Below, in pieces: positions 1 to 64,000 of a stretch of 64,000 nucleotides of DNA. The position numbers and the translations under genes are program-made. The stretch spans positions 3,925,148-3,989,147 of the forward strand of contig OY725499.1 in NCBI GenBank assembly GCA_963281255.1. Direction: 5' to 3'. The notes beneath the pieces were generated by a model, which made no database searches, had not been told where the DNA came from, and saw only the letters and a list, made by a program, of their open reading frames with translations. The stretch comes from Aphrocallistes beatrix (lineage: Eukaryota; Porifera; Hexactinellida; Sceptrulophora; Aphrocallistidae). Positions within the stretch are counted from its first letter, which is position 1. Each line of letters starts with the position of its first letter.

Positions 1-386
1 AAAATTCGATGGTATTCAAGAATGAAAAAATTCAAACGATATTGTTTATCAATGTCTTGGAAAGAATGCTCCAGTTAAAATATACTATAATTTGTAACTA
101 CAGAACATCCTGGAAAACCGCATTATCAAATTTAACTCCTTTTACAGTGAAAAATTTAAAAAATTTGTGAGAGAGAAAAAATCAATAATGTTTTCGAGTC
201 ATTACAAGTTGTGTTAATGAAACGCGGTGAAAAATTTTTAGTTATAAACGAACAAAAACATGTTTGAAGTAAATAGTTAGTATTATACTAAGACTAGATA
301 GCTCTTTCCAGTAATTTTTGGTGAACTGAAAGTAAGTAATCAGTCTAATAATAGAACTAGGTAGATTACAATCTCACACAGGAGTC
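1..386. other. 5' flank, no gene seen
   Basis: AT-rich sequence upstream of the first bZIP gene. I see no ORF, repeat or RNA gene in it beyond the promoter listed separately. Confidence 0.6.
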
Positions 387-394
387 TATAAATA
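387..394 (+). promoter_or_regulatory. TATA box of bZIP gene 1
   Basis: TATAAATA lies about 100 bp before the ATG at 492. A start site about 30 bp downstream would give a 5' leader of roughly 75 nt. The same TATAAATA octamer precedes most single-exon genes of this window. Confidence 0.6.
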
Positions 395-491
395 CCGTGA
401 TTGCCAAGAAAATCTAACAAAAAGTCAAGTAAAAAACAAGACAAAGACAAAAAATATTATCCAAACTTTTCTCTATACAAAAATAGAAACT

Positions 492-923
492 ATGTCTAAA
501 AATATTGGCTACCAACAAAAATTGAATATTGCCAAAGATATTCTCGTCAAAGATTACAAATCTCTCTCACAGAGTCAAGATTTCCTTTCTTTGATAGATA
601 AGGACAAAGTGTATATTGTTTCAATCAATGAGTTTAATAAAATCATACATCGGGAATGCTTCTGTGAAAACGAGAGAGCGTTTATTCGAGAACAGAGAAG
701 AAAGGCAGTGAACAGGAAGGCAGCGAAGGTTTCAAGAGAAAGAAGAAAAAGTGAAGAGAAAAAGCTTGAAGAGAGTATGAGAAAGCTAGAAATCACGAAA
801 TTCGCCATTCTGAAAGAAAAGGAGCTGTTACAGCAGGAAATACTGGGCTACAAAAGATTATTTGACAGCATGCAATATGCCAACCAGACACCTTACAGCG
901 TGGGGGGTTGGCACTGTTATTAA
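492..923 (+). CDS. short CNC-like bZIP transcription factor 1
   Basis: A 143-residue intronless bZIP protein, presumably a nuclear DNA-binding factor. The basic region (about residues 66-86) holds the signature N-x7-R as N74 and R82, in the string NRKAAKVSR. It is followed by a Lys/Glu-rich helix with a weak zipper (about 88-125). The stretch just before it (about 40-65, with INEFNKIIHRECF and AFIREQRRK) resembles the CNC domain of NRF/NF-E2 factors, whose pattern is xxFNExxxxxxFxxxxxxLIRDIRRRGKN. Unlike NRF proteins it has no long transactivation or Neh regions. The start is the first ATG, placed well after a TATA box, and AATAAA follows the stop. It is a diverged paralogue of the two minus-strand genes at 4.1 and 6.2 kb, which have exactly the same length. 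The CNC link is inferred from remembered motifs, not from a search. Confidence 0.75.
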   Translation: MSKNIGYQQKLNIAKDILVKDYKSLSQSQDFLSLIDKDKVYIVSINEFNKIIHRECFCENERAFIREQRRKAVNRKAAKVSRERRKSEEKKLEESMRKLEITKFAILKEKELLQQEILGYKRLFDSMQYANQTPYSVGGWHCY

Positions 924-946
924 CCCTCATATCAGTATGCAATGTT

Positions 947-952
947 AATAAA
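947..952 (+). terminator. poly(A) signal of bZIP gene 1
   Basis: AATAAA lies 24 bp after the stop codon of the bZIP gene, followed by AT-rich sequence. Confidence 0.6.
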
Positions 953-957
953 GTAAT

Positions 958-1072
958 TGCTTTTACTTAACTTCGTTGCCACAGGAATGTGTTGTGTCAT
1001 TTCCGGTTTAAGCTGGGAAGCCATATAAGTTTGGGATAATTACTATAAATAGAAAAATCTCAAGTGCATCGG
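958..1072 (-). repeat. dispersed repeat copy (CCGGTTTAAG family)
   Basis: A block with 'ggaatgtgttgtgtcatttccggtt' and 'ctataaatagaaaaatctcaagtgca' recurs at about 15.65-15.77 kb and 55.46-55.56 kb in the opposite orientation. Fragments are at about 10.04 and 49.69 kb. The family is unknown. Because it carries TATAAATA it could mimic a promoter. Confidence 0.55.
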
Positions 1073-1784
1073 AGATATATTATTAATTCACTTAAATTAT
1101 CACAAAAATATTCAGTGATCATAAAATATGAATTATTGTAAATAAGTTGGCATAAAAAATTTGAAAAATGTTCTATTACTCAATAGTCTGCATATGCTAA
1201 TCTTCAAATCATTCTAGGGTTCAAGCGCGTAAACATGTCGCCATCTGATACTAAAAACGGTCTTTTTACAATTATAAGATTCAGTGATTCAGTTATACAT
1301 GTAATATCGAACATATTTTATTAATAAGAGTGCTAACAACGTCACACAGCAACTTTGTGCTATCCATATGAACGCTTTGTATCTACAAAATTGGATCAAT
1401 TCGTTTCGAATTCTTAGTAAAGTATATTAACAATTATTCAATGTTCTTCATTACTACAGATATAATTACAAATGTAAATTACAATAATTTACATTAAAAG
1501 TTGTCTTTAGAAAATACTTTTTCAGAATAAAACTTGTTTCCTGTTCAATCTAGAATACATACTTGCTCTCTATCTTATTCAGTAACTCGTATGCTCAAAA
1601 GAAATACTAATATTACGATTAAACGAAATCTACAACAAATTGATTTACATCGAATGTGGATAAATTTTGAATTTTCGATAAAATCCATTATGATCGTCTC
1701 CCAAGCAATTTCTTGCATTAATTATACCCAATTACATCACATGTGTGACTACTGTACATTAAAACTGCTTATAAAATGTATGTA
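1073..1784. other. AT-rich gap, nothing recognised
   Basis: I see no convincing gene or structured repeat. The ORF starting at 1534 uses no clear start and runs into the MITE that follows. Confidence 0.5.
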
Positions 1785-1955
1785 CAGTAGAACTCGGTTA
1801 GTACGTACCCCTCCGGGAAACGGAAAAAAGTACGTACTAACCGAGTTGATTTTACATAGGAATCTATATAATAAATTAATTCTGGTTCAGAGAAACTAGT
1901 ACGTACTAAGCAGAAGTACGTTGTATCCCGAGTACGTACTAACCGAGTTCTACTG
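1785..1955. mobile_element. pogo/Tc-like MITE, TA target site
   Basis: Terminal inverted repeats CAGTAGAACTCGGTTAGTAC and its complement bound about 170 bp, flanked by TA on both sides. Internal sub-repeats of GTACGTAC are present. There is no transposase, so it is non-autonomous. The same ends (CAGTAGAACCTCGTTA) bound the nested element at 35.04 kb. Confidence 0.8.
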
Positions 1956-2890
1956 TACTTTAAAATTATCGATGAAGATACTACGAAAATTGACATATCT
2001 ATACTATGGTTTCCTTTTCACGTATATAATGACTGCTTAAACCGGAACCACTGTTCATCGACTCGATTTTAAAAAATGAAAAAATGAGAATATCGGTCAG
2101 AATAAATGCAATGTAGACTTTAGGTAAAAACCTAATTATAAATCCTATAAATTATTTTGCCAAAATTAAACCCTATTATTAAATCATTCAAATTTCTAGA
2201 ATATTATTCGCTCTGTAAATCTAATAATAAACCGTATTCTTCGTAATTGGCTGGGTTTTTAATATGAATATAATGAAATAGGATCAGCATACTTAAACTC
2301 ATGCGGATCATTCCTGAAATGTACCTTAAACAGTTGACTTTACGATTAGGAAGTATAATACATTTGTAACGGCGATATTCATTAGCGATTAGAAAGAATA
2401 ATCAAATTGAATCAAGGAACAAATAATGTCATCAAACTTTAAATTGTTATTAAAAAGTAGAACAGTAAACTAATATTAAAATAGGCATAAACATGTGTTG
2501 TGTATTGTTGTATTAGAATCCGAGTATACACTAACTCATTTAACATTATTGTCGTGTACTTCAACGGAAAATAAAAGAAAGTGTCCAATCGTTTTATCTG
2601 TTAAAGTCAAGAAGGAATAAAAGGAGCTGAACTTATGAATAATACGATTTATGACAGGAGTTAAGGTGGCTAACAAATAAGGTTAACCATAAAGTACATT
2701 GTTATTATCAAGATGACTCCAGCAGTTTTATAACCTGTTGTTCCACAAGAAGTAGGACATATTGAGTGACCATCATGGTATTATCTCCTAGAAATATATA
2801 ACAAGAAATCTACAAGGATTCAGTGTAGGTGGAGGCAAAGGATTATTTAGTCATACTGGGTGTAGCTACGCCTGCTACATTCAGGTAATT
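1956..2890. other. intergenic, nothing recognised
   Basis: AT-rich, with no ORF of protein-like composition and no clear inverted repeat. Confidence 0.5.
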
Positions 2891-2892
2891 AT

Positions 2893-3425
2893 ATAAGTCA
2901 GGATCGCTTAATATGAACATTCGTTTATTATGAACTAACCTTCTGGTCCCAATTTCATTATTTACATAGGATTTGTATTGAATCAAGCCTGCTTAATATA
3001 AAGTCTTTCTAATACGAACACATTTTGTCCTCTGGTGGTTCATATTACCGTATTGCTTCGAATAAGCGCCCGGGCGCTTATTTATTTCGTGCACCCTTTA
3101 GACCCGGCGCTTATTCAAGCCCCGGCGCTTATTTTTTTCATTCGCTATTTCTCTTTTTTTTGTTTACTACATTGACTGGCACTTTTATTTTTGCCACAAC
3201 TGAGAATGTTAGTTCTATTAAAAAAGGATAATGTAATGTTTCAAAAAGCACTTCTATCTATGCCACTACTGAGAATACTAGTTTGATATGATTTTCAGAG
3301 AACTAAAATGCCCCGGCGTTCGACGCTTATTCGAGCCCCGGCGCTTATTCAAACCGGCGCTTATTCAAGCCCCCGGCGCTTATTCAGGGAAATACGGTAA
3401 TTAATTAAGCGACCCTGACTGTAAT
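2893..3425. mobile_element. nested MITE pair
   Basis: The outer element has ends AAGTCAGGATCGCTTAATATGAAC (left) and TTAAGCGACCCTGACTGTA (right). A related copy is at 37.13-37.29 kb. It is interrupted by a second element at 3048-3398 with TIRs TACCGTATT...AATACGGTA and several GGCGCTTATTCAAGCCC repeats inside. The inner element has a sister copy at 42733-43009 that shares the internal sequence from the ATTGACTGGCACTTT block onward. Confidence 0.7.
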
Positions 3426-3743
3426 TATTATTTAAACCAGTGAGAGAAATGTTTAACCTTGGAAAGTTGAACAACCATGTTCATGGTGCAGAGTAAGACA
3501 ACTTCTATCTCGCAGCAAATTGGCTTTTTGGAGTGTATCAGATAGACTCGAAATAACGGACATTTTAGTCCCAAATGTGGCCGTAATTCCGAGGTTCCAC
3601 TAGGGTTGCATCAACTCATTTTGAGTTGGCAAAAATAACTCTTTTTTTTCAACACATTCAAATTGAGGCGGCAAATCAACTCATTTTTAGAAGAAGTGGA
3701 ACTCGATCCAAGTCGAAGCAAACCATTTCAACTAAAGTCACTT

Positions 3744-3839
3744 ATAGAAGTCGCAACGGGCCTGAATTCTCGGCCCGATCCGATAGATTGAGGCCCGAGC
3801 CCGATCGGAGTTCGTGGTCGGGTCGGGCTTGCGACCTCT
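3744..3839. mobile_element. short hAT-like MITE (96 bp)
   Basis: A GC-rich insert with GGCCCGA/TCGGGCC words, bounded by imperfect TIRs (AGAAGTCGCAA and TTGCGACCTCT). It is flanked by the perfect 8-bp duplication AGTCACTT at 3736-3743 and 3840-3847. That is typical of hAT-type insertion. Confidence 0.7.
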
Positions 3840-3924
3840 AGTCACTTGTGCCCATATTTTTCGAAAACGGTCATATTTGCACATTCGACAAGGAGCACAG
3901 AGATTCCTGTGTACAAATATATCC

Positions 3925-4596
3925 AACCAAATGCTTGATGTAAATTAATGAGTTTATCTTTGATGCTTTTGAATGCAATACACCTCTGCCACATTCTTAA
4001 TTCAGTTAGTACACTATTGTTATTGTTATTGTTATTATTTAAAATGACATTTAGCTTTTAGCGCTTCATTCAAATTGTTTGGCAGTCATACAAAATAAAG
4101 ATATAAGCTTTTGCAGATAAGAGAAGTTTTTGCTTAGACAAAGTTCTTAGTTGTTTTGGCTACAAAGTGCGAATTGATAAATCTGGTCAAACAGAGGTTC
4201 TTGATGCTTCATTTCCTCTGTCAATCTCTCATATAATTCAATGTCCCTTTGCAAACTCAGCTTTTCATCAAGAAGTCCAGCTCTTTCCTTCTTCATTTGA
4301 TCAAGCGATGAATCCAACTCGGTCTCTTCCAGCTTTCTCCTCAAACGGGTAACCGAAGCCGCGCGTCTATTCACGCATTTCCTCCTCGCTTCCTTCATGA
4401 AACTCCTCTCTGAACCGGAAAAACAATCGTGGTAAATTATTTTAGTGAACTCGTCATGAGGTACGTCCTTAACTCTGTCTCTATGGAGGAGTGCCAATAC
4501 ATTCTTCTCCGCAGACAATTGTCTGAAATTGTCAATCAACAGAGGCGCTGCTACTTGTAACCGTTGTTCTGTAGACATTTCACAAATCGAATAGTT
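3925..4596. repeat. direct repeat copy A (bZIP gene plus 3' flank)
   Basis: About 670 bp that is nearly identical to 6020-6692. It covers the bZIP coding region and its 3' flank, including a (TTATTG)n tract. It stops abruptly just upstream of the ATG, where the two copies become dissimilar. Confidence 0.85.
4147..4578 (-). CDS. short CNC-like bZIP transcription factor 2
   Basis: A 143-residue single-exon protein. The basic region has N70 and R78 (NRRAASVTR) after a CNC-like lead-in, DEFTKIIYHDCFSGSERSF. A charged coiled coil follows (about 82-122: LEETELDSSLDQM, LLDEKLSLQRDIELYERL). Its sequence predicts a nuclear regulator. CNC bZIPs normally pair with small Maf and act in stress or detoxification, but none of the regulatory Neh domains is present. 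The start ATG is shared with the copy at 6.2 kb and follows duplicated TATA boxes. The protein is identical to copy 3; the only coding difference I saw is one synonymous base (CTG/TTG) at 4332 versus 6432. Confidence 0.8.
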   Translation of the reverse strand: MSTEQRLQVAAPLLIDNFRQLSAEKNVLALLHRDRVKDVPHDEFTKIIYHDCFSGSERSFMKEARRKCVNRRAASVTRLRRKLEETELDSSLDQMKKERAGLLDEKLSLQRDIELYERLTEEMKHQEPLFDQIYQFALCSQNN

Positions 4597-4677
4597 TGAG
4601 TTTAGATGAGAGCAATGAAATTTATAAATCCTATGGAATGTCCTTATTATTATTATTTGTGTTTGTGTTTTCTATTC

Positions 4678-4750
4678 TTACTCCTCTCACAGCTCTATTT
4701 ATATTGCAGTTATTTGTATACTCCTCTCACAGCTCTATTTATATTGCAGA
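4678..4750 (-). promoter_or_regulatory. tandemly duplicated core promoter
   Basis: A 40-bp unit containing TATAAATA (plus-strand TATTTATA at 4696-4703 and 4736-4743) and CTGTGAGAGGAGTA occurs twice in direct tandem, 118-158 bp upstream of the minus-strand ATG at 4578. Each unit carries a complete TATA box, so two start sites 40 bp apart are possible. Confidence 0.6.
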
Positions 4751-6018
4751 TATTTGTGTACACTCTTAGTGAACTGACAAATAAATTCAGATTCCACAGT
4801 AATCACTGATAACACTCGATCATTTATTAGCTGACACAAAAAGATTTATCCTTTATAATAATCTCAGTGAAATTTTATAATCTATTTGTATAACTTTGCT
4901 TATACCAACGGAAATAGAATACATATCGTGAGAAGCAATAGTAAATTCAAAATACAGTGGAAATCGGGGTTTTTTCATCTGATTATACTTTCTAGGTGAC
5001 GAAAAAAATGAAGAAATGATAGTCAAAAAGATCTGAATATTTTGAACTGAAATTATATGAATAAAAAAATTTATACTACAAAGATTCGATGACAAAAAAA
5101 ACTCGATTTCGATTGTACATACAAAAGCATAGAAACGTAGAAGATACAATAAATTAGGTTGGAAAGATGTGCAAATAGAGGTGAAGCTCAGAGATTGGGA
5201 CAGTATTTAGGCGTTTGTATATGGTTCATGTGTGGTTCACAACGCATTATCTACATAGGAATGTCAATCTGGAGAATGGGTTTGTGCCATATTTAGAGGC
5301 TTACTTGTTAGATCAAATAAGGCGGGGAATTAACAATTATGTATTTATTTATCAGTAAATATTCATAATTCGACACTTATTAAAAGGAAGCTCATTGGTT
5401 GCAAAGGCAATTAAATTTGTTTAACATTTGTATTGCAACATACTTAATCCCCAACAAAAGGATCAGATCTAATATTGAGTTAATTTCTCAATGCTGGGAA
5501 TGACATTCCTGAAAGACAATTTCGTGAATGGTTTGCATTTGTCGTTATTGATTTTAGGTAAAGACATCTTAAACAAACTTTAATTGAAATTCAATTAAAT
5601 ATAGCGTAGGGAAGCCGACTATCGCATTTCTGTAGAAATAATCAAATCATTATAAATCGTGTCTCATAAATAATAATATGTACAACTGTAACGCAAATAA
5701 ACAAACTATAGCACAGTAACATTGTCAGTGAAAATAGTGTTTCTAAGGAACATAACCCTAGGCAGTTATTAGGATACCTCAACAACCAATAGATAGTTTG
5801 GAATGTTTGAATCACTAAACCACCTCACCACTGGAATATTTTTAAAAACTTCGAAGACGAATTTTTCGTTATTCAAAAAAAATAAATAGCAAAAAAAAAT
5901 TATAATCAATAAACATTTGAGAATATTTAGACCTCGTAGATAAATGTGAATGTAGTCATAGTTGGATCAACACTGAACACAGAAAACAGAGTTTGAATTC
6001 CTGTAAACTAACATCCTC
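4751..6018. other. intergenic, nothing recognised
   Basis: AT-rich DNA with poly-A/T runs. The minus ORF 4853-5149 is composed of low-complexity hydrophobic codons without a promoter or family resemblance, and I do not accept it as a gene. Confidence 0.5.
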
Positions 6019-6019
6019 A

Positions 6020-6692
6020 CCCAAATGCTTGATGAAAATTAAGGAGTTTATCTTTGATGCTTTTGAATGCAATACACCTTTGCCACATTCTTAATTCAGT
6101 TAGTACACTATTGTTATTGTTATTGTTATTATTATTATTTAAAATGACATTTAGCTTTTAGCGCTTCATTCAAATTGTTTGGCAGTCATACAAAATAAAG
6201 ATATAAGCTTTTGCAGATAAGAGAAGTTTCTTGCTTGACAAAGTTCTTAGTTGTTTTGGCTACAAAGTGCGAATTGATAAATCTGGTCAAACAGAGGTTC
6301 TTGATGCTTCATTTCCTCTGTCAATCTCTCATATAATTCAATGTCCCTTTGCAAACTCAGCTTTTCATCAAGAAGTCCAGCTCTTTCCTTCTTCATTTGA
6401 TCAAGCGATGAATCCAACTCGGTCTCTTCCAACTTTCTCCTCAAACGGGTAACCGAAGCCGCGCGTCTATTCACGCATTTCCTCCTCGCTTCCTTCATGA
6501 AACTCCTCTCTGAACCGGAAAAACAATCGTGGTAAATTATTTTAGTGAACTCGTCATGAGGTACGTCCTTAACTCTGTCTCTATGGAGGAGTGCCAATAC
6601 ATTCTTCTCCGCAGACAATTGTCTGAAATTGTCAATCAACAGAGGCGCTGCTACTTGTAACCGTTGTTCTGTAGACATTTCACAAATCGAAT
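6020..6692. repeat. direct repeat copy B (bZIP gene plus 3' flank)
   Basis: Near-identical partner of 3925-4596 in the same orientation. Differences are a handful of substitutions and one extra ATT unit in the TTATTG tract. Confidence 0.85.
6247..6678 (-). CDS. short CNC-like bZIP transcription factor 3
   Basis: Encodes the same 143-residue protein as the gene at 4147-4578: CNC-like lead-in, N-x7-R basic region (N70, R78), acidic coiled coil. An in-frame ATG at 6747 would add 23 residues. I prefer 6678 because that start is conserved in all three paralogues and the extension lies outside the homogenised block. A TATA box (plus-strand TATTTATA, 6831-6838) lies 160 bp upstream, the same distance as the distal TATA of copy 2. 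Identical coding sequence beside diverged promoters suggests gene conversion or a duplication limited to the CDS and 3' flank. Confidence 0.8.
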   Translation of the reverse strand: MSTEQRLQVAAPLLIDNFRQLSAEKNVLALLHRDRVKDVPHDEFTKIIYHDCFSGSERSFMKEARRKCVNRRAASVTRLRRKLEETELDSSLDQMKKERAGLLDEKLSLQRDIELYERLTEEMKHQEPLFDQIYQFALCSQNN

Positions 6693-6830
6693 AAGTGTAG
6701 AGTTTTGAAATTAGTTTAATATTGTGTGTTTCTCGTATACTGAGCAACGAAATTTTGAAACTCTATGAAATGTTGTTGTTGTTATTGTTATTGTGTTTTA
6801 TTTTATTTTATTTCTATGCCTTTCGAATTC

Positions 6831-6838
6831 TATTTATA
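6831..6838 (-). promoter_or_regulatory. TATA box of bZIP gene 3
   Basis: TATAAATA on the minus strand, 160 bp before the preferred ATG and 91 bp before the alternative upstream ATG. Confidence 0.55.
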
Positions 6839-6839
6839 C

Positions 6840-8287
6840 TATGTTTATAGCTGCTAAATCTCCACTGAGAATGAATGATGAGGACAAAGATCTATGTGTT
6901 AGGATAAATATAGAACTCAATATTGATTAATGCACTCATTTGTTACTTGTATATTAAAACTAAAATTTTTCCTTTATCATAATCTAGGGTAAAAATTTCT
7001 AATTCGATTTCGATTACATGAACAGATCTGCCGGAAATTGCAACTGATTATATTAATTTTTACAGCAAATTATTCCCTCCTACCAATCACTCGTGTGGTT
7101 ATATTCTTTGATAAGATTTGTATATCTGAAATATTCATCTTTCATCCGGGAGAGAATTCAATCCGAACTGAATTTAAAATCTTACGTATTATTACATTCT
7201 GAATTCATTGAGGCATTCAGAATATATTGATAGTACAGCTCGTATGAAATTTCTATTTCGTGAGATACTTTATAGAAACCGTTGAGATCTCGCTTCAACA
7301 TATGCATTAAGGTGAATTGATATTAATAGTGCGAAAATAAAATCATCTTCGTTTTGATATAGGAAACATATTTAATCCTCGCGGCCAATCAGATTTCAAG
7401 TTTAGAGAGTGGTTGTTATAACTTGTCCCCAAATTTGGGGAAATTCGGTCCAGAGATTTTCCAGGAACGAACAAACGAACGTACGGAAATGCTATAAGGC
7501 ATCTCCAATATAGGAACTGCGCAAAAAGGATGAATAATCGTTATGAGAAGTAGAAGTTTATAGCCTGATATATCATATAAAGAATGTATGTAGAAATTTG
7601 AACATTACTAAATTGAGATTTTTGAGAATTCCGTGGACTGTAATAATGATGGAAATATCGGACAAGTAAATCACTTAAATTTACACCAAAATGTTAAAAA
7701 AAGGTAAATTACCAGATTTACACAAAAAAATGTAACAAAAGTTAAAAATAATGCAGATCAAATTTCTTTAATTAATATGGTAGACGTGTATATATTATTC
7801 TTCAAATGTAATGTGTAAATCAATGATACAATATTATTATCTAGTGTATTCTTGTCTGATAAATAAGCGGTTAAACTATCCGGATCCTACACAACTCCCA
7901 TAAACTAAAGAAATTCCTAATTTAAGCTCCTTTTCTTTTTACTATAATACATACTTGAATGTATAAAATACACTTTTATTAAAAATTTGAAATCCGGATA
8001 ATGCTCAAAGATCGTTACATAACATTAGAATCACTTTTCTCCAAATACTCTAAAATCCATTGAAATACGTGTATTGCATAGTTGTACTAAATCTTGAAAA
8101 TATTCCTCTTGTAATAGCAGCCAGTCTTTAATCGGAATTGAAAAAAGTTCCATTGGAAGCATTTAGTATGATCCAACAATTATAAAGACATCACAGCATC
8201 TAATACTAGGCTACATAAGCAGTATCCAATGGTACACACAGTTGTCTCCATTCGACCGTTATTAATTATGGTTATTTTCTCTATGAG
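6840..8287. other. intergenic, nothing recognised
   Basis: AT-rich with scattered short ORFs only. I see no paired inverted repeats or conserved coding sequence. Confidence 0.45.
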
Positions 8288-8534
8288 TAGAGGCGTAGCC
8301 AAGATGGTGTGTGGTGGTGCAGATTTAAGCAGAAGAACATATTGCAATACAAATCATGAGAATTGAAGGGAACAGTGGTGAGATTGTGCCATTTTATCCT
8401 AATTGTGTCGCGGGACGAGATTGGAGAGGTGAGAAGCTTGAGTAGAACGATTGATACATACAATTATATAGCGCCACTTCAATGTGAGTGTCCATAAGCA
8501 CACCACCATCAGTTAAATCCTGACTACGCCACTG
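8288..8534. mobile_element. hAT-like MITE (GGCGTAG ends)
   Basis: Ends TAGAGGCGTAGCCAAG and CTGACTACGCCACTG are imperfect inverted repeats of the common CAGTGGCGTAGYCAGG type. They are flanked by imperfect 8-bp duplications (TCTATGAG and TTTCTGAG). The minus ORF inside it is not a gene. Confidence 0.55.
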
Positions 8535-9092
8535 TTTCTGAGTGACACATACCCACTATTCTATGAAAACACAGACACTCACACAAGCTCGCAACCTAGA
8601 GACCACTTAAATGAAATTTCCACCTGTGATAGTTCATAAACATCGATTCAAAACGAATAACATAATCGCACTAGTGACAAACAATTTCCTATTCCCTGTT
8701 GTTGCTGCAATTTATTATTTTGTACTTTACAGACATAGAAATTACCCAGATTATAACAATGCTGATCCAGAGTGGTGAAATCATTAAATGATTGAGACAC
8801 TTTTTAAACAAGCATCTTGTAGTAACTTGCTTCAGTTGATGCTGTACATCTATTCAACTGCTGAGGAATCATTGAATTATTAATACACAACAATAATATT
8901 ACAGTGAAATGTATATTTAGTGCTTGTCGTGGAATGTATAGCGTAACCAATAATTGCATTCGCCAGAGAAAAAACCCTTAACATATGTTCAGCTATTTTA
9001 ATTAACTAACCGTTCTGAATGAAATTAATAAAGAGAAAGAAATGTTTTGAAAAGTATAAAGCATATGGAGGTATTAAAAAGTATTGGGTGCA

Positions 9093-9917
9093 TGCGTCTA
9101 TCTACCTCTATTCGTATCAATAGAGCATGCGTCTATCTTCCTCTATTCGTATCAATAGGCGCATGATCCAATCTTCCTCTATTCGTATCAATAGGCGCAT
9201 GATCCAATCTACCTCTATTCGTATCAATAGGGCATGATCCTATCTACTTCTATTCGTATCAATAGGGCATGATCCAATCTTCCTCTATTCGTATCAATAG
9301 GGCATGATCCTATCTACCTCTATTCGTATCAATACGGCATGATCCTATCTACTTCTATTCGTATCAATAGGCGCATGATCCAATCTTCCTCTATTCATAT
9401 CAATAGGGCATGATCCAATCTTCCTCTATTCGTATCAATAGGGCATGATCCAATCTTCCTCTATTCATATCAATAGGGCATGATCCAATCTTCCTCTATT
9501 CGTATCAATAGGCGCATGATCCAATCTTCCTCTATTCGTATCAATAGGCGCATGATCCAATCTACCTCTATTCGTATCAATAGGGCATGATCCTATCTAC
9601 TTCTATTCGTATCAATAGGGCATGATCCAATCTTCCTCTATTCGTATCAATAGGGCATGATCCTATCTACCTCTATTCGTATCAATACGGCATGATCCTA
9701 TCTACTTCTATTCGTATCAATAGGCGCATGATCCAATCTACCTCTATTCGTATCAATACGGCATGATCCAATCTACCTCTATTCGTATCAATAGGGCATG
9801 CTCCAATCTACCTCTATTCGTATCAATAGGGCATGATCCTATATATCTCTATTCGTATCAATAGGGCATGATCCAATCTACCTCTATTCGTATCAATAGG
9901 GCATGCTCCAATAGGTG
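9093..9917. repeat. minisatellite, ~34-36 bp unit, about 24 copies
   Basis: The core unit is CCTCTATTCGTATCAATAGG plus GCATGATCCAATCTA, or variants of it. Each unit contains a small palindrome, CTATT-N6-AATAG. Variants (TACCTC/TTCCTC/TACTTC; GGGCATG/GGCGCATG; CCAATCT/CCTATCT) occur in an order that itself repeats: 9138-9386 and 9491-9739 are identical over 249 bp. No ORF crosses it. Confidence 0.95.
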
Positions 9918-12900
9918 CGTGTACCTAGTACTTTTTAAAATATGTGGATCATCAAGTAGTAGTATATTTCAAATCTAACATTTTTCAATACAGTAAGACG
10001 TGCATAATTCAATACTATATTAATAATATGAATGAGCCTTGGGGTATTTTCTATTTATAGTAACTATCCCGCATTTATATGACTCAGAATACTTATATGG
10101 AGCTGAACGATATTGGCGCTAACTCTAGCGACAATGCCGCTAGCCTAAAAAACCCGGAGATCCGTGGCTTTTAGGCCCTATTCCTCACAAAAAACGCGAC
10201 AGCCACCTCCCTTCCTGCTAGTAAACCTTTGACAAGCTGAGAACCAAATCTCTACACAAAATGCTGCTAAATCGGTTTGAAATGAGTAGCATTCTCAACT
10301 GAAAACACTGCGTTATTATCGCTAGAAATAGCGCAATATAAGCAATCTATATATGGTTTCCCCGCCTAAATAACTTAATCGGAAATCCAGGCTTAGTTAA
10401 TTGATTTTAGTTCGGATTGGCTTCATGATCCAACACTGATGTGACACATTATAGACTATGCAGACACTACACGTATTGCATAATCAAAGTTTCTCTCCCA
10501 AACAAGATTACACTATGAAAGTAATTGTAGCTAAATAATATTATTTCCTCCTCTCTCATTCACATATCAGTTTAAATCAAATATTCTCTGACGTCTGAAT
10601 GGTAGTTTCAATACTAGTTAATGTAGTCAAAAGTTAATAAAAAATTGTAGATGTATAAACACAAGAAAGAGATTCGACAATTTGTTATTTCTAAGTAAAC
10701 CACAAATTATAACAGTACCTATTATCACTATCATCAAGTATAATTTGGCCCTGAATTATCCACACCTTCAGTTTCAGGTTAATAAACAAAATTACACCGT
10801 AGAAGAAAGAATAATTTATACCATATTCGGAAAATATATATTTTTAGTTTTTTACCATTCGAATATAGGAATTTTTAGATTATTAGATCATTATAATTTT
10901 GCGACATGCTACACCTATGTCAGTGGTTTCAACCTCTTTTGGCTGTGAACCCCCTCCTATTAACCGTAGTGCAAATTTATAATCCTGTGGATCCCCTGAT
11001 CTCTTCTGTGGAGCACTAAGATTCCATGGATCCTGTGCTTTGTTGCTTACACTGCCTGGACAAATGTATTCGTACACTCCAATATTTTCCATACAAGTAG
11101 TTATAATACTAATCTATTTCGCCAGTCAAGGGAATTTAATTGGTAAGAGATACGCTTAATTTAACTTCAATTCGAATTTTCCACATTCGAATTACACACT
11201 TTATAATCTTTCCACTCGATTTCTCTCCCACAAGGTTGAACATTTCCAAATTGTGCCACTTCGTAAAACCAATGCCATCATATACAATGGAGAAAATCGA
11301 GAAAATAATTATCACAGGAATTTTCCAAGCACAGGGCGAGGCGGGTCCAAAGAAATAAAACCCGGGGCAAATCCCCCGATGCCTCCCCCCTGGGACCGCC
11401 CCTGCAGTGGACCCCTATAGCGATTTCCTAGATTCTATGGGACACCTCCTATTTACCGTAATTCAAAATTTATAATCCTGTGGACCCCTCATATCTTCTG
11501 TGGACCACTAAGGGGTCTATGGAACCAGGTTGGAGTGTATTAGGGAACTGTGTATAGTTTAAGAAGGTAAATGATAAGCAACCGTACGTAAATCGAAATT
11601 AAGACTTCATATAGAGATCTCTCATTTTCTGATGATCCCACATGTCAATGAATCTTCCCTAAACAAATTCCATTATTTGTAATTAAAAACTAACAAAACA
11701 CACGCACTAATACTCTATTCTTAATTCTTATTTCCCTACGCGAGATTCATGCTAACATCTAAGTGTAAACGTCACTCTATGCAGAGCCAATCAAATTTCA
11801 GCAATTGAAATTGATATACTATTAAAAAAATAAATTCTTCAGAAAAATATATTTGTATAATGGCTGTGAAATCTTTACTAGGAATAATGATTCTCCATTG
11901 TAATCTCAATTAACATTACAAGATGCTGATATACCACTAGGTTTATAGGTGTACAAAATTGCTTCATAAGCTTTAATTTTAAATTCTTCATAATCTATTA
12001 GAAGTTCATTGAAAAAAGTGATGTATAGGTAGAGTAAGGAATTGGAGATTATCTAGATGTATGGCGAATAGATAAAATTAGGGTATTTGATAGATGCAGG
12101 ATTAGAAGGCGAAAAAATTTGGAAATATAAAAAATTAGTGAAATCACGTCGCTAATAGTGAGTGTATCAGAGTATTCAGCACATCATCAGCTCATTCTGC
12201 ATCTTCACAACTTTAAACAATTCATGATTCAACAAAGTTCATCCGAGTAATGCTGCGAATTATATATTGACTAAGTAGCATATCTACAATTCTATATTTA
12301 AATTTAATAAGTCGGAAAGACTGAACTGGCACTAACGTAGATATTTACAAGGAAATTGGAAGATGGGTCTTCCAATTTCCAAAGCAAGTATTCATACCGT
12401 TACGTCAACTGAAATCAAATAAAAGAGGAATCAGAGACTTTTATGGTAAAAATCTTTATTAGCATAATTTACAGTAAATTATTCAGCTATTAATTCAAAT
12501 AAAGTAAGAAACTATTCATATATAATTAAATTCTAGAAATACAGACATGAATAACGAAATAGAAAACTCCAGATTGGCTCATGTGAGATGTAATCAGTTA
12601 AAATCAAACCAAATCAACAAAAAATTTGAAAGCAAATTATACTTACTTAAAGAAGATGGAGCATTCTCTAACATGATGATAGTGATATAGTAATTAAGTT
12701 AGAGAGTACATGAGGAATCATTTAGTTCAATGATATAGGAATTAGCTCAAAATACAGTATTCTGTAAAAGTATTTACTAGGAATTTTCTGCATTACAAAG
12801 TGAGATGAAATGATAGGAAAACGTCAACAGTGCAAGCATTATACTATCAGGAAATTAACTCCGAATAAATGAAATATGGGATTCCGTATATACTTTACAT

Positions 12901-12946
12901 AATCATAACACAATGCCACACAACTCAATAAAATGTCACTCTAGTG
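9918..12946. other. repeat-rich intergenic region, no gene
   Basis: Holds a fragment of the TATAAATAG-bearing dispersed repeat (about 10.03-10.10 kb) and a GC-rich block around 10.1-10.2 kb. Remnants of a hAT-like sequence (10.92-11.08 and 11.40-11.53 kb) share 'ATTTATAATCCTGTGGA' and 'TCTTCTGTGGA'. The ORFs here derive from these remnants. I could not find further ZFYVE26 exons in this stretch. Confidence 0.5.
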
Positions 12947-13119
12947 CAGCGGTTCCCAAACTGGGATGCACGGGACAAGGATTCGTCCTTATTATTAGTC
13001 GTCCTTATTGCAATGACAAGACGGATCAGAGTTTTTCAGACTTAGGTGGGTCCTGGGGTGCACAAAATAATTTTTAGGTGTCAGGGGATGCACGAGGTAA
13101 AAGAGGTTGGGAACCACTG
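12947..13119. mobile_element. hAT-like MITE (CAGYGGTTCCC ends)
   Basis: TIRs CAGCGGTTCCCAAAC and GTTGGGAACCACTG, flanked by a perfect 8-bp duplication CTCTAGTG at 12939-12946 and 13120-13127. No transposase. Confidence 0.85.
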
Positions 13120-13127
13120 CTCTAGTG

Positions 13128-14846
13128 GGTAATGAAAACCGGGGAATCGTGAATTTGACATTTGTAACAAATTGTATAGCCACTTTTTTAGCTAAATTAT
13201 CTCGATCCCGTGAAAAAAGTTAAAAAAACTAATAAATCTTGAAAAGATTTGTATTAGAAGTTGTCAGCATTCTTCGTAACAGAATGGTAGTGAAGTGGAA
13301 TTGAGAGAAAAACAGAACCTGAGCACATAATTGAGGCTCTTGCTCAATACTGACTTAGTAAACTAAATCTATCTTTTCATTGACAATCCCCAAACAGGTA
13401 AATACCCTAGTCATTAGCGTAAAATCTGCTTAATTGGTTCAAGGTCTAAGAACAGAATACTTCCGTTATAGCTATTCCCATAACCGAGAAATTCCCCGTA
13501 TCATTCAGATGAAATTGTTTGAAAGGATAAAATGCAAAGAATGTTTAATTGGGATAATTTATTTTTAAAATGAAAAAATCTTTATTTTGACGCGTCAAAT
13601 ACGAAAAGTTAACAAAGCGAAACTAATTTGAAGGAGCTTTGTAAATACGCAAACTGAGTGGTGTCAAAATTAGAAATGGATTCAATAACTGTTTTGCAAT
13701 TAACGTACGAAACTGGAGGCTGACATTAAGAAAAGGATAACAGATCGATAATATGACATCGCAATTTAACGCAGGAAGTAAGTACATCAGAATTGATTGA
13801 TCTGGTAACGTAAAATGTGCAAAGTAATAAGTCCAAAATTCGTCTTAGTCTCGGTTGCAAGTTCAATGTTGAGTTGAGATATTAGGTCATGTGATAGAAC
13901 ACAAAAAAAAATGAAATAAATCGGTTTAAAATTTGCTTTGTGTCTAGTGTCAATAACGAAAGTAGACATTAACTAATCAGAGCTATCTTCGGAACGAATT
14001 TTCTCGAATTGAATACTTTTGAGGTGAATTCCATAATCATAATAAAGTCCTGTTACGACATGAAAAGTTTATTAATAGTTGTTCAGAGCTATTATAAGCC
14101 ATAACATAAATTACATATATAATCACTTTCATTGAAAGAGAGAAAAACCTTTAGTTTTATTAAATAAGTATAGATGTGCGTACTAAAAATAAAGTACGTA
14201 CTAAAAATAACTTTTGAAAAAAGAGTGAAATCCAGTTTTTAGTTCTCTATACTGTTTAGTTGCAATTCTTTAATTGGTCTGAAATTATTGGATTACTCAA
14301 CTCAAAATTATTCATATCCGAATCAAATGTAGCTTTGAAACAATTCGAACGACTAATCAATTCATAATTTTAAAACGAATAGAAGTGAAAGGATTTCCTG
14401 AGACAAAAGTCCAACTGAGTATGCGCACACAAACAATCGGTATAATTAATCCCAATTTCCAAAAATACAAAAGTCAGTTGGTCGAATTTAAGCTCATTTA
14501 TTCTGGAGTCTGTGTTTTGTTTGTACATCCGATGTACTAAGTAATTGAGGAACTGGAAAGTACTACTAGGATTTGAAAATTACCTGTAGGTGCTAAAAGT
14601 GAAAATATAACCTCTGTCTAATAATAACAAAATACATCTATATACAGCTATGTGTAATAATAACGATACAAATTTAAAATACATAAGGATAACTCAAACA
14701 GCAAGAATCAGTATTGGATTATCCTTGTATTATACACCAATGCACCGAGATTGGATATTATATATCAAATTTATGACATGAATATACGTAAATGTGTCAA
14801 TCTTCAAAAAGCACTTGAACTATTTGTTGATTTTAAAAATATTATA
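13128..14846. other. intergenic, nothing recognised
   Basis: AT-rich. No coding exon with acceptor and donor that would extend the minus-strand ZFYVE26-like gene was visible, and no structured repeat. Confidence 0.45.
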
Positions 14847-15031
14847 CAGTCGACTCCGCCTAATAGGGTCACATCGGTCAGAGGACATTTTGCCCCGATT
14901 AAGCGGGAACCCTATTAACCAAAAATATTTTGTATAGCTTCTATGTGTGAGAGCTATTCCGGTCCTGCCAAAAGTGGCCCGATAAGCGGTTGACCCGATT
15001 AAACAGGGACCTTATTAAGCGGAGTCGACTG
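14847..15031. mobile_element. pogo-like MITE (CAGTCGACTCCGC ends)
   Basis: TIRs CAGTCGACTCCGCCTAATAGGG and its complement, TA on both sides. Relatives lie at 18047-18199, 18932-19085, 21288-21448 and inside 35037-35319. It sits about 30 bp past the last recognised ZFYVE26-like exon, on the downstream side. Confidence 0.85.
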
Positions 15032-15060
15032 TATTATAAAATATATATACAATAGCCTAC

Positions 15061-18000
15061 CAAGATTTCTTGCAGGATGTGAGTCTTATTGTAGAATGCA
15101 TGCAAGAAAATATTGCTCCATTTCAACTTCCTCTCTTCAAACAGCTGAGAGTTCTTAGAAATGAAGTTCCCTTCCTTGAACTGACTCTCAAACTGAAGGG
15201 CTTCGACCTCGGACAATATCCGAACCAGAGTTGTGGTAGATCTCCCCAGACAGCAGTTGTAGGTCAGTTCTCTTCGGAGGCCGAACGGCTCTGCTTGCAG
15301 AAGTTTGATGAACAGATTTCCGACCTTCAATCTAGACTGGCAGAGAGAAGGAGGATCGAAGGCACCTGATGGAAGGGATTATGAATAAAATGTTCTATTA
15401 ATAGGAATAGCTGTTATACTTCCTTAAATTATAATTAAATTAAATAATTAATAATGGTAAATTAAGACGTGGAGGTTAAAATTGCAAAATTGCAAAAAAT
15501 CCCACTTTCGGACGGGAATGTGGTTGAATTTCTTGTCTTACACCAAAACCCCACCAAGTACCCTCTGGAGGCTTTTTGGTTGTTAACTAGAAATTTAAAA
15601 TTTTAACTTTTTTCCCGCCCGAAAGTGGGTCTTTTAATTAAACCCCCCGGATGGCTTGGGTTTTTTTCTATTTATTCTAAATACCCCGAATTTGTATGGC
15701 TTCCCCGCCCAAAATGGTTTAAACCGGAAATGACGCGACACATTCCAGGAGCAACGGAGGTAATTAAACAATTTTTCTATTTTGACTTACACGGTGATTT
15801 AACCTTAATAAAATGTAGGGATTTTAAAGTCCTGAATGAACCTACCAAGAATCCCATATATCTTGTCCACAATGGGTTGCCTCTCGTCAACAGAAACATC
15901 CTTGAGTGTTCCCACAGCATCATCAATACACCTGACGTATACCTCGAACAACTTGATGTTGTTATCAGTGTAGGCTGGAATGTCCTGAATGATCAGCAGC
16001 TGTATGATACAGTCTCCAATCGTGCGGTTAGAAGAGAGGATGTTGTAAAGGTAGGACAGGAACTCCTCTGTCAATGGTTCTACCTCAGATACGGGAGAGG
16101 GTGAGGTGTTTAGGTGGAGAAGGTGGTTGTGGTAGTAAGCGATTACGTATTCCTACATGATGTAACTTTATATGAAATTCTTCGTTGAAGGACAATTCGT
16201 TGCTGGACATTTCATCCTCTGAACACTGTTACCAGACAATGTGTAGCGGAATTTTCGTCTCATTAGAGACTAAATAAACTGGTACTAATGTTTAAGGAAG
16301 GAAAGTTGAGGCTTTTGGAGTGGAATATGATTTGGAAAAAAAGGTGAGTTGAAATGAGGGCTTTTGATTAAGAAATGAGTAGGTGCGGAAGGGGTATTTC
16401 AGGGCACGAAAATTTAGCGTGACGAAAGTTCGCTACCCGCTGTCCGGTAACTAATGTTTAGATGACGAATTGTCCGCCATTCGAAATTCTTAAGGGAAAT
16501 TCATTAACTCATCTAACTCAGTAAAGTTCTTATTTTCAGATTATACTATATAGCAAGGGGTTCCAACCTTTTCGAACAAGGGGCAACACTTTATTTCACA
16601 TAAAATTCCGATGAATAAATGTGAATTGATAGCTTATTCGCGATTGGAATCTATAAAAATTAAAATCCGTAAAATTCCATAGAAATTCTTCGATGTGTCT
16701 GGACAAAACACTGAGGTGAAATTGGAAGCAAACAAAATTGACCAATGCAAAGTATTCGACAAAAATTGGACATTTTTATAATAAAAATATGTAATTCAAT
16801 TTGGTTTGTCGTCATTTAGGTTTTGGCATTTAGATCTACGTTCTTTAGTAAGACAGGCGGGCAGTAGACTGGGACCTCTGGCGGAGAGATAAATACTATT
16901 TGGTATAATTTCCCATGTTGGGGGGCCGGATCGAAATCTTTCGCGGGGGTGGTAAGTTGGAAACCCTGCTATATAGTGACCAACTTCTGAAATACCTCGC
17001 TACAGATTTTCTCCAAATCTTTTTCGAAAAAGAAACCCATAAGTGTAGTGTGACATGATGTGACATGATTTCCATTATTCGTTGCGGGCTGTTAGAATAA
17101 ACTGATACTTGAGTGAAGTATTTAGTAAACTGTATGACATCCAACACTCTTAATAGATTAAAGTGGATTTTCGCCAAACTTATGCTGAATAGTCCAAGCT
17201 ATGTTTGCATGTAATAAGTCAGGTTAGTTGATCAGTATTAAGTGAGCAACGATGAAAATATAACGGAATTGAGATGATTTCAGCATTCGATGTACTTCCG
17301 AATTGTCTGTGTAAGCATATTACAGACCATGCAGAGGCACTGTTGATTTGAAATAGCGGACAAAAATTCTTGTAAAACCATGTGATTTGTGATTAATATT
17401 ATGTTGCGTATAACATTTCTTAGCACATCTATTTTGTAATAAATTCTTATTAATATTTTTAAACTTTAGACCAAATCATTGGGTTTTTGAAAAATATATT
17501 TTGACAATAGCTCAAAGGAAAGTATTACAATGCAACCTTGGATGTGTGAGTTTATTTAGAATTAGTCATTTGATTCCAATATTGGATTTCAAAATCGATG
17601 GCCAATGTCAATTTGATTCCAAAATTGCGAAAGTTTCAGAAAAATGTTTGCACTTGAAAATATTACTTTTTTGAGTATCTATGGCGATCATTTAAATTAA
17701 AAATTATATAAATTTTGCATAATATTTGTGGATATGAAATAGTTGAACTGAATATGACGGAAAAGTTGCTCCATTTCTCTCACAAACAATAAAAAACTAA
17801 ATACAAGAATTGCTCTGTTTATGGAATAAATGCACAAATCCTCAAGAAATAAACAATTCAAAGAAGTTAGAGGGAAATGCCTAATTTCGGATTTTAAAAA
17901 GTTTAATATTAGTAAACCTCAAATTGTACAAAAATCTACTGAATCTAAGAATTATATTGGACAAAAATACTCGACACAAATGGAACAATATGTACAGAAC

Positions 18001-21000
18001 TAAATACAATTAGAAAGTACAGAATTGTCAAAGGAAGAATATTATGCAGTAGACTCCGCTTAATAGGGTCACATCGGTCAGAGGACATTTTGGCCCGATT
18101 AAGCGGAGAACCCTTTTAACCGAAAATATTTTGTATTAGCTTCTATGTGTGAGCTATTCCGGTCTCTCCAAAAGTGACCCTATTTAGCGGAGTCGACTGT
18201 AATTCAATTAGTCTCTACAAGAACTACAAGTAATAGAATTACATGGAAAGTTGATGTGATAGGTTATTTTCTATAATAAAATGTACGCTAAAGATCATTC
18301 TTCAATAGTCAGCTCAGGGTTTCCAATGGGAGACTGATTTGAATGTCACATTGTATTAAACTGCAATTAAGTTAAGCAAGAAACTATGCTGCAAAACGAC
18401 GTGTTGACGAATATGTTAAAATGCCATGGGATAATATATCGGTTTATATCGTGAAGCAGTGTTTCCCGCCAAGCGCGCTATTTAGCACGCTTTGCTTGTC
18501 CAATAACGTGATTTTGTTATGAAATAATGCAATTTATTCGAATAAACCGCACAAAAAATTCAAAATTAACGCGCTTTCCAATAATCCTGAGGGAAACACT
18601 GTCGTGAAGTTCCCTGGATTACCCTACTGACGGAACTCCCTGCCCCAGCATCTAACCGGGTAGCAGAACTTTCGTCCCTGGAATTTTCGCCCCCGGAATT
18701 TTTGTCTCGTTAGAGACTAAAATAAACGGGCACTAATATGTAAGGAACGGAAAGTGAGGCTTTTGGAGTGGAGTTGCTTGAAAAAAATGGTGAAAATGAG
18801 AGAAATTCCGCTATTCCATCTAACCTTAGTAAAGTCTTTAATAACACTTTAGTAAATTCAATTTGTCTACACCCAAGTATATCCAATTCATATTTTAGTA
18901 AAGTTATTTGAAAGGTTGAAATAATTAATATAGTCAACTCCGCTTAATAGGGTCACATCGGTCAGAAGACATTTTGCCCCGATTAAGCGGAGAACTCTAT
19001 TAACCGAAAATATTTTGCATTAGCTTCCATGTGTGAGAGCTATTCCGGTCCTGCCAAAAGTGGCCCGATTAAACAGAGTCGAGTGTATCTGCTTATTAGA
19101 GTTGAGATGGATTTAACAGCTGTTGTTGGTTATTATGGATAAATACATTTTAAAAAATCTAACACAAATATTCGATGAATAATAAAGATAGACAAAATGA
19201 GAATGTTTATGGATTACATTTCCGGTGATTGCGTACTTGTGATAGCACAAGCGGTGATATGTCGCAAATAATTCAATAGTTTAATAATTGGGTATTAATT
19301 ACATTGGGAAATATTCCAAAATAATTTTCATACTTTCGTAACTGATCAAAGCATTCCTTGAAAAAGAACCATAATCTGATTAGTATAACGTAGATGCATA
19401 TTGAAACGAAATGCAAATTAGGGACGAGAGATAACAGACATCATAACTAGTTTGAAGCGAGAAAGAAAGGCAATCTTTTATACTCAGGAAAAATGTACCA
19501 GAATATCCTCGTATAACTTATTACTTGTATCACCGTCAATAATGTTTTTCTCCTGGAAGATAATATAATTCCTTGACAGTATGTGGATAGGGATTATACA
19601 ATCTTGCGCACACAGACTCAAGCATTTTCTAACGTTTAATTAACTTGCAATATTTTTAAATGGTCAGTTCCTCTATAGAAAGTAATACATCAGTCTAAAT
19701 ACATACATTCACCGAGCATAATTATGTACAACATCGCTCCCTAAAAGCACCAAATTGGGTCAAAAATTGTAAATTGTAAAATGAAACTCGAGTCTATCTA
19801 GCACTTCCTACTATTGAATCATCACTGTGTCACTGACTCGCTAGAAGACATGTAGATATACACAGCACTAACCTTACAGTCGCTTTCTATCTGTAATTCA
19901 TTCTGAACTGTGTGTAGCAGGATGTGGAACTCTACGAGGTCGTCTATGTGTGCTGGCAACTTCCTCTAGAAGAAAATATTCTAAATTAAGAACAAACGTC
20001 TAAATTTAGAATAAAGTATACACTATTACCATAATGTATAAGAGTATATCCGCTTTCAATATGAGAGTGATACCGACTAGTTCTATGGATGGACTCAGAT
20101 TACTGAAGTTTGTTCTATCCAGACAATGGATAATACAATAAATCAGTTTCAAGGAATTTAAACTTTTGATGGTTTCTGACAAATCACAAAACTATCTCAC
20201 GCAATCGTAATGACTTGATTTGTTTATTTAGAGCTGTTGACACATAAATTTACTCGCTCCATTCTATTCTAAACAAATCATAAATATTGTATAGAAGGGT
20301 GTGAAAATGTGATTAATCGAATATTCCTTATGTGTACCAAAATTCATCCATAAATTTCAAAAATAATTAAGAAAAGAAATTAAACCAATACCTCTTCTTC
20401 TGTGAGAATGGCCTTACTCTCCGATAGACACAGCCATGAGAGATGATACGGGGATGGAATGGAAGGAGAATATCGCCTAGAAAAGGAGCACATACGTTAA
20501 TACGAGCACCAGGGATGTCGAAATCGTTCGTATTATCCGGAGATTTATGCATTTCCTCCTTAGAGGATAAATATATGTTCGTATTATCCGTGTTTGTACT
20601 AGCGATGTTCCACTGTAGATAATGTCACATAATCTCATTCCTGCATTCAACTAAACTAAATATAGAAATCAGTGGTTATAATCATAATGCATTGATACTT
20701 GATCTGTAGTTATAACCTACATTAAATTAATCTAATTTTAGAATGTAAAGCATAAGTACGTGAATCTTATGAATCTGAGTAGAGTACTAAAATTAGAATA
20801 TACTGTATCATGTACAAACTCATGCTCTATGAAATTCAGATTCCACCCCAAGATGCTGAATAAGATTTGATTGAGAATCTAATTATGAATTCAATCCAAA
20901 TTTAATTACGTAAGGAATTGATTGGTAACAGAAATATGATCTAACACTGATTCAAAATAGCAAACCTTGATCTACACAAACTCTTACATACTAGAATCAA

Positions 21001-23623
21001 TTCTCACTGTGCCCACTCATACCACGAACTGTGCCACAGCTGAACCACATGGTGATGAGTAGCTTATAATAGTTCATATAAATAGATTGAATTAACTATT
21101 TCGGTAGTTAATAGATTAGTTAGGTATATGTGGAATAATGATAGACAGATAGCGCACAGTCAGGTTTGAACGTTCATCTTCATTTCGGTATTAGGTAACA
21201 ATGAGAACATTTTAAGAAAGTAATATATACTTGAAGTGATGTTGAAGTGATATATACATACATACATATATATACATATATACATTACAGTCAATTCTTA
21301 ATTAATCGGGACACCGCTTAATTGGGACAAGTCTCCAGGAACGGAATGGTTCCCATACATAGAAGCTAATACTAAATTTCATTGGTTAATTGGGAACTCA
21401 GCTTAATCGGGACAAAATATCTCGTCCCGATTAAGCGGAGTCACCTGGTATTAGTTGAAGGATAAAATAATATTCATTATGTTAGAGGACACCTAACTTC
21501 ACCCTAATTCTATACGGAATTTATCCCCTTCGTTTTGAAATTAAGAGACGATTGTCCCTCTTGAGACTTGTCGCCACAAGGTATTATCTAGGAGCGCGAG
21601 ACGCTCCTTTAGGCTATGATTTTAAGCCTCAAAGTATTGTGGAGCGTGAAAATCCAGAATAATACCCAATTTACACAATATTATAATGTATTTATCGATT
21701 TAGGCGTACGAAATTTAGGGGTTTGAGATTAGGAGCGTATCTCTAGAGGACTGTATAATACCCTGCAGGCGCCATGTGTCACTGGATTGGCTGCTCCCCC
21801 TGGCTTGTGAGTCAATGATATTGGGGCGATTCTTAACCATGGATACATAAACTAAATTATGCCTACCCCTACACCTAATGCATAGCCTACTATAATAAGG
21901 CCTCAGAGTAACTTGCGAATTTGGCACTAGGGATGCAGTAGAAGATGGTTGAAGAAATACATGAACTGCCTTAAATCATTAACAAAGCACAATAGAGCTT
22001 AGAAATGTATTACCAGCATATATAAATATGGTGTCAAAGCACCCATATCCGTTGTTAAAATTTAGATTAGCCATCAAATGATTGCACAACAGGTTATATT
22101 TGGGTCAAATTTAGTGATTTTCAGAGGTCGTTTAAGGGCACTTCTAAGTGTTTTTATTATAAAGTTTTTCGCATAGAACTGAGAAGTGAATGTGTTAATG
22201 CGAAAAATTTGGAATTTTTTCATGGAATGTTCTTACATTCCAGTGTTGCTATGGAAACGTGTTTTGGTCAGTTGGGGCTATATCTTGAAAACAGCGATAG
22301 CTAGACATTCAAATTTAATCTCATTTGATAGCAAATAGGCTACTTCCTATTAAGCTATAATATAATTTCTGTGTCTAAATTCAATAATTTACGAGTTATT
22401 AGACAATTTATCATATTGGTCACATTTGGTATTTGTCGAATATCTCGTAAACCATTGAATTTAGACACAGAAATTGTATTATAGCTAAATAGGAAGTAAC
22501 CTATTTGATATCAAATGGGATTATATTTGAATGTCTAGCTATCGCTGTTTTCAAGATATAGCCCCAACTGACCAAAACACGTTTCCATAGCAACACTGGA
22601 ATGTAAGAACATTCCATGAAAAAATTCCAAATTTTTAGTATTAACACATTCACTTCTCAGTTCTATGCGAAAAACCTTGTAATAAAAACACTTAGAAGTG
22701 CCCTTAAACGACCTCTGAAAATCACTAAATTTGACCCAAATATAACCTGTTGCGCAATCATTTGATGGCTAATCTAAATTTTAACAACGGATATGGGTGC
22801 TTTGACACCATATTTATATATGCTGGTAATACATTCCTAAGCTTTATTGTGCTTTGTTAATGATTTAAGGCAGTTCATGTATTTCTTCAACCATCTTCTA
22901 CCGCATCCCTGGTTAAGTTACTCTTAGGCCTTATATATAGTAGGCTATGCCTAATGTCTAATTCACTCAGGAAGGAAGGGGAGCAAAAAGAATGATTGCT
23001 TACAGCAGTGGTTCTCAACTTTTCATCTTGTGGGCCTCTTATATTAATTCAATTATCAGCGCGGACCCCAGCTGAGAACCACTGGCCTAGAGGCGAGGAA
23101 CCTGATGGGTCAATGAAAGTTACCAGAAATTATCTGGACAGCGAGGTACTACAAATAACAAAATAGATTGATCAGTCGGTAAGATCAGTGAGTATCTGTC
23201 AAAATATTAATAAATATACCGATAAAAAATGTAAGATTTTTATTTCCTCAACACCGTACACTGAAACTGAAACTACGGAATTAACGATGACTTAGCTAAT
23301 GTGTCATTCAGTTCTATATATCCATGGTCCATATCTCTAAAGATACGGTATCAATTCATAAACATAAAATCAGTGAGAGGAATCAAACAATTCTCTGATA
23401 CGACTGACCATACAGTGTGCGGGTACAGGATGATAGCCCGTAGGAGGGAGGGTAGATCGAGGTAGTGGTCTCCGTCTAGCAAGAGAGCGCCCCCTTCCAG
23501 CTCCTCACTCAGTCTGTGTAGAGACATCCTGGCGAGTTGCCACTGCCCCAGACTGACGTAGTTGAAGAACACGTACATCAGACGGAGTTGTACCTGCCTG
23601 GCTTCCGTCTGTAGCAGCTCCAT
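15061..23623 (-). CDS. ZFYVE26: ZFYVE26/spastizin-like protein, N-terminal exons
   Basis: Five exons: 23409-23623, 20392-20476, 19873-19965, 15846-16152 and 15061-15365. Every internal boundary has GT/AG and the phases agree (2, 0, 0, 1), giving 335 continuous residues from ATG 23623, which has an in-frame stop two codons upstream. The product matches, in order, what I remember of the spastizin N-terminus. Exon 1 has an FFNYVSLGQWQLAR helix, exon 4 has VDKIYGIL where the family has VDAIYGAL, and exon 5 has NKTHILQEIL where the family has NKHFLEQIL. Spastizin is a ~2500-residue lysosome/AP-5 cofactor with a FYVE finger far downstream. Those later exons were not found before the window start. 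If the last intron is not spliced, translation would end at 15034. Splice sites are my reading, not transcript data. Confidence 0.65.
15440..15770. repeat. compound dispersed repeat in ZFYVE26-like intron 4
   Basis: Contains the facing pieces CCCACTTTCGGACGGGA and CCCGCCCGAAAGTGGG, an imperfect inverted pair. Next to them is a copy of the 'GTATGGCTTCCCCGCCCAAAATGGTTTAAACCGGAAATGACGC' family, also at 0.96 and 55.5 kb. Confidence 0.5.
16554..16968. mobile_element. hAT-like MITE in ZFYVE26-like intron 3
   Basis: Ends CAAGGGGTTCCAACCTT and AAGTTGGAAACCCTG are imperfect TIRs. The perfect 8-bp duplication CTATATAG lies at 16546-16553 and 16969-16976. The minus ORF at 16896-17177 starts in it and is spurious. 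Confidence 0.8.
18047..18199. mobile_element. pogo-like MITE
   Basis: TIRs CAGTAGACTCCGCTTAATAGGG and AGCGGAGTCGACTG. Same family as 14847-15031. Lies in the same intron. Confidence 0.8.
18457..18601. mobile_element. hAT-like MITE (CAGTGTTTCCC ends)
   Basis: TIRs CAGTGTTTCCC and GGGAAACACTG, perfect 8-bp duplication TCGTGAAG at 18449-18456 and 18602-18609. Confidence 0.85.
18932..19085. mobile_element. pogo-like MITE, decayed ends
   Basis: Left end TAGTCAACTCCGCTTAATAGGG, right end AACAGAGTCGAGTG. Shares the internal TTTTGCCCCGATTAAGCGGAGAAC sequence with its relatives. Confidence 0.75.
21288..21448. mobile_element. pogo-like MITE, diverged subfamily
   Basis: Left end CAGTCAATTCTTAATTAATCGGG, right end CCCGATTAAGCGGAGTCACCTGG, in intron 1 of the ZFYVE26-like gene. 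Preceded by a TATACATA microsatellite. Confidence 0.7.
21881..22950. mobile_element. foldback element, two ~510-bp arms
   Basis: The left arm (about 21881-22395) and right arm (about 22444-22950) are near-complete reverse complements separated by only 48 bp. The outer ends read CATAGCCTACTATA...AAGGCCT. There is no ORF of any substance. A related element is at 31074-32139. The RNA would fold into a long hairpin if the ZFYVE26-like intron 1 is transcribed. Confidence 0.9.
23006..23084. mobile_element. 79-bp hAT-like MITE
   Basis: TIRs CAGTGGTTCTCAACTTTTCA and CAGCTGAGAACCACTG. The flanking octamers GCTTACAG and GCCTAGAG agree at 6 of 8 bases, so the duplication is decayed or absent. Confidence 0.65.
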
Positions 23624-24477
23624 GTCTCAGTGCACTAATGCTGACTCAGTACACTCAACTATTTGGTTATAGTAAAGATAGGTTTAGTTATATAGTCATG
23701 ACAGTGGATAACACTATTACCAAAGTGGTAGCTACGGCCTTTGTCGATACTATTGTTATTGGTAATCAATAAAAGTGGAATAGCCGCAAGTTCCCACGAC
23801 ACTCACATAACGTTGAGGGGCAGTCTCGATTAGAATTGCTATATACAATTTATGTTTCAGTGTGAGTTCATAAGCACCCAAAAGATTCATCCCTTATTAC
23901 CCAATTGCCCTGTCTGTATTGTCGAGACGGGAAATATTGGTGTCATGGCAGGACAGCTATCTTATGGAACTTAATTAATTTGATATAAATTTATTTTATA
24001 CATACAAAAATACACAAAATAATCAATATAAACATTAAATTTTAGAAAAATTAAATATAAATATTTACTTCAGGCGATCATAATAATTCCATATCTTTTC
24101 CCTTCGGTGTGTTTTCCTAAAAGTGCTTTTCTGATTAATCTTATTTTCTTCAAGCTTTGTACCCTCAGTTCGCTTGCCAAAGTCACTCTTTCCTTGAACT
24201 TGTGGTAATAACAATACTCCATTCTTCATGTGACAGTATTTATTCTTTTGAAATTATATCATCACAAAGATCCTGTAAGATAGAACCTTCTCCAGTATCC
24301 AAACAACTATTTATACTACGTCCATCCGTAAACGAAGGTGTGAAATCTGACCGTCCGATTTCTATCAAGTAGACTAGTATATCCTATATTATAATTATCC
24401 CTTGTTATGCCATTTGTAAATTTTATTAGAAATAATAGGATTTCTAATTATTCATCATTAAAAATTTCAATGTAGGC

Positions 24478-25370
24478 AAAGCTCATAAACACCATATGAG
24501 GATATAGTATCTAGCCTGACCATAAATTTATGCTGAAAAATATTCCTTCATTTTCTTAGAAATTGCATTTTTATAAGGTAACCTATTATAAAGTATAAGG
24601 TCATTATAATATAAGGTAAGAATGTATTTGGCGAATACAGATTTGAGAGTTGAGTGTATCGATTTCTGCAGAATAATATGATACTATGTGAGAGAATGGT
24701 TAGGCTTTTGTCTATACAACATTTAATTAATTAACTATACTATAATACGTAATTTTATCAGTACTTTCACAGCTATTAGATAGGGAGAGTAGTAACTCGT
24801 TTCAAAATGCCTAAGGTAATGGTAGTTTCCCACGGGAAAATTATCCAAGGGATCAACCATATTCACAGCAACAACAAAGACCAAATTACCACCAACAATC
24901 TATGCAACCACAACCACATTATTCAAACTATATCCCCCAAACACCCCAATTATTACCCTGACAATCCCCAGGACTATTCTCCTAACTACCCTCTATGGTA
25001 GTAATCCCACTAATTTCCCACCGGAAAATTACTCAAGGGATCAACCATACCAACAACCACCATCACCAAAATTCCATCAACAACCACGATATTATCAAAA
25101 CTACAACAACAACAACAGTGGGACCCAAATCAACAGCAAATCCGTCCACCAATGGATCCCAATGTTCCACCACAGGCCAGATATCCGGAGAATTATGTAC
25201 AGAATCCGATGGAACATAGATTCCCACCGCTGAGGACTCAACGTGAGTGTCCTCCTACGCAGTATGAACCCCCTAACCAGTTTCTTCCTCACGGACCCCT
25301 TCAACCAGAATAAGTGGAAGTTCCCACGCCGCTGGAGATACATAGGAACGTTGAGGGGCATGAGGGGTAC
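24478..25370 (+). pseudogene. degenerate partial duplicate of the UBL-death gene
   Basis: The first 330 bp match the promoter and leader of the gene at 28165. Shared words include TATTCCTTCAT, GAGAATGGTTAGGCT and CAGTACTTTCACAG, ending at an aligned ATG (24807). Instead of ubiquitin-like exon 1, the copy then runs into two tandem, broken versions of exon 3 (Pro/Gln-rich, 'AAGGGATCAACCATA', 'CAACAACCACCATCACCAAAATTCCATCAACAACC'). Stops interrupt the first version, and the second loses frame near 25110 (AACAACAACAACAGTGGGACC). The TATA box of the parent (TATATAAG) is not preserved. Splice signals and the ubiquitin-like and death exons are missing, so I call it a pseudogene. Confidence 0.75.
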
Positions 25371-26720
25371 TCTTTATTAAACTGTTGTAATAAAATGAAT
25401 TACGAGCACCCAAATATATAAATAATTATCATTAGAGAGTACCACGTCCATCCGTAAATCGATGCTACGAAATCTGATAGTCCGATTTCTATCATTAGAT
25501 ATCTCCTATACGTATCAGGGACGTAAACTCGGGATGGGAATTGGTAGGGCCTTTGGGCTAGAACTCAGGATTGGTAAGGCCATTTGGACAAATCGTACTA
25601 TGGTTAATAGAAGATAATAACCTTCGACAAATTATTGGTAGAGCCATGGCCCTAACAATCCTACCGGAGCCTACGCCTATGATGTATGACCCTTATTATA
25701 CTCATATTTGAGACCTACAACTCAATTACTAACTCCCAAATTAAAAAATTAACCTTTGATACCTCTGATGTCACTTGTCTCCTATCACGACCATAAAATA
25801 TGATGGCGATTTTGACTCAAAGTGGCACAGTTTGATAATTTTCTTCTTGAGAATAAGTATTTGTGTTAAAATTCTCAAAAATGAGTAATTCGGATGTGTA
25901 GCTTACGAATTTGAAATCAAAAATAGAATATTTCTCACACTTTGAGTACAATTCCTTTATGAATGGATTCATTCTAATACTATTATAATGTATGGAAATT
26001 TTCGTGGACGAATACTTATGTCCAGGTAGTGTATAATTTCTAATTATTCATCAATAACAATTTCATTAGTTTTATTTAAGTTTTGAATATCCGTGATGGG
26101 AAATTACTTTGTATAGGTTTGCCCCCAAACAGTTAAGTACAGGGGTTGATTTTCCTGCATTTCCCTTCATTTCTCTTTTACATTTCTCTTTTACGAGCTA
26201 ATGCTCTTTGATTTTATAAAATCTGACTATTTTGGTTACGAAAGATTATATTTGAAATCTAAATATACATTTTCCAAACAAAACTATTTGCATACTACAT
26301 TATTCAAATTCAAATTGTATCAAAGATCCTCAAGGGAAATGCATTCAAACGCTAAAATATTCAATTTTTTTACTTAAAATTTGTATTCTACACATTGGAT
26401 ATAAATTCTCAAAATTCTCAATTCATTGATTCGATGAATTAAAGTATTGGGCACTATTCGCCTCACTGCCATCTGTAGATTGGTTAAAGCAAAACAGAAT
26501 CTATGGACATATGGATCATTTTTATTATTCAAATGAGTATTTGATTTAAGCTCTTCTAAAGCAGTAACTTGAATGTGCCGATTTCGAATCTGAAATTAAA
26601 CTAATACATAGTAGCTCTGATAATTTTGCATCTATGAATGGTCCCACAAATTATATCAAATTTCTCACAGTATTCAGTTTATTTGATGTAGTGTTAAGGT
26701 TTTAATGAAATACAAGCGCG
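25371..26720. other. intergenic, nothing recognised
   Basis: AT-rich. A short word 'CCGTAAA(C/T)CGA..G..G(T/A)GAAATCTGA..GTCCGATTTCTATCA' is shared by 24325 and 25450 and indicates an internal duplication. No gene. Confidence 0.45.
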
Positions 26721-26985
26721 CTTCGCTTGCTTGAAATATCAAACTTACTCGAAAATATTATATTCGAAATCTACACCCCTGAAAACCTCATGTCAACCGT
26801 TGGAAGCAAAATTGTTTTCCATTTTTCTTGCAGAGGTGTGAAAATTTCGCTAAGCTTTTCGAACTTAATCCTAGATTCATCATTTGACAGTGACACCTAC
26901 ATGCCAATTTTCGTATCTCTACGACTTGCCAATTCTTCAATCAATTCGGACAAACTTCGTTGTTCATCGCGACACAGCATGACCT
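26720..26985 (+). repeat. dispersed repeat (ATTCGAAATCTACACCCCTGAAA family)
   Basis: Copies or fragments lie at 28.98-29.56 kb (reverse), 50.23-50.60 kb and 57.08-58.26 kb. It carries 'GTGTGAAAATTTCGCT' and 'CTACGACTTGCCAATTCTTCAATCAATTCGGACAAAC'. The ORF 26727-26987 is repeat-derived. Confidence 0.65.
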
Positions 26986-26991
26986 AGCATC

Positions 26992-27113
26992 ATGTCACGT
27001 CATGTCATGTCACGTCATGTCATGTCACGTCATGTCACGTCACGTCATGTCACGTCATGTCATGTCACGTCATGTCACGTCGTGTCATGTCATGTCATGT
27101 CATGTCACGTCTA
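26992..27113. repeat. (CAYGT)n pentamer microsatellite
   Basis: About 24 pentamers that are almost all either CATGT or CACGT (one CGTGT). The two differ only by a C-to-T change at a CpG. All reading frames are open, which explains the spurious His/Ser/Val/Met ORFs. Confidence 0.95.
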
Positions 27114-27123
27114 CGAAAACACG

Positions 27124-27169
27124 AAAACTTGGCGCTGGCCATGCACTAGCATGGCCAGCGCCAAGTTTT
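27124..27169. repeat. perfect 21-bp hairpin
   Basis: AAAACTTGGCGCTGGCCATGC, loop ACTA, then the exact reverse complement. It is GC-rich in an AT-rich context and 10 bp after the CAYGT array. It may be the end of a hairpin-terminated element or a structured RNA; no T-run terminator follows immediately. Confidence 0.85.
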
Positions 27170-27451
27170 GGATGTCCTAAGAGGGAAGTGGGTGTCACAA
27201 CTTTCTGATGATAATACTACTACTACAACTAATATTCTTTTATTTATGCTGTACTGATGTTGTCTTAATCCCTTCTTATAGTTACTCCTTTCTCCCGATA
27301 TGAAATTAGTTCTACTCGGTAATCTAAGTGAAATTTTATTTTATTTTAAAACACACCACACAACAACACACAAAAAAACTAAATAATGCTATGCTCGATA
27401 TTGTAAAACTAGTGACCCATCATTCACAGCAATACGGGGCAGGAAGTATAG

Positions 27452-27665
27452 GCATTACTTGCCAGCTCTCCCGTTTTGGCGGGACGTCACATTTTTTTCA
27501 TTCTACTATTGAGCTATTTTTTCAAGTGTTTCGCTTTGAAATGAAATTTCCCCATTATGTCCCGCTTTTTTTTAATTCTGTGTATATTACTTTTCTATTT
27601 CGTCCCGCCATGTCCCGCCAAACTCACCGCTGCGTCCCGCTTTTATCATGGCTCAGGTTGGCAGG
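27452..27665. mobile_element. MITE-like repeat (ACTTGCCAACT ends)
   Basis: Left end TACTTGCCAGCTCTCCCGTTTT, right end TCATGGCTCAGGTTGGCA, with internal GTCCCGC words. Same family as 47275-47416. Confidence 0.55.
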
Positions 27666-28103
27666 ATCCAAATGCTGGTCCTACATAGTGCCTAAATACA
27701 TATATAAATTGAATTAGCTGTTAGATTGCTATCAAATTTACTAAATTTAATGTAAAAGTCAGTTTTTACGATATAGAACGAAGCTACAATTGAGTAAAAT
27801 TACTTTTGTGTCACTCTAATCATGCTGGTTTTCATTTAAAATGCTGGTCAAACCAACTTTTGGCTGACCACTTGTATACGCCATAACCAAAGCTCATGCG
27901 CGATTACAGATATCTAACCTGACTCATAAAATTATGCTAAAAATATTCCTTCATCTTCTTTTAAATTGAAATTTTTATAAAGTAACCACTGTTAGAATAT
28001 TCTGGTGAATACAGATTGGAGAGTAGTGTATTGATTTCTGCAAACAATATGATATAATATTATGTCAGAGAATGGTTAGGCTCTTGTCTATGCTGCATTT
28101 ATC

Positions 28104-28111
28104 TATATAAG
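28104..28111 (+). promoter_or_regulatory. TATA box of the UBL-death gene
   Basis: TATATAAG, 54 bp before the ATG at 28165. A start near the CAGTTAG at about 28131 would leave a very short leader. Confidence 0.6.
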
Positions 28112-28164
28112 AATTTTAGCAGTACTTTCACAGTTAGATAAGAAGAGTAGATACTTAATTCAAA

Positions 28165-31100
28165 ATGAAGTTAACGATAGTTGTTGGTAACAACAAGAGC
28201 TATCAATTGGAAGTGGATGGAGCGGAGGACAAAGTCAAAACTCTGAAAACGAAGATTTGTGATAAATGTGGATGCCCACCCTATATGCAGACTCTGATGT
28301 ACTCGGGTAAGTGACAATTTCAATTTATAAACCTTACTGGTGTGAATATGGGCTACTTCATCTCAGTCAGTGGTGTGTATGTAATCCCAAAGTGGTACGG
28401 GCAATTCCTATACTGAACGATGCTGGACAGAAAAGTGTGGCGCATTGGTAGTCATGGCCATCACAACTACACTGTGCATAGCTACGAGGTCACACCCATA
28501 GGCGTCGTAACCCACCCGGTTACCCGGCAATGGCCGGGCGGCCCAGAGGGAATGCCGGGTGCTACCCGGTAAAAAGCTTAGTGCTATTATGTACTGGTAA
28601 TTGGCTGTTACTAATTCCTCATGTAGATCAAGGGTTCACGGCCCATTTGGCTGACGGTAACGCTGGATCAGCTTAAGATACGGCCCGATTAACTGACTGA
28701 ACGGCCCTGGATTATTGTGGCCGGGCAGTCCAAGAGTAGGAAATAAAGTTTACGACGCCTATGGTCACACCCCAAAGTTACACTCCCAAATGAGAATTTC
28801 CAGCTTCGCTTATATATTATACAAGCGCGCTTCGCGCATTTGCATAGCGCGGCGCGGCTAGCAAATACTTTGTCGCCCTGCAGACGTCTGAGAATATCAA
28901 TGAATTTAAGTCCCTGTGGATGTCGAATCTTATATATTAAAACGCTAGGATTTTTTGTTCGTTTGTCCGAATTGATTGAAGAATTGGCAAGTCGTAGAGA
29001 TACGAAAATTGGCATGTAGGTGTCAAATTATGAATCTATGATTAAGTTCGAAGATCTAAGCGAAATTTTCACACCTCTGCAAAAAAAATGGAAACATTTT
29101 TTCACACCTTTTCTATACAATACTATGTACGGCTTCACTCTCACAATAGAAATCATTGTACGACACTATGGTAGGCTGTCATTGTTATTAATATTTCAAA
29201 GCAATAACTTATATAGATGTCTCAATTATACTTGTACACATATTATAGTGTATAGCAATAAAAAGGTTATGTATCTATTTTCACACCTTTATATACATAT
29301 TTTAACACCATTAGACGAATTTTGAAAAATATGCTAGAGACTAGCTTCCAACGATTGACATGGGGTTTTCAGGGGTGTAGATTTCGAATATCATATTTTC
29401 AGATCGATATGATAATTTTTTTGTTTACTTTTGTTTACAATAGATACATAAAGTAAACAAATCTCAAAAATAGGCTAGAGACTAGCTTCCAACGGTTGGC
29501 ATGGGGTTTTTAGGGGTGTAGAATTCGAATATCATATTTTCGGGTCTATGATAAATTTTTTTCTAACAATTTAGTATAGAAAGCACACTAAATATAGTCT
29601 GATTTTTAGTGCAGTATAAGGATGTCATGATTGGCGTACGACGTCCGTCCGTCTGCTCGCTCCTGGAAATTCCATTGGACTAAATTGCACCAAATTTGGA
29701 CCATATATTCTTTATATGGTGGAGATTTGAACTTGGGTCTGTCAGGACAAAATTAGTCCGGGGGACCAGTTTTAGCTGCCAAATTTGGTCCGAGGGATCC
29801 TATGGCAAGGACGGTATACCACATCCGTCCATATGTATGTATCTCCGTACGCTGCGAAATTTGAGTTTTCAAAAATTTAGTAGTCCCGATGTATTACAAT
29901 ATTCATATCTCACGTTCCAAGTCAGCTGAACTATCGGTCTACCGACAGACATTTTTTTTAACATGAAAAACGCCAACTTGAGCCATGATAAAAGCGGGGC
30001 GCAGCGTTTGCGGGACATGGTGGACATGGAGACACAAAATACAATTCAGGATGTATATTATGCATACCCTACGAGTCAAGTTACTTAATGGAGCTGTACT
30101 ATCAGTCTGTCGACTGACATTTTTCTGCTTATCCTTTAGGGAAGGAACTACAGGACGAAAGAACATTTGTGCAACAAGGAGTCATTAAAGAAACAACCAT
30201 TTATGCTACGATTACACAAACTAAAGGAGACATGATTGAACTAACTGTTCAATCTAAAATAAATGTTTCTCTGAAGACGTTCATTAGAATTGAGGAAGGA
30301 AGGAATATTAGAGATTTACAAGAAAAAATATTTGAGGAATTTAAATGCAAGCCTGAGAAGCAATTGCTATACGCAATTAATAGTAAGAAACCAATGAATG
30401 AAATATTTCTGCACGAAGATAGAGGGATTTGGGAATACGAATTTGATCACCATTTCGTTATCTACGTTTACTACGATTTCGAGGGTACAGTATGGTTTCA
30501 TCACAATCGAACTGGACAACGTTACAAGATGAGAATCAAGTCTAACAGTCTGATAACGCGGATAAAAGACCAGCTCAGGAATGAACACAACCTATCTGTG
30601 ACAGAGATTTATAACGAGGCTAATGTTAGGCTGGACGATCAGAGCACCATTGCTGCTACTCGAGTCACACCCTCAGATGTTCTATTTATAGAACTGCTAG
30701 GTATGTAGATATTGTAGTTAGAATTTTGTTACCAGCCATCCCAAATCGCGCCTACATTAATGTTTACCAATTCACATATTCTCCAATCCTATCCATAGTA
30801 CATAACTTAACATTCTTTTTACTATCTCCGTAACACAACTTTTCATTCGAAAATATATTTTTACTTAAAAATTAAGAACACACGGCAGATTTGCAACGGA
30901 CCCACACGGACCGCTGGTTTGGTTCGTGATTATTACCGGTCCCAATCCATCATCGCAATCGTAGGCATGAAATACTAAATAGAGACTTGTATGATAAGCT
31001 ACTTGTAATTAATAAAAATATTAAAATAATAAAAGCGACCATCCAATTTCTGTAATTTTGGTTTTGAATATCCTACTACATATAAGGCCTCACAGTAACT

Positions 31101-34100
31101 TTCGGATTTTGGACTAGGGATGCGGTTGAAGATGGTTGAATTAACCTAAGACTACCGAAATGTACCACAGTGGTACAACTTTATGGCTTCTTTCCCATTG
31201 AAAATGGCTGGAGACATCCGCGATATCGCGACTTTTCGATAACTAGGGTTAATCCTTGAATTTCAGGGTTAATACTTGAATCATTAACCAGTATACCCAC
31301 GCACAATAGAGCTTAGGAATGTGTTACCAGCATATATAAATATGGTGTCAAAGTACCCATATCCGTTGTTAAAATTTAAATTAGTCATCACATGGTTTCG
31401 CAATAGATTATATTTGTGGCAAATTTAGTGATTTTCAGAGGCCGTTTAAGGCCACTTCTAAGTGTTTTTATTATATTTTTTTCGCATGGAACTGAGCTGT
31501 GAATGGGTTGATGTGAAAATTTGGATCCTTTTCATGGAATGTAGCAGCATTCCATGAAAGAAATCCTAATTTTAGTAACGGATATGAGTACTTGACGCCA
31601 TATACGTATATATGCTGGTAATACATTCCTAAGCTCTATTGTGCGTGGTTAATCATTTAAGGCAGCTCATGTATTAGTTCAACCATCTTCTACCGCAGGG
31701 GTTCTTAACCTTTTTGTCCTTACGCCCCCCTTTTATAACCATTAAATCATTATGCCCCCAAGACTTTGAAGTCTATTTGTTAAAAGTACACATTTTAATT
31801 ATTTTGATTAATTGAGTAACTGATTAATTGATTGGGTGAAGTATTATTGAATTAGTGGAGGGTTGTAATACCGGTTAGGGAGGTATAAATTGTCTATAGG
31901 ATATATACATACACACTGAAGTCCCATTATAACCCTTTTAAAATCAGACTCAAATGTAAGTACTAGCCATGTCAAAAGTTTAATGATTTATACACTTGAA
32001 AAAATCAAAATGCTAAATACGAAATCAAATGCCACGCCCCCCCTGAAATGATCATGACGCCCCCCCAGGTTAAGAACCTCTGTTCTACCGCATCCCTAGT
32101 CCAAAATCCGCAAGTTACTGTGAGGCCTTATATGTAGTATGCTATGGTTTTGATATGTACAAATTTGAATGTATAACGTTAAATCCCAACAAAAACTACT
32201 TAGTTTTTGAATGGCAATAATAAGAGGTCTGTCCGGTCCTATCCGATCCGGACCGTAATCATTGTGGACCGTCACAACTCTGATGCATTAATAATGTACT
32301 TTTAGATGATTCCAGAAAAGGTAGTAATCCCACTAATTTCCCCCCGGAAAATTACCCAAGGGATCAACCATACCAACAACCACCATCACCAAAATTCCAT
32401 CAACAACCCCCGCAACCACAACCACGACATTATCAAAACTATCCCCCCAACTACCCTCAGCATAACCAACCTCCTCAACAACAACAGCAACAGTGGGACC
32501 CAAATCAACCGCATAGGCCTACTGGCCATGAACCTCAAAGGGAGCAGCAAATCCGTCCACCAATGGATCCCAATGTTCCACCACAGGCCAGATATCCAGA
32601 TAATTATGTACAGAATCCGATGGAACAAAATTTCCAACAGCCGAGGGCTCGTGAGCGTCCTCCTATGCAGTATGAGCCCCCTAACCAGTATCCTCCCCAC
32701 GGACCCCCCCAGCCCCTTCCTAGGGAGCTGGATCAGCGAGATTTGAGGGAGAGGGGCAGAGCTTTGCACAAGCCTGACGGAATTCCAGTTTTTCAGGATC
32801 CTACTAGAGATCAAGGACATCGAATTCTTGAAAGAGAATATTCTAAATCTAAACCAAATGTGAGGGAGAGCCAATACATAAATGAGAGCCCTTTTTCTCT
32901 TCCGAAACGCGAAGATTGGTACGGCAATCAAGGTAAGCGCTCACAACTTTATTCCGCAAAGGAAGGCTGAGTCAAATTCTTTGAATATTGCCTCAATACA
33001 ATGTCTCATTGTTTAAGCCGACGTGTACCTAGTATTCGAGTCTGCACCCGAAATCAATGGCTTCCTATAGGAACTGACTTAAGCGGAAATGACACAACAT
33101 ATCCTGGTAAACCCAAGGAGGCGCATGCATTAGTTCGAATTCTACATGTAGTCGTTAGTTCGAATTCTGCATGTAGTCGTTAGTTCGAATTCTGCATGTA
33201 GTCGTTAGTTCGAATCGAATTTGCCCATATACTCATTATCATTAGTCGAATTGATTTTAAAAATAATGTCAATAGTTTGAATAGATTTTCAATGTACTGT
33301 CATTAGTTCGAATATATTACCAACGTATTATTTGTTGTTAACACCGTACTTTTGAGGTATGAATTTCATCTAATACAATTGTTAAGTTTCTCCAATTTCT
33401 CATATTCTCAGCAGAAAATGCTGCTTTTCCCTCAGTTCTTATAAACAGCTCTCCATAATGGCACTCAACTACCCCTTCGTTCAGAAATGCCTTTTTCATC
33501 CTCAATTTTCTACTATTCTCTAAAGAAAATGCTTCTTTTCCCTCAGTTCTTATAAATATCTCTTCCAAATGCCACTCAATGACAGTACTACATTGAAAAT
33601 CTATTCGAACTAATGCTGCGTCCCCACAAATTACAACTCCCTATTTATGTCTAAATCCGATTCTAACTAACGACTACATGCCCAAATTCGATTCTAACTA
33701 ACGACTACATGCCCAAATTCGATTCGAACTAACGACTACTTTGAAATTCGAACTAATGCTGCGTCCCTAACTCAAGGTGTTATGTATTCCATTTCTTTTT
33801 CCATTCCTAGACTACAAATTATCAAGGAACCAATGTCCGTAACTTCTCATTACAAACTAACAGATCTATGAACCAGACATTATTACTAAATGTTTGCCCA
33901 AACAAATTCATACTATACATGCTTATATAGAATATTAACAATCCTCTCAGAATATAGCTCAAATTACAAATACAAAAGTTTCTTCTTCTTTACACATATG
34001 ACGTATATGTATGCATCATATGACAAAAACGGAAGATTAATGATGTTGAACATTAGTAGAAAATTGGTAACGTACAATTGGCGAAATTTTTTCCACTGCC

Positions 34101-37100
34101 CATGGTTCCAATTCAAAAGTACAGATTTCTTTTCTTTTTCAAAACTGATAACTTTGGAATCCTTGGTTCTAATTCAGATAAGTTCCTTCATTCTTTCATT
34201 TTAAATATTGAACAGTGATTGCAAAAAGGCTAAAGTAGAAGTATATTAATTCAATTTTAATTATGAATGGAATGTTTCGTTCTTCTAAATCAGACATTTT
34301 GACGCATATTTATGCTCGCTGGTTTCAGCAGTCTACTGTGCAGATTCCAACTGATTCGTTCGTAATATTAATAATATATTAACTTGGCATATCATCTCCT
34401 TAGTTAACATTACGGAGGAAATGAATTATTAAGTTAATACTATGTTTCCTTGCTAGATTTCTCTGTGGCTGGACGTACCACGCTGTTCAGTACAAGGATA
34501 TTTTCGTGCATTATACTTGGCATTTATCTTTTTTCATGTCAGCTGTTATAAGCTGAGTAAGAGAATTCCTTTTTATTATAATATTTTCTTTATTGTTGAG
34601 CAAATGTGACGAATTATTGCCCCCCCTTCGACCAGAGGAACTCTCACCTAACTGGGGACATAGATTAGGGAAAAGTTTTCTGTGTCCCGCCATTTAGTGT
34701 AGTACCTATGTCCATATGGAAGGAGTTCGATTTCTATCAAATTTGTTAGCCCAAACTTAGATTTTCTAAATGATTTTCTGAGGAAACATTCTTATTTTAC
34801 ATATACACACTCCTGAAATTGTTTGTGGCTGGCTACGTCCTTGCTTACTCTAGCTATAGCTTTCAACCAGATAATTAGATGTGTTATAGCGGATTAATCT
34901 GTTGTCTTTTTGTGGGAAGTGAAATAATAAACTTGTAGGCCAGTTCACTTAACCACAGTTAATAACTATTATACTATACATGATCTAATTCATTACAATA
35001 CTACACATACATTTTAACATTTTAATGATACAGTAGAACCTCGTTAACACGAACACCTGTCGTACAATCGACTCCGCTTAATAGGGTCAACCGCTTAATC
35101 GGCCCACTTTTGGCAGGACCGGAATAGCTCTCACACATAGAAACTAATACAACACATTTTCAGTTAATAGGGTTCTCCGCTTAATCGTGCAAAATGTCCT
35201 CTGAATGATGTGACCCTATTAAGCGGAGTCAACTGTATTTTCCTAAAATATAAAATATCTGTTCGAATTATCCGGAGTTTCGTATTATCCGTGTTCGTAT
35301 TAATGAGGTTCTACTGTATAAAGGAAAAAGCAACAACTTAGTTTTTATGACAGGAATCAGTCTATAAATAGATTATTTTCCACTATCTTTTGGCGAAGCA
35401 CCTAGGACCATTGCTTACTAATACTCTATCTACAGGTGGCAGTGGTATGGGATATAACCCAACTCAAGAAGAACCCATCTACCAGAAAGTCCCCTCTGCT
35501 CCATCAAGAGATGAATATGGTGAGTTAGCACGAAGCGAATGTGGTTAAATATTTGTATAATAAAAATCCCTCCAAATTACACAGAAATAAATCTTTTTGA
35601 GAGAACAGTTATTTTAGGATTGTTCATTTTGTCGAAAACCCGATCTTGTATTTCGAGTTTTACGAATTTAATTGGTCCATTTAAATGAGATAAAAATGTA
35701 TTTACTAAAAACTCAAGTCAAAATAAACAATAAATCTAAATCTTTCACTTACTCAATTTGATAATTAATCTGCAATTAAATGTTACTTCTAGTTCTGCTC
35801 AAAGTTCAACTAACACTGTCAATAATATGAATAAATTATTAGGAAGAGTCCAATACGTGTGTAGTCAACTAATTGCGATTGGTAGATTACAGATTGTAGC
35901 ATCTTCTACAATATTGTTTATTTCCCTTTATACCATTATCGCCTGAACTTGCTTATAATCTAATTTAAAATATCAGTTTATCCTACATCAACACTGTACA
36001 GTAGCAGAGTAACATTAACATGTAAATTCGCCCACAGGTGTCTAATCATGGATCCGTGTACTGTGCAATAGATATCGTTATTCTGCAGTAGTCTAAAACA
36101 TTATGTTTCACGTGCAGGTTTTATGTTTAGGAGAATTGTGACATGATAATTGGTAGAATGGAATTTAAACCAAATTATATTCTGAAGGAAATAGGATATT
36201 GTTTATAGATTGATAAGGCTAAATGCCTGCGGTGTTCTGATATCTTCATTGACGCCTCTTAAATATCTTAATTGGAATAATTTGAGTGTGATAACATCTG
36301 TGTTTTATGGCTGTTTAATTATTAACCACTTCTAACAGGCACAAAAACAGTGAATATATTTTAACTTCATCATCATTTCGTCGCTCGTTGATCCTGTTTG
36401 TGCGACCTAATGCGTTCTGTATATAGAATGAGTTATCCCGCTTTTATAGCACATACCACATGTTAGATCTCATCTAATCAAGATATCCGCTATGATGGAA
36501 CTAGATTATCATTCAGTTTTAGCTGCACCTATTACAACGAGTTCCTTGGACCCATTTCTGTTGCTATGTGACCTTTTGTTTTATCGGTGTTTTCATCAAC
36601 ACTTTAACATTAAGTCGCATAATGTACCGTACTTTTAGTTATTGCGTTGGTTAATTAACGATGCTCTTAATTGATTATTGAATTAAGATTTAATTAGAAC
36701 TCAAACATCATCCAGATATAGCAAAATATCATCTTAGTATGTCTGCTTGTGATCAATTATTCGTTACATAATGTTACATAATGATTTTGCTAGAGCAAGA
36801 TGGGTGTCGTAAAGGACGCATGCCCTCGTGAGAATACCTTGTTCATGTCTACACATCTGTACAAATCGCTGTAGACCATTCCTGTTGTTACAGAAGACAT
36901 GAATATTTGGTTTATGGCTTTTGATACAAACAGTTCAAGTTATAGTTCATTTGGACTGGTGCTCCAGGTGCACAATGTTCTGTGGGATTTTATCATAGTT
37001 CCTTTATCTACAGCCGGTGTAATTAAATCAGTCAACAATTCCGTGTGAGAAAGATTAAGAAATTTGAGTGAAAATTTTAAATTTATAGCTTTCTATGCTC

Positions 37101-38080
37101 TATTGCATTACAAAACGAAAAGTCAGGGTTGCTTATTGTGAACCACCAGGGGACCAAAAAATCTGTTCATAATAGAGATACTTCATATTAAGCGAACTTG
37201 ATTCAATACAAATTTTATCTAAAAAATGAAATTGGGACCAGGAGGTTAGTTCATAATAAACGAATGTTCATATTAAGCGACCCTGACTGTACATAGAACC
37301 CGAGAGACATGGGGAGGTACAGTGGAAAGGTATTATACTTGGAATCCCAAAAATCGGGAAATAATAATGGGGAATTTCATTAATAAACGGGACGGTTGGA
37401 ATGTATGGAACTGATTGATATGCCCTAAAAAGGTAATTATGCGGACGATGTACGATTTGAACAAATTTAGAGACTGTGGCTTGTAGTGTGGTGTCGAAGT
37501 GTCATCTGACCTTCCCATACCACTGAGTAGCGTCAAGAGTCAGGTGTCCCCCGTTGAGTCAGACTCCGGAAAACATTGATCCTAGAGCCCCAATTCCAGG
37601 GACAAGATCTGTGGGACATCTGGCACTATGACAGTAGTATCTAATCATGGTTTCTCCTCAAATGCAACAATAACTGTGTTTGTATTCTTGTTTATCGCTG
37701 CATGCTGTAACTGCATTAGCTGCACCACGTTATTCACTGTAATTAATTTCTCCTGCATCGTGTGAGGTATTATAACACTTCTTTGTTTGATAGAAATGGG
37801 TGACAGATTCCTGTCTCAACTTATCATTGCAGCGGAAAAAGACTGGGAAAAAATAGGCACAATTCTTCTCGACGATTTCCCTCGAATCCAGGAAATCAAA
37901 CGGCAGCAGAACAATGAGGTATACCCCTCTTCAATGTGCGTGTTACACGAGTGGAAACAACGGCGCCAAGCTCAAGGAGCCAACTCAAGAGCGATGCCTT
38001 ACAACACTCAATCTCTCGCGTATGCTCTTCGGGACGTTGGTAGGATGGACCTAGTTCACAAGTTCTTTCCTCGTAAATGA
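28165..38080 (+). CDS. three-UBL, Pro/Gln-rich, death-domain protein
   Basis: Assembled from five exons: 28165-28306, 30140-30700, 32306-32932, 35436-35519 and 37794-38080. All four introns are GT-AG and all are phase 1. The total is 1701 nt, 566 residues plus stop. Domains: UBL1 about 1-74 (starts MKLTIVV, has MYSGKELQDERTF where ubiquitin has IFAGKQLEDGRTL); UBL2 about 78-155; UBL3 about 160-235 (NVRLDDQSTIAATRV, ends FIELLG); Pro/Gln/Asn-rich linker about 236-440; exon 4 linker with PTQEE; death domain about 474-566 (W at EKDWEKIG, HEWKQRR, SLAYALRDVGRMDLV). No diGly end, signal peptide or membrane span, so a cytoplasmic adaptor is inferred. Ubiquitin-like domains act as non-cleaved protein-interaction modules; death domains form homotypic oligomers. 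I know no standard animal protein with this order. Confidence 0.8.
28300..30130. other. intron 1 content of the UBL-death gene
   Basis: Holds a GC-rich block with CCGGGTTACCCGG-like words (28.50-28.57 kb) and a CGCGCTTCGCGC-bearing dispersed repeat (28.79-28.92 kb; relatives at 49.56, 55.79 and 56.91 kb). It also holds reversed copies of the ATTCGAAATCTACACC family (28.98-29.56 kb). No alternative exon seen. Confidence 0.5.
31074..32139. mobile_element. foldback element with nested insertions
   Basis: Outer ends TACTACATATAAGGCCTCACAGTAACTT and the complement match those of the 21.9-kb foldback. The arms are interrupted on the left by a block at about 31141-31285 that is related to 49.69-49.77 kb. 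On the right, a hAT-like MITE is inserted at 31696-32082. The element occupies intron 2 of the UBL-death gene, 165 bp before exon 3. Confidence 0.8.
31696..32082. mobile_element. hAT-like MITE nested in the foldback arm
   Basis: TIRs CAGGGGTTCTTAACCT and AGGTTAAGAACCTCTG. Perfect 8-bp duplication TTCTACCG at 31688-31695 and 32083-32090, within a foldback arm, so it is younger than the foldback. Confidence 0.9.
33117..33772. mobile_element. inverted-repeat element with tandem sub-repeats
   Basis: The left end has GCATTAGTTCGAATTC followed by three TGTAGTCGTTAGTTCGAATTC units. The right end has the same units inverted (CTAACGACTACATGCCCAAATTCGATT) and GAACTAATGCTGCGTCCC. The centre contains a 130-bp direct repeat (CTTTTCCCTCAGTTCTTATAAA at 33424 and 33535). 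In intron 3 of the UBL-death gene. Confidence 0.7.
33780..35035. other. intron 3 remainder, nothing recognised
   Basis: AT-rich intron sequence. The plus ORF 33890-34204 is rich in Ser/Phe/Tyr with no family resemblance, and I reject it as a gene. Confidence 0.45.
35037..35319. mobile_element. pogo-like MITE inserted in another MITE
   Basis: The outer TIRs CAGTAGAACCTCGTTAACACGAAC and GTTCGTATTAATGAGGTTCTACTG sit between TA dinucleotides. Inside them lies a complete CGACTCCGCTTAATAGGGTC...AAGCGGAGTCAACTG element (about 35067-35236) of the family at 14.8 kb. Confidence 0.85.
35520..37793. other. intron 4 of the UBL-death gene
   Basis: AT-rich. It contains a MITE remnant at about 37.13-37.29 kb (GGGACC...GTTCATATTAAGCGACCCTGACTGTA; same family as 2.9 kb). 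The remaining ORFs are short and featureless. Confidence 0.5.
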
Positions 38081-41000
38081 TTGTTTGTTTCTCAGAGAGT
38101 ATCTATGCTGTAATTGTATGCCTGTTTTAGTTTTGAAATAATTAATTTTTGTTTTTAAATCGAACTTTTTAATTCAATTTAAATTCCCATAAAATGGTTG
38201 CTAACGGAACATAATTAACACAAAATCTTCACCTGGGCCCTGAAGATTGGTTGCTAATAGAGCAATATTGCTAGTAAGGGAGTTGCTAATAAGCGAATTC
38301 CACTGTTTATGATATTTTTCACTGGATTTTTTAGTAATTCGGGGTCAAGAATAGTTCTTTTAGTAGTCTGTAGCGATTGTTTCACTTCGGTTAAACCACA
38401 TACTTGCATCAGTGCATTTCCATCTATTAGTGTCTGGTGTTTAATTACTTGCCTTAAAGTTCAAGGACTGTCCTTTTCTCGTCCTAGCTGCTGCTCCATT
38501 CTCCTGCATCTGCTCATTCCGATTATATCATACATTTATAATAACCACTCACTGCATAACAGAGCAAAAAAATAGAAAGTAATTACAAACAAAGTTCTCA
38601 AGTAAGACGAGGGAATAACATTGTTGTTCTACCTCAAGGTAACCTTTCTCCCAAGGCTGTGCTTGATCTACATGCAAACACACCCATTTGAATTCCTAGC
38701 TAATTCATACACTGAATACCCAGTCTGCCCAAATTAAATTACATACTTTGTAACATTTATTGAATTGATAGAGCCATGCAGATAATCTCTATCTACTATA
38801 AGGAGTGCCTTATCTGTATAAGGATGCTATAATGAGATGCAATGAACGGAGATAATCCCTCCGCATACCTTATGGCATGGATTATCTGTACACCTGTCTG
38901 TCTGTCTGTCCAATCAAATCTAAAAAACCCGCTTTTGACAAAATTATAATGTGAGATTCTATGTAGATATGATGACTTTTTCTCTTCATTTTGTATTTAG
39001 TATATTTTTATGATCAATATTCCGATAAATTAGTATTTGTGTTGACCATTATTTAATTAAATCACCCAATATTACTTGTGTCAATTGCAATTGGTACAGA
39101 TTCTTGTATACAAATTGGAGCAGGAAAACAACTTGTTTTGGTTATTGCATTTCACGGCACTGTCCATTCTGTAGCTACATCGTACTTTAACCGACATTCC
39201 ATACAGTATTTATTGGAAACACCAACTATAGAATACATAATTATGTTATTAGATCTTACGGTCTTAGTGAATTTATCTTACATAAAGCATGAGTGAATCT
39301 ATACAATTCCAAAATCCAAAATTGGTTTCTCTTCGAATTAATCTTTCAAATATTTTGCTTACAATAATTCTGACAGAGAAAGAGAGAGTAGAGACCGAAT
39401 TGGATTGCCATTGTCTCTTTCGTTTCCGTTGTCATATGCAAAACTATCAATGGCAATCCAATATTAAGTATGTTGAATTTAATCGTAATAATATTCTCTC
39501 CTAATAGGGATAAGATCTTACAAATCAAAACCTAAAATATTTTTGTGCTAATTCGACTACTTCCACCATATGGTTTTAAACATTTCTGTAGCTTTATCAG
39601 ATGGATTTTGCCATCTTTTTTTAATCTGCATATTTGTTATGTGATAATTATGCTCACTTTTCCTTACAACTTGACAATAATATTAATTGCCATGATATCT
39701 CAATAAACTTTATCGCAACTTCGTAATCCTCTTTATCGGTATAATTTATGTTTTCGCATATGTTATTCATTAAAATTTTTCCAATCCTTTATTCATTATG
39801 CAAGTAAACATCCAATCAATTGGCAAAGTATAATTTCTTGGCAGTGCAATTTACGTGCGTATGTTTCTCTGAATGCCAGCTGGTTTATCAGTAATGCAAA
39901 TGTTTGGGGTTACAGATAATTCCAGTATCATTCCCAGACATTCCATACCTCTCTCAATCTGTAATCTAACTCAATAATGTGATGGCAAATATGGGAAAAA
40001 CAGTGGGTCTAATTGGAGAGATGGGATTATGGTCTCATATAACAGCAAAACTCGTAAGACACGACGAGATCTTGAGAATTTAGAGTCGTGTCATACTCAA
40101 ATCTATTTTTGTTTTGAACTACGTACTTTAAATTAATTTAGTTAAATATCACATCCACAGAGACACAGAAATATGCACAAATATATTAATTTCAAAAGAC
40201 TTCCATGAATGAAGGAACTCATATCCGTTAATGGGTGACAAGATTAAATTAATATCTCGAACAAATCTACCATTTATCTTCCACTGGAATACGATTTATG
40301 ATAACGTTACTTATTCATGGATTGTCTAGTCTAGTGCAGCTATGCTAATCCCAGACCTAGACACGCGTAATGCTATCAGACGGAGTACAGCTAGTCGCTA
40401 GGCTGGATTGAGATAAACGATGTCTGCGAGATCGCGAGTATCGATCTGCATATTTCATATGATTCGATGGATATTCAATTTGATGCGTACTTAGAATTAT
40501 TATGTACTAATCACGCGTTTCGTAGTTATAAACTACGAACTTCATTCGTTTTATACATTTTTATTATGCATATGGGAAATACTGCGTATTTTCTAAAAAT
40601 AAAATTTCTCCGTTTGTTTAATTCGATTTGCAGAAGTGTTTGAATATTATTATTGTTACAGAATTCATTGTCACTCCGTGCCATATAAGTATTTTGTTGT
40701 TATTATTGCTCATAGAATGTCACTTTTTGATCCACCTCCATAAGGTGATATTTCAATTTCATTTATGTGTATAGAACTCACAATGAGTCAGTCCTACGTA
40801 ATGAACGGATCTATGTAGATGTTTGTTTGTTCACAAAAGATTGTATTTGGTAAACAATTGTCATTTCTTAGGTGAGCTTCCTATCCCAACCAGGTGCTAA
40901 CTACCTATCTACCCTCAATCTCCAAAAGTCGCCATTTCTATATCAATACCGCCGTAAACAAATCACTAGAATGTCTGGAAGAACTAGAATCCGTGGATTT

Positions 41001-41210
41001 AGCGTCCGAAGCTTAAAACTTGCATTTCCATAAATTCCTGAATACATTAGTCCCAGATTAGAATCGAATAATTGGAATCCAAATGCCAGGATTCAAATTA
41101 CATGTTTATCAGTAGAATATTATATTCAGCATTTATTAACGTATTTACTGTGTAGGTATGAGTTAGAAATTAGTGAACTCCGCTTTCTACGATGATCGCT
41201 CTACGATAAG
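38081..41210. other. intergenic, no gene seen
   Basis: AT-rich. Includes a MITE-like tract with GGTTGCTAA and GCTAATAAGCGAATTCCACTG (38.19-38.30 kb), a short CTGTCTGTCTGTC run (38.90 kb), and a 14-bp inverted repeat TTGGATTGCCATTG/CAATGGCAATCCAA (39.40-39.46 kb). ORFs here show no family features. Confidence 0.5.
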
Positions 41211-41218
41211 TATAAAAG
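41211..41218 (+). promoter_or_regulatory. TATA box of the one-Ig gene
   Basis: TATAAAAG 39 bp before the ATG at 41250. This spacing leaves almost no 5' leader. Confidence 0.5.
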
Positions 41219-41249
41219 TAAATATTTTGAGGAAGTCAACAATCTAAAA

Positions 41250-42554
41250 ATGCAGAATTCAACTAAAACTCAAGTTTTCATCTCCCCACCCGTCGCTTCG
41301 ATCAAAATCGGGTTTTTTAGGACATTGCGTATCGTTTCAAAACCGCCGAAAAAAACATTAGAAAAAAAATGGTTCAAAATCGATAAAGAAGGCTCGGTTT
41401 TCGAATTGGAGGGACATAACAAGGATTCTCTCTGGCTGGGACCGGTTACAGACTCGGACTACGGGGAATACTATTGCGAAGTGAAGTTAGAAGGAGAAGA
41501 CGGCGTTTTCAAGACAGCCACTGCACAGGTAAAGCATCCTTCATCCAACCCTCCTGAGCCGAAAGTAGAGGGCAGGAGGAGAGTGAACAGCTGCTCAACT
41601 GAAATCCCAACTCACTACATCCAACACACAGACTCGTCACAATCCTCCACCTGCACCTCCACCAATGTGTCCCCCTCGCACCCATACTTCCACGGATTTG
41701 TCTCCTCGCGGAACCCATCCGTTAGCTCCCCCCTTCCCAGGACCCCAGTTGCCACCAGACCTATGTCGCTCTGCTGTTTTGACTATCAGGAAGAGAAGAA
41801 ACTCAGTGACGGTCTCAGTAGGAACGCGTCGGAATCCAGAATCCCCGCCCGAATTCCCACAGTTTCCCCTGAGGAATCCAGAATCCCCGCCCGAATTCCC
41901 ACAGTTTCCCCTGAGGAATCCAGAATCCCCGCCCGAATTCCCACAGTTTTCCCTGAGAATTCCAGAATCCCCGCCCGAATTCGCACAGTTTTTCCTGAGG
42001 AATCCAGAATTCCCGCCCGAATTCCCACAGTTTCCCCTGAGCTAGTAGAGACTGGAGATAGCTCCAGCAGTTCATTCGTGACCCACGAAGACAGTTTTCC
42101 AGATCTTCCCAAAATAAGACCGTTTCGTATGTTTCGACGTGATTCCACTTTCTCTTCCGAATCGGATATCTTTCATGATGTCTCCAACCTGACCAGTACT
42201 CCCATCGCACATTCCGATACTCCAGAGTGGTCGCTAGCCTCGTCAGGCTACCCGATGGCCTCGCCGTCCCTGAACTACTCTTTCTCCAGCTCACTTCCTG
42301 CCAGTCCCGCCTCTCAGCTGAGGAACACCTTCTTCGAGATGGCCACCCTCCCAAGAAGGAGTTCCCTTTCTCCTCTCTCCTCACACTCCGACACAATCGC
42401 GCGGCCTCATTTCAAGAACGAGCAAGACTTCAGACTCGCTGGGTACCAACAGGTCCTGAGTCCCACCCCCTCTGGCAAACCCCGGCCCAACTCTGTCACC
42501 AGCCATTTCCGGTTTTCTCTCAGTTCCACTTCGGAATATAGAGCGAAGAATTAG
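41250..42554 (+). CDS. single-Ig protein with Ser/Pro-rich tail
   Basis: 434 residues, single exon. About residues 5-95 form an Ig-like fold, with KKWFKIDKEG as the Trp strand and DSDYGEYYCEV as the Tyr-corner strand. The B-strand Cys is not evident, so the disulfide is probably missing. The rest is Ser/Pro/Thr-rich and predicted disordered. It includes five 14-residue repeats (ESRIPARIPTVSPE type, residues about 195-264) encoded by a 42-bp minisatellite. No signal peptide or membrane span is visible, so it is likely intracellular. The tail contains many RxxS-type motifs (for example LPRRSS, MFRRDS) that could be kinase or 14-3-3 sites. Its promoter has TATAAAAG and AATAAA lies at 42647. Function is unknown. 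It may belong with the leaderless Ig cluster downstream but is divergent from it. Confidence 0.75.
   Translation: MQNSTKTQVFISPPVASIKIGFFRTLRIVSKPPKKTLEKKWFKIDKEGSVFELEGHNKDSLWLGPVTDSDYGEYYCEVKLEGEDGVFKTATAQVKHPSSNPPEPKVEGRRRVNSCSTEIPTHYIQHTDSSQSSTCTSTNVSPSHPYFHGFVSSRNPSVSSPLPRTPVATRPMSLCCFDYQEEKKLSDGLSRNASESRIPARIPTVSPEESRIPARIPTVSPEESRIPARIPTVFPENSRIPARIRTVFPEESRIPARIPTVSPELVETGDSSSSSFVTHEDSFPDLPKIRPFRMFRRDSTFSSESDIFHDVSNLTSTPIAHSDTPEWSLASSGYPMASPSLNYSFSSSLPASPASQLRNTFFEMATLPRRSSLSPLSSHSDTIARPHFKNEQDFRLAGYQQVLSPTPSGKPRPNSVTSHFRFSLSSTSEYRAKN
41832..42041 (+). repeat. coding minisatellite, 5 x 42 bp
   Basis: The unit AATCCAGAATCCCCGCCCGAATTC... occurs five times with few substitutions. 42 is a multiple of three, so copy number can change without frameshift. 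It also leaves other frames open, producing several spurious overlapping ORFs on both strands. Confidence 0.95.
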
Positions 42555-42646
42555 CGTTAGAATCCTGGTTTGATCAGTTCTCCTTTTTTGTCTTGAAATG
42601 ACACTTTTATTTATGACCTTTTTGTACGTAGTTTAATTTTAAACTT

Positions 42647-42652
42647 AATAAA
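42647..42652 (+). terminator. poly(A) signal of the one-Ig gene
   Basis: AATAAA, 93 bp past the stop codon, just before the MITE at 42733. Confidence 0.55.
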
Positions 42653-42732
42653 TATTGTAAATACTCAATCTGTTCCAACTTCCAACACACTTTCTTAAGA
42701 GTTAAAGTTCTCGCGCTGTAGAGCAAATAATA

Positions 42733-43009
42733 TACCGTATTGCTTCGAATAAGCGCCCGGGCGCTTATTTATTTCGTGCACCCTTTTTTTTATTTACTAC
42801 ATTGACTGGCACTTTTATTTTTGCCACAACTGAGAATGTTAGTTCTATTAAAAAAGGATAATGTAATGTTTCAAAAAGCACTTGTATCTATGCCACTACT
42901 AAGAATACTAGTTTGATATGATGTTCAGAGAACTAAAATGCCCCGGCGTCCGGCGCTTATTTATTTCGCTCACCCTTTAGACCCGGCGCTTATTCAGGGA
43001 AATACGGTA
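42733..43009. mobile_element. MITE (TACCGTATT ends)
   Basis: TIRs ACCGTATTGCTTCGAATAAGCGCC and GCGCTTATTCAGGGAAATACGGT. The interior is nearly identical to that of 3048-3398, including ATTGACTGGCACTTTTATTTTTGCC. Confidence 0.85.
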
Positions 43010-44200
43010 CGCAATACTTATTGAATGAGTTTAAAAAATTGAAACTTTTAAAAGATCTTTTTTTTCAAATTACAAATGACACAGTAGTTTGTTTTGACTT
43101 GAATTAAGTTGGTATAGTCAACTAGTTTGTACTATGGCGTATAATTAATTATAATAGAAAGTTCAACAAGCATATCAGTGTTAAGAAGTTTATTCTAGAT
43201 CTTTTTTTACAGCTAAGTTAGAAAAGCTGCTAGGTCATAATTATGTAACAGATAATATCTGATATCTCCGACTTAGTTATATGTGTGAGCATCATTCTAA
43301 AAATATGTATTTGGTTAGTTTTTCTATCAAAATTAACCTTTCAAATTTCGGTTAAATGTTTATTAATTTCCGGATCGATTCAAAAATAGCATAAATTAAG
43401 GAAGTACTATTTTAATCGTTTTTTTGGAACGTAAATCCATTCTGCATTTGCTGTGCTGTTACCAGCACACTGCTGAAACATCTAAATCCGTAAAAGTGTT
43501 TGTTCATAACACTGACATCTCCAACTATACACTTTTGCTAGTGAGTCTACGTTAGTAATTCATTAATTAATGCAGAAGTGAGTTAGGTCGAGATACTAAG
43601 CTAGTATGGCATTGCTGTTCGAGCAGAGATGCCAACCGGAAACTGAAATCCGTGAGAATTGAAATTAGAAGTATTTTGGTCATCCAACACTTGGTTTTTA
43701 TTTTTTAATCGGTACGAAAATACTTGAATGAAGCCAGTTGAGATTCTGTTTCATGCTTATCTATTGTAAGGAGTGTAGATTTCGAATCTCATGCTCAGAT
43801 GATGCCTACCCAAGGAAACCCATGAGAGTTGGCATATCTGTACCAGTGTATTGAGTTATTAATCTATTCCATTCTATTCTTATCAGGATTTGGTCGTGCC
43901 ATACACAATGCCAAGTATGTCCTAGGATGTCTTTATAAATTAAAGCGGACGGCCACTAGTTTCCTTGTATTGAAAGTTGGGTGTAATCGCTTGCTGGTGG
44001 TTTATGGTGCAAGCTTATCGTACTGCCCTCCAATTTGGAGTTTAGGGTTGGACCTGGGATCTTTCCATATAATATTTGTGATAGTAGCACTGCTAGCACT
44101 TCCCACAACAGGATATTAACATATAATCCCCTCGTGTCTAATTTATTCAAGCCAAATATGATTTACAGCTAATAATAACGGAAACAATTCTTTTTCCCAG
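43010..44200. other. intergenic upstream of GK5
   Basis: No convincing gene. The ORF 43829-44119 has hydrophobic stretches but no promoter or family. A TTTTTCCCAG acceptor-like tract ends about 6 bp before the GK5 ATG, so an upstream non-coding exon may lie here. Confidence 0.45.
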
Positions 44201-44206
44201 AAACAA

Positions 44207-45760
44207 ATGGCTTACGTCATTGCAATAGACATCGGTTCCACGAACATAAAATGTATCGCAGTGGACAGAGCAGCACAGGAACTCTGCCAGTTCTTTCTCC
44301 CGATCCAGACCTTGAGGCCTGAGCCTGGGTGGGTGGAAATAGACCCATACCATATATGGGAAAGCACCAAAACAGTAGTAAACGAACTGATGAAGAAAGG
44401 TGGGCTGAAGTGTGAAGAGGCAGTAGGCATAGGCATTACCTGTCAAAGGAACACGTTCACCCTATGGAGGAGGTCAACAGGGGAACCTGTCGTGAACTTC
44501 TTATCCTGGCAAGATCTAAGGACGGAAGAGCTCTGTAAAGAATGGAATGATTCGGCTACCCTTAAAGCGGTGAGATTTGGGGCTAAGATCTTACGTGGCA
44601 TAACGCATGCTGATAAATACACCATCAGTTCTATCATAAAGTTCTCTCCCCAGCATGCCGCTATTCGCTTGAACTGGGTTTTCAGGAATATGCCTAACGT
44701 ATTGAAACTGGCCAACCAAGATGATTTATGTTTCGGTACAATCGACACATGGTTGGTTTATAAACTCACTAAAGGACAGCTGCACATAACTGATTTCTCC
44801 AACGCTGCTTCCACTGCCATTTTCGATGCATTCACTATGGAATGGTCCAAGCCACTTTGTGGCATACTTGGTTTTCCAATGGGCATTTTCCCGACACTAA
44901 GAAACACCATGGATGAGCACGCAAGAACTGATGAGAGCGTATTCGGAGTGTCAATTCCAATCGGCGCGATTGTAGCTGACCAATCAGCATCCGCATTTGC
45001 GAATATGTGCTGGAATCCAGGCAACATTAAATGCACCCTGGGTACAGGCGCCTTCATCGACATCTGTCATGGAGACACCCCCAGGGCCTCCCTCAAGGGC
45101 TACTACCCCTTGGTGGGGTGGGTGGACAGGAACGGACCTGTTTTCTTCACTGAGGGTAACATCGCCTCGGTAGGGACGACGATAGAATGGACTAAGTCGA
45201 TCGGTCTGTGCAGTGCAGTGGAAGAATTGAGCGACCTAGCCCAGTCAGTCAGTGACTCCAACGGAGTTGTATTCGTGCCGAGTTTCGGGGGTTTACCGCC
45301 CCCGTACAACGACTACAAGTCGGAAGGTGGGTTGATGGGGCTAAGTCTGAGGGCCAGCAAGGCGCACATCGTCAGAGCTATCCTGGAGGGACTCTCCTTC
45401 CAAATCAGAGACCTCTACGAAGTGGCACAGGACGAGGGACTAATCGCGTCCGTTGCTCAGCCAATCATCTGCGACGGAGGCGTGACTCGCTGTGACTTCC
45501 TGATGCAGCAGGTGGCTAGCCTCACTGGCCGCAAGATGGTCTGTCCGGTCAACCGGGACACGACGGGCGTAGGAGCGGCACTGATGGCGGGACTGGCACT
45601 CGGGTTTTGGAAAGAGAGAGACGAGATTGAGAAGCTTTGGCAGTCCAACCGCAGCTTCGAACCGGAGCCAGTGAGCGATGAGGTCGTACTCGCATACCGC
45701 AAATGGAAGTCTGCCGTTCAAGTGACGACCACGTTCGCCAGTCATATTACTAAAGTCTGA
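44207..45760 (+). CDS. GK5: glycerol kinase 5-like FGGY sugar kinase
   Basis: 517 residues in one uninterrupted ORF, full length for the family. FGGY fold: phosphate-1 loop DIGSTNIK (8-15), SWQDLR (100-105), CFGTIDTWLVYKLT (175-188), catalytic base in VADQSAS (D258), GTGAFID (279-285) and the adenosine-side DGGVTRCDF. FGGY enzymes phosphorylate a polyol or sugar with ATP in the cytosol. The FGTIDTW-KLTKG, ATDFSNAS-like and VPSFGGL segments match GK5 better than classical glycerol kinase or xylulokinase, from memory. The ATG follows an acceptor-like TTCCCAG, so a 5' UTR intron is possible. AATAAA lies at 45872. Vertebrate GK5 is multi-exon; the lack of coding introns here suggests intron loss or retroposition. 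No decay is visible. Confidence 0.85.
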   Translation: MAYVIAIDIGSTNIKCIAVDRAAQELCQFFLPIQTLRPEPGWVEIDPYHIWESTKTVVNELMKKGGLKCEEAVGIGITCQRNTFTLWRRSTGEPVVNFLSWQDLRTEELCKEWNDSATLKAVRFGAKILRGITHADKYTISSIIKFSPQHAAIRLNWVFRNMPNVLKLANQDDLCFGTIDTWLVYKLTKGQLHITDFSNAASTAIFDAFTMEWSKPLCGILGFPMGIFPTLRNTMDEHARTDESVFGVSIPIGAIVADQSASAFANMCWNPGNIKCTLGTGAFIDICHGDTPRASLKGYYPLVGWVDRNGPVFFTEGNIASVGTTIEWTKSIGLCSAVEELSDLAQSVSDSNGVVFVPSFGGLPPPYNDYKSEGGLMGLSLRASKAHIVRAILEGLSFQIRDLYEVAQDEGLIASVAQPIICDGGVTRCDFLMQQVASLTGRKMVCPVNRDTTGVGAALMAGLALGFWKERDEIEKLWQSNRSFEPEPVSDEVVLAYRKWKSAVQVTTTFASHITKV

Positions 45761-45871
45761 AAATTTTGATTCCCCAATTCGAGTGAATTATTCTGTAAAT
45801 TTTATTTAGATTTGAATATTTGTGGGCAGGAATTTGCTTGCTACTTACTACGTTTTTATTTTTTGGGGAAA

Positions 45872-45877
45872 AATAAA
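45872..45877 (+). terminator. poly(A) signal of GK5
   Basis: AATAAA, 112 bp after the GK5 stop codon. Confidence 0.55.
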
Positions 45878-46355
45878 AGGTAGTCGTAAGTAAATATTCT
45901 GGATGGCGAGCAAAAAAAATGTAGCAATTACATGGTTAAATTAAGAAAATTCTGATTCTGAAATGCTCAAATATTTCTGAAAATCGCTCGGTACATACAC
46001 GTCTCGGTCTTATACTACAAAATCAATAATTTCTGCTCCTCACGCCAACTAAATTATGGTCATAAAATAGTACTGAGTAAAACTAAACTAAAATGGAGGA
46101 AAAAATAAAGTAGCAAGTAAACGGTTGGGGAAAAGAATCCGTACTTTTTTTTTCCAGTTCTGGAATCCCTGCTTGTGGGTACAAATGAAATTTAACATTT
46201 GTACAAAGCCAATAAAGAAAAATACTGAAATAATGTCACGACATTTAATTACTCTACTAAAGTATAATATCTAAATACAAATTTCTAAATAAATAAATGA
46301 TGTGTTGCCCTAGGATAGCATATCGGTACAAAGTGAGGAGGTTGGTCTTATCGGT

Positions 46356-47222
46356 CTATGTCCTATAGAAAGTGAGGAATGTGGACATCCCCTGTCTAGA
46401 TCGGATCTCTTCGGACTCCTGGACCCATTTATCCACCTCTTTATTCTCCACAGCCTGCTCGTACGCTTCTAGGAATTTAGGGAACTGTTCGTGCTTTTCG
46501 AGATCTCTCCAAGAACTCAGCTCGCTTCGGTGCAGATTATTCACGTCGCAATAGGCTTCCGTTTTCATCATTTTCTCTGAGATCGATACCATCCTTGGTC
46601 CTGGATGGAATCCTGCGTCTTTACAGATAGTAGTGACGTCATCCAGAGAGATGTAGCGGTCCAAATGTGATTGCAAGATGTCGGAGAATCCATTTTCAGA
46701 AGCGAAGTGGAAGTACCAGATACTATGCTTGAACTGCTCGTGGTTGAATGTACAGATTATGAGTGGCGCTCCTTTCTTCAGGACACGGGCGGACTCCTTG
46801 ACCACAGCTCTCAAATACTCTCCTTTGTTGCTCCCGTCAGGTTGCACCTCATCAAGGTGGTGGATCACGTAGACCATCAGAAGTCCGTCAAATGTGTCCG
46901 CTTCGAATGGAAGTGGTTTTCTTAGATCCACATTCTGTAGGGTTACATTATGGACTTGGGACATCTTGTCCCTAACTCCCGCTAGCATTCCATCGTTATT
47001 ATCCACTGCCGTCACGTGTCCCACGTAGCTACACAGCTCCTCAGTGAAGTTTCCTGTCCCGCAACCAGCCTCAAGGATGTTGAGGGAAGAGAGAGGTTTG
47101 TCTTTCGCGTAGCGAGCTAAGCTACCAAGGATTATATCCATACCGAATGAGACTCTGAAATCGTCGTAGGACTTCGAAGCTTTTGTATAATCCTCGTATC
47201 CAGTGTAAGTGTTTCCTGCCAT
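46356..47222 (-). CDS. class I SAM-dependent methyltransferase
   Basis: 288 residues, single exon, convergent with GK5. Rossmann methyltransferase motifs: motif I EAGCGTGNF (51-59), acidic ribose-binding residue in TAVDNND (D74), motif II/III FDGLLMVYVIHHL (111-123) followed by the LKKGAPLIICTF strand. This is the Methyltransf_11/UbiE-like small-molecule type. The C-terminal half is helical and charged, with no DNA- or RNA-binding domain. Predicted cytosolic; no signal peptide. The substrate cannot be told from sequence. The start is the first ATG and aligns well with the usual 40-50-residue cap before motif I. No canonical AATAAA was found just downstream on this strand. Confidence 0.85.
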   Translation of the reverse strand: MAGNTYTGYEDYTKASKSYDDFRVSFGMDIILGSLARYAKDKPLSSLNILEAGCGTGNFTEELCSYVGHVTAVDNNDGMLAGVRDKMSQVHNVTLQNVDLRKPLPFEADTFDGLLMVYVIHHLDEVQPDGSNKGEYLRAVVKESARVLKKGAPLIICTFNHEQFKHSIWYFHFASENGFSDILQSHLDRYISLDDVTTICKDAGFHPGPRMVSISEKMMKTEAYCDVNNLHRSELSSWRDLEKHEQFPKFLEAYEQAVENKEVDKWVQESEEIRSRQGMSTFLTFYRT

Positions 47223-47274
47223 TGTTTGCTAGACTAACATTATTCTGATTAATTTGGTTTACGTATATACCGTA

Positions 47275-47416
47275 GCATACTTGCCAACTGTCCCGTTTTT
47301 GGCGGGATGTCCCGATTTATTCACTCTTCTATTGAGCTAATTTCACGAGTGTCCCGCTTTTACATGAAATTGCTCCATTATGTCCCGCTTTATCATGGCT
47401 CAAGTTGGCACGTATG
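47275..47416. mobile_element. MITE (GCATACTTGCCAACT ends)
   Basis: Left GCATACTTGCCAACTGTCCCG and right AGTTGGCACGTATGC are inverted repeats. Internal GTCCCGCTTT words match the copy at 27.45 kb. Inserted 53 bp upstream of the methyltransferase ATG, so it may lie in its promoter. Confidence 0.75.
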
Positions 47417-48058
47417 CATGGACTGTAATTTATCTACTTTTGAATTGATTAGTTACTAAGGAAGTATATTCTGGGTAAATGAAGCTATTGGATATTTGTA
47501 TTACTCAGCTATAAAACTACTATGTAGTCATATAACTAAGCAGATTTTAAAATTATTTATTATTAGTCAGGAATATCCCCGAAGGAAATATCCCTGACAT
47601 GAGAACTTGACCAATAGAGTGATGATAATATCGGGGGGGGGGGTGCGTTGAATTTAGCTCATAATAAGGAAATGTCGCGATTAAGTTGGACAGTTCGCAT
47701 GGATGGATTCTATTTCCATTTTACGCAAGTGAACTTTTGAAGTTGTCTCTATTTTCCGGATTTTGTGTATAAGACTTTAACCGATACGAATGACTGGGCT
47801 CTCTCACCATATGTCTGTTGCCGGAGTACAGCCCACTATTCTCTAAGACTGTGAGCTAAAACTGTACTATTTTTCTGAATAACTCAACCTGGAGTTTGGA
47901 ATTGGTCAGATGTCCCCCCGGGACCTCTGGCTGGCCCAATTATTCTCCGGTGATAGATGACCCATTGGACAATGGAATTCTTTGAGGAGAACTTTGCGGT
48001 GAATCTCGAAAAATAGTCTCTATTCAGTGGGCCCTAGGAATTTGACTATGTGTAAGAG
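47417..48058. other. intergenic, nothing recognised
   Basis: Contains a poly-G run (47.63 kb) and a short inverted pair around 47.57-47.60 kb (TCAGGAATAT/ATATCCCTGA). No gene. Confidence 0.5.
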
Positions 48059-48066
48059 TATAAATA
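48059..48066 (+). promoter_or_regulatory. TATA box of Ig gene 1
   Basis: TATAAATA, 55 bp before the ATG at 48114. Confidence 0.6.
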
Positions 48067-48113
48067 ACAGTATATAATATTACTCAATACTAGAATTGAT
48101 ACATAATACACAG

Positions 48114-48686
48114 ATGAATCCTTCAAATTTGTTCATGATTATTTCAGAACCTGAATCTCAGTGTGCCAGTGTCGATAAAACCGTTGTCTTTAAAGTGTCT
48201 GCATCTGGCTATAACCTCTCCTATCAGTGGTACCGACAAGATGGTCTGGCTATCCCCGGAGCCTGCAAGCCTTTCTTGACCATTGGACCGCTGAGGAGAG
48301 GAGATTTCGGGTTCTACCGCGTGAGAATACAAGACTACTTTGGGGCCCATGTCCTCTCGTGTTGGGTGGAATTATCCAACTCTGCCTCGATCGCACACGC
48401 ACCTCCCGTCTTCAAGATTAACCCCCTCCCCGCCCGTGGCAGACCTGGAGAGTACGCGTACTTGTTCGCACTGGCTACAGGCGTGAATGTGGAGTACCAG
48501 TGGTACGATGAGAAGGGGGTAGCCATTCCTGGCGCCACCGAGAAGAGTTTAACTTTTGAACCAATCCAGAGTCACCACGACTTCGGATTCTACAGATGTC
48601 TAGCAGAGGATCAGTTTGGTCGTCAGACCTTGTCTAACTGGGTCGAGTTAATTCATGAAGATTCAGCTATGCAAAAGATTTGTTAA
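48114..48686 (+). CDS. leaderless two-Ig protein 1 (MALT1-Ig-like)
   Basis: 190 residues from the first ATG after the TATA box. The ORF is open further upstream only through a TTG. Two similar Ig domains lie at about 12-95 and 105-188, each with YQWY, a P-G-A turn, LTIGP or LTFEP, and the Tyr corner DFGFYR, and each ends with WVEL. The pattern YQWxK...DxGFYxxRV...FSxW resembles the first Ig domain of the paracaspase MALT1. Canonical Cys pairs are incomplete, as expected for a cytoplasmic Ig fold. No signal peptide or membrane span. AATAAA is at 48787. Both domains are of the GFY type here, unlike the minus-strand paralogues, whose second domain is of a different type. Function unknown; a binding module is the simplest guess. 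Confidence 0.75.
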   Translation: MNPSNLFMIISEPESQCASVDKTVVFKVSASGYNLSYQWYRQDGLAIPGACKPFLTIGPLRRGDFGFYRVRIQDYFGAHVLSCWVELSNSASIAHAPPVFKINPLPARGRPGEYAYLFALATGVNVEYQWYDEKGVAIPGATEKSLTFEPIQSHHDFGFYRCLAEDQFGRQTLSNWVELIHEDSAMQKIC

Positions 48687-48786
48687 GCTTTCTCAGAGAT
48701 CTCAGTCGTTGCACTAGAATATCCTTGCCTATACTAGAGACTTCCAAGTTTTGACATACATTCAGTTGGATCGAGTATTATTAAAA

Positions 48787-48792
48787 AATAAA
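48787..48792 (+). terminator. poly(A) signal of Ig gene 1
   Basis: AATAAA, 101 bp past the stop codon. Confidence 0.5.
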
Positions 48793-50690
48793 ATACTTGA
48801 CTGTTGTGTATGCTGACTCTAACGTAAAAGTTAGTTTTTTAACCTATCAAATCATTCATGGAATTACGAGTAATTCCATGATTATGCTTAGTAATATATT
48901 TAAAAAATTGTCTGTAAAGTACCTTCATAATTCTCACTAAGAGTAACCTCATCTATAATTATGCTACATCAAGACTTCATCCAAATTTTCAGGGTACACG
49001 CTTAAAACATGCTTCTGATATTTTCATGCGCCTAGATAGCCAATCAAATATTAAGATATACGTATGTAGGAGTTATGGAGAAATTTCGCTTTGTTTTAAA
49101 TTAACGCTTCAGGAGCGCCGCATGCGTCTGGATGAAATTCTAAACATTACAAAATAAGAAGTTACATCAAAAGAAAATCATAAAGATACCCCAGTTTGCC
49201 TCCATCTTTATCAAGCAGTCGCCATCCAGATATCTCACAAATGTGCTGGGATACCAAGTGAGTGTATCCTGGCATAGCGGGACTTATTTGACGATAACTC
49301 ACTTGCAATGGCGGATAAACCGGGCATGCCTAATTTCCGGGACGGGACGAGTCAAGATGCCTAATCTCCGGGACGGGACAGAAAAGGTACCTAATTTCCG
49401 GGACGGGATGCCGTCCCGTCGCAGAAGTTAGGCATGCCCAGATTAACCACGGGGCACCTGACCTGAGGCATTTGCCCCAGGTGCTCCCACTAAAGTCCAC
49501 AAATGCAAAATTTATTTTAAAATATAGCTAATTTAGTTTGAGAGCTATAATTACAATCGCGCTTCGCTTCCTTCCGCTGCGCGGCTGGCGGACACTTTGT
49601 GTTTGCCGAAGGCACTCTTCGGACGCCTGGGCTCACAATGATTAATTATAAGGGAGATAACATCTTTAACTGTAGAATGCCCAGCATTTATATGGCTTCG
49701 CACTTTTAGGGCTTCGATGCCATAGAAAATGGCTGGGAGACATCCGCGATATCGGGGACACTGTGTCCCCTCTGGGCACTCTACGGTTTAAATATGTGTA
49801 TCTTACTGTTGTAATCGATATCATTCGAAAAATCATCAAATTTGTCAGTTTTTCAATTTTTGATGCGTAATGAAGTCATAACAGAGTGATGAGTCATCAC
49901 TTTTCGATGATAGTTGTATAATGTGTGAAAAATATGTATTAGTATACACATTCTATTAAGATTTCAGTCTTCTATCACCTAAAATGGTTGAGTTATAGCC
50001 GAAAAACTGAAATTTATAATTCTAAAAAGGTGACAATGACGTCATAATTCCATGATGAGTTGACATTTTCGTCTGAGCTCAGAACTGCCATAGCCAAAAG
50101 ACTCCCACATGCCAAAAATCAACTTTCTGGGCCTGGCAGTTTCTTCAATCAATTCGTTGCAGTGATATATATATAGTATATATATTAATCGAGTTTTAAT
50201 AGTAAGGATATACACTTATTATATTTTAAAGAAAAGGTGTGAAACATTGTTTTCCATTTTTTAATAGTGGTATGAAAATTTCGCTTAGATCTTAGAACTT
50301 AATCGTAGTCATATAATTTGGCACCTACAATTTTCATATCTCTGCGACTTGCCAATTCTTCAATCAATTCGGACAAACAAACAAACAAGCAAATCCTAGC
50401 GTTTTAATATATAAGATTTAATCTATTGTAGTGTCGTACAATGATTTCTATTTTGAGAATGAAGTCATAATATATTGTATAGAAAAGTTGTGAAAAGTTG
50501 TTTCCATTTTTTGTAGAGGTGTAAAAATTTCGCTCAGAACTTAAACCTACTTGCCAATTTCTATATATCTACGATTAGCCATTTGAAACTAAAAGAACTG
50601 TAAAAGTACTGTAAAAACGCTAAAAGGAAAGGTAAACTAAAAGCAGTGTAAAAGTACTGTAAATAAAGGTCAAGTATACCTTCTTTCTAG
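48793..50690. other. repeat-rich intergenic region
   Basis: Contains GCCTAATTTCCGGGACGGGA tandem words (49.32-49.43 kb), a CGCGCTTCGCTTCC block (49.55-49.64 kb) and the CATCCGCGATATCG repeat (49.74 kb). Fragments of the ATTCGAAATCTACACC/TTCACACC family run from 50.16 to 50.57 kb. The ORF 49243-49431 is repeat-derived. Confidence 0.5.
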
Positions 50691-50697
50691 AAGAAAG

Positions 50698-50705
50698 TAT
50701 ATAAG
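50698..50705 (+). promoter_or_regulatory. TATA box of the frameshifted Ig gene
   Basis: TATATAAG, 71 bp before the ATG at 50776, so the promoter is still intact although the reading frame is not. Confidence 0.55.
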
Positions 50706-50775
50706 AACCAGCAAACTAAGTAAATTATTAATACTATAATTCCACAGAAAATTTAAAAGCTTAAAAAGGGACAAT

Positions 50776-51443
50776 ATGTATTCTGACGCATTCCAAGTTC
50801 AAAATGATTTCGACCTTACGAGGAGTTCAAATGCGAAAATCAATGCAAAAATTAAAATATTGAAAGAACCAGCAGACGCAATTGGAAAAATAAACTCATA
50901 TACAATTTTTTTAGCAAAAGTTCAAGTAAATAATCCCACTTATCAATGGTTCAATCAAAAAGGGGAACAGATAAGAGGAAAATGTCGAAGCTATCTGCAA
51001 AAAAGGAAGAAGATTTCGGATTTTATCGGTTAGAAATTACGGATGGAGTAACAAAAGAAGCAAAACTATCAAGATGGGTAGAACTGAAGAACCCAATGCC
51101 AAAAACCATCCAACACCAACACCAACACCAACACCAACCACAGTTATATTACTCAAACCAGCAATACAACTACATACAAGAAACACCGAAACCCAAACTT
51201 GTATGGCAAGCAGAAGGAAGGTCCTATGTACTAGGAAGTACTATCATTATCGGTGCTCAGTTCGAGAATGCAACAACTTATCAATGGTTTAAGGACGGAA
51301 TGAGGTTATACGGCTGTACAGGGAATCAACTTAAAATCACTAACGCGGCATGGGGAAATCGTGGAAATTTCAGATTAGTCGCTGCAAATACAAATGGAGA
51401 TAAAGTTGAAGCAATAATACCTGTTTTTATTACTAACTACTGA
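50776..51443 (+). pseudogene. two-Ig protein 2, frameshifted
   Basis: Encodes the same two-Ig plan as the minus-strand paralogues (IGKINSYTIF, TYQWFNQKG, then EDFGFYRLEI, SRWVELK, a Gln/His-rich linker, and TYQWFKDGMRLYG). The frame breaks between the Leu codon at about 50994 and GATTTCGG. Only 14 nt separate them, where the 54.4-kb paralogue has 24. The ten missing bases remove the conserved IGP segment and shift the frame. Frame 1 then stops at 51031-51033, within 85 codons, while the second half is open in another frame to 51443. The linker carries a (CAACAC)n run giving HQHQHQHQ. The promoter and both halves look little decayed, so loss is recent. A sequencing error would have to remove ten bases, which is unlikely. 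Confidence 0.75.
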
Positions 51444-51860
51444 CCCTACATGTCAATGTGAAGACCAAAGTCAAAATTTCAGTACTATCATAATTCAAAA
51501 GTTTTCTTTGTTATCCCCTTTGTTATATTCTTTCCTATATTAATGAAAGTAAAAACTGAATTTAATTTTTTGATGATTTTAGTAATATAGTGTTTGATTA
51601 GTATATACTCTGATGTGTTTCTTAATATTTTTTTATTCTTATTAAACATTGTTGGATGGAGTATATGTATGGAATTAGTACGAAACCCGAAGAAGAACGT
51701 ATTTCACAGATATTAATAATTTGGTGACATACAGAATATCTCAAAAAATTGATATGCATTTGGTATAAAAAGCTAGTGGTTGAGTTCCTATAATGTTTAA
51801 CATTTCTCTCATTTCAGCATTGATGATAATTACAATTTAATGAAACATGATTGGAGGTAA

Positions 51861-52532
51861 TCACATTATGTCAACTCTTGTTTTCATATGGCTGGTTCCA
51901 CTACTGTTCATGGCATAAATGGTATAGTCCCCAGTATTTCCTAACTTGGCATTGGTAATAGCAAGAGTGTTTCCAACACATCCTTCTAGCTTCACTCCAT
52001 CCTTGTACCATTGATAGTGAGTGGCATTCTCGAAGTGAGCAGTGAGAGTTATATTAGATCCTCGTGAGTATGCTCCTCCTTCAGGTTGTGTCAGTAGCAC
52101 AGGTGTCAGTTGTTGAGTTTGGCAGCTGCTGTATTCTTTTCGAGCTTGCACAGGAAAGGGTTGAGGTGGAACATTAGGTTCTACCTGCTGGTTTGTATTC
52201 AGATCTGACTGAGTATTCCTAGGCTTTGCTCTCTTTAGTTCTACCCATCTTGTAGAAGCTGTTTTACCAGTATACTTTTCCCAAATACGCAGTTGATAAA
52301 AACCGAAATCTTCTTCTTTGATTGGTCCAATAGCTAGAATGCTCTTGCACATACGTGGCATAGCCTTACCGTTCGTATCGTACCATTGATACAGAGGGTC
52401 ATTCGCTTCAACTATTACAGGGAAGTTTAAATATGCGCCTATTCTTCCTATCGTGTCCATTGGTTGCTGTTTTATAGTTATCTCAGGAGGGCCGTATGAA
52501 GTATATTCTGAGGGTTGATTGGGTAGACTCAT
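51861..52532 (-). CDS. leaderless two-Ig protein 3 (MALT1-Ig-like)
   Basis: 223 residues, single exon. Ig1 about 15-108 (GRIGAYLNF, LYQWYDTNGKAMPRMCK, EEDFGFYQLRI, TRWVELK). Linker about 109-140 with QQVEPN and PVQARKE. Ig2 about 141-223 (QPEGGAYSRGSNITLTAHF, HYQWYKDGVKLEG, NTGDYTIYAMN). The order matches the tandem Ig1-Ig2 of MALT1, where the second domain also has HYQWFK. No signal peptide, transmembrane segment, death domain or caspase-like domain follows. It starts at the first ATG, and a weak TATA-like GATAAATAG lies upstream near 52.58 kb. Ig2 and its linker are almost identical at DNA level to the 54.4 and 58.7 kb copies, suggesting recent duplication or conversion. Predicted cytoplasmic. 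Confidence 0.75.
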   Translation of the reverse strand: MSLPNQPSEYTSYGPPEITIKQQPMDTIGRIGAYLNFPVIVEANDPLYQWYDTNGKAMPRMCKSILAIGPIKEEDFGFYQLRIWEKYTGKTASTRWVELKRAKPRNTQSDLNTNQQVEPNVPPQPFPVQARKEYSSCQTQQLTPVLLTQPEGGAYSRGSNITLTAHFENATHYQWYKDGVKLEGCVGNTLAITNAKLGNTGDYTIYAMNSSGTSHMKTRVDIM

Positions 52533-52599
52533 TTTGACTGAAATTCGTCTTTTATTTAGTTGATTAATTCTTTACTATTTATCTAAAAGGCTTATACAA

Positions 52600-53812
52600 A
52601 TCGAACTAAATATAGTGCATACAAAAACTACCCATCCACCAATTAGATACTATCATCCTGTAGGATATCCGCATTCTGATTATGCAGGTGGATTTATAAG
52701 AATAGTTTGCTGACTAATGCTTATTAATATATTCTAATATAATATATTACAAATGATTACATTAGCACGTGCAGTACTAATTATAGTTTTCAAAGAAAAC
52801 CCTCTATTCATGTGAAGTCTTGTGGGTTGTAATTCTTGCTGACACCTACACGTTATTTTTGTTTGTAGTTTTCTAATCAACTTCCACAGGATATGTAAAA
52901 TCAGATCTTATATGTAAAATCAGAACTATTCGAGATATATGGAAAATATCCGAAACAATTTAGAAAGATGTCTGCCAACAGACCGTTGTTGCATTAAACA
53001 CTAACCATAATGTAAGTATGCATAGATGAATGTCATTAACCAGTAAGTGCAAAGATCAGATTCTATCGTGAATATGTATATTAGTTGAGTTCTTGCTTGA
53101 ATACATAATACTAGTAAGATATAATAAGATGTTTAATTTATATGCATACGTACTATTGCTTAAATAATAATTCACTAAATATTACTTAATATTATAACCA
53201 TCAAAGTGCAGAGATCGTATTATACATGTACGCTACCCTATCCTAACAGTTGAGATCTCATTAATATTACAAAGCACGGCAACATACATATATATTTGGA
53301 GCGCGATATTTTCCATATATCTCGAATAGTAGCTGAGGTAATTATTAACTTTATTCTAATGGTAGAAACAACTTTTAGCACCCTCTTTGGATTCGGGATT
53401 GGGACCATTATTCAAGAATATACAGTATTTTAGAGCTGTTCTGTCAGATGATATTATTCTAAAATTTTAAAAAAATTCTCTGATCCGTGTCTGTTTTAAG
53501 ACAGCACACTGAATATATATAATTTTGCATAACATCTTATCATACTGACTCTGCAAGCAATTCAGTCACAGAGTTAGTAACTTCTTGTATATCTTAATAA
53601 GAGTAAATTACGGTGCAGAATCAAAATTGAAAAATTGAACAAAAAATACTTTTGCGGAGTTGGATTCGGTCTCAAATATTAGAACTCGACCCGAAAAATC
53701 CGAATTCCAACTCTTACTAAGTACTTTAATACGGGAGTGAGGTTGAAATTTATAGTTTTGCACCAAAAAACCGAAACCTTGATGGGAACAAAGTGACTAT
53801 TTAAAAGTTGCA
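52600..53812. other. intergenic, nothing recognised
   Basis: AT-rich. 'TGGATTTATAAGAATAGTTTGCTGA' (52.69 kb) resembles 'AGGATTTATAAAAATAGCTTGTTGA' (54.14 kb), so flanks of the Ig genes are themselves duplicated. Confidence 0.5.
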
Positions 53813-54300
53813 CTCAAGTGGTACAAATTTCTACCATATAAGGAATATATGTATTTTCCAAATATGATGCAATTCAGTCCAATATATTTTCCAGGAAAGA
53901 GTAGACTTCCTTACGGAATTTATAATGCAAATAGGATATTGTACTGATTGGATAAATTAATGAACCAAAAGTACACACAACAACCTTTGAATAATTTTGG
54001 TCAGTTAATGCAATTCAGTTCTGCTCATCAACTCTGATAAACTGAGTAAAGCTATACTACTATATCGATGAAACAAGAATTCCCATTCGGCTCACTATTA
54101 GCAAGCAAAATATTTGTACATGATAATACCTGTAGAAGGATTTATAAAAATAGCTTGTTGATAATACTTAGTAAGATTATGCAAACTATCACATGAGTTG
54201 CGCGTATTTATGGTTGGACTTCATTCTACTGATTTGGATGAACAGTTGCACAAAGGTAGTTCTATTACAGTTGTGCCATCAATAGTAATGGTGACAAGTA
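53813..54300. repeat. duplicated 3' flank of Ig gene 4
   Basis: About 480 bp that reappears at 55870-56330 with few differences. It is the downstream flank of the minus-strand Ig gene at 54412. Confidence 0.85.
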
Positions 54301-54411
54301 CATTATGATTTCTACCATCTTAAAAACTTAGAATAATGGTGCCATACATAATATATTAAATAATGTTGTAGTAGTTACAAATTTCAAGGTTTCCAATGTG
54401 AAGAATTGATT

Positions 54412-55131
54412 CTAGTAGATTGTAACTTGTGTCTTCACAGAGTGGAAGTTATTACTGTTCATGGCATAAATAGTATATTCCCCAGTATTCCCTAGATATG
54501 CATTGGTAATAGCAAGAGTGTTTCCAACACATCCTTCTAGCTTCACTCCATCCTTGTACCACTGATAGTGAGTAGCATTCTCGAAGTGAGCAGTGAGAGT
54601 TACTCTAGATCCTCGTGAGTATGCTCCTCCTTCAGGTTGTATCAGTAACTTAGGTGTTGGTTGTTGTTGAGGTTTTGTGTGAAAGTCTGTGTATTGTCTC
54701 CTAGTTTGCACAGGAGAGGATTGAGGAAGAGATTCAGTACGGATCAGACTAGGCTCTACCTGCTGGTATTCATTCATGTCTGACTGAGTTAGTCTACGCT
54801 GTGCTTTTTTAAGTTCTGCCCATCTTGTTAACACAGCTTGGTTAGTTATTCCATCTGTAATTTCCAGTCGATAGAAACCGAAATCCTCTCCTCTTACTGG
54901 TCCAATAGTCAGAGTGCTCTTGCACATACGTGGCATCGGAGTGCCGTTCTTATCGTACCATTGATACTGCGGGTTATTCGCCTGAATCCTCGCAAAGAAG
55001 TTGACATATGAGCCTATTTTTCCTATTGCGTCAATTGGTTCTGCTATAATGTTTAGCTCACTCGTATGTTTAGGACTCAGTGCTAATTTATCCTGGGAAC
55101 CTGATGGGATTGAGTCTGAATAAAATTCCAT
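54412..55131 (-). CDS. leaderless two-Ig protein 4 (MALT1-Ig-like)
   Basis: 239 residues, single exon, start ATG 92 bp after a TATAAATA. Ig1 about 28-125 (GKIGSYVNFFARIQ, QYQWYDKNGTPMPRMCK, LTIGPVRGEDFGFYRLEI, LTRWAELK). Linker about 126-165 (NEYQQVEPSLIRTE, PQSSPVQTRRQ). Ig2 about 166-239 (LTAHFENATHYQWYKDG, NTGEYTIYAMN). It shares the unusual RMCKS turn with paralogues 3, 5 and 6, so a Cys on the C' strand replaces the classical Cys pair. No localisation signal. The gene's own flanks have been duplicated without the coding part (see the 55.9 kb entry). Function unknown. Confidence 0.8.
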   Translation of the reverse strand: MEFYSDSIPSGSQDKLALSPKHTSELNIIAEPIDAIGKIGSYVNFFARIQANNPQYQWYDKNGTPMPRMCKSTLTIGPVRGEDFGFYRLEITDGITNQAVLTRWAELKKAQRRLTQSDMNEYQQVEPSLIRTESLPQSSPVQTRRQYTDFHTKPQQQPTPKLLIQPEGGAYSRGSRVTLTAHFENATHYQWYKDGVKLEGCVGNTLAITNAYLGNTGEYTIYAMNSNNFHSVKTQVTIY

Positions 55132-55222
55132 TTAAAATAAATATAAGCCTCTTTAATTAATTGAATTTAATGGCAACAGAGTTAGATAAGATGTATTTTA
55201 CTGATAACTGTCTAGTTAGTTC

Positions 55223-55230
55223 TATTTATA
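55223..55230 (-). promoter_or_regulatory. TATA box of Ig gene 4
   Basis: TATAAATA on the minus strand, 92 bp before the ATG at 55131. It is duplicated at about 56.41 kb in the ghost copy. Confidence 0.6.
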
Positions 55231-55374
55231 CTCTCGCTCTCTCTTCTAATGAAAACACTATTGTCAGTTTGCTGACTATATATTGTGGATAGTGGTCAAT
55301 TTCTGTATTTTACCTGACTTTTTAGTTCAGCTCCTAGTATAGGAGATGTCTTATATATCATGAACTACGTGTGA

Positions 55375-55868
55375 CGTCATCCTCATATCGTATGCACTAG
55401 CGGATCCAGATTTCCCCCCCCAAAAGGTGTTTAATTAATAATTATCCCTTGAAAGCATTTGGGATTTTTCTATTTATAGTAGTAACCCCAAACTTGTATG
55501 GCTTCCACATTGAAAATGGCTTAAACCGGAAATGACGCAACACATTCCTGTGGCAAGCGTGGGTTAAAGTGAGCATAGCGAGCGACCTTATTGGGAGGTC
55601 AAATTTTCGCATATAACTGAGATGTGAATGGGTTACTACGGAATTTTTTCATGGAATGTTTCGATATTCCAGTGTTGCTATAGAAATGTGTTTTGGTCAG
55701 TTGGGGTCATATCTTGAAAACCGCAAGAGCTAGATTTTCAAATGTAATTCCATTTGATAAGCAGCCCAATTCCCAAAATAGCGCCCATAGGGCGACTCTG
55801 CGGACACAAAGTGTCCGCAAGCCGCGCACGCAAGTCGCGCTAGTTTACTATAAATAGAAAAAATCCCT
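55375..55868. repeat. dispersed repeat block between Ig gene 4 and its ghost
   Basis: Contains the 'GTATGGCTTCCACATTGAAAATGGCTTAAACCGGAAATGACGC' family, fragments of the foldback element (GTGTTTTGGTCAGTTGGGG...ATCTTGAAAAC) and a GC-rich GCGGACACAAAGTGTCCGC palindrome at 55798-55816. Confidence 0.65.
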
Positions 55869-55869
55869 C

Positions 55870-56460
55870 AAGTGCAATTTTCTACCATATAAGGAATATA
55901 TGTATATTCCAAATATGATGCAATTCAGTCCAATAGATTTTCCAGGAAAGAGTAGACTTCCTTACGGAATTTATAATGCAAATAGGATATCGTACTGATT
56001 GGATAAATTAACGAACCAAAAGTCCACACAACAACCTTTGAATAATTATGGTCAGTTAATGCAATTCAGTTCTGCTCATCAACTCTGATAAGCTGAGTAA
56101 AGCTATACTTCTATATCGATGAAACAAGAATTCCCATTCGGCTCACTATTAGCAAGCAAAATATTTGTACATGATAATGCCTGTAGAAGGATTTATAAAA
56201 TAGCTTGTTGATAAGACTTAGTAAGATTATGCAAACTATCATGAGTTGCGCGTATTTTCGGTTGGACTTCATTCTACTGATTTGGATGCAACAGTTGCAC
56301 AAAGGTAGTTCCATTACAGTTGCACCATCAAAAAATTCCATTTAAAGTAAATATAAGTCACTTTAACTAATTGAATTTAATGGAAATACAGAATTAGCAT
56401 AATTGCATAGTTAGCTCTATTTATACTTTCTTCTACCATGAAAATTGTGTATAGTTTCCA
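55870..56460 (-). pseudogene. ghost Ig gene: promoter and 3' flank, coding region deleted
   Basis: Bases 55870-56330 match the 3' flank of Ig gene 4 (53814-54292). From 56332 onward the sequence matches its start codon and promoter (55120-55260), including TATTTATA. The join ...CACCATCAA/AAAATTCCAT removes the equivalent of about 54293-55119, that is all but the first three codons (ATGGAATTT). The ORF 56111-56341 that remains is just read-through of the old 3' flank. Confidence 0.85.
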
Positions 56461-57080
56461 ACTTCTGTATTACCTGCCATATTTATCCTTAGTAGTGTAT
56501 TTAAACTCAATTAATGTTTGCTGCTTGTATGTAACGAATTGATTGAAGAAAGTGCCAGGCATAGAAAGCTGGTTATGGTAGATTGGAGTCTTTTGGTTAT
56601 GGTTCCAATAAGTTCTGACGTTGGATGGAAATTTCGACTCATCATGGAATTATGACGTCATTTTCACCTTTTATAATTAGAAATTTCAATTTTTCGAGCA
56701 TAACGATTTTAGGTGATGGAAGGCTGAAATGTAATAAACTATGTAGATTAATATTCCTCACATATGATACAAATATTATCAAAAAATGATGACTCATCAC
56801 TGTGCTATGACGTCATCATTACGCATCAAAAATTAACAAATTTTGTGATTTTTCGAGTCAGTAAGACAGACGTATTTAGAGATGTGATCTACCTTATAAT
56901 CAATCAATGCGCCGCGCAAGCGAAGCGGGGTTGCGAACACTGCAGAGTCGCCTGCGGACTATCAAAGAAACTATTTATTGTTTTCTTCTAACTCTCTACT
57001 AAAAACGTCATTCATCTACGGTGAATCATGAATTCAAAACTGGAGTAGAAAGATTAGCTCCATGAAACTAAAAAGAATTC
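56461..57080. other. intergenic repeat fragments
   Basis: Includes a reverse-oriented relative of the 49.8-50.1 kb block (TCATGGAATTATGACGTCATT, CTGTGCTATGACGTCATCATTACGCATCAAAAATT) and a CGCCGCGCAAGCGAAGCGGGG block at 56.91 kb. The ORF 56764-56991 spans these repeats and is rejected. Confidence 0.5.
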
Positions 57081-57084
57081 AAAA

Positions 57085-58005
57085 TCTACTAACCTAAAAA
57101 ACAATTGTAAAAGTTAAATGCTAGTTTCTAGCATATTTTTGAGATTTGTTGACTTTATGTATCTATTGTGCACAAAAGTAAGCAAATAATTTATCACATT
57201 GATCTGAAAACATAATATTCGAAATTTACACCTTTCAAAACCTCATGTCAACAGTTGGAAGCTAATCTCTGGCATATTTTAAAAAATTCTTCAAAAGGTG
57301 CGAAAATATGTATATAAAGGTGTGGAAATATACACAATTAGTATATAAATAACTATTATATAGTAATTATATAATATTTTTTACTTTATATAAATATTGT
57401 AAACAAGGTTAACGAATAATTTCTCATATGGATCCGAAAATATAATATTCTAAATCTACACCACTGAAAACCCCAAGTCAACCTTTGGAAACCAGCCTCT
57501 AGCCTAATTTTGTAATTTGTTTATTTTATGTATCTAATGTAAACAAAACTAAACAAATAATTTATCATATTGAACTGAAAATATAACATTCGAAATCTAC
57601 ACCACTAAAAACCCATGTCAACCGTTGAAAGCTAGTCTCTAGCCTATCTTTGTATTTTGTTTACTTTATGTATCTATTGTAAACAAAAGTAAACAATTAA
57701 TTATCACATTTACTCGAAAATACGATAATCGAAATCTACACCCCTGAAAACCCCATGTCAACCATTGAAAGCAAGTTTCTAGCATAATTTTGAGATTTGT
57801 TTACTTTATGTATCTAATGTAAACAAAAATAAACAAATAATTTATCTTATCGATCTGAAAATATGATATTCGGAAACTAGACCCCTGAAAACCCCATGTC
57901 AACCGTTGGAATCTAGTCTCTAGCATATTTTTCAAAATTCGTCAAATGGTGTGAAAATATGTATATAAAGGTGTGAAAATATGCACATAATATTTTTTAT
58001 TACTA
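57085..58005. repeat. ~130-bp tandem repeat array
   Basis: At least five units, each with 'CTAGCAT(A)TTTT...TTGTTTACTTTATGTATCTAWTGTAAACAAAA...TAATTTATC...GAAAATA..ATATTCGAAATCTACACC..TGAAAACC.CATGTCAACCGTTGGAA'. The same sequence occurs, reversed, in intron 1 of the UBL-death gene (29.30-29.57 kb) and at 26.75 kb. Confidence 0.8.
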
Positions 58006-58254
58006 TACACTATAATACAAGATATCAAACATAAGTTGTGGCTTTGAAGTATTAATAACAATGACAATCTATTGTAGTTTCGTACAATGATTTCTATTGT
58101 GATAGTGTAGTCATTTATTTTGTATAGAAAAGGTGTGAAAAATTGTTTTCCATTTTTTTGCTGAGGTGTGAAAATTTCGCTTATATCTCAGAACTCAACC
58201 GTATCCGCACCATTTGACACCTACAATCCTCATATCTCTACGACTTGCCTTATA

Positions 58255-58390
58255 TTATAAAATAATTATATAATTATTATATAACTATTATATAATAATT
58301 ATATAATTATTATATAATTATTATATAATTATTATATAATAATTATAAAATAATTATATAATAATTATATAATAATTATATAATTATTTT
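58255..58390. repeat. TATAATTAT minisatellite
   Basis: Pure A/T, built of TATAATTAT/ATAATTATA units that are self-complementary, so the tract can extrude as hairpins. Confidence 0.85.
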
Positions 58391-58700
58391 ATTTAGAATC
58401 GTTGCTATAAAATTACGATAAATATTCCAGTATATAGTACATGCAGAAAATTTGTACTGAATTATGATGGAATGCTCAACCTTAAATTAATCAAATGGCT
58501 GTTGTAATTAAACCATCATACAGACTATTGACTAAATACAACACAACAAAATCATACATTATTATTCTAACAGGTGAATGCTCCATCTGAATTCAGCAAA
58601 TATTCAGATATACTACATACCCACAAAAATCATTAATCCTATTGACATACTTGTATTTATGAGATTCTTCAACTACATAGACAAGTAGGTTGTGGAGATT

Positions 58701-59432
58701 CTAGTATATTATCACTCTTGTTTTCACATAGCAGATTCCCAAATTGTTAGAAGCATAGATATCATAGTCTCCAGTATTTCCTTGATTTGCATTGTTGATG
58801 ACGAGAGTGTTTCCAACACATCCTTCTAGCTTCACTCCATCCTTGTACCACTGATAGTGAGTAGCATTCTCGAAGTGAGCAGTGAGAGTTATTCTAGATC
58901 CTCGTGAGTATGCTCCTCCTTCAGGTTGTATCAGTAGCACAGGTGTCAGCTGTTCTAGTTGATGTTGAGGCAGATATTCTGTGTGTATCTTTCTCTTCTC
59001 TTGCACAGGAGAGGATTGAGGAAGAGGTTCAGTACGGATCAGACTAGGCTCTACCTGCTGGTATTCATTCATGTCTGGCTGAGTTACTCTAGGCTGTGCT
59101 CTCTTCAGTTCTGCCCATTTTGTCAACACAGCTTGATTAGTTAGTCCATCTCTAATTTCCAGTCGATAGAAACCGAAATCCTCTTCTTTGATTGGTCCGA
59201 TAGTGATATTGCTCCTACACATACGTGGTATCTGATTACCATTCTTATCATACCATTGGTATGTTGGATTATTTGCCTCTACTCTTGCGGAGAAGTTTAC
59301 ATATGCACCTATTCTCCCTACTACATCTATCGGTTCTGCTATTACTTTTAGCTCAGAGATATTTTTAGGAGCACTGGTTATGAAATCTGGAATGGTAGAC
59401 TGTATTGCATCTGTGCATATATTATCTGACAT
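58701..59432 (-). CDS. leaderless two-Ig protein 5 (MALT1-Ig-like)
   Basis: 243 residues, single exon. Ig1 about 30-127 (GRIGAYVNFSARVEANNP, TYQWYDKNGNQIPRMCR, ITIGPIKEEDFGFYRLEI, LTKWAELK). Linker about 128-170 with QQVEPSLIRTEPLPQSS and PVQEKRK. Ig2 about 171-243 (QPEGGAYSRGSRITLTAHF, HYQWYKDGVKLEGCVGNTL, NTGDYDIYASNN). The PVQE tetrapeptide fits the TRAF2/3 major motif (P/S/T)-x-(Q/E)-E, which is only a hint. TATA box at 59535-59542, about 100 bp upstream. It is the closest relative of the truncated gene at 60.2 kb. No secretion or membrane signal. Confidence 0.8.
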   Translation of the reverse strand: MSDNICTDAIQSTIPDFITSAPKNISELKVIAEPIDVVGRIGAYVNFSARVEANNPTYQWYDKNGNQIPRMCRSNITIGPIKEEDFGFYRLEIRDGLTNQAVLTKWAELKRAQPRVTQPDMNEYQQVEPSLIRTEPLPQSSPVQEKRKIHTEYLPQHQLEQLTPVLLIQPEGGAYSRGSRITLTAHFENATHYQWYKDGVKLEGCVGNTLVINNANQGNTGDYDIYASNNLGICYVKTRVIIY

Positions 59433-59534
59433 TTGATATACGTAGTTAGTTTTCTGCTTTGTATATGACTACTAAGAGTGTTGGTGGACAGTGGTACTTC
59501 TTTTATTTTACTATTATAATGTTTCAATCATGGG

Positions 59535-59542
59535 TATTTATA
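59535..59542 (-). promoter_or_regulatory. TATA box of Ig gene 5
   Basis: TATAAATA on the minus strand about 100 bp before the ATG at 59432. Confidence 0.55.
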
Positions 59543-59689
59543 GATTTTTATAAATATGTATACTCAGCAGCCCATTCTCTCAATATTTCCATTTAAGGCG
59601 AATTTTTAAAAACATGTAGTCCTGAAAAATTGTATTTCAAGTTAATGTAACGCAATTACTAACGTCATCAATGTTGACATATTTACCAA

Positions 59690-60105
59690 CAGGGGCGTCG
59701 GAAGCAAATTTAAAGTGGGGAGGGCCGATTCCTAAATTCAAACAAGTTTTAATAAATAACGTTATGATCTTAGGAAAATAATTAATTTACAAATTTTCCA
59801 AATATGGACAAACTAACGAATTGGGAAGTTATATGAGGATTGAAATTACAAATATACGGAGTTGAATGTGACGAGACTAAATTATACAGAAAAGTGTGAA
59901 TCCAAACACACTGTTCAAAACAAATTGGAAACTAATTAATTGAACACGGAGTGGTTCTACAACAGTTTCAGTCTGAAAATGTTTTCGACATAGCTGCAAT
60001 TTATTACGCTATTTTGTTAGTCCCGAAATAAATGAACAAATAAAAACCAAAAAAAGTGCGGGGGCCAGAGCCCCCCCCCCAGATCCCCCTGTTCCAACGC
60101 CCCTG
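59690..60105. mobile_element. hAT-like MITE (CAGGGGCGTCGGA ends)
   Basis: TIRs CAGGGGCGTCGGAA and TTCCAACGCCCCTG. Flanking octamers TTTACCAA (59682-59689) and TTTACCAC (60106-60113) agree at 7 of 8. It sits 72 bp beyond the stop codon of the truncated Ig gene. Confidence 0.85.
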
Positions 60106-60177
60106 TTTACCACACTTCTAGAGAATATTATGGAGTATAACTAACTATAATTTTTTCATCGTTGCATATTTTCATTG

Positions 60178-60672
60178 TTACTCATCTTGTGTCAGTTGTT
60201 CTAGTTGATGTTGAGGCAGATATTCTGTGTGTATCTTTCTCTTCTCTTGCACAGGAGAGGATTGAGGAAGAGGTTCAGTACGGATCAGACTAGGCTCTAC
60301 CTGCTGGTATTCATTCATGTCTGACTGAGTTACTCTAGGCTGTGCTTTCCTAAGTTCTGCCCATCTTGTTAGTACAGTCTGACTAATCTTTCCATCTCTA
60401 ATTTCCAGCCGATAAAAGCCGAAATCTTCTTCTTTGATTGGTCCGATAGTGATATTGCTCCTACACATACGTGGTATCTGATTACCATTCTTATCATACC
60501 ATTGGTATGTTGGATTATTTGCCTCTACTCTTGCAGAGAAGTTTACATATGCACCTATTCTCCCTACTACATCTATCAGTTCTGCTATTACTTTTAGCTC
60601 AGAGAAATTTTTAGGAATACTTGATTCAATTATACCCGATTGTAATGCGTCCACATAATTATCTTCACACAT
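60178..60672 (-). CDS. truncated Ig protein 6, Ig1 plus linker only
   Basis: 164 residues. Ig1 (about 28-125) and the linker, including PVQEKRK, are almost identical to gene 5. After HQLEQLT the sequence departs and ends with Gln-Asp-Glu and a stop where gene 5 enters its second Ig domain. The missing second domain is not found nearby; AT-rich sequence and a hAT-like MITE follow. The promoter survives (TATAAAT on the minus strand near 60.73 kb). The start residues MCEDNYVDALQ resemble MSDNICTDAIQ of gene 5. It could be a functional one-Ig decoy or a decaying copy, since the intact frame over 164 codons does not settle it. Confidence 0.65.
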   Translation of the reverse strand: MCEDNYVDALQSGIIESSIPKNFSELKVIAELIDVVGRIGAYVNFSARVEANNPTYQWYDKNGNQIPRMCRSNITIGPIKEEDFGFYRLEIRDGKISQTVLTRWAELRKAQPRVTQSDMNEYQQVEPSLIRTEPLPQSSPVQEKRKIHTEYLPQHQLEQLTQDE

Positions 60673-60739
60673 TTTAAAAAAGTAAGAAATTAGAAACTCT
60701 TTTCACTGATTCAAACTTGAAAGTTCTTCGATTTATACT

Positions 60740-62721
60740 TTCTAAAATTTAGGAATCCATTATACTTTACTTCCCACTAAAGGCTATAAACAATATTGTT
60801 TAGTATTGAGCAATTGTCCTGGATTTTCCAGACAATTCAATCAACATAATTTCCTCACTATTAATCTTATATTTTTTGCTACACGCCTTTACTACTTTTG
60901 TGAAAACTTAAGATTGCACTTATACGTTTGTTATTCATGTTAGTTCATCTTTTGGGGGGATTTTAATTAAAATTATATGTTATTAAAGTGTAAAATTTGG
61001 GTCTTCAGAAGGAAGGTGGGAAAATTTGCATATGAAATCTCTTTATTAATATCATTTAGGGTCGATTGAAATGGATGCAAATGAGTAATGGTAAAGCTCC
61101 TGTATGGTGGTGTATGTAGAATCATTAAAATTTATAATTCCTGCAACAACAAACTCCTGCAACAAAAATCAAATATTGATTTTTGATATATAGAGGGTCT
61201 AGAAATTCTATGAAATCAACAAAATTTCAAAACATAAGTACATACCTCTTTTCACATCTCTTTGTCGACTGGCGTCTTTCTCTTCTACGATGCTAACTCA
61301 TCTCAAAATATCGTATATTCCATAAATGTTATGCCAACTAATTCATGGAATTTATTTTAACTGTAATAGAAATCAGCATCAAAAAGAGAAAAGTGAAGAC
61401 TGTGAAATTTGTATATAACGGCCATCCAAAAGTAACCGCCGTTATATCCGTTGTAGAGTGATCTTTTATAGCCTGTTATACTGTATTTATATCCTACATT
61501 CGTGTACAAAATATCATGAATAATAACTTAATTGCTCGACAATTTGGGAAAAAAACTAGTTTGTTCTTTCTAAGTGAAGGGTATCTAGAATACATGGTAT
61601 TGAAGATCTAACTTTACTAGCTATTGTCTCCAGGTGATTTCATGTCGAGGATTGTTAATGACGTGTTTAAACATAACTATTAGTTGAGATGTATGTTCAA
61701 AAGATTAAATTGTCTTTTTCAATATTACTTTGCAAGATAAGTCTTGGTTTAAAATTACACTCAGCAATGTGCGAAAGGTTATGGCGCAAACATGTTTCAC
61801 TAACAATTTTATGGTCCAAATTTTTTATACAGTGGAATAATCTTATGTAAGTATAATACTTGTAGTATAAAATTATATATTGTGCCATTGTGGATTTATA
61901 GAGTCATCTAAATGATAGTATTACTTGGAAATATTTAGAATAAGTTTAATTGCACAAGAGCGGATATTTGCTCGAGGCACATTTGTAGTCATTTTCGAAA
62001 CTAAAATATTAGCTAACAATTAGGAAATATTAATTGCAAATCATTTCCATTTTATGAACGCAATCACGTGACTAATACTAAATCATTTTAGATGACTGAT
62101 AGTGCAACTAGAATGACTTCAGCAAGAATTGTTGAAAATGCTAGTAATCTGATCTTTTAATATTGAAGCACACAGTCGTAATGGAAATTCATTCACAATT
62201 TTTCCAAGCTATGCACCATTACGTTGGCTCATTTTAACATTTCACAGATATTATTGCTGTTGGCAACAAATTTGTTAGGTATGCTACCTAACGCCGAATG
62301 TGAGGATGTAAGAAATTGAGACATAGGAAAGGGGGTGTTGGATTTGAGGATTTCTCAAGAATAATCTACAACAGGTTCCTCCTATGGGGGAATTCTCTAT
62401 TAGTTGAACTCCACTGTACGTCAGAACAATATAATTATAGCGAATAATGCCAAATCCTCACTTTTAGTCTCTACAGAACTGTAGGAGATGGGGTAACCAT
62501 TGATAATTTCATAGGTGTGTAAATGAGTGAGAATCCCATGCACAGATATAATATTAGAATCGAAGCATTCAATCCCATAAGTCAAAATAAATGTTGTAAA
62601 AGAATGTAATAAAAATAACTAAAACATTAACGAATATCCTATATCACAATGTTAAGCCTAAAGTCTATAACACATAGAGTATCCTATGAATTCAGAGATA
62701 CGGAAAGGTAGGAACCTACTA
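60740..62721. other. intergenic, nothing recognised
   Basis: AT-rich. The minus ORF 61697-61888 has no promoter or family feature. A fragment 'TTCTCTATTAGTTGAACTCCACTGTA' (62.39 kb) looks like a decayed MITE end. Confidence 0.5.
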
Positions 62722-62779
62722 CTATGGCCTAAAGTTGCTAATTATAACACACTTAACACTGTATACAAGAATAACACAT

Positions 62780-64000
62780 TCAATTGTCCGAATGATAATT
62801 GATGAGAATGTGATCTTTAAGTTTAGACGTCTTTCCTGAGTGGAGAGTGTATTCAGAGGGAATTTTGTAACCAATAGGTTCTCTAGTGATTTTTTTGTAA
62901 TCTGGGTGAGTCCTTTTAAGAAAATGTATTTGGCGGTAATCAACATCCAATTTGTACATCTTACCTCTGATGTCTCTTCTCCAGTTAAATGGACAATCCT
63001 TTTCACATTTCCCTCTCGCCGTAGATATATCGAAATGTCCTTCTGTAGGTTCATAGTAAATATGGAAAATTACGTTTCTAACACCACATCCTGAATTCCA
63101 ATCGCTTTGAGTGGTTGCTGTGGCTAGACCATGTAGCATTGCTGATTCTGTTCCATCACCACCATATATGGTAATGGCATCAATAAAATCCTCTATGCTC
63201 TCTGCGTCAGTGGTAAATTCGGAATTATTCGGATATTTTTCCACACATTCCTTTTCACTAGCTGCATGTCCGTGGTAGACGACAACCTTAAAGTAAGGTA
63301 TTCCCCCCAGTGCAGCATCTTTCATGAAACCTGAAACCCAGTTTGTAACGGAATTTATAGTATCACTCATCAGGTCGGTCCCATCAATAACGAAGCATAT
63401 GTAGTATCTCAGATCAAACAGAGATTCGTATATCTCCTGGGGAGAGGTGTAAGGAATGTAGGTAATCTTTGTGCCTCTATTTTCGTAATATTTGAGTATT
63501 TCTCTTCCGTATCGATTCCAGATCATTTCCATTCTCCCGCGGTTTTCTTCTTGTAAAGTTACAAATTCTTCATCTGTAGGAAGAGTCCAGTCCCACTGGT
63601 CCCCGCACTTCTCTTTGAACTCCCTCCACTTCATGTTCTGTCCTGGAATCAGCACCTGTGTATCATCGCTGTAGTCATCACACATCAGCAAAATCGCAGT
63701 TCTCTCTTTGTTCGTATTCCATACATTCCCTCCCATTGAGCATAACTGATGACCTGTCAGTATTTGGCACTTTCCTTCTTGTGGATGGATTTCCTTTTCA
63801 CAGAACTTTCCGCAACTGGGACATTTGGATGGACAGTTAATGATGTGGGTTTCAAATTGTTCTTTTGTAACTCTTAAGATATTTTCATATTCATCTACAG
63901 CTATCTGATATTCATATGAATTTAAAGTCCGCAAGAATTCTAATATGTATACTTTGATGTTGAATATAGTCTCAGTACTCGTGAACATGTTTGTATCTGA
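62780..64000 (-). CDS. VLIG-like zinc-cluster and VWA protein, C-terminal part
   Basis: The frame is open through the window's right edge, so this is the C-terminal end of a larger minus-strand gene. The first Met inside the window is at 63988, giving 402 residues. Residues about 52-88 form a Cys/His cluster (CPSKCPSCGKFCE...CQILTGHQLCSMGG), like the C-terminal zinc region of very large interferon-inducible GTPases. WREFKEKCGDQWDW follows. Residues about 195-325 are a von Willebrand A domain: hydrophobic strand YICFVIDGTDLMSDT, the TTDAES loop and GGDGTESAMLHGL. The first MIDAS motif is D-x-T-x-L rather than D-x-S-x-S, so metal binding may be weak. The C-terminus is basic. VLIG-type proteins are cytosolic and interferon-induced in vertebrates; extending that here is inference. 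No GTPase domain is visible in this window. Confidence 0.7.
   Translation of the reverse strand, partial: SDTNMFTSTETIFNIKVYILEFLRTLNSYEYQIAVDEYENILRVTKEQFETHIINCPSKCPSCGKFCEKEIHPQEGKCQILTGHQLCSMGGNVWNTNKERTAILLMCDDYSDDTQVLIPGQNMKWREFKEKCGDQWDWTLPTDEEFVTLQEENRGRMEMIWNRYGREILKYYENRGTKITYIPYTSPQEIYESLFDLRYYICFVIDGTDLMSDTINSVTNWVSGFMKDAALGGIPYFKVVVYHGHAASEKECVEKYPNNSEFTTDAESIEDFIDAITIYGGDGTESAMLHGLATATTQSDWNSGCGVRNVIFHIYYEPTEGHFDISTARGKCEKDCPFNWRRDIRGKMYKLDVDYRQIHFLKRTHPDYKKITREPIGYKIPSEYTLHSGKTSKLKDHILINYHSDN

Follow-up and report, generated by a model that had tools for sequence, protein, structure and literature searches.

The window analysed here, a 64,000-nucleotide stretch of contig OY725499.1 of the glass sponge Aphrocallistes beatrix (assembly GCA_963281255.1, positions 3,925,148 to 3,989,147 of the forward strand), contains a predicted five-exon gene whose product would carry ubiquitin-like (UBL) modules at its N-terminus and a probable death domain at its C-terminus. 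A broken partial copy of the gene lies upstream. The features, in window coordinates, are as follows.

24508..25299, plus strand: decayed partial duplicate of the gene (5' flank, start codon, two Pro/Gln exon copies)
28165..28306, plus strand: exon 1; holds the start codon and the N-terminal portion of UBL1 (aa 1-47); donor CGG/GTAAGT, 8/9
30140..30700, plus strand: exon 2; end of UBL1, putative UBL2 and UBL3 (aa 48-234); donor 7/9
32306..32932, plus strand: exon 3; Pro/Gln-rich linker followed by a charged stretch (aa 235-443); donor AAG/GTAAGC, 8/9
35436..35519, plus strand: exon 4; symmetrical linker exon of 84 nt (28 codons); donor ATG/GTGAGT, 8/9
37794..38080, plus strand: exon 5; death-domain-like C-terminus and stop codon
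37833..38080, plus strand: alternative exon 5, opening after the CAG before 37833; in phase, second by coding score

Joined through four GT-AG introns, with phase 1 at all junctions, the exons encode 566 amino acids and a stop codon (1701 nt). This structure, put forward in the original prediction, was reproduced as the only stop-free solution among 32 donor/acceptor combinations within a few bases of the proposed junctions. The donors score 8, 7, 8 and 8 out of 9 against the donor consensus; a score of 8 is reached by only seven of the 1293 plus-strand GT sites between 20 and 45 kb, three of them being the donors of exons of this gene. The acceptors are ordinary, the first one excepted. Codon scores, calculated in frame against intron and intergenic windows of the same length, gave z values of 2.5, 3.7, 5.3, 2.0 and 3.5 for exons 1 to 5; the lowest is that of exon 4, whose skipping would preserve the frame. 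In exons 3 and 4 a non-coding frame outscores the coding one, with three stops in the former exon and none in the latter. Among the 266 in-frame AG sites between 35560 and 41190 that could continue exon 4, acceptor 37794 ranks first by coding score (15.9 for exon 5 versus 7.5 for the best continuation lying outside it), and the alternative at 37833 would shorten the domain by 13 residues on its N-terminal side. Junctions 2-4 fall outside every conserved domain; these splice and coding signals suggest that they probably belong to one transcript. Ten polyadenylation hexamers were found within 32.9-38.7 kb, every one upstream of exon 5, a number too large to discriminate between gene models.

UBL1 is certainly a ubiquitin-like fold by sequence criteria: residues 9-74 match the Pfam family PF00240 with an E-value of 1.7e-12 and 47.4 bits (cut-off 25.4). 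The module runs across the first junction, and the Pfam ubiquitin score rises from 23.6 bits (E 4.3e-5) for exon 1 alone to 45.9 bits for exons 1 and 2 joined, while the 28-residue UBL1 piece of exon 2 has no Pfam match by itself. Since intron 1 cuts UBL1 midway, exon 1 contains no whole domain and exon 2 contains one partial and two whole domains; together with the terminal position of exon 5, this leaves the proposed origin of the gene by shuffling of symmetrical exon modules with weak support at best.

The two following modules are probable ubiquitin-like folds. Their best Pfam families, Ubiquitin_2 for UBL2 (E 0.012, 16.5 bits, cut-off 23.1) and Rad60-SLD for UBL3 (E 0.02, 15.1 bits, cut-off 23.8), remain below the curated thresholds. 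With a separate profile built from 18 UBLs of the same genome, E-values of 0.69 and 0.2 were obtained for UBL2 and UBL3, respectively, and 0.0045 for the whole exon 2 reading frame; only 3 of 2000 shuffles of UBL2 and 1 of 2000 shuffles of UBL3 outscored the real sequence. Comparison with own-genome profiles in hhalign gave weak or null results, with P values of 0.012 over 25 columns (UBL2) and 0.0014 (UBL3); crosswise controls gave 0.73 and 0.21. In the same genome at E<=10, UBL2 finds itself and a single match at E 0.31, and UBL3 finds nothing but itself. Thus, of the three UBL folds originally proposed, the first stands above its Pfam cut-off, and the other two, below theirs and above nearly all shuffles, are retained as probable only.

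The suggestion that the modules form a ready-made ubiquitin chain fared less well. Aligned to the genome's own ubiquitin, UBL1 keeps lysine at six of the seven ubiquitin lysine places, and carries Gly, Met and Thr where Leu8, Ile44 and Val70 stand (ubiquitin numbering); its end reads KG-D where ubiquitin has the terminal Gly-Gly. Support for a built-in ubiquitin chain is weak because UBL1 lacks most of the Ile44 patch and the Gly-Gly end; UBL2 and UBL3 are only 16 and 17% identical to ubiquitin. The UBLs are followed by a linker of about 235 residues reaching to the death-domain-like end, and its first part, in exon 3, is Pro/Gln-rich as predicted.

Exon 5 is probably a death domain, judging from its sequence. 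Death was the best of 24,736 Pfam families for this exon (PF00531, 20.3 bits, E 6.2e-4), although the score lies under the curated cut-off of 22.6 and the match weakens to E 0.026 when the whole protein is scanned. A separate death-domain profile with five training members was used to score 1628 ORFs (from the window and loci L021 onward, L028 left out); exon 5 ranked sixth overall, that is, first of the 1,623 non-training ORFs, with an E-value of 0.45, and only one of 2000 exon 5 shuffles scored higher. Tryptophans and leucines are arranged in a pattern (W, LxxW, LxxALxxxGRxDLV) typical of death domains. Two separately built profiles thus favour the C-terminal death domain of the original prediction, which is upheld as probable given the sub-threshold Pfam score. 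Other searches lent it little or no support: exon 5 was not recovered in the genome-wide Death search, matched no death domain in a PDB sequence search, had no homologue but itself in its own genome at E<=10, gave nothing useful in an NCBIfam scan and reached only P 0.03 over 19 columns when compared by hhalign with the genome's five other death domains.

The upstream duplicate has a broken frame with internal stops and no matching UBL or death-domain exons; its start codon lies ~3.4 kb from that of the gene. The introns of the gene contain repeat fragments, and no full paralogue was found elsewhere in the genome at E<=0.01.

Taken together, the data lean modestly towards a single five-exon gene encoding a 566-aa adaptor composed of a UBL tandem, a linker and a death domain. 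Its main rival is a division into two genes: exons 1-4 or 1-3 would form a UBL and Pro/Gln-linker gene, and exon 5 would be a small death-domain gene in its own right, 94 codons long from the ATG at 37796, with the acceptor-like site before it being either a trans-splice acceptor or a chance occurrence. This arrangement, which we consider unlikely, is raised by the fact that exon 5 opens with an ATG (37796-37798) as its first full codon and by the published features of a glass sponge with trans-splicing and many single-exon genes: the report on Aphrocallistes vastus (PMC10282587) describes trans-spliced leaders of ~37 nt, 19,578 genes beside 12,409 single-exon transcripts, and 12.4% nested genes. 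Poly-UBL-linker frames on contig C7 of the A. beatrix genome (described below), which yielded no death domain, point the same way. However, that report places predicted leaders on only 4% of long reads, the donor of exon 4, one of the seven top-scoring in 25 kb, would then need another partner, and the best outside candidate for this role among the phase-compatible sites scores less than half of the value for exon 5.

Quite doubtful is the possibility that exon 5 is joined as proposed but encodes some other small helical domain. The sub-threshold Pfam score, the PDB search and the weak hhalign result would all be compatible with it, as would the shuffle controls: 4 of 10 shuffled peptides matched a Pfam family at E<=5; one UBL2 shuffle gave E 1.6e-4 with an unrelated family, which beats the Death match of exon 5, and one UBL3 shuffle reached E 0.019 with an unrelated family, similar to real UBL3. 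Since shuffles attain such values, the Pfam E-values of these domains are no proof by themselves. On the other hand, none of four exon 5 shuffles matched Death, and the first place of Death among all Pfam families, the ranking with the separate profile and the residue pattern argue for a death domain. It is most improbable that the gene arose in a local duplication and is non-functional or in decay; the broken copy, the intronic repeat fragments and the lack of a full paralogue at the above threshold could be read in this way, but all five exons are open and strong donors and coding bias have been retained.

The genome contains many UBL genes and matches, among them reading frames at 589-597 kb of contig C7, which by eye look like two neighbouring genes. 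Like the window gene, they combine several tandem divergent UBLs with a subsequent Gln/Pro-rich linker; they differ in having more UBLs, with five stretches passing the cut-off alone in each of three frames. The second gene closes with one more UBL-like stretch (22.5 bits, cut-off 25.4). The C7 frames yielded no death domain, and none of them is among the best 25 of the death-profile ranking; therefore, the window gene appears to be a version of a local poly-UBL and linker theme that carries a death domain. The linkers do not align beyond their composition, and a motif shared by exon 4 and a C7 linker (one of ten comparisons at shuffle P 0.03) is not significant after ten tests.

Other features of the host genome can be set beside published data on glass sponges. 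In the mitochondrial cox1 frame and a second frame taken for cox2, tryptophan is encoded by 19 TGA and no TGG codons, and the 11 AGA codons of cox1 correspond to Ser (5), Gly (3), Ala (2), Asn (1) and Arg (0) in the best PDB cox1 chain; PMC2267718 reports for hexactinellid mitochondria that UGA encodes Trp, with UGG rare or absent, and that AGR encodes Ser rather than Arg. A genome search yielded five TGF-beta matches and zero Wnt matches, the zero being no proof of absence; loss of Wnt ligands and retention of TGF-beta in glass sponges are stated in PMC5684314. A glass-sponge origin of the genome is very probable; a tunicate host, in which AGA would be read as Gly (3 of the 11 AGA places face Gly), and a bilaterian one appear unlikely, given the Trp usage and the zero Wnt matches.

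As a single gene, the locus would most likely encode an adaptor, probably cytosolic, with a possible immune or cell-death role. Its death domain could pair with another death-domain protein of the genome, candidates being L027 (ankyrin and Death above cut-off and an RHD-dimerisation match just under it, a Rel/ankyrin/Death frame of p105 type), L026 (Death, with a sub-threshold TIR_2 match in a downstream exon) and L024 (a Death frame with sub-threshold caspase and TIR_2 matches). Such an assembly may draw the UBLs together through oligomerisation, and the UBL tandem could recruit, or be read by, ubiquitin-pathway partners. Ubiquitin-like folds and death-domain assembly, each a signalling code, would then be united in a single protein of an animal from an early branch. 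This would be a natural case of UBLs reaching a death-domain complex with no need for ubiquitinating enzymes, and would hint at a large UBL expansion in the glass-sponge lineage. One could hypothesise further, as a long shot, that glass sponges have evolved a UBL-chain signalling layer that is encoded in genes and needs no enzymes, in which gene fusion rather than E1-E2-E3 conjugation would supply chain-like arrays; it would comprise many lineage-specific poly-UBL proteins, some membrane-anchored and some linker-extended, with the window gene as the member wired to death-domain assemblies.

The domain combination looks unusual. None of the papers listed in literature searches describes a protein combining UBLs and a death domain, as judged by titles and the beginnings of abstracts, and the terms 'ubiquitin' and 'death domain' are absent from the main text of two glass-sponge genome papers. 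The claim of an architecture without a standard counterpart agrees with these searches, but the gene is not isolated, given the poly-UBL frames on C7. Among known systems, UBL1 has a likeness to Rad23 in that it matches the first 79 positions of model TIGR00601 with 27.6 bits, far under the cut-off of 207.3; Rad23 and the UBL-UBA shuttles differ in their UBA and XPC-binding domains, which were not matched in a whole-protein Pfam scan. Polyubiquitin, ISG15 and FAT10 consist of head-to-tail UBL folds in one chain, an arrangement probably shared by the window gene, whereas its UBL1 lacks the Gly-Gly end, its UBL2 and UBL3 are very divergent, and a long linker and a probable death domain are added. 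In adaptors of the FADD, MyD88 and NF-kB p105 type, a death domain likewise occupies one end of a multi-domain protein; there it is combined with DED, TIR or Rel/ankyrin modules, in the window gene with UBLs.

The five-exon join of the window gene (exons at 28165–28306, 30140–30700, 32306–32932, 35436–35519, and 37794–38080, plus strand) in the original prediction proved exact: all four introns are GT-AG and in phase 1 throughout, and the joined exons comprise 566 codons and a stop. Of 32 combinations of donors and acceptors lying a few bases from these junctions, only this one gave an open frame, and the exon structure is thus confirmed at the sequence level. Junction 1 is the best supported of the four, being crossed by a Pfam ubiquitin match at residues 9–74 (E 1.7e-12); the joined ubiquitin-like domain UBL1 scored 45.9 bits and exon 1 alone 23.6, while the short exon 2 piece alone had no Pfam match. 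Support for junctions 2–4 is confined to local sequence evidence. Scored against a donor consensus of nine positions, the donors of introns 1–4 reached 8, 7, 8, and 8 of 9; a score of 8 was found for 7 of the 1293 plus-strand GT sites at 20–45 kb, and three of these seven are donors of the window gene. The acceptors have 15, 10, 11, and 11 pyrimidines in 17 positions, all but the first being ordinary. Among 266 AG sites at 35560–41190 continuing exon 4 in frame, 37794 had the top coding score (15.9), and the best site outside exon 5 scored 7.5; position 37833, preceded by CAG, is a good in-phase alternative start of exon 5 (14.2) that drops 13 residues at the domain start. The codon-score z values of exons 1–5, relative to intron and intergenic windows, were 2.5, 3.7, 5.3, 2.0, and 3.5, exon 4 being the lowest. 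In both exons 3 and 4 another frame outscores the coding one; that frame contains three stops in exon 3 and none in exon 4.

Of the three ubiquitin-like folds predicted at the N-terminus, UBL1 is certain from its sequence, while UBL2 and UBL3 are only probable. For both, the top families among 24,736 in Pfam are UBL families, below the cut-off (E 0.012 and 0.02). With a profile built from 18 UBL domains of the same genome, their own E-values were weak (0.69 and 0.2), but the shuffle test was favourable, with 3 and 1 of 2000 shuffles scoring above the real UBL2 and UBL3, respectively; hhalign gave P 0.012 over 25 columns for UBL2 and P 0.0014 over 62 columns for UBL3. The Pfam E-values of UBL2, UBL3, and exon 5 should be read with caution, since 4 of 10 shuffled peptides matched some Pfam family; different unrelated families were matched by one UBL2 shuffle (E 1.6e-4) and one UBL3 shuffle (E 0.019). 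No match to Death or to a UBL family arose from any of these ten peptides, which included four exon 5 shuffles. Aligned with the genome's own ubiquitin, UBL1 carries Lys at six of the seven ubiquitin lysine places and is devoid of the Gly-Gly end; in the positions taken to be Leu8, Ile44, and Val70, its residues are Gly, Met, and Thr. The idea of a built-in ubiquitin chain is weakened because this patch is mostly replaced and the Gly-Gly end is missing; known ubiquitin readers may fail to bind UBL1, and UBL-specific readers could be its binders.

The C-terminal death domain in exon 5 is probable. A separate profile was composed of three PDB stretches and five death domains from the same genome; in a search with it, exon 5 ranked sixth of 1,628 ORFs, first behind the five training members, although with an E-value of only 0.45, and was outscored by 1 of 2000 shuffles. 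The PF00531 match was below the cut-off (20.3 versus 22.6 bits; E 6.2e-4 on exon 5 and 0.026 on the whole 566-aa protein), exon 5 was absent from the matches of the genome-wide Death profile search, and a PDB sequence search with exon 5 returned no death domain match. Comparison with the five own-genome death domains using hhalign gave P 0.03 over 19 columns. A separate death-domain gene in exon 5 is a live alternative, since its first full codon is ATG and the A. vastus genome report describes leader trans-splicing, nesting of 12.4% of genes, and 12,409 transcripts with a single exon, against 19,578 genes (PMC10282587). However, the exon 4 donor is strong and exon 4 has no comparable continuation outside exon 5, and we consider this alternative unlikely and prefer the five-exon gene.

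In the genome (100.5 Mb, 28 contigs), the ubiquitin profile found at least 150 matches, a lower bound since 150 of 186 candidates were scored. A genome search for complete paralogues of the window gene found none at E ≤ 0.01, and exon 5 matched only itself at E ≤ 10. The Death profile identified five places, all outside the window gene; possible death-domain partners therefore exist. The loci of interest are as follows:

C15:555014–584647 (partly locus L021), polyubiquitin-like frame cluster with many divergent ubiquitin repeats, from the ubiquitin profile search (6 repeats in the one frame scanned)
C7:589–597 kb, tandem-UBL frames with Gln/Pro linkers, from the ubiquitin profile search and frame scan
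One of the five Death places, ankyrin/Death frame with an RHD-dimerisation match slightly under the cut-off
L024:1455–3173 (C1:5968 kb), Death (above the cut-off), caspase, and TIR_2 (both below) in one frame
One of the five Death places, Death exon, then an exon with a TIR match below the cut-off

Read by eye, the C7 frames are two genes, the second ending in an additional UBL-like stretch slightly under the cut-off. Given these frames, the window gene is not the only one in this genome to encode a poly-UBL protein extended by a linker; its novelty lies in the death domain. The domain combination at L024 is unusual.

Further UBL frames, several in tandem, were noted at L032:1785–6601 (C10:4446–4451 kb), L033:2759–3334 and 5122–5658, L034:2344–2907, and L038:3509–3871. 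They end in Cys-rich tails (e.g., CSIL, CNIL, CCLI, CILV) that look like prenylation signals, and presumably resemble UBL3/MUB; Pfam found two UBL stretches in each of two scanned frames. Tandem families at L035 (C20:483–493 kb), L036 (C14:3693–3703 kb), and L037 (C4:6062–6069 kb) combine an N-terminal UBL with a Cys-rich C-terminal part containing CPxC motifs; only UBL families were matched in the two frames scanned. A UBL-repeat frame at L039:2570–3625 (C11:207 kb) has two ubiquitin stretches individually above the cut-off and a TUGS match below it (E 0.002).

The window contains several other features:

24508–25299, broken partial copy of the window gene, upstream of it, retaining the 5' flank and start codon and carrying the linker twice
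48078 (plus) and 51861, 54412, 58701, and 60178 (minus), spanning 48078–60702, five Ig-like frames of at least 170 aa with similar sequence
4147–4671 and 6247–6762, minus strand, two nearly identical frames
21926–22913, inverted repeat, its 481-nt arms being 96% complementary and separated by 26 nt

Ig_3 was above the cut-off in two scanned Ig-like frames. The scanned one of the two nearly identical frames had a bZIP match below the cut-off, and a third frame (336–923) a bZIP_Maf match above it. Kin fragments of the inverted repeat occur inside intron 2 (31294–31482 and 31602–31697), and a TCATG/TCACG short-repeat run (27000–27110) adjoins the window gene.

The cox1 gene on the 18-kb contig C28 requires TGA to be read as Trp; cox1 and a second frame, taken for cox2, together contain 19 TGA and no TGG codons. 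In the part of cox1 aligned with the best PDB cox1 chain, 11 AGA codons correspond to Ser (5), Gly (3), Ala (2), and Asn (1), and none to Arg. Reassignment of AGR to Ser and rare, if any, use of UGG are described for glass sponges by Rosengarten et al. 2008 (PMC2267718). Genome profile searches gave five TGF-beta matches and none for Wnt, the zero not being proof of absence; absence of Wnt with presence of TGF-beta is a pattern reported for glass sponges (PMC5684314). On these features, the genome is very probably that of a glass sponge.

Altogether, the original interpretation of the window gene is partly supported. The common phase 1 is real, but the exons are not domain modules, because intron 1 falls inside UBL1, and exon 2 holds part of one domain together with two complete ones; shared phase by itself is no demonstration of exon shuffling. 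An adaptor would be the most economical reading of the product, in which the death domain would join a death-domain assembly, the linker would supply reach, and the UBLs would recruit partners. UBL proteins and adaptors with a death domain are both known kinds of protein; the window gene would combine the two, in a lineage rich in UBL genes.
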